A stretch of DNA of 43,809 bases from contig RFGI01000071.1 in the NCBI GenBank assembly GCA_003696725.1, positions 1 through 43,809 of the forward strand, in the 5' to 3' direction. Positions 1 to 43,809 of this stretch are shown here, in pieces (positions within the stretch are counted from its first letter, which is position 1; every line of letters starts with the position of its first letter). The notes under the pieces are model-generated. The model had not been told where the DNA came from. It ran no database searches and saw nothing but the letters and a program-made list of their open reading frames with translations. The translations under genes were made by a program, and so were the position numbers. Source of the DNA: Planctomycetota bacterium (GTDB lineage Bacteria; Planctomycetota; Phycisphaerae; Phycisphaerales; UBA1924).

Positions 1-127
1 CGCAAGGGGGTGTACGGGAAAAACGCCCGGCGGTTTCACGCGGAGCGCCGGATGCTCTCGCAAGTCCGGGCGCGGCGGGCGGTTGCCGATCGTTCCCGAC
101 AACCCGGCCCCGGCGCGCCCGCCAGCC

Positions 128-514
128 TCAGCCCGAGCGCAGCCCGAACAGACGGGCGGCGAAGCCCAGCGTCGCGGCGAGCGTGGCTCGGGTCGAGTTC
201 GCCGATTCGATCTCGGCCAGCAGCGCCCGGCGGGCGGCGTCGGCGGCGTCGGCGTCGTAGCCGGCCAGCGCCGCCGTCTCGTCGAGCCGGTCGCGCACCT
301 GCGCCAGCGCCTCGCCCGTGATCGAACGCAGGCGCGAGCGCAGCTCGCCGTGGAGCATGAGGAGGCGCTCCTGCGTCGCGATGACGGCGTGGGCCGCGGC
401 GAGCTCGGCCAGGGCCGCCACGAGCAGCGCCCGCTCGTCGTCGGTCAGCGGCGACGGGGCCGGCGTGGTGAGCCGATCGGTCAGGCGGTCGATGGTGTCG
501 GTGTCGATGGGCAT
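128..514 (-). CDS. hypothetical protein (128 aa)
   Basis: ATG-started ORF just downstream of the 523..1272 ORF on the same strand; no recognisable domain. Confidence 0.5.
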   Translation of the reverse strand: MPIDTDTIDRLTDRLTTPAPSPLTDDERALLVAALAELAAAHAVIATQERLLMLHGELRSRLRSITGEALAQVRDRLDETAALAGYDADAADAARRALLAEIESANSTRATLAATLGFAARLFGLRSG

Positions 515-522
515 GGCTGGTC

Positions 523-1272
523 TCAGGGCGTGGGGTCAGCGGGCGCGGGCAGGAGGTCCGGGGCGAAGTCCGCGAGGATCGTTTCGAGAAGCCGGCGCGA
601 GTCGGGGTCGGCGACGCGGGCCAGCACGCGGTCGCGCCACACCTCGGCGAGGCGCGCCGACGCGGGGCCGGTGATCTCGCGCTCCAAGGCGCGAGCCCGT
701 GCCAGGGCGTCGGCCGAGGCCAGGGCGTCGGCGAAGAGCCGGGCGACGGCCGCGGCCCGGCGGTCCAGTTCCGCGAGCAGGCTCTCGCGGGCGGCGACGA
801 GGTCGCGCACGGGGGTCAGCGCGTCGAGCAGCCGGCTGCGCGTCCCGGCGCCGTCGCTCATCCGCCACGCCAGGGCGTAGTCGCCCAGCCAGGCGCGGGC
901 GGCTTCGGGCGTCATCGCGCCGGCCCGCACCTCGGCGGCCAGCGCGTCGGGCGCGGGCTCGGACGCCGGCTGCGCCAGGGCCGCGTCCAGCGCCCCGGTG
1001 TCGGCCCGGCCGTCGGGCGTGATGTAGCGTGAGACGATCCCGGCCTCGATGTCGGCCCGGCGCGCGGCGGCGTCGACGCGGGCCAGAGCGTCCACGGCGG
1101 CGCGAAGGGCGGCGAGGTCCTCGGCGTAGGCCGACCCCAGCCGGGCGATCGCGTCGGTTTGGGCCCGGGCGACGCGGTCCTTGATGTCGGGCGAAACGCA
1201 GCCCGCCGGGGTCACGATCGCCGCGGCGAGAGCCACGAACACGGTGAACCGGAGGATGAACAGACGGTGCAT
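523..1272 (-). CDS. putative lipoprotein, hypothetical
   Basis: N-terminus MHRLFILRFTVFVALAAAIVTPAGC: hydrophobic signal peptide with lipobox-like TPAGC; Ala-rich helical remainder. Confidence 0.6.
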   Translation of the reverse strand: MHRLFILRFTVFVALAAAIVTPAGCVSPDIKDRVARAQTDAIARLGSAYAEDLAALRAAVDALARVDAAARRADIEAGIVSRYITPDGRADTGALDAALAQPASEPAPDALAAEVRAGAMTPEAARAWLGDYALAWRMSDGAGTRSRLLDALTPVRDLVAARESLLAELDRRAAAVARLFADALASADALARARALEREITGPASARLAEVWRDRVLARVADPDSRRLLETILADFAPDLLPAPADPTP

Positions 1273-1334
1273 GGCGCGCTCCTGTCGCGTGTGGTCGCGG
1301 TCAGGATCGCGGGCCTCAACCCGGGTTCAAGCAC

Positions 1335-1365
1335 AAAACGCGCGCAGCGCCGGGCGCTGTGCGCG
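1335..1365 (-). terminator. putative intrinsic terminator downstream of the 1412..2071 gene
   Basis: Minus strand CGCGCACAGCGCCCGGCGCTGCGCGCGTTTT: GC hairpin (2-nt bulge) followed by TTTT. Confidence 0.5.
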
Positions 1366-1411
1366 AATGTGACCGGGCGCCCCGTCGGCGTGCGCGCGAG
1401 TCGGGCGTGTC

Positions 1412-2071
1412 TTACCGGCGCCGGCGGCGTCCGAGCGTCCCGACCAGGCCCACGGCGCCCAGCGCCACCCCCGAGGGCAGCGGCACGATCGACGCGCCGG
1501 GCGAGCCGGCCAGGTCCATCCCCAGCCCGTACACGCCGGACCCGGTCTCGGGGATCTCCTCGCCGAAGACGTCCGCGGTGGCGCCCCACAGCCCGAACGA
1601 CCGCGCCACCGGGTTCCAGCGGTTGGCGAGCCCGTTGTACGCGATGGGCTGGAAGAAGAAGGTCGCGTCGCCGGTTCTGCCGTCGGCCATATTCATGCGC
1701 AGCGTCAGGCTGCCGCCCATGATGTTGGTCGTCGGGTCGATGTTCATCTGACCGGCGACGAGCGAGAGCGACCCGGCCCGGGCGCCGACGGTGTTGGGGT
1801 TGAGATTCCGTTCGCGGAAGAGGTCCGCCTCGAAGCGGGTGAAGGTGAGGGTGTTGGCCGACTCGTCGTAGACGGTCTGCATCGTGCCGAAGTAGCGGAA
1901 CAGGATCGCGCCGGCGCCCTCGCTGTTGCGCGGGGCGTGCAGGACCGAGAACCCGAACCCGCTGCCCGTCCCCTGGAGGATGTTGTGGTCCAGCCGGACG
2001 GGGTCCGCCAGCGCAGCGGACGCGGCGGCGGTCAGGACGGTCGCTCCGATGAGTGCGTGGGTCGCTCGCAT
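1412..2071 (-). CDS. secreted protein with VPxP-type PEP-CTERM-like sorting tail
   Basis: Start MRATHALIGATVLTAAASAALA (signal peptide); C-terminus VPLPSGVALGAVGLVGTLGRRRRR (motif, TM, Arg cluster). Confidence 0.8.
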   Translation of the reverse strand: MRATHALIGATVLTAAASAALADPVRLDHNILQGTGSGFGFSVLHAPRNSEGAGAILFRYFGTMQTVYDESANTLTFTRFEADLFRERNLNPNTVGARAGSLSLVAGQMNIDPTTNIMGGSLTLRMNMADGRTGDATFFFQPIAYNGLANRWNPVARSFGLWGATADVFGEEIPETGSGVYGLGMDLAGSPGASIVPLPSGVALGAVGLVGTLGRRRRR

Positions 2072-2222
2072 GGCTTGCCTCTCTGTGCGTGTGTCGCGCC
2101 AGGCGCGGGGAGCGCCCGGACGCACAGGAAGCCTGCCCGACCGTGGCCGCCCGGCCAGGCGAAGGCGCGCCATCGCCGGCGCGCGGGGTCGGGCTGTGCG
2201 GACTGGTTTTCGGACAGGCCGG

Positions 2223-2999
2223 TTATCGGCGTCGGCGCAGAGCCGCGAGCCCGGCCAGGCCGAGGACGCCGACCGCCCCGGGCGCCGGGACGACGGCGGT
2301 GGGGATCAGGACCGGGGCGCCGTTGAGCACCGGGTTGACGCCGGGCTGGGTCGGTGGCGCGATGAGGTTCGCGTAGCCCGCGCCGATCGCCGCGGGCCCG
2401 GTGAACATCAGCAGCGTGACGGCCTGGCCGTTGTCGAGCTGCTGGGCGGGGTCGAGGGACCAGCGCCAGTCGTGCGAGGCGCCGAACGCGCCGAGGTCCT
2501 CGAGGTCGCCCGGGTCGCCCGCGCCCGGCGCGACGACGCCCGGCCCGGGGGTGAGGAGCCCCCGGCCGCGCACGATCGAGGCGTCCATCACGTCCGAGCC
2601 CGGGATGAAGGACAGCCCGCCGACCTCGAAGGTCAGCAGCGACTGGACGGTCGCGGCGCTCTGGGACACCAGGCGCAGCGAGTACGCGAAGACGAGGTCG
2701 CCCTCGGCGAGCGCGGGCCCGCCCTGGCCGACGCTCGTCGCCTGGGTGACGCGGTAGACACGGGTGGTGAGCGTGGTGGCGTCGAGGATCGCGCCGCCCG
2801 CGGAGCGCACGAACCCGGACTGGGTGAACGCGGCGCCGGCCGCGAAGGGTGTGGCGTTCATGTCCAGCGTGGCGACGAGGTTGGTGAAGGGGGCGAGGTC
2901 CGCGACCTGGTGCATGCCGGGGTCGAAGGCCGCCAGCGCCGGCGTCGCGACGATCGCCGCGCCGAGGACGGCCGCCCGGGTGAGTGTGTTGCGCGCCAC
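2223..2999 (-). CDS. secreted protein with VPxP-type PEP-CTERM-like sorting tail
   Basis: GTG start VARNTLTRAAVLGAAIVATPALA preceded by GAGGAGA; C-terminus VPAPGAVGVLGLAGLAALRRRR. The longer 373-aa track ORF lacks a signal peptide at its start. Confidence 0.78.
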   Translation of the reverse strand: MARNTLTRAAVLGAAIVATPALAAFDPGMHQVADLAPFTNLVATLDMNATPFAAGAAFTQSGFVRSAGGAILDATTLTTRVYRVTQATSVGQGGPALAEGDLVFAYSLRLVSQSAATVQSLLTFEVGGLSFIPGSDVMDASIVRGRGLLTPGPGVVAPGAGDPGDLEDLGAFGASHDWRWSLDPAQQLDNGQAVTLLMFTGPAAIGAGYANLIAPPTQPGVNPVLNGAPVLIPTAVVPAPGAVGVLGLAGLAALRRRR

Positions 3000-3130
3000 C
3001 GTGTCTTCTCCTCGTCCGTCCTGAATCCTGCGCGGCGCGCCGGCCCTTGCCGACCGGTCGCGCCGGGTCTGTCGTTCGTGATCGGCGCCGGCCCGGGCCC
3101 CCACCCGTGTGCGCGGCCGACGCCGGTGAC

Positions 3131-3871
3131 TCACCCTGCCGCCCGCCTCCGTCGCCGCGCCGCCAGCGCCGCCATCCCCACCAGGCCCGTCCCCGCGGCG
3201 CCGGGCAGCGGGACGACCGCGCCCAGGTCCGGCTGGCCCGGCTGGTTGACCAGCGCCAACATCTCGACGGTGGTCCCGCCGTGGTTGGTAATGAGGACCT
3301 GCGACCGGCCGATCTGCACGTTGCCCGAGGCACGGACGTACCAACCGAAGCGGTCGGTCTGGCCGACGCCCCCGAGGTTGTCGGTGTCGAAGTCGAAGAT
3401 GAAGACGTCGCTGAGCCCGAGCCCGCTGTTGTCCTGGAGCGAGACCACGGCCGACGGCTGGTTGCTCATGTCGGCGATCGTGCCGTGGGTGGCGGCGGCG
3501 AGGTCGCCGATGTCGATGTTGCCGCCGGCGGGCGCGCCGAACATGAACTGCTCGATCCCGCTGGGCCCGTGGCCGACGAACTCGTAGGCGATGACGACCG
3601 TGTCCAGCCCGACGCCGGGCGACGCGACGTTGCCGAACACCGTGGCGGTGAGCGTGCCGGTGTACGAAAGCGTCGAGAAATGGGCCGTGAGGCTGTTGGG
3701 CGTCGTCATGCCGCTGACGACGCCGGTGAGGTCGAGCCCGGTCAGGCCCGCCGTCACATCCGAGAGGGTGGCGACGCCGATGTCCGCCACCGGGATGGTC
3801 CCGGCAAACGCGGCCGAGCCCGTCAGAGCCGCGGCCGCGAACGCTCCCGCTCGAAACATACGCGAGTGCAT
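3131..3871 (-). CDS. secreted protein with VPxP-type PEP-CTERM-like sorting tail
   Basis: Start MHSRMFRAGAFAAAALTGSAAFA; C-terminus VPLPGAAGTGLVGMAALAARRRRRAAG. Confidence 0.8.
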   Translation of the reverse strand: MHSRMFRAGAFAAAALTGSAAFAGTIPVADIGVATLSDVTAGLTGLDLTGVVSGMTTPNSLTAHFSTLSYTGTLTATVFGNVASPGVGLDTVVIAYEFVGHGPSGIEQFMFGAPAGGNIDIGDLAAATHGTIADMSNQPSAVVSLQDNSGLGLSDVFIFDFDTDNLGGVGQTDRFGWYVRASGNVQIGRSQVLITNHGGTTVEMLALVNQPGQPDLGAVVPLPGAAGTGLVGMAALAARRRRRAAG

Positions 3872-4164
3872 CTCTGGTCTTTCTCCGCCCTTCGTCCTGT
3901 GAGCCGGAAACTCAGTGCTCACACGGACTTAGAAGGCTCTCCGAGCACGATTATGCCGCCCGGCCGGCGTCGAGGCAAGGGCCTTGGGCCGACATTTCGG
4001 AAAAACCCTCACACACGACCGGGCACGGCCCATAACCTCGAACCCGCCGATCCCCACGCCCACCGACGGCGATCGACGAACCCGCCGCAGGGCCCGCGCC
4101 CGACCGTCCGATGATCAGCGGCGGGCCGGCCCGCGTAGCACCCCTGAACGCCCGAGGAGCGACC

Positions 4165-5085
4165 ATGATGCCGAGATCATCCAACCCGGCGTCCGACGGC
4201 CTGTGGGTGATCCTCGGCGGCGGGGGCATGCTCGGGCGGGCGTGGTCCGAGAGCCTCCGTGCTGACCCGCCCCCCGGCGGGTGGCGGGCGCTGACGCGCG
4301 CCCAATGCGACATCACCAGCGAGGCCGACGCCGCCGCGGCGATCGCGCCGGGCGTGGGTGTGGTGGTCAACGCCGCCGCGTGGACGGACGTGGACGGCGC
4401 CGAGGCCGACGAGGCCGGGGCGCTGCGCGTCAACGCCGACGGGCCGGCGATCCTGGCCGAGCGCTGCCAGACCGTCGGGGCGCTGCTGGTCCATTACTCG
4501 ACCGATTACGTCTTCGACGGCGCCGCGGCCACCCCCTACCGCGTGGACCACCCGCGGGCGCCGATCAACGCCTACGGCCGATCCAAGGCCGCCGGCGAAG
4601 AGCGGATCGAATCCTCCGGCTGCGATCACCTGATCGTCCGCACGTCGTGGCTGTACGCGGCGCACGGCGGGAACTTCGTGAACACGATCGCCCGCGCGTG
4701 CCGGGCCAAGCCGTCGCTGCGCGTCGTCGCGGACCAGATCGGCCGGCCGACGTCGTGCGACTCGCTGGTCGCGGCGACGCGGCGGCTGATCGCGGCCGGG
4801 GCGCGCGGCGCGCAGCACGCCTGCGATGCGGGCGAGTGCTCGTGGTTCGACCTCGCCCGGGCGATCGCCCGCCGAGTCAACCCCGCGTGCCGGGTCGAGC
4901 CGTGCGCGACCGACGAGTTCCCCCGGCCGGCGCCCAGGCCCGCGTACAGCGTCCTGGACCTGTCCGCGACGGAGGCGTTGATCGGCCCGCTGACGCCCTG
5001 GCCCGACGCGCTGGCGCGCACGCTCGATCGCATGACGCAGGAAGACGCCGCCGAAGCCGCGGCGCCGGGGAGGCGGTCCGCATGA
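4165..5085 (+). CDS. rfbD: dTDP-4-dehydrorhamnose reductase
   Basis: WVILGGGGMLGRAW nucleotide-binding start, VVNAAAWTDVDGAE, STDYVFDG, YGRSKAAGE, typical of RmlD/RfbD; GAGGAG RBS upstream. Confidence 0.93.
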   Translation: MMPRSSNPASDGLWVILGGGGMLGRAWSESLRADPPPGGWRALTRAQCDITSEADAAAAIAPGVGVVVNAAAWTDVDGAEADEAGALRVNADGPAILAERCQTVGALLVHYSTDYVFDGAAATPYRVDHPRAPINAYGRSKAAGEERIESSGCDHLIVRTSWLYAAHGGNFVNTIARACRAKPSLRVVADQIGRPTSCDSLVAATRRLIAAGARGAQHACDAGECSWFDLARAIARRVNPACRVEPCATDEFPRPAPRPAYSVLDLSATEALIGPLTPWPDALARTLDRMTQEDAAEAAAPGRRSA

Positions 5086-6107
5086 GTCGCACGATTCTCG
5101 TCACCGGCGGCGCCGGGTTCATCGGGTCCAACTTCGTCCGCTTCGTCCGCGAGCAGCGTCCGGACTGGACGATCATGAACCTCGACGCGTTGACGTACTC
5201 GGGCAACCTCGAGAACCTCGCCGACCTGGACGGCGACGCACGCCACCGGTTCGTGCGCGGGGACATCCGCGACGCGGGCGCGGTCCGCCCGCTGATGGAC
5301 GGCGTGGACGCCGTCGTCCACTTCGCCGCCGAGAGCCACGTGGATCGATCGATCCACGACTCGGCGCCGTTCATCACGACCAACGTGCAGGGGACACAGG
5401 TCCTCCTGGACGCGGCGCGAGACGCCGGCGTGGGGCGGTTCGTGCACGTCTCGACGGACGAGGTGTACGGGAGCCTGCCGCTGGACCGGCCGGACCTGGC
5501 CTTCACCGAACAGACCCCCCTGGCGCCCAACAGCCCGTACGCGGCGAGCAAGGCGGCCAGCGACCTCCTGGTCCGGGCGGCGCACCACACCTTCGGGATG
5601 GACACCGTGATCACACGGTGCTCGAACAACTTCGGGCCCTTCCAGTTCCCCGAGAAGGTCATCCCACTGTTCGTCACGAACCTGATCCGGGGCGAGCCCG
5701 TGCCGCTGTACGGCGACGGGAAGAACGTCCGCGACTGGCTCCACGTCGAGGACCACTGCGAGGCGATCCTCGCCGTCCTGGAGCGCGGCCGGGCGGGCGA
5801 GGTGTACAACATCGGCGGGAACAACGAACGTTCGAACCTGGAGCTCACGCGCGAGATCCTGCGCCTGATGGGCGCCGGCGACGAGATGATCCGTCCGGTG
5901 GCCGACCGGCCCGGGCACGACCGGCGCTACGCGATCGACGCGTCGAAGATCCGCGACGAGCTGGGCTGGGCGCCCACGCGCAGCGCCTGGCCCGAGGCGC
6001 TCGAGGCGACCGTCGCCTGGTACCGCGAGCACGAGCCGTGGTGGAGGCGGGTCAGGAGCGGCGAATACCGCGAGTTCCACCTGAATCACGACGCGAGCCC
6101 GGCCTGA
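5082..6107 (+). CDS. rfbB: dTDP-glucose 4,6-dehydratase
   Basis: ILVTGGAGFIGSNFVRF, HFAAESHVDRSI, STDEVYGSL, SPYAASKAASD, TRCSNNFGPFQFPEKVIPLF; ATGA overlap with rfbD. Confidence 0.96.
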   Translation: MSRTILVTGGAGFIGSNFVRFVREQRPDWTIMNLDALTYSGNLENLADLDGDARHRFVRGDIRDAGAVRPLMDGVDAVVHFAAESHVDRSIHDSAPFITTNVQGTQVLLDAARDAGVGRFVHVSTDEVYGSLPLDRPDLAFTEQTPLAPNSPYAASKAASDLLVRAAHHTFGMDTVITRCSNNFGPFQFPEKVIPLFVTNLIRGEPVPLYGDGKNVRDWLHVEDHCEAILAVLERGRAGEVYNIGGNNERSNLELTREILRLMGAGDEMIRPVADRPGHDRRYAIDASKIRDELGWAPTRSAWPEALEATVAWYREHEPWWRRVRSGEYREFHLNHDASPA

Positions 6108-6202
6108 CGCCGGCCCGGCGCGCAACAACCGCCGAGGCAAGCCCCAGGCCCCGGCGGTTGGAAAAAAGGGAAACCGAGATTCGTGCGCCCTCGCGGCGCG
6201 GA

Positions 6203-6934
6203 TCAGCGCCGGCGTCGGCGGCTGGCGATCGCGCCGAGCCCCGCCAGGCCGTACATCGCCGCGCCCGGGAGCGGGACGGCCTTGCCGATGAACAGGAAGT
6301 CCTGCGTGTCCTTCGAGGACCCGCCCTCCTCGAACGAGAGCCAGCCCCGGCCGACGAAGTAGCCCTTGCCGGCCTGCGGGTGGCCGGCCAGGCGGTGCTC
6401 GTCCTGGAGGAACTTGAACGGGTTGCCCGTGCCGGGCTCCTCGAAGATGTCGAACTGGAAGTCGTTCTCGTCGCCCACGACGTTGACGGCGTTGAGCGTG
6501 CCGGCGTTGCTCTGGTCCGGCGGGTTGACGACCCAGCCGGTCCCCTGCGGGGCGACGTTCATGACGTACGAGAAGTTCAGGTCGTACTCGCCCGTGCCGG
6601 CGTGACTCAGGTCGTGGCCCGTTCCGGAGTCGCGCCCGCCGAACACGCGCCCGGCGATGGTGATCTGGAACTGCCCGCCCAGGGCGTTGGGCGGCGGGGC
6701 GAGTTCGGTGACGGTCAGGAACACGCCCTGCGCGGTGTTGAAGGAGAAGGTGGTCGTCGCGCCGTCGCCGAATAGATCATCGAGGCGCAGGCCGTACCCC
6801 GGTGGGTTCTGATTCCCGTCGGGATGGTCGAAGAGCCGGTAGGTCGCGACGACGGTCGAGGACCCGGCGTGCGCCATCGACGCCGCGCCAAGAGCCGCGA
6901 TGACCCCGCCCGCACACACACAACGACGGATCAT
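6203..6934 (-). CDS. secreted protein with VPxP-type PEP-CTERM-like sorting tail
   Basis: Start MIRRCVCAGGVIAALGAASMAHA; C-terminus VPLPGAAMYGLAGLGAIASRRRRR. Confidence 0.8.
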   Translation of the reverse strand: MIRRCVCAGGVIAALGAASMAHAGSSTVVATYRLFDHPDGNQNPPGYGLRLDDLFGDGATTTFSFNTAQGVFLTVTELAPPPNALGGQFQITIAGRVFGGRDSGTGHDLSHAGTGEYDLNFSYVMNVAPQGTGWVVNPPDQSNAGTLNAVNVVGDENDFQFDIFEEPGTGNPFKFLQDEHRLAGHPQAGKGYFVGRGWLSFEEGGSSKDTQDFLFIGKAVPLPGAAMYGLAGLGAIASRRRRR

Positions 6935-7102
6935 GATGAAGGTCCTCTCTCCCGCTCCGCCGAGCCGGGGCGCGACCGGGCCCGGAGCCCGTCGGCACAC
7001 AACGCCCGCGGCGGTCGGAGCGGCGCCATGGTACCGGCGGACGTGTCCCAACTCAAGGATATCCAGCGTGTTAGAGGGTTTTTGCGCGCTCGTGGGCGCG
7101 CG

Positions 7103-7135
7103 AAAAACGCGGACCCGGCGCACGCCGAGCCCGCG
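7103..7135 (-). terminator. putative intrinsic terminator downstream of the 7176..7841 gene
   Basis: Minus strand CGCGGGCTCGGC-GTGC-GCCGGGTCCGCG-TTTTT: 12-bp stem with two G-T wobbles, then T5. Confidence 0.6.
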
Positions 7136-7175
7136 TGGATTGGAGTCAGTCACGTGTCGCCCGGGCGGGCGCGTC

Positions 7176-7841
7176 TCAGGCGCGGCGCCGGCGAGTCACG
7201 CCGACGCAGGCCAGACCCGCCAGGCCCATCGCCGAGCCGATCGGCGTCGGGACGACGGCGAAGATGTCGACGTCCGCGTCGTCGTCGATGAACAGCGATT
7301 GGCCTTCGACCATCGCGACCTGCGTGGGACCGAACTTGAACTGGAGGAACGAGCCGCTCAGCGACGGCGCGCCGTCCCAGGCCGAGACGTCCACGCCCGC
7401 GAAGTCCGTCCCGCCGACGAGGTTCGAGAAGAACCCGGCGAAGGTCAGGCCGTCGATGGTGAAGGGCCCGGTCTGGCCGGCCGAGGCGTTGACCGAGCCG
7501 CTGCCGGCGACGATCGAGGCGTGGTACTGCGCGCCGCCGGTGTCCATGATCATGAATGTGCCGCCCGTGACGGTCCCGCCGACGATGCTGATCGAGCCGG
7601 TGAAATCACCGAGCTGGTTGGGGGCGATGTTCTGGTTGGCGCCGTCGATCAGCATGCCGGCGAGGCTGGAGTTGCCGTCGTCGACGAGCGTGATCGTGCC
7701 GGTGAACCCGGTCCCGAAGGGCCCGTCGGCCGTCGCCGTGAGGCTGTTGACGTCGAACTGGAGGACCTGGTTCGCCTCGGCGAGCCCCGCCGCACCGAGG
7801 CCCGCCAGGGCCGCCGCCGCGATGATGCAACACTTCTTCAT
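7176..7841 (-). CDS. secreted protein with VPTP-type sorting tail (paralog of the 8180..8821 product)
   Basis: Start MKKCCIIAAAALAGLGAAGLAEA; C-terminus VPTPIGSAMGLAGLACVGVTRRRRA; shares long blocks with the next gene. Confidence 0.82.
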   Translation of the reverse strand: MKKCCIIAAAALAGLGAAGLAEANQVLQFDVNSLTATADGPFGTGFTGTITLVDDGNSSLAGMLIDGANQNIAPNQLGDFTGSISIVGGTVTGGTFMIMDTGGAQYHASIVAGSGSVNASAGQTGPFTIDGLTFAGFFSNLVGGTDFAGVDVSAWDGAPSLSGSFLQFKFGPTQVAMVEGQSLFIDDDADVDIFAVVPTPIGSAMGLAGLACVGVTRRRRA

Positions 7842-8113
7842 CTCTGTCTCCCTTGTCTCTCGGTTGTGCGCCGGGCGCCCGCCCGACTGACTCTGTTTCA
7901 CGGGGCCGACCCGCGCCCCATGACCGCGGTGCACCGCGCACCTATGCGGCCCGATGGACGCCTGTCAGCCCAGCGACAAAGCCCTACACCGGGGACAGGG
8001 ACACGCCAGACGGTCGGCGTGGAATATGAAAAAAAAGGTGTTCCCGGACGCGATCGGACCCGCCCCGGGCGCCCCTCGACAAAGCCCGCAGAACGCCGGG
8101 GTTCACCCAGCGC

Positions 8114-8144
8114 AAAAAAACACCGGCCAGAGAAGAGCCGGTGT
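8114..8144 (-). terminator. intrinsic terminator downstream of the 8180..8821 gene
   Basis: Minus strand ACACCGGC-TCTTCTCTG-GCCGGTGT-TTTTTT: perfect stem plus T tract. Confidence 0.8.
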
Positions 8145-8179
8145 CGGGAAGGATCCGTTGGTGTCCGTGCGCCGGACGG

Positions 8180-8821
8180 TTATCGGCGGCGGCGGACGGC
8201 GCCGAGCCCGAGAAGACCCAGGCCCGCCAAGCCCGCCGCGGTGGGCGTGGGCACGATCACGAAGACGTCGATATCGGAGTCCGTGTCGACATTTGAGTCG
8301 GCGATGCCGTCGTTATTGGCGTCCTGACCGAACTTGAACTGGAGGAACGAGCCGTTGAGAGGCTCGGAGGCGTTCCACGGCGAAACGTCCACGCCCGCAA
8401 ACGTGTTGCTGTTGAACATGCCCTGGAACGTCAGGCCGTCGATGCGGAAGGGCCCGGTCTGACCGGCCGAGAGCGTGACCGACCCCGAGCCGCTGACGAT
8501 GTTGGCGCTGTACACGTTCCCGCCGGTGTCGGTGATGGACAACGAGCCACCGGTGACCGTGCCGGCGCTGAGCGTGATCGAGCCGGTGACAGCCAGGAGC
8601 TGCCCCGCCGCGATGCCCTGGTCGACGCCGTCGATCAAAATGGCGTTGAGCGTCGAGTTGGCGTCCTTCGACAGCGTGATCGTGCCGGTGAATCCGGTGC
8701 TGACCAGGCTGCTCGAGGTCGCAGTCAGGCTGTTCAGGTCGAACTGGAGCACCTGGGCGGCCTGGGCGGCCGACATGACGCTCGCCGCGGCCAACGCCGC
8801 TGTGATCTGGATTCCGCGCAT
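8180..8821 (-). CDS. secreted protein with VPTP-type sorting tail and Asp-rich pre-anchor segment
   Basis: Start MRGIQITAALAAASVMSAAQA; C-terminus VPTPTAAGLAGLGLLGLGAVRRRR; DANNDGIADSNVDTDSDID just before the tail. Confidence 0.83.
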   Translation of the reverse strand: MRGIQITAALAAASVMSAAQAAQVLQFDLNSLTATSSSLVSTGFTGTITLSKDANSTLNAILIDGVDQGIAAGQLLAVTGSITLSAGTVTGGSLSITDTGGNVYSANIVSGSGSVTLSAGQTGPFRIDGLTFQGMFNSNTFAGVDVSPWNASEPLNGSFLQFKFGQDANNDGIADSNVDTDSDIDVFVIVPTPTAAGLAGLGLLGLGAVRRRR

Positions 8822-9082
8822 GGCTGATCCTTCTCCCTCGCCTCCCGCGATCAGCGGTCGGCCCCTTGCCGCTCAGTGATCGCCCGCGATGCGCCTCACG
8901 CCGGCTGAGCGCCCGGCGTGCGGCCTCGTCTCTCCCGCGGACGGCCCGCTCAGCCTACCGACGTGTCCCCGACGGGTCAAGGCCCCGATTCAGGGAAATC
9001 GTTGACTGAACGTCACTTAGCCCTTGACCACCGTCTCCCTCGCTCCGCCGGCCCACCACAAGCCGGCTTTCCACAGGTCGCC

Positions 9083-9110
9083 ACCATAACACGTCCCGGA
9101 CCTCTGTCAA
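9083..9110 (-). promoter_or_regulatory. candidate sigma70-type promoter upstream of the 8180..8821 gene
   Basis: Minus strand TTGACA (9110-9105), 16-nt spacer, TATGGT (9088-9083) in a locally AT-richer intergenic region. Confidence 0.4.
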
Positions 9111-9159
9111 CCCTGATCTCATCTTGAAGTAGAGGCGGCGTCGGCGGCGCTGGCGGGAC

Positions 9160-9182
9160 AAAAAAAGACCCCCGGAGGGGTC
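9160..9182 (-). terminator. intrinsic terminator downstream of rfbA, at the end of the long minus-strand array
   Basis: Minus strand GACCCC-TCCG-GGGGTC-TTTTTTT. Confidence 0.85.
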
Positions 9183-9208
9183 GAGCGGGGATCGCGTTGT
9201 CGGCCGGG

Positions 9209-9982
9209 TCAGCCCGGGCCGGCGGCGGGCGCCGGCGCGGGCGGGCCCGGGGTCTCGGCGTGGTTGGCGCCGCCCTCGGCGACAAGGTCGCAAGCCCGGC
9301 GGAGGCTGTCGAACGTGCCGGCGTCGGTCCACCACCCGTCCAGGACGCCGAAGGTCAGGTCGCCGCGGCGGATGTACTCGTTGTTGACGTCGGTGATCTC
9401 AAGCTCGCCCCGGCCCGAGGGCTTGAGCGACCGGCAGATCTCGAAGACGTCGTTGTCGTACATATAGATGCCGACGACGGCGAGGTTGGTGGGCGGGTCC
9501 GCGGGCTTCTCGAGGATCTCGGCGACGCGGTCGCCGTCGAGCCTCGCCACGCCGAAACGCTCCGGGTCGGGGACTTCCTTGAGGAGGATCTTGCCGCCGG
9601 TGGGCTGGCTGAAGAAGTCGGCGACGGGCCGGCGGATGTTCTTCTCGATGATGTTGTCGCCCAGCACGACGACGATCTTGCCGCCGTCGGCGAAGTCCTC
9701 GGCGAGTTTGAGGGCGTCGGCGATCCCGCCCTCGCCCTCCTGATAGGTGTAATGAAGCTCCCGGCAGCCGAGGTGCTTGCCGTTCTTCAGGAGTTTGAGG
9801 AAGTCGCCGGCGTGCTCGCCGCCGGTGACGACCAGGATCTCGTTGATCCCGGCGTTGAGCAGGCACTGGATCGGGTAGTACACCATCGGCCGGTCGTAGA
9901 CCGGCAGCAGGTGCTTGTTGGTGACCAGGGTGAGCGGGCGCAGACGCGTGCCTAGGCCCCCGGCGAGGATGACGCCTTTCAT
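9209..9982 (-). CDS. rfbA: glucose-1-phosphate thymidylyltransferase
   Basis: MKGVILAGGLGTRLRPLTLVTNKHLLPVYDRPMVYYPIQCLLNAGI...; classic RmlA signature. Confidence 0.94.
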   Translation of the reverse strand: MKGVILAGGLGTRLRPLTLVTNKHLLPVYDRPMVYYPIQCLLNAGINEILVVTGGEHAGDFLKLLKNGKHLGCRELHYTYQEGEGGIADALKLAEDFADGGKIVVVLGDNIIEKNIRRPVADFFSQPTGGKILLKEVPDPERFGVARLDGDRVAEILEKPADPPTNLAVVGIYMYDNDVFEICRSLKPSGRGELEITDVNNEYIRRGDLTFGVLDGWWTDAGTFDSLRRACDLVAEGGANHAETPGPPAPAPAAGPG

Positions 9983-10076
9983 GCGATGAGTCCCCCTTGG
10001 TGCGTCGATCGGTGCATTCGGAAGATCGATCAAAGACAGGCCGGACGCCCGCCCCGTCGGCCCAAGCCCTGCCGGT

Positions 10077-13000
10077 TCAGCCCCCGCCGGCGCGTTCGAG
10101 GATGTCGGCGAGGCGCTGGCGCTCCTCGGCGGAGGTGATCCGGCCGCGGTCGCGCAGGGCGCGGAGCCGGTCCAGGGCGTCGCCCGGGGGCTGACCCGCG
10201 GCGAGCCGGGCCTCGGCCAGCCCCAGCAGCACGCCGGGAGCGTCGGGTGTGATCGTGGCGGCGCGGGCGTAGGCGTCGGCGGCCCCGGCCGGGTCGCCGG
10301 CGGCGGCCAGGGCGGCGCCGAGGGTGTCGAGGTAACTCGCCAGTTTCGCGTCGCCCGGGTTGCGGGCTTCGGTGATCGCGACGGCTCGGCGGGCCAGCCG
10401 CACCGCCTCGGTCGCGTCGCCCCCCGTGCGGACCAGGAGGTACGCCAGGTTGTTGAGCGCGCCCGGCTCGTCGGGGGCGCGCTGCAGCACCGCCCGGTAG
10501 GCGCGCTGGGCGTCGGCGTCCCGGCCGAGCACCTCGTACGACGCGGCGAGCATCAGCGATGCGCCGGCGGCGAACTCGTCCGAGCCGGCGGCGCGCTCCA
10601 GCGGCCCCAGAGCGCGCTCCAGGAGCGACCGGTCCCCCAGCGCCGTGCCGAGGTCGTACCAGGCCTTGCCGCGCACGTACCACCCCGCGGCCGAGTCGGG
10701 GGTGTCGGCCTGCCAGCGCTCGATCCACTCCCGGGCCCGCGCCGGCTGGGCGATCAGATCGCTGGCCAGTCCGAGTCTGCGGACCTTCCAGTCGTCGCTC
10801 TGCTGCGCCAGCGGCGCGATCAGGTCCGCGGCCTCATCCGGGCGGCCGGCTTTGACCAACAGTTCCGCCAGCGCCAGTAGCACGTTCGGCTGATCGTCGG
10901 CCTCGGCGAGCACCCGGCTGCGCCAGCCTTCCAGCAGCGACAGGGCCTCGGCCTCTCGATCCAGACGGCGCAGCAGCGCCGACTCGAAGAGCACGGCCGG
11001 GTAGGGGTCGCTCGACAGACGCTCGCGCCACTGCCGGGCCATGGCCAGGGCCTCGTCGAACCGGCCGGCGATGGCGAGGGCCTCGGCGGCGAGCCGCGCC
11101 GCCTCGGCGCTGCCCGCGATCCGGGCGGCCGCCTCCCGGGCCACAGTGGCGGCCTCGTCCGGTCGGCCCTGCTGGCTGAGCGTCACGGCCAGCCGGCGCC
11201 ACGGCGGGAAGAACAGCGGGTGCTGCTCGGTGACCCGACGGAGCTGCTCGACGGCGTAGCCGGCGTCGTCCGGCCGGGCCTCGGCGGCTTCCAAGGCGGC
11301 GGCGTAGTCCTCCAGCGCCCGCCGGTTGGGGTGGTCCTCCTCCATGCGGGCCAGGGCGGCGCGCAGCCCCGCGGCGGTGTCCAGTCCGCCCTCGAGCGTC
11401 AGCTGGTCGCGCATGGTGAGCAGGTCGGCGTCGTTGGGATGGGCCTCGAGGCCCGCGGTGACGGCCTGGAGGGCGCCGGCCCGGTCGCCGGCTTCGGCGC
11501 GCACCCGCGCCAGCGAGAGCCAGGCGTCGGCGCGGCCCGTGCGGCGGGCGATCTCGTCGAGCCGGCGGGCGGCGGCGTCGGCCAAGCCGTGGCGCGCCTC
11601 GAAGTCGGCGATGACCACCGCCCGGTCGTCGGGGGGGACGTCTTCGGGCAGCCGCGCGAGGGCCTCGAGCCCGGCGTCGACGCTGTCGTGCAGCGCGAGG
11701 AAGTCCGCGGCGGCGAGCACCGCCGAGGCCGTCCGGTCCGGCCGGTCGAGGATCGCGAGGAACACGTCGCGGGCTTCGTCCACGGCGCCGGCGCGCTGGG
11801 CGACCTGGGCGACCGTCGCGGCGTCGGTGATCGAGCCCGTCGCCTGCGCGACGGCGCGCGCGTCGGGCAGGGCCTCGGCGGCGGCGCCCTGACGCACCAG
11901 CAGCGCGGCCCGCCGGCGGCGCTGATCCGGCGTCAGACCCTCCAGCGCCATCGCCTCGTTGAGCCTGGCGCGGGCGCGGTCGCGCTCGCCCGCGACCTGG
12001 AGCAACTCGATCGAGCGGGCCAGCAGATCGAACCGCGGCGGCTGGGCGGCCACGGCGCGCTCCATCATCTCCGAGGCGCGCTGGTAGTCGCGCAGGGTCG
12101 CGTACGCCTCGGCCAACAGCGCCAGAGCCGCGGCGTTGGTCGGCTCGCGGCGGATCACGGGCTCGAGCGTCGAGACCACCCCGGCGGCGGCCTCGTCGTC
12201 GCCGTCGAAGGCCAGTCTGGCTCGCGCCTCGAACACCCTCCACAGGCTCGACGCCTCCCCGACCAGCGTGCGCAGGCTCAGGATCGAGGATTCGATCAGG
12301 TCGCGGTTCGACCACGCGGCGCGGGAATCCAGCACGGCGAGGATCGCGCCGGCGTCTGTGGGATGGTCGCGGACAAGCCCGGCCAGGGCCTCGCGGGCGC
12401 CGGGGTCGCCGGTGCGGTCGAGGAAGACGGCGCGGACCCGTTCCACGGCGGCGGCGCGGGCGGGGTCGCCGGCGGCGCGGGACATCGCGTCATCGATGAG
12501 ACGGGCGGCCTCGGCGGTCCGGCCGGCGTCGTGCAGCGCGAGGGCCGAGGCGAGCAGCGTCTCGGGCCCGCCGTCGGCGCCGGCGCGGGAGACGAGTTCG
12601 TCGACGCCGAAGACCTCCGCTCGCCGGCAGGCATGAATGAGGGGCACGAGGTCTTCGGGCGCGGGCAGCCGATCGCCGTCGAGGAGCCGGGCCAGGGCGG
12701 CCCGGGCGCCGGCGCGGTCGCCCGACGCGGCGCGCAGCCGGGCGTCAAGCGCGATCGAGGCGGGGTCGTCCCCGGCCTGATCGACCAGGGCGGCGACGAG
12801 GTCGGCGACCTGCCGCCGGCGGGCCTCGTCGGCGACGCCGGCTTCAATGAGGGCGACGCCCGCGCGGCCGGCGGCCAGCGCCGCGACCAGGGAGCGCGGC
12901 CATTGCCGGAGCGTCTGGACGGCTTCGTCGAACGCATCCTGGATCTGGTCGGCGGCGAGCAGCGCCGAGGCCAGATCCAGCCGGAGGGTGAGCCAGCGGG

Positions 13001-14246
13001 GTTCTCGGAGGGCCAGATCGCGCCACCGGGTCACGGCGGCGCGCCAGTCCCCGGCGCCGCGCTCGGCCTCCCCGAGCAGGAACGCCGCGACGGGGTTGGC
13101 GCGGTCCAGCTCCAGCGCCCGCCTGGCCGACGCCGACGCGGTCACCCAGTCGCCGGCGCGCACCGCGTCGCGCGCGGCGAGGGTCGCGGCCCAGGCCAGG
13201 GCGCGGTCGGTCTGGCGGGACTCGAGTTCGGCACGGGCCGCGGGCCCGGGCTCGGCGCGGTCGCAGACGACGGCCGTCCATCCCAAGGCGTCGTCGTTAA
13301 CGGCCGCCGGATCCGACACCGCGTCGGACAATCGGCGGATCGCGGCGTCGAAGCGGGCGTTCTTCCAGTCGCGGACCGCGGCGACGACGGCGGCGTCGGC
13401 GGCGTCGAGCGTGGCGGCGGACTCGGCGAGGAGCCGGTCGGCGGCGTCGCTCTCGCCCAAGAGGTCCAGCAGCTGGACGACGGCGCCGAGGGTCTGCGCC
13501 GAGTCGACGGGGAGCCCCGCGAGGGCCAGGGCCGCCTGACGCGCCTCGTCGAGCCGGTTGAGCTGCCCCAGGACGCGCACACGGATCAGGGCCAGGCGGG
13601 CGTCGGCGGGGCTCTGGGCGACAGCCTGATCGAGCACCGCGAGCACGTCGGCCTCGGGCGCCCCGGTCTGGAGCATCAGGTCGACGACGGCGCCGACGGC
13701 GTCGGGGTCGCCGGGGTGCGCCCGGCGCATGGCGTGGGCGCGGTCGAGCGCCTCATCGCGCCGGCCCAGGCGGGCCAGCGAGTCGACCTCCACGAGCATG
13801 GCCTCGGTGTCGGCGGGGTCGATGGCGAGAACGGCCCGGGCGGCGTCGAGGCGCTCGGTCAGCCGGCCCAGCTCGCTGGCGAGGGTCATGATCAGGCGCA
13901 GAGGGCGGGGGTCGCCCGGCAGGTCCTCGGCGGCCACGCGGGCGAACGCCAGGGCCGAGAGCAGGTGCCGGCCGTTGACCTCGGGGACCTGCCGGCGGCT
14001 GGTCGCCAGGGCCAGCGCGGCCTCGCCGTCGGTGCGGTCCTTGGCGACCACGAAACTCAGGTGACGGAGGGCCTCGGCGTGGCGGCCCTCGGCGCTGGCG
14101 GCCAGCCCCGCGGCTCGGGCCTCGGCGACGCGGCGGGCGTCGACCCGGGCGCGCACCTGCACCGCGATCAGACCGGCGACGACAAGCATCGCCACGGCGC
14201 CGAGCAGGATCAGGAGCCGCTTGCGTTGTCGGGCGCGTCGGGCCAT
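10077..14246 (-). CDS. large TPR-repeat protein, PrsT-like (exosortase-associated EPS system)
   Basis: 1389 aa; N-terminal TM (LLILLGAVAMLVVAGLIAVQV); many TPR-like helices (e.g. PDEPGALNNLAYLLVRTGGDATEAVRLARRAV); adjacent to sugar transferase, Wzc-like and exosortase genes. Confidence 0.8.
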   Translation of the reverse strand: MARRARQRKRLLILLGAVAMLVVAGLIAVQVRARVDARRVAEARAAGLAASAEGRHAEALRHLSFVVAKDRTDGEAALALATSRRQVPEVNGRHLLSALAFARVAAEDLPGDPRPLRLIMTLASELGRLTERLDAARAVLAIDPADTEAMLVEVDSLARLGRRDEALDRAHAMRRAHPGDPDAVGAVVDLMLQTGAPEADVLAVLDQAVAQSPADARLALIRVRVLGQLNRLDEARQAALALAGLPVDSAQTLGAVVQLLDLLGESDAADRLLAESAATLDAADAAVVAAVRDWKNARFDAAIRRLSDAVSDPAAVNDDALGWTAVVCDRAEPGPAARAELESRQTDRALAWAATLAARDAVRAGDWVTASASARRALELDRANPVAAFLLGEAERGAGDWRAAVTRWRDLALREPRWLTLRLDLASALLAADQIQDAFDEAVQTLRQWPRSLVAALAAGRAGVALIEAGVADEARRRQVADLVAALVDQAGDDPASIALDARLRAASGDRAGARAALARLLDGDRLPAPEDLVPLIHACRRAEVFGVDELVSRAGADGGPETLLASALALHDAGRTAEAARLIDDAMSRAAGDPARAAAVERVRAVFLDRTGDPGAREALAGLVRDHPTDAGAILAVLDSRAAWSNRDLIESSILSLRTLVGEASSLWRVFEARARLAFDGDDEAAAGVVSTLEPVIRREPTNAAALALLAEAYATLRDYQRASEMMERAVAAQPPRFDLLARSIELLQVAGERDRARARLNEAMALEGLTPDQRRRRAALLVRQGAAAEALPDARAVAQATGSITDAATVAQVAQRAGAVDEARDVFLAILDRPDRTASAVLAAADFLALHDSVDAGLEALARLPEDVPPDDRAVVIADFEARHGLADAAARRLDEIARRTGRADAWLSLARVRAEAGDRAGALQAVTAGLEAHPNDADLLTMRDQLTLEGGLDTAAGLRAALARMEEDHPNRRALEDYAAALEAAEARPDDAGYAVEQLRRVTEQHPLFFPPWRRLAVTLSQQGRPDEAATVAREAAARIAGSAEAARLAAEALAIAGRFDEALAMARQWRERLSSDPYPAVLFESALLRRLDREAEALSLLEGWRSRVLAEADDQPNVLLALAELLVKAGRPDEAADLIAPLAQQSDDWKVRRLGLASDLIAQPARAREWIERWQADTPDSAAGWYVRGKAWYDLGTALGDRSLLERALGPLERAAGSDEFAAGASLMLAASYEVLGRDADAQRAYRAVLQRAPDEPGALNNLAYLLVRTGGDATEAVRLARRAVAITEARNPGDAKLASYLDTLGAALAAAGDPAGAADAYARAATITPDAPGVLLGLAEARLAAGQPPGDALDRLRALRDRGRITSAEERQRLADILERAGGG

Positions 14247-14250
14247 CGAG

Positions 14251-15684
14251 TCACCTCGCTCCGAAAATCTTGGTCACCGTCTTGAGGATGATCAGCAGGT
14301 CCAGCCGCCAGGAACGGTGCTGGACGTACTGGAGGTCGTACCGGATCCACTCCTGGAAATCGGTCTGAGGCTCGCGGGTTCGCCGGATTTGCCACAGGCC
14401 CGTGACCCCGGGGCGGACGCTCAGCCGCGCCTCGCGCCAGGCGGGGCAGAACTGGTTCTCCTGGTCCGGGCTGGGGCGGGGCCCGACGACGCTCATGTGG
14501 CCCAGCAGGACGTTGATGAACTGCGGGATCTCGTCGAGTTGGGTGGCGCGCAGGAACCGGCCCACGCGGAGCATCCGTGGGTCGTCCTCGATGAAGAACT
14601 GCGGGCCGTCGGCCTGGTTGAGGCGCGCGAGCTGCGCCTTCATGGCCTCGGCGTCGCGGCGCATGGTGCGGAACTTCAGGCAGGGGAACGCCCGCCCGCG
14701 GAGCGTCTGGCGCCGATGCGCGAAGAACACGGGCCAGCCGTCCTCGATCATGATGGCGAGCATGATGACCGGGTACGCGGGGAGCGTGACGGCCAGGACG
14801 GCGAGGCTGAATACAACGTCAAACGCGCGCTTGCCGAAGAGGCGTTTGGCCGTGATGGGCCGGGCCGTCAGCCGCCAGGTCGCGGTCGCCAGGTCCTCCC
14901 ACGCCGGGGGCTCGGGGGCCGGCCGGTGGGCGCGGTCGTGGAGGACGGCGGGGCCGACAACCACCGCGTCGGCGCCGAGCCTGACCCCCGCGCCGACCCA
15001 CACCGGCCCGATGAGCCGGGCGCCCGGCGCGACGCTCGCGCCCGCGTGGACGCGCACGCCCGTGTCGTAGAGGTAGACGTCGTCGATGACGTCCTCGGGC
15101 CGGCGCCAGAGATCGAGGAGGCGCACGGTGGCGCGGCTCAGGTCGTCGGGTCGGCGGGCGTCGGCGCACAACCCGGTGACGGTCAGGGGCGCGACGCCCT
15201 CGCGGCCGCAGGCGCGGTAGAGGGCGCGCCGGCAGGCCCGGCCGCCCGGGTTCTCGGCCCACTGGCGCGCCAGCCGGGCGTCGGCGGTCAGGATGACCTG
15301 CGTCGTGGCGCGGGTCCGGGCGGCGTAATCACGGCTGATGCGGATGAGCCGGCCGTCGGCGTCGGCCTCGACACGCTCGCGGTAGGCGTCGCCGGCGGGC
15401 TCGAGGATCCGCAGGCGCACGGCCCGGGGCTTGAGCCAGGCCATCCGCCGGGCGACGGGCGTCAGGTCGAACAGGGCCCACTGGTGCGGGTCCAGCAGCA
15501 GGTACAGGGCGGGCCCCGGGGCGTCGACGGTCTCGGCGCCGGCGCCGGCGCGGACCACCTGCACGCGGCGCGACACCCAGAACCGGTCGTGCAGGCCGGC
15601 GGGCCCCAGCCCCCACAGCGCGGCCCGCGGGGCGACACCGGTCCCGGCGTCATCGACGGCGCCGATGGAGCCCAGCGCGGTCAC
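14251..15684 (-). CDS. undecaprenyl-phosphate sugar transferase with N-terminal hexapeptide-repeat (LbH-like) region
   Basis: GTG start overlapping the upstream stop (GTGA); C-terminal KRAFDVVFSLAVLAVTLPAYP, PCLKFRTMRRDAE, LRATQLDEIPQFINVLLGHMSVVGPRP, SVRPGVTGLWQI; upstream VRVHAGASVAPGARLIGPVWVGAGVRLGADAVVVGPAV. Confidence 0.9.
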   Translation of the reverse strand: MTALGSIGAVDDAGTGVAPRAALWGLGPAGLHDRFWVSRRVQVVRAGAGAETVDAPGPALYLLLDPHQWALFDLTPVARRMAWLKPRAVRLRILEPAGDAYRERVEADADGRLIRISRDYAARTRATTQVILTADARLARQWAENPGGRACRRALYRACGREGVAPLTVTGLCADARRPDDLSRATVRLLDLWRRPEDVIDDVYLYDTGVRVHAGASVAPGARLIGPVWVGAGVRLGADAVVVGPAVLHDRAHRPAPEPPAWEDLATATWRLTARPITAKRLFGKRAFDVVFSLAVLAVTLPAYPVIMLAIMIEDGWPVFFAHRRQTLRGRAFPCLKFRTMRRDAEAMKAQLARLNQADGPQFFIEDDPRMLRVGRFLRATQLDEIPQFINVLLGHMSVVGPRPSPDQENQFCPAWREARLSVRPGVTGLWQIRRTREPQTDFQEWIRYDLQYVQHRSWRLDLLIILKTVTKIFGAR

Positions 15685-17939
15685 GCGGCGTCGGCGCTCC
15701 CCGGGTCGGCGTGGACGCCGGCGACGGCCTGGACCAGGGCCCGCGAGCCCACGATCGAGTCGTCGACCGTGATCGGCTGCCGGCTCGAACCGACCGACGC
15801 GACGTGGAACGACGTGTGGCTGACGCTGCGCATGTAGTCGTCGGCCAGCGCCCGGTTGAAGACGGTCCCGGCGCACCGGCCCCCGATGTTCGCCAGGCGC
15901 GCCAGCGACGCCTGCACCAGGCGCGAGGACTGGCCCCGTGTCACCACCAGCACCGAGGCGTCCGACAGGGCGCACAGGAGGTTGCCCTCCAGGCTCCCCA
16001 TCAGGGGGCCCGTGTCGATGAGGATGACGGCGTACTCGTCGCGGAGCCGATCGAGAAGCCGCCCGGCGCGCTCGCGGGAGATGTTCTTGGGCTCGAACCC
16101 CTCGGTGGCGCCGGTGGGCATCGCGGCGAGGTTGGCCACGGGCGTGGCGTGGGCGCAGCCGGCGACCGGCTCGTCGAAGAGCGCCTCGCGCAGCCCGGGT
16201 TTGCCGTCGAACCGCAGCTGCTTGGTCACGCCGCGTCCGACGAGGTCCGCGTCGACGATCAGCGTGCGCTCGCCGGCGGCGGCGAAGGACATGCCCAGGG
16301 CCATGGTCAGGCTGGTCTTGCCCTCCCCGGCGCAAGCGCTGGTGATGGTGAAGGCGCGCCCCCGGCCGGCGTCGGCGCCGTGCTGGAGCTCGATCACGTT
16401 GCGGATCTGGTGGACGCTGATGGCGGCGAGCTCGTCCTGCTGCGGGTCGCCGGTGTCCAGATTGGGGAGGGTGCCCAAGAGCGGCACGCGGGCCGCGGGG
16501 CGCTCCAGGTCGTCGACGTACCGGCAGCGCGGGTTGAGCAGACCCATCAGGGCCACCAGCGCCACCCCGCCCCCGGCGCCGCCGAAGAACCCCGCCGCGG
16601 CGAGGACCAGCCGCTTGTCGCTCGCCGGCGCGATCGGCCGGTCTCCCCAGCTGGCGATGCTGACCCGGCCGGTGGCCTCCTCCTGCTGGCGCATCTCGAC
16701 GTTGAGCCGGTCCAGCGCCGTGCGGGCGTCGGTGAGCAGGCGCTCCTTGGTGGCGGCCTCCTCCTGAAGTCCTGAAATCACCCGGCGCCGCGTGGCGAGG
16801 AACTCCGCCTGTTCCTGGGCCTCGTCGCGCAGCCGCATGTAGCGAGCGCGCAGGGACTGGAGGTCATCGACGGACGCCTCGGCCAGCGCCGCGGCGGGCG
16901 CCCCGGGCGTGACGGTCCCGGCCAGGGCGTCGACGCGGTCGTCGATGCGCACCCGCAGCGCCGCGGCGCGGTCGCGCAACCGCACCACGTCGCGGTGGTT
17001 CGGCCCGTAGCCGGACTCGGCGAGCGTGGCCAGGTCGTTGTTGATGGCCCGCTCCTGGTTGAGCAGGTCGGCGAGGGCCTCGTCGGCGCGGGCCAGCGAC
17101 GCCTCCAGGGCGGCGCGTTCGCGGACCGGGTCGGGCAAGGCCGCGGGGGCGCCCTCGGCGCCGGCGGTGGCGTCGCCGCGCCGGGCCTGGACGGCCTGGG
17201 CCTCGGCGATGGCCAGGTCCACCTCGCGGATCTTGGCGTCCAGCGCCGCCAGTTCATCCACCGCGCGGGCGTGCAAGCGCGCCAGGTTGTCCACGCCGAA
17301 CTCCTCGGCGAGGGTGTTGATCTGGTCGCGCAGGCCGCGCAGTTCCGCCTGGAGCGTGGCCTGCTGCTCCTCGAGGATGCGCTGCCGCTCCATCCGCGAG
17401 CGCCCGCGCTCGTCGATGTACAGCCGCTTGTAGGCGCGGAGGACGGCGTTGAGCGACTCCTGGGCCAGGGTCGGGTCGGGCGTCGTCGAGGTCACCTGGA
17501 TGAGCTGGGCGCGCCGGCCCATCGACGTCTCGATCGAGCGCTCCAGCGCGCTGAGCCCCTTGACGCCGGTCGGCCAGCCCGCGCCGATCAGCCGCTCGTC
17601 CTGCATGGCCAGCTCCAGCACGCGCCGCGTGGTCACGAACTGGGCCTGCGCCGCCACGAACGACTCGAACATCGGCGGGATCTCGCTCTCCTCCGTCGGG
17701 TAGAGCACCTTGGGCGTCGCCGGCACGACCTGGATCAGCGCCTTGCTGGCGTACTCCGGCTTCATCACCGAATAGCCGGTGACGGCGCCCACGACGGCCA
17801 GCACGGCGGCGAGCGCCGCGGCCGCGACGTACCGCCCGCGCAGCAGCCGGTGGGCCAGCAGCAGAGGGTTCTCCGGCGCGCCGGACGCGGGCGCGTCCGG
17901 GATCAGGTCCAGCTCGGGGTACGGCGGTTGCTCAGCCAC
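15681..17939 (-). CDS. Wzc-like polysaccharide chain-length determinant with P-loop ATPase/tyrosine-kinase domain
   Basis: GTG start after GGAGG; TM segments flank a coiled-coil periplasmic domain; Walker A SACAGEGKTSLT, Walker A' TLIVDADL, Walker B VILIDTGPLM. Confidence 0.88.
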   Translation of the reverse strand: MAEQPPYPELDLIPDAPASGAPENPLLLAHRLLRGRYVAAAALAAVLAVVGAVTGYSVMKPEYASKALIQVVPATPKVLYPTEESEIPPMFESFVAAQAQFVTTRRVLELAMQDERLIGAGWPTGVKGLSALERSIETSMGRRAQLIQVTSTTPDPTLAQESLNAVLRAYKRLYIDERGRSRMERQRILEEQQATLQAELRGLRDQINTLAEEFGVDNLARLHARAVDELAALDAKIREVDLAIAEAQAVQARRGDATAGAEGAPAALPDPVRERAALEASLARADEALADLLNQERAINNDLATLAESGYGPNHRDVVRLRDRAAALRVRIDDRVDALAGTVTPGAPAAALAEASVDDLQSLRARYMRLRDEAQEQAEFLATRRRVISGLQEEAATKERLLTDARTALDRLNVEMRQQEEATGRVSIASWGDRPIAPASDKRLVLAAAGFFGGAGGGVALVALMGLLNPRCRYVDDLERPAARVPLLGTLPNLDTGDPQQDELAAISVHQIRNVIELQHGADAGRGRAFTITSACAGEGKTSLTMALGMSFAAAGERTLIVDADLVGRGVTKQLRFDGKPGLREALFDEPVAGCAHATPVANLAAMPTGATEGFEPKNISRERAGRLLDRLRDEYAVILIDTGPLMGSLEGNLLCALSDASVLVVTRGQSSRLVQASLARLANIGGRCAGTVFNRALADDYMRSVSHTSFHVASVGSSRQPITVDDSIVGSRALVQAVAGVHADPGSADAA

Positions 17940-18630
17940 GCTCGGCGCCTCCCGCGATGATCCGGATGACCGGCTCGATCGCCTGCACAAACTCCGCGGC
18001 GATCTCGCGCCGCTCGGCGGCGTCGAGGTCCCCGCCGCTGACGAGCTGGATCTGCGCCGCCCCGAGCCCGGCGCGATCCCGCCGGCGGCCCGCGGCGGTC
18101 ACCTCGCCGTAGGACGCGACCACGTCGCTCGGCCCGCCTGGTACGACGAAGAACCCGATCACGTTCATGGACTGCTCGAACCCGTCGCTGGTCCGGGTGA
18201 AGCTGTACTCGGTGGCCGGCACGGAACCCGCGCCAAGGGCGATGGACGTGTCCTTGCGGTCGACCTCGACCCAGCCGTGCGCCGGGTAGCACTTGGGCGG
18301 GTAGTGCCCGAGCATGTCGCGGGCGTCGCCGGTGTGGACCAGCAGCAAGGAGAACGCGCGCCCCGTCGCGGGGTCGGTGTACCGCCGCTGGAGCAGGACG
18401 TTCGGCCTGAGGATCTTGACCGCGGCGGGCGGGGCCTCGACGTCCCGCCCCACCCACCGGCCCACCTTGTACGGGATGCTCTCGGCGGCGCGGCGGACGG
18501 CGGCGCGGTACGCCTCGGCCCGGTCGGGGTTGACGGACGAGGCGCCGGCCGCGGCCATCATCGCGACCAGGAGCGCCGCCGACAGCGCCGGCGCCAGCCA
18601 CAGGATCGGACGGTCTTGGCCGGTCGCCAC
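17932..18630 (-). CDS. exosortase-associated EpsI-domain protein
   Basis: N-terminal TM; IPYKVGRWVGRDVE and YPPKCYPAHGWV motifs typical of EpsI domains; immediately downstream of the exosortase; GGAGG RBS 7 nt before GTG. Confidence 0.85.
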   Translation of the reverse strand: MATGQDRPILWLAPALSAALLVAMMAAAGASSVNPDRAEAYRAAVRRAAESIPYKVGRWVGRDVEAPPAAVKILRPNVLLQRRYTDPATGRAFSLLLVHTGDARDMLGHYPPKCYPAHGWVEVDRKDTSIALGAGSVPATEYSFTRTSDGFEQSMNVIGFFVVPGGPSDVVASYGEVTAAGRRRDRAGLGAAQIQLVSGGDLDAAERREIAAEFVQAIEPVIRIIAGGAERG

Positions 18631-18632
18631 GC

Positions 18633-19499
18633 TCAGTCCTCCGCCACCGCGTAGGGGGCGATCGGGACCTCCAGCCAGCGCAGGAGGGCCAGCGTCGCCC
18701 ACAGGATGCCCAGGGCCACGAACAGCATGGCCCAGCCGCTCAGGTCGTGAAACAGCTCCGCCGTGTTGAGGTCGGAGTACCCGTAGAACAGCACCGTCGG
18801 CGCCAGACGCAGCACGTTGCACACGATCGCCACGATCGGGCTCACCGCCAGCAGCACAACCCGCACGCTCTGCCGCATCGGGACCGAGAACACGAAGGCG
18901 TACGTCACGATCGCCAGCGCCGCGACCATGCGCATGCCGTTGCACGCCTCGGCGACGGCGACCTGGTGCTCATTGATGACCAGCACGTTCCCGGTCCGGA
19001 CCACGGGCACGCCGAAGAGCTCCAGCCCGAACGACGTCACCTGGGCCGTCACCTGCTGCAACGGGCCCGCGACGGCCTGCCGGATGAACCCGGGCACGGG
19101 CACCAGGAACGCCAGCGCCGCGAACGCGGGCAGGAACCGGATCACCATCGGGACCCCGATCACCGTCACCACGGCGCCGACCAGCGCCGCGACGGCGCCG
19201 GCGTGCTCCAGCGCCAGGTGGCCCTGCCGGTAGCCGAACTCCGCCAGCGCCCACCCCGCCGCGATCGCCGCGGGCCCGGCGAACGACCACCCTGGCCGCA
19301 CGAACCGGAGCCGCTCGCGCCGCACCCAGAACAGCCACGCCGCCACGATCGGCGCCAGCAGCACGTGCGACTGCTCCTCGTCGCGCAGCGCCACCGTGAA
19401 AATGTCCAGCCACGTCCGCCACGTCGCGGCCACGGCCAGCGCCATCAGCCCCATCATCAGCGCGCCGTCGCTGAAGCGCCACGCCCGGCGGTCGATCAT
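18633..19499 (-). CDS. exosortase (transmembrane cysteine transpeptidase-like)
   Basis: Polytopic; catalytic-type motifs VAEACNGMRM (Cys), NVLRLAPTVLFYGY (Arg), LFHDLSGWAMLF (His). Confidence 0.92.
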   Translation of the reverse strand: MIDRRAWRFSDGALMMGLMALAVAATWRTWLDIFTVALRDEEQSHVLLAPIVAAWLFWVRRERLRFVRPGWSFAGPAAIAAGWALAEFGYRQGHLALEHAGAVAALVGAVVTVIGVPMVIRFLPAFAALAFLVPVPGFIRQAVAGPLQQVTAQVTSFGLELFGVPVVRTGNVLVINEHQVAVAEACNGMRMVAALAIVTYAFVFSVPMRQSVRVVLLAVSPIVAIVCNVLRLAPTVLFYGYSDLNTAELFHDLSGWAMLFVALGILWATLALLRWLEVPIAPYAVAED

Positions 19500-20419
19500 C
19501 GCGCGTCCTCCGCCTCGAGGGGCATCCTAGCCGCCAGGTCCGGGTCCCCGGCCGGCGCGCCGTCGACGCACGCCGCGCCCGCGTCGATCGCCGCCCCGGG
19601 CGCGACCACCGACCGAGCCACCACCGCGCCGGCGCCAACCCTCGCGCCGGGCATCACCACCGACTCGAGGATCACCGCGGACGGGTCCACCTCGGCTCGC
19701 GACGAGACCACGCGCCACGGCTCGCCCGCCGGCGCGTGCGCCCGCGCCACCCAGAGCAGGTCCTCGCGCGTCCGCACCGCGGGCGCCCCGACGCCGGCGA
19801 ACGTATGCACGTAGACGCCCAACCCCGCGTCGATCACCTTTGCGAGCCACTGCTCCTTCAGGTCCATGAATCCCTTCGCCGGAACCAGGCTCAGCGCCTC
19901 GGCGGACGCCAGGTACACACCCGCGGGCGAGCCGTCGGCCTGGCGGGCGACGGTGACGGCGGCGCCGCGCTCGGCGTGCTCGCGGATCAGCGGGATCAGC
20001 GACGCGCCGAGCCAGCGGTTGGTCTCGGCGATCAGCGTGACGCCGGACGTAACGAACGAGTCGGCGACGTCCCGGGCGACGCCCGCCGGCCCGCGGTACT
20101 GCCCGGACTCGCTGACGAACACGACCCGCGCCCGGCCGATGGGTCTGGGCGTCTGAGCGGCGTCGCGCGACCGATCGAACACCACGCGCACCTCCAGGTC
20201 GGCGTCCTCGCCGCAGGCCCGGGCCAGTTCGTTCAAGCGCTCAACCCAACGCGCCAGGAGCGAGGTCGTCCCATCGGGCGCCAGCCACAGGGGGTGCACG
20301 CCGGTCGCCGCCGCCAGGGGCGCGGGCTTGAGCCCGCCGGCGAGCAGGATCACGCCCGGCGCCGGGACGCAACACCTCCCCCCGCACAGCGCCGGGCTGG
20401 CCACGCCCCGCTCATCCAT
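19496..20419 (-). CDS. NDP-sugar nucleotidyltransferase-like protein with C-terminal hexapeptide repeats
   Basis: GVILLAGGLKPAPLAAATGVHPLWLAPDGTTSLLARW start; C-terminal VDPSAVILESVVMPGARVGAGAVVARSVVAPGAAI repeats. Confidence 0.7.
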   Translation of the reverse strand: MDERGVASPALCGGRCCVPAPGVILLAGGLKPAPLAAATGVHPLWLAPDGTTSLLARWVERLNELARACGEDADLEVRVVFDRSRDAAQTPRPIGRARVVFVSESGQYRGPAGVARDVADSFVTSGVTLIAETNRWLGASLIPLIREHAERGAAVTVARQADGSPAGVYLASAEALSLVPAKGFMDLKEQWLAKVIDAGLGVYVHTFAGVGAPAVRTREDLLWVARAHAPAGEPWRVVSSRAEVDPSAVILESVVMPGARVGAGAVVARSVVAPGAAIDAGAACVDGAPAGDPDLAARMPLEAEDAR

Positions 20420-20906
20420 GGCGCACGGCCCAGGGGAACCCGGGGACGCTGTCGTACGGCCGGCGCTGTTCGTCGGGCTCGGCCGGGTTGTAGGCGTGCG
20501 TGACGTAATACAGCAGGCCCGCGGGTTCGCACCCCACGGTGGCGGCGCCGTGCCACAGGCCGGGCGGGATGACCAGGACGCCCGGGGCCTTCTCGCCCAG
20601 GACGGCCAGCCAGGCCCACGGCTCACCGTCGCGCCACACGCCCGCCTTGATGTGCCCCCGCACGCACAGCCAGAAGTCGGTCTGCTTCGCGTGCCGGTGC
20701 CAGGCCTTGACCACGCCCGGGTGCTGGCACGAGAAGTTGATCTGCCCCTCGGGCCCCAGGGCGCCCGTGAGCAGGTTCATGATCGACCAGCCACGGTCGT
20801 CGGCGTAGACCGACGCGGGGCAGAGGACCGGCTCGTTCGTCTCGAGCGCCATGGCGCACGCGGCGGCGGCGCCGTCGGCGCAGACGGTGGGGGTGCGGGT
20901 CTGCAT
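20412..20906 (-). CDS. RmlC-like cupin / dTDP-sugar epimerase-like protein
   Basis: DDRGWSIMNLL, GVVKAWHRHAKQTDFWLCVRG, PGVLVIPPGLWHGAATVG, YYVTHAYNPAEPDEQRRPYD. Confidence 0.75.
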   Translation of the reverse strand: MQTRTPTVCADGAAAACAMALETNEPVLCPASVYADDRGWSIMNLLTGALGPEGQINFSCQHPGVVKAWHRHAKQTDFWLCVRGHIKAGVWRDGEPWAWLAVLGEKAPGVLVIPPGLWHGAATVGCEPAGLLYYVTHAYNPAEPDEQRRPYDSVPGFPWAVRHG

Positions 20907-22132
20907 CAGGTCGGCTCCCGTGACGCCGGGGTGATCCCCAGCGCCGCCAGCCGGGCCAGCACGGCGTCGGCCTTGGCGTCCCAGGTCTGGTCGCGCACGC
21001 GCCGCCGGCGCGCCTCGGCGTCGCCGGGGTCGTCCAGCGCCCCCCGGACCTGGCGCGCGAACGCCTCGGGCGTGTCCGCGACGCGCACCAGCCCCTCGTA
21101 ATGCTTCAATTCATAAAACGGCGTGGTGACGATCGGCCGGCCGACGGCGAGGTACTCCTTGAGCTTCACCGGGTTGCACGCGTCGATCCACTTGCTCCGG
21201 TTCCACGGCATGATCAGCGCGTCGCACGCCGCCATGTACCCGGCCACGTCCCCGTACGGCTTCTGCCCGAGGAGCCGGACGTTGGGCGCGTCGCACCAGC
21301 CCTCGGGCAGGCTGCACGCGCCGACCAGCGCGAACGTGACGTCCGGCAGCGCCCGCGCAACCGACAGGAACAACGCCGGGTCGAAGGTGTGGCTGTCGAT
21401 CCCGCCGACGAAGCCCACGCGCGGGCGGCGCAGGGCGGCGATGTCCTCGGGGTATGCGCGGCTCATCCCGGCGTTGATGAAGCGGTCGGCGTCGACGCCG
21501 TGGTCCGCGTAGAACGCCTCGCGGCAGGCGCGGGACTCGTCCTCGTAGAGGCGCGAGGCGCAGAACACGGTCAGGTCCGCGCGGGCCTTGAGATCGCGGT
21601 CGAAGCCCGCGATGAGGTCGGGATCGACGCCGGCGAACTGCTCGTAGCGGTCGGTCCGCTGGTAGACGACGGCCGCCGGCCCGAGCCGGTCCAGCGCCGT
21701 CACCGCCGGCGGGCACGCGACCCAGACCAGCGGGCGCGTCACGCCCGCGGCCCGCGCCGCCCGGCGAACCTGCCACGGCAGCAGCGCCGCGTTGACCCGC
21801 CGGCCCGGCCGGCCCGGCGCGGCCAGGGGGCTGTAGACCGTGAACCCGGGCTCGACCCGGACGCGCCCGCGGCGGAGGCTCCGGGCCTTGCGCGCCACGC
21901 GCGTCAGGAACATGGCGCCCTCGGCGATCCGCGGCGTGCGCATCCCGATCGAGTTGATGTACAGCACCGGCGCCCGCGGCGCGATCCGGCGCATCATCTG
22001 CATGTCGTAGTGCCCGCGGTTGTGGTACCACCAGTCCTCCCCGCCGAAACAGATCACGCCGTCGAACTGGCGCGTGCGCGCCGGTGAGGCGGCGGGGGTC
22101 GGCGCGGCGGGGGTGGTCATGGTCGTGGTCAT
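20906..22132 (-). CDS. glycosyltransferase (GT-B-like)
   Basis: VGFVGGIDSHTFDPALFLSVARALPDVTFALVGACSLPE...NVRLLGQKPYGDVAGYMAACDALIMPW...NPVKLKEYLAVGRPIVTTPF. Confidence 0.85.
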   Translation of the reverse strand: MTTTMTTPAAPTPAASPARTRQFDGVICFGGEDWWYHNRGHYDMQMMRRIAPRAPVLYINSIGMRTPRIAEGAMFLTRVARKARSLRRGRVRVEPGFTVYSPLAAPGRPGRRVNAALLPWQVRRAARAAGVTRPLVWVACPPAVTALDRLGPAAVVYQRTDRYEQFAGVDPDLIAGFDRDLKARADLTVFCASRLYEDESRACREAFYADHGVDADRFINAGMSRAYPEDIAALRRPRVGFVGGIDSHTFDPALFLSVARALPDVTFALVGACSLPEGWCDAPNVRLLGQKPYGDVAGYMAACDALIMPWNRSKWIDACNPVKLKEYLAVGRPIVTTPFYELKHYEGLVRVADTPEAFARQVRGALDDPGDAEARRRRVRDQTWDAKADAVLARLAALGITPASREPT

Positions 22133-22136
22133 CGCG

Positions 22137-23531
22137 TCAGGCCCGGACCAGCCGATCGCCCAGCGCGTCCGCCCAGGGCCGCATCGCGTCGCGCGTGTCC
22201 ACGACGAGGCGCGCGTGCTCGGCGATCGCCGCGTAGTCGAAGGCCTTGTGCGCCGTGGCGATCAGCACGCAGTCGTAGGACGCCAGCGCCTCGGGCGTCG
22301 GCTCGACGGCCGTCATGCCCAGGTCGTGCTTGCGCACCGGCAGGGCCCGGGGCACGTGCGGGTCGGCGTAGTCCACCTCGGCGCCGAGGTCGCGCAGCCG
22401 CTGGATCAGTTCGAAGGAGGGGCTCTCGCGGGTGTCGTCGATGTCCGGCTTGTAGGCCAGGCCCAGGACCAGGACGCGCGAGCCGCGCACCGCCCGGCCG
22501 CGCTCGTTGAGCGCCAGGGCCGTCTTGTGCACAACGTACTCGGGCATCGCCGTGTTGACCTCGCCGGCCAGTTCGATGAAGCGCGTGGGCCGGCCGACCT
22601 CCTTGGCCTTCCACGTCAGGTAGAAGGGGTCGATGGGGATGCAGTGCCCCCCGAGCCCGGGGCCGGGATAGAACGGCATGAACCCGAAGGGCTTGGTCGA
22701 CGCCGCCCGGATCACCTCCCACACGTCCACGCCCATCTCCGAAAGCACGACCTTCATCTCGTTGACCAGGGCGATGTTGACGGCCCGGAAGATGTTCTCC
22801 AGCAGTTTGGCCGCCTCGGCGACCTCGGCGCTGGCCACCGCGCAGACCGTCTCGACGCCGATCGCGTACAGGCTCGCGGCCAGTTGCGTGCTGGTCTCGT
22901 CGAGCCCGCCGACGACTTTGGGGATGGTGCGTGTGGTGTGGATCGCGTTGCCGGGGTCCTCGCGCTCCGGGGAGAAGGCAAGGAAGAAGTCACGCCCGGG
23001 GGTCAGGTCGTGCGCCCGCTCGCCGGCGCCCTCCAGGATCGCGCCGAGGAACTCGCCGCGCGTCGTGCCGGGATAGGTGGTCGATTCCAGCACCACCAGC
23101 TGCCCCCGGCGCAGCGATCGGCCCACGGCCCGGCCGGCGCCCTCGACGTACGACAGGTCGGGCTCGCGGTGCGGGCCCAGAGGCGTCGGCACGCACACGA
23201 GGATCGCGTCGGCTTCGCCCAGCCGGCCCATGTCGGTCGTCGCGCTGAACCGGTCGCTGCCCGAGAGGTCGTCGACGAGCGACTGGCCCAGGTGCTCGAG
23301 GTATTGCTCGCCGCGGTCCAGGGCCTCGATCTTGGCCGGGTCGATGTCGAAGCCGATGACGCGCAGCCCGCCCCGGTGCAGGGCGTGGGCCGCGGGCAGC
23401 CCGACGTACCCCAGCCCGATCACGCCGACGACGGCGGTCTGGTCCGCCAGGCGCTGCGCCAGCGTCTGGGCCGCGGACCCGGCGCCGGTGTGGTTCATCT
23501 CGGCCACGGCCGATCCTCTCGTCTGGCTCAC
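22137..23531 (-). CDS. wbpA: nucleotide sugar dehydrogenase (WbpA-like UDP-sugar 6-dehydrogenase)
   Basis: VIGLGYVGLPAAHALHRGGLRVIGFDIDPAKI, VLESTTYPGTTRGEF, AEVAEAAKLLENIFRAVNIALVNEM, GLGGHCIPIDPFYLTWKA, VLGLAYKPDIDDTRESPSFELI; GTG start with GTGA overlap. Confidence 0.93.
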   Translation of the reverse strand: MSQTRGSAVAEMNHTGAGSAAQTLAQRLADQTAVVGVIGLGYVGLPAAHALHRGGLRVIGFDIDPAKIEALDRGEQYLEHLGQSLVDDLSGSDRFSATTDMGRLGEADAILVCVPTPLGPHREPDLSYVEGAGRAVGRSLRRGQLVVLESTTYPGTTRGEFLGAILEGAGERAHDLTPGRDFFLAFSPEREDPGNAIHTTRTIPKVVGGLDETSTQLAASLYAIGVETVCAVASAEVAEAAKLLENIFRAVNIALVNEMKVVLSEMGVDVWEVIRAASTKPFGFMPFYPGPGLGGHCIPIDPFYLTWKAKEVGRPTRFIELAGEVNTAMPEYVVHKTALALNERGRAVRGSRVLVLGLAYKPDIDDTRESPSFELIQRLRDLGAEVDYADPHVPRALPVRKHDLGMTAVEPTPEALASYDCVLIATAHKAFDYAAIAEHARLVVDTRDAMRPWADALGDRLVRA

Positions 23532-24013
23532 GGTCCCTCCCCGTGGATGAATCCCCGGATGGCGTCCAATAACTCGTCCGAGGCGCAGCCTCGGATCGAG
23601 CCGGTCCCGGACATCTCATCGATCCGATCAAGCAGGTCCGTCAACTGGTTCTCGTCGTAGGCGGCGCGCACCCGGCCCAGGGCCTCCAGCCGGCGGGCCG
23701 TGGCGACCTGGTGGTCGTTGCGGGTCTCGCGCAGGTCCCCCCGCCGGGGCAGGACCACGATCGGCTTGCCCATCTCCAGCGCCGTCAGGATCGACCCCAT
23801 CCCCGCGTGGGCGACGATCGCCCGGGCGCCGGCGACCCGCTCGCGGAACCGCGGCGGGTCCAGGAACCGCTCGTGCTCGATGTGCGCCGGGCGCCAGTCC
23901 GTCGGCCCGATCTGGGCGAAGACGTCCCGCCGGCCGCGCGCCTGCGCCCAGGCGTCCACCGCCCGCACCAGCCGGTCGAACGGCATCTGCGCTCCCACCG
24001 TCACGAAGATCAC
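23528..24013 (-). CDS. Alg13/PssE-like glycosyltransferase catalytic subunit
   Basis: VIFVTVGAQMPFDRLVRAVDAWA...VAHAGMGSILTALEMGKPIVVLPRRGDLRETRNDHQ; GTGA overlap with the Alg14-like gene. Confidence 0.88.
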   Translation of the reverse strand: MIFVTVGAQMPFDRLVRAVDAWAQARGRRDVFAQIGPTDWRPAHIEHERFLDPPRFRERVAGARAIVAHAGMGSILTALEMGKPIVVLPRRGDLRETRNDHQVATARRLEALGRVRAAYDENQLTDLLDRIDEMSGTGSIRGCASDELLDAIRGFIHGEGP

Positions 24014-24528
24014 AGCACCGCCCCCCGGTAGACCGGCGCCGCGGGCGCGCGACGGCCGGTGGGACGGACGCCCGGCCCGCCGTCGGGGGCGCCGGCCAGG
24101 TGCGGCCACTGCGTCAGCCACAGGTCCGCGTGCGGCCCGACGCGCTCGCCCGAGAGCGACAGCCGCTCGACGTTGGCGATGCTGTCGAGCCAGACCGTCC
24201 GGGCGCCGAGCAGCCGCCCCGCCCGGATCGCGAAGAACCCCGGCGCCGCCCCGGTGGTGATCACCACGTCCGGGCGCACGCGGGCCAGGATCCAGCCGAT
24301 CTTGAGCGCCATCCGGACGAGCCCGATCTTGTTCCACCGCGTCGCGTCGTTGATGACACGGAAGTCGGCGTCGGCCACGTCGGCGCGGTACGCCTCGCTC
24401 ACCGTGACGTACGTCACGTCGCACCCGTCAAACGCCGGGCGCAGGCGCAGCAGCTGCACCCAGTGCCCCCCGCCCGAGGCGATCGCCAGGACCCGCGGCC
24501 GGCGGGCGTGTTCGGCGTCACGCGTCAT
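24010..24528 (-). CDS. Alg14/PssD-like glycosyltransferase membrane-partner subunit
   Basis: VLAIASGGGHWVQLLRLRPAFDGCDVTYVTV...DVVITTGAAPGFFAIRAGRLLGARTVWLDSIANVERLSLSG. Confidence 0.88.
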   Translation of the reverse strand: MTRDAEHARRPRVLAIASGGGHWVQLLRLRPAFDGCDVTYVTVSEAYRADVADADFRVINDATRWNKIGLVRMALKIGWILARVRPDVVITTGAAPGFFAIRAGRLLGARTVWLDSIANVERLSLSGERVGPHADLWLTQWPHLAGAPDGGPGVRPTGRRAPAAPVYRGAVL

Positions 24529-25271
24529 CGCCGGTCCGCCTCCATCTCGTCGAGCAGGGCGCCCATCGGCGCCAGCCGCCAGCCGCGCCGCCGCGCCAGG
24601 TCCAGGATCGCCGCCGTCACCCCGAGCACAAACGCCGCGCGATCCTCGGCGTTCTCTCCCGCCCGGTCGAAGTCGTGCAGCAGGACCACCCCCCCGCCGG
24701 CGCGCTCGACTCGGCCGGCCACCTGCTCCGGCTCGGGCGTCTCGGGCCAGGTGTCGCCCGAGTCGACCGTCCACCAGCCCAGCCGGGCGCCCCGGGCGCG
24801 TACGGCCCGCGCGGTCCACGGCGTGATCTTGCCGTACGGCGGGCGGAAGATCGGCCGCTCGCCCAGCCATCGACCCAGCGCCTCGAATCCCGCGGCGACG
24901 TCCGCGACGGCCCGCGCCGGGGCCGTCTTCCACGCGTTGAGATGCTCGCGCGAGTGGCACCCGATCTCGTGCCCGGCGTCGTGGACGGCGTCGGCCACCG
25001 CCTGGGCCCGCTCGGCGCGCCGCCCGAGAAGGAAGAACGTCGCCCGCGCGTCGGCCTGCGCCAGCCTGTCCAGGAGCCGCGGCGTCAGGTCGGCGCCCGG
25101 CCCGTCGTCGTAGGTGAGCGCGACCGCGCCCGTCGCGGCGCAGTGCGCCGCCAGCCGCCGCACCGCCAGGCGCCTGGCGACGACGGGCGACGCCAGCCAC
25201 GCCCCAGCGCCCGACGCGCACACCACGCCCGCCCCGCCCGCGACCAGCGCCGTGGCGCCCAGATCGGTCAC
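24525..25271 (-). CDS. polysaccharide deacetylase (NodB domain)
   Basis: VALTYDDGPGADLTPRLLDRL, CHSREHLNAW, RPPYGKITPW, WWTVDSGDTWPE, VVLLHD; GTG start in GTGA overlap. Confidence 0.92.
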   Translation of the reverse strand: MTDLGATALVAGGAGVVCASGAGAWLASPVVARRLAVRRLAAHCAATGAVALTYDDGPGADLTPRLLDRLAQADARATFFLLGRRAERAQAVADAVHDAGHEIGCHSREHLNAWKTAPARAVADVAAGFEALGRWLGERPIFRPPYGKITPWTARAVRARGARLGWWTVDSGDTWPETPEPEQVAGRVERAGGGVVLLHDFDRAGENAEDRAAFVLGVTAAILDLARRRGWRLAPMGALLDEMEADRR

Positions 25272-26272
25272 GGCGCGGGCTCCATCACCGGATCGGCGGT
25301 CGGGGTCACCGGCGCTGGGCCGGCCATCGCCGGGTCGCGGTACGCGTCGCGCCACTGGCGCCGGCGGCTGAGGATCTCGCGCCACAGGTCGCGCTGGTCG
25401 CGCGTCCCCCGCCCCAGGCGCGCCCGAAGCGCGGCGCGCCCGGCCTTGCCCAGCGCCCACAGGTCCAGGCCCAGCAGCCCGACCCGGGCGCCCACCGGCG
25501 AGAAGTGCTTGCGCATCAGCCGGGCCCGGGCCACGAACTGCCGCACGACCTGGTCGCTCTTGACGGCCTCGGAGCGCCCGCCCAGGTGGATGATCGTCGC
25601 GTCGGGCGTGAAGCTCGGCCGGGCGCCGACGGCGCGGGCCCGGATGCACAGGTCGACCTCCTCGCCGTACATCGTGAACCGCGGATCGAACCCGCCCAGC
25701 CGGCGCCACAGGTCCGCGCGGATCAGCAGGAAGCAGCCGGTGACCGTCGCCACCTCGCGCACGCTGTCGCGGCGCCACCGCCCCAGCGACTCGGGATCGA
25801 AGAGGCGCGACCCCTTGAACACGGCGGCCAGCCCCAGCCCGCGCGACAGGTTGCTCCACGGGCTCTGCGGGCCCCAGCAGGAGGTCGGGTTCAGCGCGCC
25901 GTCCTCGAACACCGTCCGCCCGCCCCAGATCCCCGCGCCCGGGCTCTGGCGGGCGAACGCGACGAGCCGGTCGATCGCGCCGTCGAGCACCACCGTGTCC
26001 GGGTTCAGGAGCAGGATGAACTCTCCTCTGGCGTCGGCGGCGGCGAGGTTGTTCGCCGGCGCAAAGCCGATGTTCTCGCCAAGCCGATACAGCCGGGCGG
26101 CCGGGAAGCCCTGCGCGATCATCTCCGCCGACCCGTCCGAGGACGCGTTGTCCACCACGAGCAGCTCGTGCGGGACGCGGGTCTGGTCGATCACCGACGC
26201 CAGGCAGGCGCGCGTCAGGTCGCGCGTGTTATAACTCACCACGATCACCGACACGACCGGCGCCGATGTCAT
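25268..26272 (-). CDS. glycosyltransferase family 2
   Basis: VSVIVVSYNTRDLTRACLASVIDQTRVPHELLVVDNASSDGSAEMI...NIGFAPANNLA...FILLLNPDTVV. Confidence 0.93.
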   Translation of the reverse strand: MTSAPVVSVIVVSYNTRDLTRACLASVIDQTRVPHELLVVDNASSDGSAEMIAQGFPAARLYRLGENIGFAPANNLAAADARGEFILLLNPDTVVLDGAIDRLVAFARQSPGAGIWGGRTVFEDGALNPTSCWGPQSPWSNLSRGLGLAAVFKGSRLFDPESLGRWRRDSVREVATVTGCFLLIRADLWRRLGGFDPRFTMYGEEVDLCIRARAVGARPSFTPDATIIHLGGRSEAVKSDQVVRQFVARARLMRKHFSPVGARVGLLGLDLWALGKAGRAALRARLGRGTRDQRDLWREILSRRRQWRDAYRDPAMAGPAPVTPTADPVMEPAP

Positions 26273-27090
26273 CCTTCACCCACCTGATCCTGACCCGCTT
26301 CAACGTCCGTGTCGACGCGGCGTGGTCCCGCGCCGGCCTGGACCCGGCCTGGCTCGAGCACCGCTTCGGCCTCTTCGACCGCTACTGCCTGCCCTCGATC
26401 GAAGCGCAGACCGAGCGCGCGTTCACCTGGCTGATCTTCTTTGACGCCGCGACGCCCGAGCCCTTCCGCGCCCGGGCCGAGGCGCTGGCCGGCCGCGGCT
26501 TCATCCGCCCCGTGTTCCTCGACCGGTTCGACCCGGCGCCGGTCAGCGAGGCGGTGCGCGCGGCCCTGACGCCCGGCGCGGCGCGGCTGGTCACCACCCG
26601 GCTGGACAACGACGACGCCCTGTCGGTCGATCACGTCGCCCGGGTGCGGGATCACGTCGCGGACCAGGCCTTCGCGTTCGTGAACTTCGACCGCGGGTTC
26701 GTGCTGCGCGACGGCCGGCTCTACGAGCACCGGCACCCGTCCAACGCATTTGCGAGCCTGATCGAAGCGCTCGAGCCCGGGTCGGCGCCGAGGACGGTCT
26801 GGAGCGTGCAGCACATGCAGATCGCCGGCGCCGGGCCCGTGATCCACGACCAGGGGCCGCCCGCCTGGCTCCAGATCGTGCACGGGCGGAACGTGTCCAA
26901 CCGCGTGCGCGGGCGCCGCCGGCGTCGCGAGGCGCTGCGCGAGGGGTTCCCGTTCGCGGCCCGAGGCGACGGCGGGCGCGACTCGGCGCTGGGGGTGCTG
27001 GCCGACCGGGCGCTCTTCGAGCCGGCGCGGGCCTCGCGGGACGCGGCGATCGCGCTGGGCCGGCGCCTGCGCCGCGGGCTGTCGCGGTGA
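26266..27090 (+). CDS. putative rhamnosyltransferase-like glycosyltransferase
   Basis: MSSFTHLILTRFNVRVD...HRFGLFDRYCLPSIEAQTERAFTWLIFFD...LVTTRLDNDDALS, resembling the putative rhamnosyl transferase family; only plus-strand gene inside the array. Confidence 0.82.
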   Translation: MSSFTHLILTRFNVRVDAAWSRAGLDPAWLEHRFGLFDRYCLPSIEAQTERAFTWLIFFDAATPEPFRARAEALAGRGFIRPVFLDRFDPAPVSEAVRAALTPGAARLVTTRLDNDDALSVDHVARVRDHVADQAFAFVNFDRGFVLRDGRLYEHRHPSNAFASLIEALEPGSAPRTVWSVQHMQIAGAGPVIHDQGPPAWLQIVHGRNVSNRVRGRRRRREALREGFPFAARGDGGRDSALGVLADRALFEPARASRDAAIALGRRLRRGLSR

Positions 27091-27095
27091 CCCGG

Positions 27096-28445
27096 TCATG
27101 AGGCGGCCGGGACCCTCGGGCGGCCCCGCTCGAGCCCGGCGGGCCTGGACGCGCGAGCCGGCCTCGCCGCCGGGACGGCGCGCCGCGCCGGGGCGATCGC
27201 GCCCACGATCGCCAGCGTCAGCAGCCAGTGCATGATCATCTGCGCGAAGTAGGTCAGGGCGATGAAGTTCATCGCGTGCACGAACAGGGTCACGCCCACG
27301 CACCACCCGAACCATTCGGCCCGGAGGTCGCCCCGTCGAGCGCGGACGAACCGCCCCACGCCGGCGAAGGCGGCCGCGATCAGCCCGACGAACGCCAGCA
27401 GCGTCCAGAGCCCGCCGTTGACCCCCTCGAAGACGTACTGGTTGGTGATGTCGCGGAGCTGGCCCCACGCGTCCCAGTTCTCGGTCGTGAGCGTCCCGAG
27501 CGCCCACCAGTCGTCGAAGTGCTTGATCGCGGCGTCGATGAGGTGGTACCGGTGCCAGCCGGTGGACCCGCTGATCACGTTGACGCGGGCGATCAGGCTC
27601 CAGACCGGGCCCTTCATCACCAGGTGCAGCGCGATCAGCGCCACCACCGAACCCCAGCGGATGGCGCGCATGCGCCGGCGGAAGACAAACATCCCGCAGC
27701 CGAAGATCGTGAACAACACCGACATCACCGGCGTGCTCGAGCTCGTCGTGAACACGATGAACAGCGTCGCCAGGACGCCCGCGACGCCCAGCCACCGCTC
27801 GCGCGGGACCAGCGCCAGCCGGCCCACCATCAGCGGCAGCGTCGTCCCCCAGAACACGCCGGCGAGGATCGCGTGCGCGAACGCGCCCTGGCACCGCAGG
27901 CGCCCGTCGCGCACGTGCGTGATCGGCGACACCCCGCCGAAGACCGAGAACATGTTCCGGTGCGTGACGTACTCGATCAGGAAGAACCCGGCGACCGGGA
28001 TCGACAGGATCACGAACGAGCGGATCACCCGGTCGACGTCCTTCCCGTCGCGCACCAGCACCCGGAACATGAAGTACATCCCGACCGCGTCGAAGGCGTA
28101 GCCCAGGCGGTACACCAGGGCGCTCGTCTCCGTGCGCAGCGCCAGGTAGATCGCCGTCCCGATCCCCACCACGGCGATCTGCCACAGGTCGATCGGCTTG
28201 AAGCGGAAGCCCGCGGCCTCGTTGCGCGACAGGATCCGGACCCACCCGAACACCGTCATGATCCGCAGGAAGTGGAAGTCCGCGCCCGCGATCACCACGC
28301 GCTGCGACACCGGGATGAAGCACACCAGCACGATCGTGGGCAACAGCGCGTACGCCCGCGGCGCCAGCAGCGTCGCCAGCCCGAGGATCCCCAGGATCCC
28401 CGCCCCGACGGGGTGGATCGTGGTGACGCCGGTGAACTCGTTCAT
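27096..28445 (-). CDS. O-antigen ligase/polymerase-like polytopic membrane protein
   Basis: About ten hydrophobic segments from MNEFTGVTTIHPVG; GRLRCQGAFAHAILAGVFWGTTLPL and a large loop before the last TMs, as in Wzy/WaaL-like proteins; ATGA overlap. Confidence 0.78.
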   Translation of the reverse strand: MNEFTGVTTIHPVGAGILGILGLATLLAPRAYALLPTIVLVCFIPVSQRVVIAGADFHFLRIMTVFGWVRILSRNEAAGFRFKPIDLWQIAVVGIGTAIYLALRTETSALVYRLGYAFDAVGMYFMFRVLVRDGKDVDRVIRSFVILSIPVAGFFLIEYVTHRNMFSVFGGVSPITHVRDGRLRCQGAFAHAILAGVFWGTTLPLMVGRLALVPRERWLGVAGVLATLFIVFTTSSSTPVMSVLFTIFGCGMFVFRRRMRAIRWGSVVALIALHLVMKGPVWSLIARVNVISGSTGWHRYHLIDAAIKHFDDWWALGTLTTENWDAWGQLRDITNQYVFEGVNGGLWTLLAFVGLIAAAFAGVGRFVRARRGDLRAEWFGWCVGVTLFVHAMNFIALTYFAQMIMHWLLTLAIVGAIAPARRAVPAARPARASRPAGLERGRPRVPAAS

Positions 28446-29752
28446 GCGGCGTCCTCCACCGCGGCGCCCGTGGGCGCGCCCGCCTCGACGGGCATCGGCA
28501 CGACAGGTCTCGGGCGGCGCAGCCCCCCGGCGGCGATCCGCCGGGCCGTCCCCGCGAGCGACCTGATCTTCTCCATCGTCGACAGACGCGTCAGCCAGAA
28601 GCGGAACATCGCCAGCCCGCGGTGCCGAGGCGCCGGGACCCCGCACAACCGGGACGCCAGCGACCGCCCCCACACCGCGCCCCGCGTCTTGAGGAGGTTC
28701 GGCTGGGACGCGGGCAGCGCGCCGGGCTCGACGGGCGACGCCTCGAGCGCGCCGGACTCGATCGCGCGCTCGATAAAGTCGCGCCCGCGCGGCGTGCGGG
28801 CCAGGATCAGCGACAGCCCGGGGCCGCCCGATTCGACCGGCCGATGCCAGGGGTCCCCCACCGCGACGTCGGCGAACTCGCCCGTGTGATCGGCGCAGAC
28901 CTTGCAGCGCCACTGCTTGTAGTTCGTGAGGATCTCCCCCCAGGACTGCTCGTAGGTCAGCGTGGCCGAGCGCTCGGCGCCGGCGCCGTCGCGCCAGACC
29001 GCCGTCGCCAGCCCGGGCCAGCCGTTCCCGCGGTAGCGCAGGCTGATCAGGCGCCTCGGGTCCTCGACGCCCATCCGCCGGAGCATCTCAAATGTGCCCC
29101 GCGTCGACGGCGTCCCGGCGCAGAAGAACGCGATCGTCAGCCCGAGTTTCGCGTCCAGCGCGGGGCGCATGCGGCGCGCCTTGAGCACGGCGGCGGCGTC
29201 GCAGGGCTTGCCGATGAAGACGCAGGGGCCCGGCGCCTCCTCGATCAGCCCGAGCCCGTCGCACGGGCTCGCCGGGGCGTAGCGCGAGCCGGTGCGGTCC
29301 AGGAGCTCTCGGCGCGTCGTGCTCAGGACGGTTCGGTTCAGGTGCGGCGCGTCCTGTCGGGCGGCGATGTGCAGGACGCCGGCCAGGCCCTCGCGCTCGA
29401 GCCCGTGCAGCGCCAGGGCCGAGGCCGCCCCACCGCTCGAACCGGCGAAGCGGATCTCGGGGTCGGCCGCGTGCCCTTCCCACAGCGCCAGGACCGGGCC
29501 GAAGCCGGGGAACAGCTCGCGGATGACGCCCGGCGCGCGCCGGGCGCCGGGGTCGTGCTCGAGCGCCACGCCCGGGCAGACGCGCAGGGCGTCGGATGTG
29601 TCGGCGTCGCGCCCGCCGGTGACGACCGGGCGCCGACCGTGTTCGAGGTCGTCGACCATCTCGATGCGCGCGTCGACGGCGGCGCAGGCCCCGCACCCGC
29701 AGCACAGCCCGCGCTCCGCGACATCCGTGATGGACAGGACGGGGAGCCTCAC
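28442..29752 (-). CDS. FrhB-like (coenzyme F420 hydrogenase/dehydrogenase beta subunit family) Fe-S oxidoreductase
   Basis: GLCCGCGACAAVD Cys cluster, FAGSSGGAASALALHGLE, CVFIGKPCDAAAVLKAR, CKVCADHTGEFADVAVGDPW; GTGA overlap. Confidence 0.85.
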   Translation of the reverse strand: MRLPVLSITDVAERGLCCGCGACAAVDARIEMVDDLEHGRRPVVTGGRDADTSDALRVCPGVALEHDPGARRAPGVIRELFPGFGPVLALWEGHAADPEIRFAGSSGGAASALALHGLEREGLAGVLHIAARQDAPHLNRTVLSTTRRELLDRTGSRYAPASPCDGLGLIEEAPGPCVFIGKPCDAAAVLKARRMRPALDAKLGLTIAFFCAGTPSTRGTFEMLRRMGVEDPRRLISLRYRGNGWPGLATAVWRDGAGAERSATLTYEQSWGEILTNYKQWRCKVCADHTGEFADVAVGDPWHRPVESGGPGLSLILARTPRGRDFIERAIESGALEASPVEPGALPASQPNLLKTRGAVWGRSLASRLCGVPAPRHRGLAMFRFWLTRLSTMEKIRSLAGTARRIAAGGLRRPRPVVPMPVEAGAPTGAAVEDAA

Positions 29753-31158
29753 GCGGGCGCCGCCTCCAGGTACAGGCCGCTGGCCAGCAGCGGCGCCATC
29801 GCCCCCCCGAGCCGGCGCGACCACGCCCCGGCCCGCTCGCCGTAGGCCCAGCCGCAACGCTGCGCGCGCCAGCCGCTCTGGCGGAGTGTGCGCGTCAGCC
29901 ACGCGCGGGTCGAGGGGTGCACGCCCGATCGCTCGTAGTCGCCGGCGCCGGCCATCCCGTTGCGCGTGATCCAGCGCTGGCGTAGGACCGAGGCGCTGCC
30001 CAGGTTCGGCGCCCGGAGAATCAGACGCCCGCCGTCGGCGGTCAGCCCGCGCAGGTCGCGCAGCCGACGGCTCGGGTCCGGCGCCAGATGCACGACGTCC
30101 GGCGCCAGGATCACGTCGAACGACCGGCCCGCCAGCGCCGCGAGCGCTTCCCCGTGGTCGGCCGGCGTGACCTCGATCCCGCGATCCTCCAGGAGGATGG
30201 AGACGGCCGAATCCAGCGGCGTCGCCGTCACCCTCGCCTCGCGTTCAACGAGCGCGGATTCGAGTTCCCCCCACCCGGCGCCGTAGGACAGCACGGCTTG
30301 CCCCGGCTCGACGGCCTGGACCAGCCGGTCGTCGGCGGGCTCGTAGTAGTGCCGCGACCAGCGCGCCCCGGGCAGCCGCGTCTCCGTCGGGAGCAGCTCC
30401 CGCGCCGGCCGGCGCCCGGCGTGGGTCTGGCGCAGCGCCTCGACCAGCCGGTCCATGCGCGCCGAATCGAGCCCCATCCGGCCGACGTACTTGTTCGTCA
30501 GGTGCGGGAGGGTGAAGTCGCCGAGCCGGTCGATCGGCAGCACCCGGCGCATCCCGCAGCGGGTGTAGGGATCGGTCGCGGCGGACACCAGCATGTCGTA
30601 GCGCCCTTCGTGCGGCTCGACGAGGAACCCGCCGGAGTCGATCGCCCGGGCCAGCTGCTCGCGGGTGAGCATGTACGCGGCGCCGTGGTCGTTGGTGAAC
30701 TCGGCGACCCGCGTCCCGCCGCGGTCTCGGACCGAGCCGGGGCGCCAGTGGAAGAACGAGTGCGCGGTGGAGTAGAACACCCGCCCGTCCGGCGCCGTCT
30801 CGGTGCGCAGGAACCCGGCGATCTCGTCCTCGGGCAGGGCCCGCGTCACGTCGAGGTACGCCCGGATGTTCGACTCGGTGATGAGCGTGTCGTCCTCGGA
30901 ATAGATGAACAGGTCGAAGTCGTCGCGGCGCTGGGCGAAGAGCGGCCGGTGGGCGAACGGCAGCGACCACGGGTTCTGGCTGGGCAGGCCCACGAGCACC
31001 TCGACATCAGGGCCGAAGTCCTTGGGGATGTTGCTCAGAACGACGCGGCGGACCGGGAAGGGCATCACCGCGTAGGCGTCCAGCAGCCGCTGGGCGTGGT
31101 CGCGGTTGCCCGCGCCGTAGTTGGCGATCGCGACGAGCACTCGGGGCGTCGGCGTCAC
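29749..31158 (-). CDS. glycosyltransferase-like domain fused to class I SAM-dependent methyltransferase
   Basis: N-half VLVAIANYGAGNRDHAQRLLDAY...DLFIYSEDDTLIT; C-half AVLSYGAGWGELESALVEREARVTATPLD...FDVILAPDVVHLAPDP...GGRLILRAPN; GTG start in GTGA overlap. Confidence 0.75.
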   Translation of the reverse strand: MTPTPRVLVAIANYGAGNRDHAQRLLDAYAVMPFPVRRVVLSNIPKDFGPDVEVLVGLPSQNPWSLPFAHRPLFAQRRDDFDLFIYSEDDTLITESNIRAYLDVTRALPEDEIAGFLRTETAPDGRVFYSTAHSFFHWRPGSVRDRGGTRVAEFTNDHGAAYMLTREQLARAIDSGGFLVEPHEGRYDMLVSAATDPYTRCGMRRVLPIDRLGDFTLPHLTNKYVGRMGLDSARMDRLVEALRQTHAGRRPARELLPTETRLPGARWSRHYYEPADDRLVQAVEPGQAVLSYGAGWGELESALVEREARVTATPLDSAVSILLEDRGIEVTPADHGEALAALAGRSFDVILAPDVVHLAPDPSRRLRDLRGLTADGGRLILRAPNLGSASVLRQRWITRNGMAGAGDYERSGVHPSTRAWLTRTLRQSGWRAQRCGWAYGERAGAWSRRLGGAMAPLLASGLYLEAAPA

Positions 31159-32135
31159 GGCGTGCGGGCTCCGTTGTGGGCGTGCTTGCGGCGGGTGCGC
31201 CGGGCGAGCAGCCCCGGCGCGGCCAGCGCGGCTAGGGCGATAGCGGCGTCGCGCCCGCGCGGGCGCAGGGCGAGGGTCTCCAGGGCGCGCCGGCGGGCGA
31301 GCCACGCCCGACCGTCCACCGCCGCCAGTTCGGACTGGGCGCGGAGGTAATACGCCAGCAGCCGGGCCAGGGCGGCCTGCACGTCCTTCGGCTCATCGGC
31401 GGCGCGGGTGTAGACCTCGGCAAAGACCTCGGCCATCGCGGCGGCGGCGGCCCGGCGGTGATCGACCTCGTCGGCGCGCGTCAGTTGCACCGCGTCGCGC
31501 TCGTCCGAGAGCACGGTGAGCGGCGCCGTCACCAGGGCGATCTTGCCCTCGAACCCCAGCCGGAAGAGCGCCCGGTTGTCCTCCCCGACGCGCAGCCGCT
31601 CGTCGAACCCGCCGACGGCCAGCAGCGCGTCGCGGCGCACCAGCCACGTCGGCAGCACGATCCGGTGGCCCGAGAACCGCGACAGGTGGCGCAGGGGCGC
31701 CTCGAGCACCACCACCTCCCCCTCGAGGGAAAGGTCCGCGAAGCCCAGCGGCGGCCGGTCCCCGCCCCCGACCCAGTTGGTCGCGGCGAGCACCACGCCC
31801 GGGTCGTCCATGACCGGCCGCTGCCGCTCGAGCTTGTCCGGGCGCCAGGCGTCGTCGCTGTCCAGGAACGCGATGAGATCGTGGCGCGCGGCGCGCACCC
31901 CCGTGTTGCGGGCGGCGCTGGGCCCGGCGTTGGGCCGCTCGATCAGGCGCACCGCGTCGGCGAACTCCCGGCGGATCGCCCCGGCCGTCCCGTCGGTCGA
32001 ACCGTCATCAACAACGATGACCTCCTCGGCGGGCCGGGTCTGTTCCAGGACGCTGCGCACGGCCCGAGCCACGCGCCGGGCGCGGTTGTACGTCGGGATC
32101 ACGACGGACACGCCCGGCGTGGTCCGATCCATCAT
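31155..32135 (-). CDS. glycosyltransferase family 2
   Basis: GVSVVIPTYNRARRVARAVRSVLEQTRPAEEVIVVDDGSTDGT...NAGPSAARNTGVRAARHDLIAFLDSDD; a GTG at 32138 (GTGA overlap) is an alternative start. Confidence 0.93.
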   Translation of the reverse strand: MMDRTTPGVSVVIPTYNRARRVARAVRSVLEQTRPAEEVIVVDDGSTDGTAGAIRREFADAVRLIERPNAGPSAARNTGVRAARHDLIAFLDSDDAWRPDKLERQRPVMDDPGVVLAATNWVGGGDRPPLGFADLSLEGEVVVLEAPLRHLSRFSGHRIVLPTWLVRRDALLAVGGFDERLRVGEDNRALFRLGFEGKIALVTAPLTVLSDERDAVQLTRADEVDHRRAAAAAMAEVFAEVYTRAADEPKDVQAALARLLAYYLRAQSELAAVDGRAWLARRRALETLALRPRGRDAAIALAALAAPGLLARRTRRKHAHNGARTP

Positions 32136-33364
32136 CACGCCGCGGCTCCGGCGGCGCGCTCGGCGACGGCGGCCTGTGCGGCGAGCGCGTCCCGGCGCGC
32201 CGCGCGGGCGATCAGGTCCGCCACCACCGGCGCCGACGCCTCCCATGTGTATTTCGACTCGTAGAGCGCCGCGGCGTGGTCCGCCAGCCGCGCGCCGAGC
32301 CCGGGCTCATCGATCAGCCGCGCGCACGCCCCGGCCAGACCCTCGGGCGTGTCGGCGAGCAGGACGTGCCGGCCGTGCTCGGCGTCGTACCCGAACGCTC
32401 CGATCGGCGTCGCGACGACCGGACAACCGCGGGCGAAGGCCTCGGCGATCTTGACCCGCGTCCCCCCGCCGGCGCGCACCGGCACGACCATCGCCGTCCA
32501 GGTCGCGATCTCCTCGCCCGGGTCGTCGACGTAGCCCAGCCCCTCGACGCCGGGGCCCGCCACCGCGCCCGCGTCCGACCCCGCGCCGACGAGGCGCAGG
32601 GTCGCCGAGGGGTGCGCCGCGCGGACCGTCGGCCAGGCCCGGTCCACGAACCAGCGCACGCCGTCGAGGTTCGGGCCGTACTCGAGCGTCCCGATGAACC
32701 CGAACCTGGGTGGCGACGCGGGCCGGCGCGGGACCGGCGCCGGCCGGTCGAACCCGTTGGGCACGACCCCGATGCGCTCGGCGCCCCCGAGCCGCCGCCG
32801 GTCGGCGTCGCTGCACACGGCCAGGGCGGCGAACCGCGACAGCAGGCGGCGCTCGCGCACGCCCCACATCGCCGCGCGCCAGCGGGCGCGAGCCCGCGCA
32901 GCGCCGGTCAGGCCCGCGGCGCGGGTCGATTCCAGTTGGCTCGGCAGGTCGTCCACGTCGAGCACCGCCCCGGGCCAGCGCCGCAGCCCGGTCGCGTTGG
33001 CCGTGCGGACCGTGTGCACCCAGGCGGCGTCGTGCTCACGGATCAGCCCGACGATGGTCGCGCGGTCGGTCGGCGTGATGGCGAACCCGTGCGTGTTCAG
33101 AAACGCCGGGTCGATCGACCGCCGCAGCCGGGTCGGCCAGGCGTCGGCGTGGCGCATCCGGATGACGCCGGCCAGGTCGAAGTCGGCGCGGGCCTCGTCG
33201 AGCCATTCGTCGGGCCAGTCCCCCGCGGAGACCAGCAGGAGCGTCACGTCGCCCACGCCCCGCAGCAGCCGGCCGACGTGCCGCACGCGCAGGCGGGCGC
33301 CGAAGTCCGGCCCGGCTGGGCAGTGGCTGGCGATGTACAAGATGCGCGGGCGGGCGCCGGTCAC
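32135..33364 (-). CDS. glycosyltransferase family 4 (GT-B)
   Basis: RILYIASHCPAGPDFGARLRVRHVGRLL...IGVVPNGFD...FGFIGTLEYGPNLDGVRWFVDRAWP...GGGTRVKIAEAFARGCPVVATPIGAFG. Confidence 0.92.
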   Translation of the reverse strand: MTGARPRILYIASHCPAGPDFGARLRVRHVGRLLRGVGDVTLLLVSAGDWPDEWLDEARADFDLAGVIRMRHADAWPTRLRRSIDPAFLNTHGFAITPTDRATIVGLIREHDAAWVHTVRTANATGLRRWPGAVLDVDDLPSQLESTRAAGLTGAARARARWRAAMWGVRERRLLSRFAALAVCSDADRRRLGGAERIGVVPNGFDRPAPVPRRPASPPRFGFIGTLEYGPNLDGVRWFVDRAWPTVRAAHPSATLRLVGAGSDAGAVAGPGVEGLGYVDDPGEEIATWTAMVVPVRAGGGTRVKIAEAFARGCPVVATPIGAFGYDAEHGRHVLLADTPEGLAGACARLIDEPGLGARLADHAAALYESKYTWEASAPVVADLIARAARRDALAAQAAVAERAAGAAA

Positions 33365-34179
33365 GCGGGGGCCTCGGGCTTGCGGGCCACGAACGCTTGG
33401 GCCAAGGCCGGGTACCCGCCGATCATGTAGTCCTCGAGCCGGCTCAGGATGCGCCGCGGGTCGAACTCCGGGTAGCCGTACAGTTCGGCGCGGTCGCCCG
33501 TCACCAGCTCGAGCCCGCCCCACTGCACGAGGTCGCGCACCGGGACGTTGACGCCGTACTCATTGGAGGCGCGGTCGGTGAACGGTTCGAGATTGAGAAA
33601 GAGATCGACGGTCGCGACGAACAGCCCGCCGGGCCGCAGCAGCCGGCCGACGTGGGCCATGAGCCCGGGCAGCTCGTCCATCGGGATGTGCTCGATGGTG
33701 GAGATGGACAGCACCCGATCGAACGAGTCGTCCTCGAGCCCGGCGTCCTGGAGGAACGTCCGGCGCAGCTCGACGCTCGTGCCGAAGGCGCGGTTGAGGC
33801 GGGCGATCGAGCGCTCGTCGACGGGCCAGCCCCGGCCGTGGGCCTCGTCGCCGGGATCGACGTTGACCACCGACGCGCCCGCCCGAGCCAGCACGAACTG
33901 CATCCCGGCGAGCCCGCCCCCGATGTCCAGCACGCGCAGTCCTGGCTCGGGCGCGATCGCCTCGTACGCCCACGGGTACTCGAACACCCGGATCGTGTTG
34001 TTCGGCTGGATCGCGAACGGCCCGCGCACGGACGGCGCCCAGCGGAACAGGGTGCGCTCGACGAGCCCCCGGCCGCGCGGCAGGGATCGCGCCAGCCGCT
34101 CGAGCCTCGAGCCGAACGGCGCGCCCATCCGGCGGTTCCAGTCCTTGTACGCCGGCGGCAGTCTCGACGGGGCGATCAT
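33361..34179 (-). CDS. class I SAM-dependent methyltransferase
   Basis: LRVLDIGGGLAGMQFVLARAGASVVNVDPGDEA...DRVLSISTIEHIPMDELPGLMAHVGRLLRPGGLFVATVDLFL; ATGA overlap. Confidence 0.88.
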   Translation of the reverse strand: MIAPSRLPPAYKDWNRRMGAPFGSRLERLARSLPRGRGLVERTLFRWAPSVRGPFAIQPNNTIRVFEYPWAYEAIAPEPGLRVLDIGGGLAGMQFVLARAGASVVNVDPGDEAHGRGWPVDERSIARLNRAFGTSVELRRTFLQDAGLEDDSFDRVLSISTIEHIPMDELPGLMAHVGRLLRPGGLFVATVDLFLNLEPFTDRASNEYGVNVPVRDLVQWGGLELVTGDRAELYGYPEFDPRRILSRLEDYMIGGYPALAQAFVARKPEAPA

Positions 34180-35705
34180 GAGGCGGCGGCCATCTCCGGG
34201 GTGACGGGTGACGGGTCCGTGGCCGGAGAGTGGTCCGGCGCGCTCGGGGTGTCGTCTCCTCGGGCGCCGGCGATCCGGCGCGCGACCGCCACTGCGTCGC
34301 GGGCCGCGTCCCGGCACAGCCACCACGACCCCGCGGCGAACACGCCCACGCCCAGCACGACCGACGCGGCGACCACAACGATCGGCGGCGTGGCGCCCGG
34401 CAGCGCCCGCCGCATCGCGAGGACCGCGCCGGCCATCACGACGGACGCCACGGCCGGGCCGAAGACCGACGACGCCTGCGTCCGGATCGACACGCCCGCC
34501 AGCGCCCGCAGGGCGACGGCGTTGACCGCCAGCGCGATCGCCGAGGACGCGACCATCGCCCACGCCACCCCGACGGCGCCGAACCGGTAGCCGGCGACGA
34601 TCGCCGCCGTGGTCCACGCGGTGTGGGCGACCATGATGCTCAAGAAAACACCCGGCCGGCCCGCCGCCATCATCACCGGGTGAACAAACGTCTGCGCCCC
34701 GCGCAGGGCCGCGGCGATCGCCAGGACCGCCAGCACGGGCCCGGCGTCGGCCCACACAGCGCCGAACACCATCGGGGTCACCTCGCGGGCCACCGTCGCC
34801 AGCCCGAAGAACACCGGGAACATGACCAGCCCCGCCAGGCGAAGGGCCCGGCTGTACGCCGCCCCCAGCGCCGCGCGGTCGGCTTGCTTGCGCGACATCC
34901 AGGGCAGCGCGACGGCTTGCAGCGGCGCGGTTAAGAGGTCCAAGACCAGCGTCATCAGCCGCTGCGCCAGGAAGTACACGCCCAGCGCCACGGGCCCGAG
35001 CCCGACGCCGATGACGGCCTTGTCCAGCTGCTGCGAGAAGAACCACAGGACGTTTGTCGCCAGGACGTTGGCGCTGAAGCCGAAGAGTTCGCCGAACGCC
35101 CGGCGCTCGGCCCGCAGCCCGGGACGCCACCGGCTCGCCGACCACAGCGCCGCGACCCCGACGACCGCGGCTGTGAGCTGCTGCCCCACCAGGCTCCACA
35201 CGCCGAACCCCGCCAGGGCCATCCCCACGCCGGCGGCGCCGCCCGCCAGGACGCCCAGCGTCGAGCGCACCGCCAATGGGCGGAACCGCATCTGCCGGGT
35301 CAGCGACGCGGCCGGCACCGACGCCAGGGAGTTGATCGGAACCACCGCCGCCAGCCAGCGCAGCACCGGCGCCAGCCCGGGCTCGCCGGCGACCGCCGCG
35401 ATCGGGCCCGCGGCCAACACCATCACGACGAACAGGCCCGTGCTCAGCGCGAGCGAGATCCAGAACGCCGTGTCCAGGTGAGCGTCGCGGAGGTCCTCGC
35501 GCTGGATGATCGCCGTGCCGAACCCCTGCGAAACGAAGAGCTGGCAGAAGGACGTCACCACCGCGGCCAACGCCACCAGCCCGAAGGCTTCCGGCGCCAG
35601 CAGCCGCGCCAGCGCGACATACACCACGAACGACAGGACGTGCCGGCCCCAGCGCTCGGCCGTCGCCCACACCAGCCCGGCGGCGATGTCCCGGCGGACG
35701 GTCAT
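34176..35705 (-). CDS. polysaccharide flippase (Wzx / MATE-like lipopolysaccharide biosynthesis protein)
   Basis: Polytopic; VYVALARLLAPEAFGLVALAAVVTSFCQLFVSQGFGTAIIQREDL; LDKAVIGVGLGPVALGVYFLAQRL. Confidence 0.92.
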   Translation of the reverse strand: MTVRRDIAAGLVWATAERWGRHVLSFVVYVALARLLAPEAFGLVALAAVVTSFCQLFVSQGFGTAIIQREDLRDAHLDTAFWISLALSTGLFVVMVLAAGPIAAVAGEPGLAPVLRWLAAVVPINSLASVPAASLTRQMRFRPLAVRSTLGVLAGGAAGVGMALAGFGVWSLVGQQLTAAVVGVAALWSASRWRPGLRAERRAFGELFGFSANVLATNVLWFFSQQLDKAVIGVGLGPVALGVYFLAQRLMTLVLDLLTAPLQAVALPWMSRKQADRAALGAAYSRALRLAGLVMFPVFFGLATVAREVTPMVFGAVWADAGPVLAVLAIAAALRGAQTFVHPVMMAAGRPGVFLSIMVAHTAWTTAAIVAGYRFGAVGVAWAMVASSAIALAVNAVALRALAGVSIRTQASSVFGPAVASVVMAGAVLAMRRALPGATPPIVVVAASVVLGVGVFAAGSWWLCRDAARDAVAVARRIAGARGDDTPSAPDHSPATDPSPVTPEMAAAS

Positions 35706-37033
35706 TTTGCCGCGCACCCCAGCGCCTCGGCTCGCGCGGGCGCCGGCGCCGCACCGGAGCGCCACGAGGGGTCGATCGCGTCGGCCACGGCGTCGAACTG
35801 GTCGTTCGCCGTCCCCATCACCGCGGGCAGCGCCCGCTCCAGGGACGCCCGGACGCCCGCCCGGTCGCGCAACGACGCCAGGGCTCGCGCCGCGGCGGCG
35901 CCCGCGTCGAGCGTCCGCATGTCCGCGACCTGCTCGCCCTGCGCGCACGACTCGAACACGCCGCGGGCCTTGAGGCTGTACGCCAGCGTGCTGGTGGGCA
36001 CGCCCGAGGAGAGGGCCGCGATCGTCGCGTGCATCCGCGTCCCGCAGAACCAGTCGCAGCGGGAGATGATCCACTTGGCGTGACGCGGGTCGTCCACGGC
36101 CGGGGCGACGGCGACGCGGCCGGGCGCCCCGATCTGCTCCGCCAACTCGGCGCACGCGGCGGGGTCGGACTCCCGCTGGCCCGGCGGGGTCACCACGTGC
36201 GGGACCAGGAGCAGCCGGGCGCCGGGCGTCTTGAGGATCTCGCCGCACATCGCGACCAGGGCGGCGCGGTAGTCGCACGCCAGGCCGAACCGCTCGCGGG
36301 CCGCGCCGGGGTCGTTCCAGACCAGGCCGCTGACGTTCAGCCCCGCGACGACCGAGCCGTCCCGCTGCGTGAACCAGCCCGGCAGGGCGTCGAGCGTGTC
36401 GGCGCCGGGCTCGAGCGTCTCCAGGAGAAAGGCGACGTCGACGCCGGCGCGGTGCCGCGCGGGGTCGAAACGGTCACCGGCCAGATCGCGCAGGGTGTCG
36501 AAGGACCGCGCGTCGCGGGCCCAGGCCGAGTGCGCCGCCCGGACGATGCCCTCGGCGGTCCGGCGCGCCCGCGGCGAGGCGAACGGGCCGTACGTCTGCG
36601 GCAGGAGCACCAGGGGCGAGCGCGCCCGCAGCGCCAGGCGCTTGGGCGCGGTCACGGCGCGGAACCGCCACGCGCCGTAGATGTCGGAGAAGGAGTCCCC
36701 CCCGCTGATGTCCAGGACGGCCCGCGCGTCGCGCACGCGCCGCGCCGGCTCGTCGAGGTACAGGCCCAGACGGGCCAGCGCCAGCAGCCGGCCGACGGAC
36801 TCGGGACGATGCAGGCGCCGCGTCAGGGCAAGCCCCGCGCGGGCGCCGTCCAGGGCCCGGCCGCCCACAACCGGGCGGAACGGGCGCACGCCGCGCTGAT
36901 GGTCGAAGACGGTGACGGACAGACGGGGCAGCCGGCGGGCCAGCGCCCCGAGCGTGGCGTACGCCAGGGCCGAGACGCCGAGGTTGCCGGTGTCGGGCGC
37001 GGCGCCGCACAGGCAGATGGATGGTGTTGTCAT
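35702..37033 (-). CDS. polysaccharide pyruvyl transferase family protein
   Basis: NLGVSALAYATLGAL, DISGGDSFSDIYG, LLPQTYGPFASPRARRTAEGIVRAA, CDWFCGTRMHATIAALSSGVPTSTLAYSLKARGVF. Confidence 0.9.
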   Translation of the reverse strand: MTTPSICLCGAAPDTGNLGVSALAYATLGALARRLPRLSVTVFDHQRGVRPFRPVVGGRALDGARAGLALTRRLHRPESVGRLLALARLGLYLDEPARRVRDARAVLDISGGDSFSDIYGAWRFRAVTAPKRLALRARSPLVLLPQTYGPFASPRARRTAEGIVRAAHSAWARDARSFDTLRDLAGDRFDPARHRAGVDVAFLLETLEPGADTLDALPGWFTQRDGSVVAGLNVSGLVWNDPGAARERFGLACDYRAALVAMCGEILKTPGARLLLVPHVVTPPGQRESDPAACAELAEQIGAPGRVAVAPAVDDPRHAKWIISRCDWFCGTRMHATIAALSSGVPTSTLAYSLKARGVFESCAQGEQVADMRTLDAGAAAARALASLRDRAGVRASLERALPAVMGTANDQFDAVADAIDPSWRSGAAPAPARAEALGCAAK

Positions 37034-37075
37034 GGACGCCGGATCTTCAGCGGGCATCGGCCGGTCGGCCGGGGG

Positions 37076-40000
37076 TCAGTCGCCCTCGATCGCGCCGATG
37101 CTGGCCTTGTCGCGCCGCCTGGCGCCGCGGAGGTCGCCGGGCGCGTCGTCGTCGCGCGCGACGCGGCCGCGCAGCGGCGAGCCCGGGGCCGGGCGGTAGT
37201 CGAGCCGCGCCGGGTCGAACGCGCCCAGCGAGCCGTTGACGAAGCGCGGGTTCCCGAGGGTGTGGGTCCCCTGCTTGATCGAGCCGAGGTCGTTGGTCCC
37301 GTCGATGGTGTGGCTGTCGCGGTAGACGACGCCCTCGCGGTGATGGTCCACGTCCTGCATGGTGAAGTTGTAGGACACGGAGTTGGCGATCAGGACGTTG
37401 CGGAACTCCGAGCCGGGCGACATCGCCACGTTCGAGCGGAGCGTGAAGCGCGAGTTGGGCAGCGTGAGGTGGTCGAAGATGAGGTGGTCGAAGCGGATGG
37501 GGAGCGACTCCTTGCCGAACTGGGTGAGGAAGGCCTTGTCCCAGGTCTGCACGCCGAGGATGTTGACGAACGCGGCGTTCTTGAACCCGCGGTCGGAGAA
37601 CAGCAGCTGACCCTCGACGTCGAGCATCTCCACGCCGTAGAGCACGATGTTCATGTCGCCGGTGTTGGGCTCGGCGATGGCGAACTGCCAGCCGTCGGGG
37701 TGCTGGCCGGAGTCCGGCGCCGGGTGCACGTCGCGGATCGACGTGTTCAGCACGAACAGAGTGTTGACCATCGCGTCCTGCTGGCAGCGCTCGATCCGCA
37801 CCCCGCGGAGCATCTCCGTGGCGACCACGGCCATCCGCGACGGGTAGTCGCGCACGGTGGTGTCGGTCAGGTAGAGCCCGCCGGTGATCGTCTCCGGGCG
37901 CATCCACATGTCGTAGAGCTCCCAGGACTTGGTGTTGGCGCGGTCGAAGCCCGGGGCGGCCGCGCCGAAGAAATCGCGCCCGTCGCCGAACCGGCCGTAC
38001 GGCGAGAAGACGTCGGCGCCGTCGAGCCAGACGCACGCCCGCTGGTTCTGGAGCCCGCCGATGAGGGTCTTCTGCTCGGCCCAGACCTTCAGGTCGCGGA
38101 TCGCCCAGCGGCGGAAGCGGAAGTTCTGCCCGTTGGGGCGGACGACGATGTTGTCCCGGTCGGCGCCGGGCGCGGGCTCGATGATGATCCAGCGGTCGTT
38201 GTTGATCTCGCCCAGCCCCTCGCCGCCCTCGGCGAAGTCGTAGAGCGTCACGCCCGCGGGCGTGTTCCCGCCCGGGGCGCTCTTGAGCCGGATGCGCGTC
38301 AGCTGGTTGGGCGTGATGTCCAGGCGGATGCGCTCGCGCACCGAGCGCAGGGTCTTGAACGCCGCCCCGGGCGTCCCGACCCAGGCCAGCTCGTCGTCGC
38401 CGTTGACCGCGTCGACGGTGTAGACCTTCTCGGGCAACGAGCCGTCGGCGTCGGCGAAGAGGACCATGGAGCGCTCGCCGGGGGCGTCGCCCGCGTCCTG
38501 GAGGACGCGCGGCACGCCGACCTTCGGGTACGCGATCGCGCGGACCTCGACGGGCCCGTCGTCGAACTCGTCGGCGTCCAGGCGGGCGACGTACTCCCAC
38601 ACGCCGGTCCGCTCGTTGAACGTCATCTCATAGACGGGCGCCCAGGGCCCGCCGTCGACGCTGAACTCCACCCGGTCGATGCCGTTGATGTGGAACGCGA
38701 CCACGCCGAGGTCGAACGTCCCGTCGAACGTCTGGTACGGCACGGCGTCCCAGCGGGCGATGGCCTCGGCGTCGGCGCCGGGACCCGAGCCGACGGGCGC
38801 GGGCGCGGGCGTCGGGCCGGTGAAGCCCGAGCCGCCGATCAGGACCGGCGCGGCGCCGGCGGTGTCCGGCCGGTCGTCGGGCTGGTCATCGGACCCGCCG
38901 GTGGGCTCGTCATCCCCGGGAGCATCCGCGGGGGGATCGTCGTCGGGCGCGTCGTCCGAGTCGGTCGGGGGCGCCGGCGGCAGGTCCGAACCGCCGTGGT
39001 CGTTGGTGGTCGTGGTGTCGTCGTCGTTGTCCGCCGGGGGCGGCGGGGGCGGCGGCGAGGCGTCGTCATCGTCGGCCGGCTCGTCCGCGGGCGGTGGCGG
39101 CGGCGCGGAGTTGTCGTCATCGCCCGGGACGCCGTCGGTCGGCGCATCGTCGCCCGCGGACGGGTCGGACGGGGCGTCATCGTCGGCGGGCTGATCGTCG
39201 GTGGGCGGGTCGGCCGGGGCGTCGTCGCCGGCGCCGTCGTCGTCGGAGGGCGGCGTGTCGGCGTCGGGCTGATCAGCGGGCGTGTCGTCGCCGGCGCCGT
39301 CCGAGCCGGGCGTCTGATCCACAGGCGGGGCGTCGTCGCCGGCGCCGCCGTCATCGGAGGGCGGCGCGTCGTCACCCGCTGAGCCGTGGTCGTCGGGGGT
39401 GTCGGGCTCGATGACGATGGGCGGGCCGTCGTCGCCTGGCCCGTCGAACGAACCGGGATCGTTGGGGTCTGGCGCGGGCTTGTCTGGCGCGTGCAGCACG
39501 GGGGGGTCGGCCGAGTCGGCGTCGGCCTCGGCGTCGGACTCGGGCCACTGCATCTCCTCGCCGGCGGCGGCGGCCTCGACGGCCTCGGGCAGCGGCTCGT
39601 CGTCGACGGCGGACCACTCGCCCCCTGTCTCGACCAGCGCGAACAGGCCGTCCGGCGGGGACGCCATCTTCAGGGCCCGGTCCAGGTCCGGGCCGCGAGT
39701 GAGCGCCGCGCTGACCCGGGCCCGCGAGCGCGAGCTGAGACTGCGGACGCGCTGCGACGCGGGCGCAGCAGCGGGCATGCGCAGGACGACAAAGTCCAGC
39801 TCGCCGATCAGGTCGCGGTACGAGCCGGCGCGGGCGCCGTAGGACTCCGGTTTGACGAACTGATCGAGGCTCAACAGGGCGCCCGGGCGCTGGGCCCGGA
39901 TGCGGGCGACGACGTCCAGCAGGGCCGCTTCGAGGTCGCGCTCGTAGTGGATGCGGCCCAGGCGGGCGCGCGACCGGTCGATCGCCCGGCCGGTCATGTC

Positions 40001-40423
40001 GCGCACCGCGGCGCGGGCCACGGCGACAGACCGACGCCGACCGCCTGTGTCCGAAGCGCTCGAGACCGTCGAGAAGCTCGCCGGCAGCGGGCGCCAGGCG
40101 ACGGGGACCTGCGGCAGGCGCAGCAGGTACAGCGCCGCCGGGTCGTCCATCTTGTCGATCGCCTGCTGCGCCAGGGCGGCGCGGGCCGCGTCGGCGTGGT
40201 CAGCCCAGGCCAGATCGTACGCCGGCAGGTCCGAGTCCAGCGTCAGCACAATCTCCACCGGCGCGCCGACCTTGGCCGACTCCACCGACGCGGCGCGGGC
40301 CTCGCGCACGGGCAGCGCCAGGCCGGCGACTGCGGCGAGTGACACCGCGGCGCCGACGACGCCGATGAGCCGGCGCGGGGCGCGGGTCGGGCTGCTCGTC
40401 CTGCGTGTCATGGGCGTGGTCAT
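37076..40423 (-). CDS. secreted right-handed beta-helix protein with long Asp/Pro/Gly/Ala low-complexity segment
   Basis: ATG with GAGGAG RBS; signal peptide (RRLIGVVGAAVSLAAVAGLALPVREARA); acidic repeats around GAGDDAP; C-terminal half with beta-helix character ending ASIGAIEGD. Confidence 0.85.
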   Translation of the reverse strand: MTTPMTRRTSSPTRAPRRLIGVVGAAVSLAAVAGLALPVREARAASVESAKVGAPVEIVLTLDSDLPAYDLAWADHADAARAALAQQAIDKMDDPAALYLLRLPQVPVAWRPLPASFSTVSSASDTGGRRRSVAVARAAVRDMTGRAIDRSRARLGRIHYERDLEAALLDVVARIRAQRPGALLSLDQFVKPESYGARAGSYRDLIGELDFVVLRMPAAAPASQRVRSLSSRSRARVSAALTRGPDLDRALKMASPPDGLFALVETGGEWSAVDDEPLPEAVEAAAAGEEMQWPESDAEADADSADPPVLHAPDKPAPDPNDPGSFDGPGDDGPPIVIEPDTPDDHGSAGDDAPPSDDGGAGDDAPPVDQTPGSDGAGDDTPADQPDADTPPSDDDGAGDDAPADPPTDDQPADDDAPSDPSAGDDAPTDGVPGDDDNSAPPPPPADEPADDDDASPPPPPPPADNDDDTTTTNDHGGSDLPPAPPTDSDDAPDDDPPADAPGDDEPTGGSDDQPDDRPDTAGAAPVLIGGSGFTGPTPAPAPVGSGPGADAEAIARWDAVPYQTFDGTFDLGVVAFHINGIDRVEFSVDGGPWAPVYEMTFNERTGVWEYVARLDADEFDDGPVEVRAIAYPKVGVPRVLQDAGDAPGERSMVLFADADGSLPEKVYTVDAVNGDDELAWVGTPGAAFKTLRSVRERIRLDITPNQLTRIRLKSAPGGNTPAGVTLYDFAEGGEGLGEINNDRWIIIEPAPGADRDNIVVRPNGQNFRFRRWAIRDLKVWAEQKTLIGGLQNQRACVWLDGADVFSPYGRFGDGRDFFGAAAPGFDRANTKSWELYDMWMRPETITGGLYLTDTTVRDYPSRMAVVATEMLRGVRIERCQQDAMVNTLFVLNTSIRDVHPAPDSGQHPDGWQFAIAEPNTGDMNIVLYGVEMLDVEGQLLFSDRGFKNAAFVNILGVQTWDKAFLTQFGKESLPIRFDHLIFDHLTLPNSRFTLRSNVAMSPGSEFRNVLIANSVSYNFTMQDVDHHREGVVYRDSHTIDGTNDLGSIKQGTHTLGNPRFVNGSLGAFDPARLDYRPAPGSPLRGRVARDDDAPGDLRGARRRDKASIGAIEGD

Positions 40424-40825
40424 CGCGGGCTCCTCAACGAAGGTCGGTCTTGCCCGTGGGGCGGATCGGCGACCTCGCTGATCGTCAGGTTCCAATCCGG
40501 CATGCGTCGGCGCCGCCGGGAGCCCCGTCATTTGCGTCCTCTCGCTCTCCTCCAACCCTCGCCGATTGCCCCGGCGCTCGCCGCGGCATGACCGCTGCGA
40601 CTCCAGAGGCCCGCCGGCCGATTCGAGCATTTCCCATTGACCGCACGTCTCCACCCAGTGCGGGCCCGCGAGCATGGCCGGCGAGGCCCGAAAACTCAAG
40701 TCGGCGGTGTACGCCGGACGACGGGCAGGCTCCGCCCCCGTCGCGCGCACGCCCGGTCGGCGGCCGCTTCAGCACGGATCGGTCTGAACGGGGGCGAACA
40801 CTGGGCGTCCTCCCCCGCCTCGGTC

Positions 40826-41416
40826 TCAGTCCGCCGGCTCGAGCACGCCGGCGTCGACCTCCAACGCCACGGACCGGCCCAGGGCGTTCACCGTGATGAT
40901 GAGCCGGTCCACGCGCGATCGAACATCGACCACTCCCTCAACGCCCTTGAAGGGCCCGGTCCGGACGCGGACCCGTCTGCCTGCTTTGAGGTACGGGTAC
41001 GGGTCGAGATCCGCCCCGGCCGCCAGCGCTAGACGGATGGACTCCAGTTCCGACGCCAGCGCCGGGCCGTCGGGGGGCTCGATGACGCGCGCCACCCGTC
41101 GGGTTCCCTCAGCGAACCACGCCTCGTCGCGCGACCCGGCCATAAACAGGTAGGACGGAAAAAGAGGCCGATGCACCACCCGCCTGCGGTGGCCGTAAGC
41201 CTTCCGCTCGCGCACCGCCGGCAGGAACACCCGCACGCCCGCGGCCGCGAGCGCCTGGGCGAGGGCCTTTTCCTGGCGGGGCTTGGTGTGCAGGACCCAC
41301 CACGGGCTCTGGTCGCTCGCCTCTATCGGGGTGTTGAGCCCGTAGAGGGAGACTGACGCCGACTCAGGCCGAACTGACCGACCTCGCACCCCGGGATTCG
41401 TCACGCTGGCGCTCAT
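40826..41416 (-). CDS. NusG-family specialised transcription elongation/antitermination factor (RfaH/LoaP/UpxY-like)
   Basis: NGN domain WWVLHTKPRQEKALAQALAAAGVRVFLPAVRERKAYGHRRRVVHRPLFPSYLFM; KOW-type segment KAGRRVRVRTGPFKGVEGVV; sits at the head of the EPS array. Confidence 0.88.
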   Translation of the reverse strand: MSASVTNPGVRGRSVRPESASVSLYGLNTPIEASDQSPWWVLHTKPRQEKALAQALAAAGVRVFLPAVRERKAYGHRRRVVHRPLFPSYLFMAGSRDEAWFAEGTRRVARVIEPPDGPALASELESIRLALAAGADLDPYPYLKAGRRVRVRTGPFKGVEGVVDVRSRVDRLIITVNALGRSVALEVDAGVLEPAD

Positions 41417-41668
41417 GCCCGCACCTCGACACCCGATCGTCGCCGATGCCGCCGGGGCCGATCGCCGGCCCGCCGTCGGCCCTGTCTGATCGGACGTTCG
41501 CGCCCGTCCCCCGAACTCTACGCCCCAGGATCGGCCCCCGTTCGGGCTGTCCGTCCCGGTCCGACGGGCTCCTCGCGGCCGAGCGGGGCGCTCGGAGGCC
41601 GCGCCTGACGCGATCGAGCGCCCCCAGCGGGAGGGTTGCGCCGTCACAGTCGCGATCCGGCGTGGCCC

Positions 41669-41674
41669 TACACT
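41669..41674 (+). promoter_or_regulatory. possible -10 element (TACACT) for tRNA-Ser
   Basis: TACACT 33 nt upstream of the mature tRNA 5' end; no convincing -35. Confidence 0.25.
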
Positions 41675-41706
41675 GCTCGCGGCGCCTGCGGTGCGTCGCC
41701 GAGCAC

Positions 41707-41794
41707 GGTGGGGTGGCGGAGTGGTTGAACGCGCCGGTCTTGAAAACCGGTAGGCCCCTCCAGGGCCTCGCGGGTTCGAATCCCGCCCCCACCG
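41707..41794 (+). tRNA. tRNA-Ser (anticodon UGA)
   Basis: GGTGGGG/CCCCACC acceptor stem; CCGGT-CTTGAAA-ACCGG anticodon arm; long class II variable arm; GCGGG-TTCGAAT-CCCGC T-arm; CCA not encoded. Confidence 0.96.
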
Positions 41795-41841
41795 CTTCGC
41801 AGCCGGACGCCCCATGTCTTGCGCCTGCTGAGGACGCACCG

Positions 41842-43143
41842 ATGAGCACACGAACCTCGCCGCGCCGGCCGGGCTGGGCCGTGATCCCGATCGTCGCGTT
41901 GATCACCGCGGGCCTGGCGCTGGGCGCCGATCGTCTGGTCCTCACCGGCGCGCGGGTGCTGGCGCCCGAGGGCGACCGCTGGCTCGCCGGCCAGGCCGTC
42001 GTCGTCGAGGACGGCCGGGTCGCCGCCATCACCCCCGCCGAGAGCCTCGGCCCCGCGGCCGACACTCAGGTTCTCGATCTGAACGGCCTGTCGCTGATCC
42101 CGGGACTGATCGACCTGCACACCCACCTGCTCCTGCACCCGTACGACGAGACGACCTGGGCCGACCAGGTGCTGCGCGAGTCGCTGGGGCTGCGCACCGC
42201 GCGGGCTGTCACCCACGCTGAAGCGACGCTCCGCGCCGGCTTCACCACCATCCGCGATCTCGGGACCGAGGGCGCCGGTTACGCGGATGTGGGGATCCGC
42301 GACGCGATCGAGCTGGGCGTCATCCCCGGGCCGCGTGTTCTCGCGGCGACGCGCGCCATCGTCGCGTCGGGCTCGTACGGGCCGGCGGGGTTCGACCCGC
42401 GCTGGGCCATGCCCGTCGGGGCGCAGGTCGCCGACGGCGTCGCGGGCGTGCGCCGGGCGGTGCGCGAGCAGATCGCCGCGGGGGCGGACTGGATCAAGGT
42501 GTACGCCGACTACCGCCGGGGCGCCGACGCCCGCGCCACCCCCACTTTCTCGCAAGCCGAGCTCGACGCCCTGGTCGACGAGGCCAACTCGGCCGGCCGA
42601 CCCGTCGCGGCCCACGCCTCGACCGACGAGGGGATCCGCCGGGCCGTCCTCGCCGGCGCCCGGACCATCGAGCACGGCACGGGGGCGTCCGACGCCACGC
42701 TCCGCCTGATGGCGCAGCGCGGCGTGATCCTCTGCCCGACCGTCGCCGCCTCGGAGGCGGTCTCGAAGTACGCTGGCTGGACCCCGCCCGAGCCCGAGCC
42801 CGCGCGCCTGCGCGCCTCGAAGGACCTGGTCCGCCGGGCCCTGGCGGCGGGCGTCACCATCGCCAACGGCTCCGACGCCGGCGTCTTCACCCACGGCGAC
42901 AACGCCCACGAGATCGAACTCATGGTCGGGTCCGGGATGTCGCCTGGGGGCGCGCTGGCCGCCGCGACGACCATCGCCGCCGACGTGCTCGGGATGGGCG
43001 ACCGCCTCGGCCGGATCGCGCCGGGCTTCGAAGCGGACCTGGTCGCGGTTGAAGGCGACCCACTGGCCGACCCCTCGGCCCTGCGGCGTGTGCGTGTGGT
43101 GATGAAAGCCGGCCGCGTCGTCATGCGCCGCCCGAGGGATTGA
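41842..43143 (+). CDS. amidohydrolase family protein (imidazolonepropionase-like), secreted or membrane-anchored
   Basis: N-terminal hydrophobic segment; LIPGLIDLHTHLLLHPYDE, AGFTTIRDLGTEG, WIKVYADY, AAHASTDEGIRRAVLAGARTIEHGTG, NGSDAGVFTHGDN, IAPGFEADLVAVEGDPL. Confidence 0.92.
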   Translation: MSTRTSPRRPGWAVIPIVALITAGLALGADRLVLTGARVLAPEGDRWLAGQAVVVEDGRVAAITPAESLGPAADTQVLDLNGLSLIPGLIDLHTHLLLHPYDETTWADQVLRESLGLRTARAVTHAEATLRAGFTTIRDLGTEGAGYADVGIRDAIELGVIPGPRVLAATRAIVASGSYGPAGFDPRWAMPVGAQVADGVAGVRRAVREQIAAGADWIKVYADYRRGADARATPTFSQAELDALVDEANSAGRPVAAHASTDEGIRRAVLAGARTIEHGTGASDATLRLMAQRGVILCPTVAASEAVSKYAGWTPPEPEPARLRASKDLVRRALAAGVTIANGSDAGVFTHGDNAHEIELMVGSGMSPGGALAAATTIAADVLGMGDRLGRIAPGFEADLVAVEGDPLADPSALRRVRVVMKAGRVVMRRPRD

Positions 43144-43177
43144 CCGGGGCGTCCGGGTCGCCGCCGCCCGCTTCAGG

Positions 43178-43807
43178 TCACGGCAGATCGACCCCTCGCA
43201 ACTGGGCGCGGATCGTCCCGAACGACGTCTTCATGGTGATTCGCACAGGCAACCCGCGCTGGTCGATGAGCGTTGTGCGAACGAAGTCCCCCATCCCGGG
43301 AATCTCCAGCCTCTGCTGGTACTGACGAAAGACGTCCTGTGAACCGTCTGCGTGTGTCACGGTGTGATCGTCGAGCCGGACGAGCTCCATCGGGAGTCTC
43401 CCCCAAGCCCACGAGAAATCGGTGTCGAAGGTGTAGTACGGCGGGGTCACACGCTCGCCGACGCTCACACCCTGGAAGCGTCTGAGCAGCGCGAAATCGT
43501 CGATATAGGTCGGGTGCGCCGCGACCCAGCCATCCTCTGTCGCGGTCGTCTTGACTGCGCCGTCTCGCTCGGATTCCAGCCGGCCGTCGTTCAGGCGGTA
43601 GCGGTCCACCGTCCCCTTCTTGTTCAACATCCGATTGATCGCGGTGCGGAACCCGCCGTCGGGCCCGTACCGCACGACCGCCGCGAAGGGCGACTGCGGC
43701 CCGCCGCCCGGCTTGTGGATCACGCCCACGACGTGCTCGTCGCCGTCGCGGGTGATCCGGAACGCCTCGGCGCCGGACGCGTGGCCCTGGAACGTCACCT
43801 CGTACAC
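43178..43807 (-). CDS. hypothetical protein, probably truncated by the window edge
   Basis: Open frame to the window end; the track 'M' at 43807 is a GTG with no visible upstream context; MYEVTFQGHASGAEAFRITRDGDEHVVGVI... Confidence 0.6.
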   Translation of the reverse strand: MYEVTFQGHASGAEAFRITRDGDEHVVGVIHKPGGGPQSPFAAVVRYGPDGGFRTAINRMLNKKGTVDRYRLNDGRLESERDGAVKTTATEDGWVAAHPTYIDDFALLRRFQGVSVGERVTPPYYTFDTDFSWAWGRLPMELVRLDDHTVTHADGSQDVFRQYQQRLEIPGMGDFVRTTLIDQRGLPVRITMKTSFGTIRAQLRGVDLP

Positions 43808-43809
43808 CC

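Follow-up and report, generated by a model that had tools for sequence, protein, structure and literature searches.

The window, which is the whole stretch of DNA analysed here, is 43,809 nucleotides long and comes from a Planctomycetota bacterium. Within it a run of minus strand genes extends from position 40423 down to 10077 with gaps of -8 to +58 nt. Using a codon-usage caller, the sole plus strand gene in this run was a glycosyltransferase gene of the PF11316 family. A sequence-only reading had seen in it an antisense glycosyltransferase lying within an EPS array, and the gene calls bear this out. The PF11316 gene occupies a position, here termed the slot, between a GT2-family glycosyltransferase gene (GT2) and a Wzy-like gene. 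The features are as follows.

10077..25271, minus strand: downstream run encoding a deacetylase, PssD/PssE-like proteins, UDP-sugar dehydrogenase, glycosyltransferase, exosortase, EpsI-like protein (DUF3485), Wzc-like protein, sugar transferase and TPR protein (gene calls, Pfam/NCBIfam)
25268..26272, minus strand: GT2-family glycosyltransferase, the anchor gene, 334 aa (PF00535, orthologues in relatives)
26227..26235, plus strand: candidate extended -10-like motif TGT-TATAAC for the PF11316 gene, weak, with no final T (hexamer scan)
26266..26272, both strands: divergent start overlap ATGTCAT, 7 nt (sequence)
26266..27090, plus strand: PF11316 ('putative rhamnosyl transferase') family glycosyltransferase, the embedded antisense gene, 274 aa (Pfam, motifs, GC3)
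27091..27095, between genes: CCCGG gap between opposing stops, 5 nt (sequence)
27096..28445, minus strand: Wzy-like (O-antigen polymerase-like) gene upstream of the slot (codon-based call; orthologues beside GT2 in many relatives)
28442..40423, minus strand: upstream run encoding an FrhB-like protein, methyltransferases, glycosyltransferases, flippase, pyruvyl transferase and a 1115-aa protein (gene calls, Pfam)

The geometry given by the sequence-only reading, a divergent start overlap at one end and 5 nt between opposing stops at the other, is exact. The plus strand ATG of the PF11316 gene and the minus strand ATG of GT2 overlap head to head in the 7-nt sequence ATGTCAT (26266-26272), while the stops of the PF11316 gene and the Wzy-like gene (27096) are separated by CCCGG (27091-27095). 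An ORF check returned 26266-27090 on the plus strand (274 aa) and 25268-26272 on the minus strand (334 aa).

The exosortase, encoded at 18633-19499, was identified with PF09721 (E 1.8e-53) and scored above the cut-off of TIGR02602. Exosortase and EPS genes lie together in one cluster, as in exosortase/EPS loci. The product of 27096-28445 had no Pfam or NCBIfam match, and the gene is called Wzy-like by its position and appearance only. Two other members of the run stood out. The gene at 37076-40423 (minus strand), at the head of the EPS run, encodes the 1115-aa protein, which has no Pfam match; partial relatives of it occur in further EPS loci of the family. The gene at 28442-29752 (minus strand) encodes an FrhB/FdhB-like protein (PF04432, PF04422) within a polysaccharide cluster and is 60% identical to its counterpart in L036, a locus of a related genome.

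Both overlapping genes and their start codons

The plus strand protein matched PF11316 with an E value of 9.3e-38 and 130.4 bits against a cut-off of 23 bits, covering profile positions 27-234 of 235. Alignment with PF11316 homologues showed that it carries the conserved TTRLDNDD motif and the N-terminal sequence LILTRFN. Rhamnosyl transfer by this product is putative, as in the family name. The minus strand protein matched PF00535 (E 6.2e-22). The GC3 values of the two genes, 0.960 for the PF11316 gene and 0.961 for GT2, resemble those of their neighbors.

The start codons were examined using homologues. Most PF11316 homologues start a few residues ahead of an H-x-[LI]-[LI]-T-R-[FY]-N motif; the exceptions are two divergent copies with ITCLNV, one with ITQFN and one with a longer N-terminus. 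Between the ATG of the PF11316 gene and the N-terminal motif there is no further ATG, GTG or TTG. GT2 relatives mostly start a few residues ahead of a VSYN motif. Alternative GT2 starts at GTG codons 7 and 9 (codons 11 and 12 lie inside the motif) would leave fewer residues before VSYN than most relatives have. Because homologue starts mostly agree for both proteins, both ATGs are likely to be the starts and the overlap is real, which argues against an intergenic gap. The sequence-only reading had named an untranslated ORF, or a real intergenic gap, as grounds for discarding it; both genes are real and homologues back both starts.

A misjoined plus strand gene, or one that is no longer expressed, was also considered, since the assembly consists of 215 contigs. 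We regard such a chimera or relic as highly improbable. The minus strand genes on both sides follow the order found in a relative (L036), and the PF11316 gene is intact, with conserved motifs and a codon usage (GC3 0.960) like that of its neighbors.

Frequency of the layout

Base rates were obtained from the window together with 100 stretches of its genome, comprising ∼822 kb of readable bases (about one third of the genome) and 740 called genes. Genes were called with a simple codon-usage caller; of seven genes spot-checked from comparable pairs, five matched Pfam families. In this sampled genome 3/110 divergent pairs overlapped, including the ATGTCAT pair. Five single opposite-strand genes were less than 60 nt from the neighbor on either side. 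The PF11316 gene is the tightest of these five, with gaps of -7 and +5, and it was the only one in the sampled genome embedded in a co-directional run with all six surrounding gaps ≤5 nt. In a published survey 457 of the well-characterised prokaryotic overlaps, about 1%, were divergent (PMC2478687), and the under-representation of such overlaps has been discussed (PMC2174442). The layout is unusual and not unique. The finding is a real and well-explained case of modest interest, neat yet for the most part ordinary.

The corresponding EPS cluster of one relative (L034, G013) contains a UDP-GlcNAc 2-epimerase gene (PF02350) on the opposite strand (3612-4748, plus). Reverse-strand genes in such clusters are therefore not unique to the window.

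The slot in related genomes

Forty related genomes were searched for the PF11316 protein. No relative was found at E 0.001 in either orientation, leaving its own genome as the only carrier (1/41). In a sample of 397 genomes of the class, a family search reported a match in 15, with 11 of them over the family cut-off. The nearest homologue found (L003, 43% identity) is co-directional between two GT2 genes.

GT2, with clear orthologues (48–57% identity in the closest relatives), served as an anchor for comparing the slot in 26 GT2-carrying relatives, 25 from the same family and one from the same order. In 15/26 relatives GT2 and the Wzy-like gene immediately upstream of it share a strand and are separated by a small gap or overlap slightly. 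The slot holds another gene in 10/26 relatives, always on the strand of GT2. In four of these 10 a single same-strand gene separates GT2 from the Wzy-like gene upstream; in the other six a same-strand gene is upstream and the Wzy-like gene was not found within the 1.5-kb flank. One of the 26 was uninformative due to a contig end at the slot. Loci with different genes upstream of GT2 are L019, L020, L021, L139, L141, L143, L144, L145, L147 and L158. Those slot genes checked by family search encode a NodZ-like fucosyltransferase, a GNAT-type acetyltransferase, a methyltransferase and an acyltransferase.

The best whole-locus comparison is L036 (G022). Its gene order matches that of the window for the FrhB-like, Wzy-like, GT2, deacetylase, PssD/PssE-like, dehydrogenase, exosortase, EpsI-like and Wzc-like genes. 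It is without the PF11316 gene, and the Wzy-like gene is followed directly by GT2 after a 16-nt gap.

These comparisons bear on how the PF11316 gene came to be reversed. The arrangement looks derived, as the sequence-only reading had supposed. That reading also offered a recent inversion of one cassette, which the comparisons do not support. The region 26100-27300 was examined for an invertible cassette. Among the 25 longest of 80 inverted repeat pairs, no long, near-perfect repeat brackets the PF11316 gene. The pair with the longest arms (30 nt, 77%) does not flank it, and the only pair among these 25 with arms beyond both ends of the gene (17 nt, 76%) does not stand out from the others. Such imperfect pairs are of the kind expected in GC-rich sequence. 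The gene may have been gained on the minus strand and flipped later, and the fact that all 10 other slot genes are on the strand of GT2 suggests that the ordinary state of the slot is co-directional. However, the gene was not found on the minus strand, or in any other orientation, in the 40 relatives searched, the neighbors abut in many relatives, and the ends of the gene fit its neighbors within 7 nt. We consider gain followed by inversion quite improbable. A reverse-oriented gain at a variable slot is the simplest history and most likely, and it appears to fit better than inversion because the PF11316 gene was not found in the 40 relatives searched, its neighbors abut on the same strand in many relatives and no long, near-perfect bracketing inverted repeat was found.

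Promoters and terminators

If a plus strand promoter lies near the start of the PF11316 gene, it is necessarily within GT2, as the sequence-only reading had pointed out. A consensus sigma-70 scan of 24500-29000 found no promoter. Over the 366 bases upstream (25900-26265), the plus strand has a single TAnnnT or TATA-type hexamer, TATAAC at 26230; TGT precedes it, and the consensus scan found no -35 partner. This motif was found after the fact, once a promoter location was wanted.

TGT-TATAAC arises from the GT2 codons AGT TAT AAC. TGNTATAAY occurs once on either strand of the sampled genome, at this very site (26227-26235). TAT accounts for 9.3% of Tyr codons in the sampled genome, and AGT-TAT for 1/170 Ser-Tyr pairs, window included. 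None of the 26 relatives has TAT at the corresponding GT2 codon; TAC is found in most and a Phe codon in some, and one relative combines AGT with TAC. TAnnnT is enriched upstream of first genes in the sampled genome, with 5.78 per kb versus 1.17 within operons. TAnnnC is hardly enriched (3.83 versus 3.31 per kb). Since the final T typical of promoters in this genome is missing, TGT-TATAAC is only suggestive. Perhaps it is the promoter of the PF11316 gene, and we treat it as a lead.

TAnnnT hexamers in the sampled genome peak 12–17 nt upstream of predicted starts, both for first genes and for some operon genes. Such a peak is as expected for leaderless mRNAs, and published accounts describe leaderless expression with such -10 motifs in other bacterial groups. 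A leaderless TAnnnT promoter 12–17 nt upstream was sought for the PF11316 gene and for GT2 and is absent at both.

The sequence-only reading stated that read-through of the minus strand genes would yield RNA antisense to the plus strand gene. No intrinsic terminator that would stop such read-through was detected near 27096 or beside the slot; the single weak site, inside the Wzy-like gene, compares with 0.8 expected. An Rfam scan of 24500-29800 gave no match.

The minus strand genes could instead form two transcription units. In that case the operon would end near the Wzy-like gene, and GT2 and the genes downstream of it would start from a promoter inside the PF11316 gene. The PF11316 gene does split the run, and promoters within coding regions are possible. 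However, neither a TAnnnT nor a TATA-type hexamer occurs on the minus strand of 26273-27095, the scan gave no intrinsic terminator near 27096, and the flanking genes are often adjacent in relatives, separated by a few nt or overlapping. Two units are in our estimation unlikely. The missing TAnnnT is consistent with read-through but is weak evidence for it, because the first gene of the minus strand cluster also has none within 400 nt upstream.

Proposed explanation

We propose that the minus strand genes form a single long cluster for an exosortase-associated exopolysaccharide. GT2 and the Wzy-like gene flank a variable slot, where relatives keep different genes, several of them of polysaccharide-decorating families, or nothing. 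The PF11316 gene was probably gained in this slot in reverse in this lineage, and its ends now meet its neighbors. Transcription of the minus strand would read through the PF11316 gene, supplying GT2 and everything downstream, and the PF11316 gene would be covered by antisense RNA in the style of a noncontiguous operon. Less surely, the PF11316 gene may be transcribed from a separate promoter that lies within the 5' end of GT2 and could be TGT-TATAAC. Taken as a whole, reverse gain at the slot with minus strand read-through and a separate promoter is somewhat favored. The arrangement was seen in one genome only, a 215-contig assembly.

A more specific version holds that after the gain, synonymous changes from AGC TAC to AGT TAT in the conserved motif of GT2 created the extended -10, and that the resulting noncontiguous operon couples how the polysaccharide is decorated to the level of its own biosynthetic operon. 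This version is speculative and a long shot.

The sequence-only reading had suggested mutually exclusive, excludon-like expression. A regulatory switch was therefore also weighed, in which the PF11316 gene and the EPS operon would repress each other through transcriptional interference and RNase III cleavage, as in an excludon or noncontiguous operon, and two forms of the polysaccharide alternate. Minus strand read-through would give complete antisense coverage, and the layout matches menE-menC-MW1733-ytkD-MW1731 of Staphylococcus aureus (PMC7154746). Against this, the layout was unseen in the 26 GT2-carrying relatives, no Rfam element is present at the junction, and occurrence in a single genome gives no sign of selection on the layout. 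Since the layout is kept in none of the relatives seen, the excludon reading lacks independent support, and we found no comparative evidence for a conserved excludon among the relatives. A switch of this kind seems improbable.

Should minus strand read-through, as in the proposed reverse gain, prove true, relatives would display the before-state of a noncontiguous operon, and the origin of such operons could be studied here. That origin would be gene gain at a variable slot rather than selection for a switch, and the locus would offer a natural test of whether synonymous codons allow a promoter to be fitted into a neighbor's coding sequence. Otherwise it is a neat case of genes turning over within a polysaccharide locus.

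Comparison with known systems

Exosortase-associated EPS loci have been described for the PEP-CTERM/EpsH system (PMC1569441). Like the loci described there, the cluster brings together an exosortase, an EpsI-like protein, a Wzc-like chain-length kinase and numerous glycosyltransferases. It differs in that its PF11316 gene lies on the reverse strand, in a slot which in relatives is empty or occupied by a gene on the operon strand.

The head-to-head overlap of a few bases at the starts is like that of short divergent prokaryotic overlaps (PMC2174442, PMC2478687). Here, in contrast, the pair lies inside a one-directional cluster and the other end of the gene nearly abuts the next gene.

The excludon is a concept of Sesto et al. 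2013, as described in PMC7154746. The likeness lies in the potential of a coding mRNA to act antisense to a neighbor. An excludon is defined by an observed overlapping transcript that represses its neighbor, whereas the genes here are read from sequence.

The noncontiguous operon menE-menC-MW1733-ytkD-MW1731 of S. aureus was reported by Saenz-Lahoya et al. 2019, as reviewed in PMC7154746, with co-transcription, RNase III processing and reciprocal regulation. In the window the opposite gene occurs in one genome only, its start overlaps that of its neighbor, and the arrangement is known from its DNA alone. As in S. aureus, an opposite-strand gene lies within an operon gene run, and the operon mRNA would cover it wholly in antisense. 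By layout, the PF11316 arrangement resembles a noncontiguous operon and is a candidate for one.
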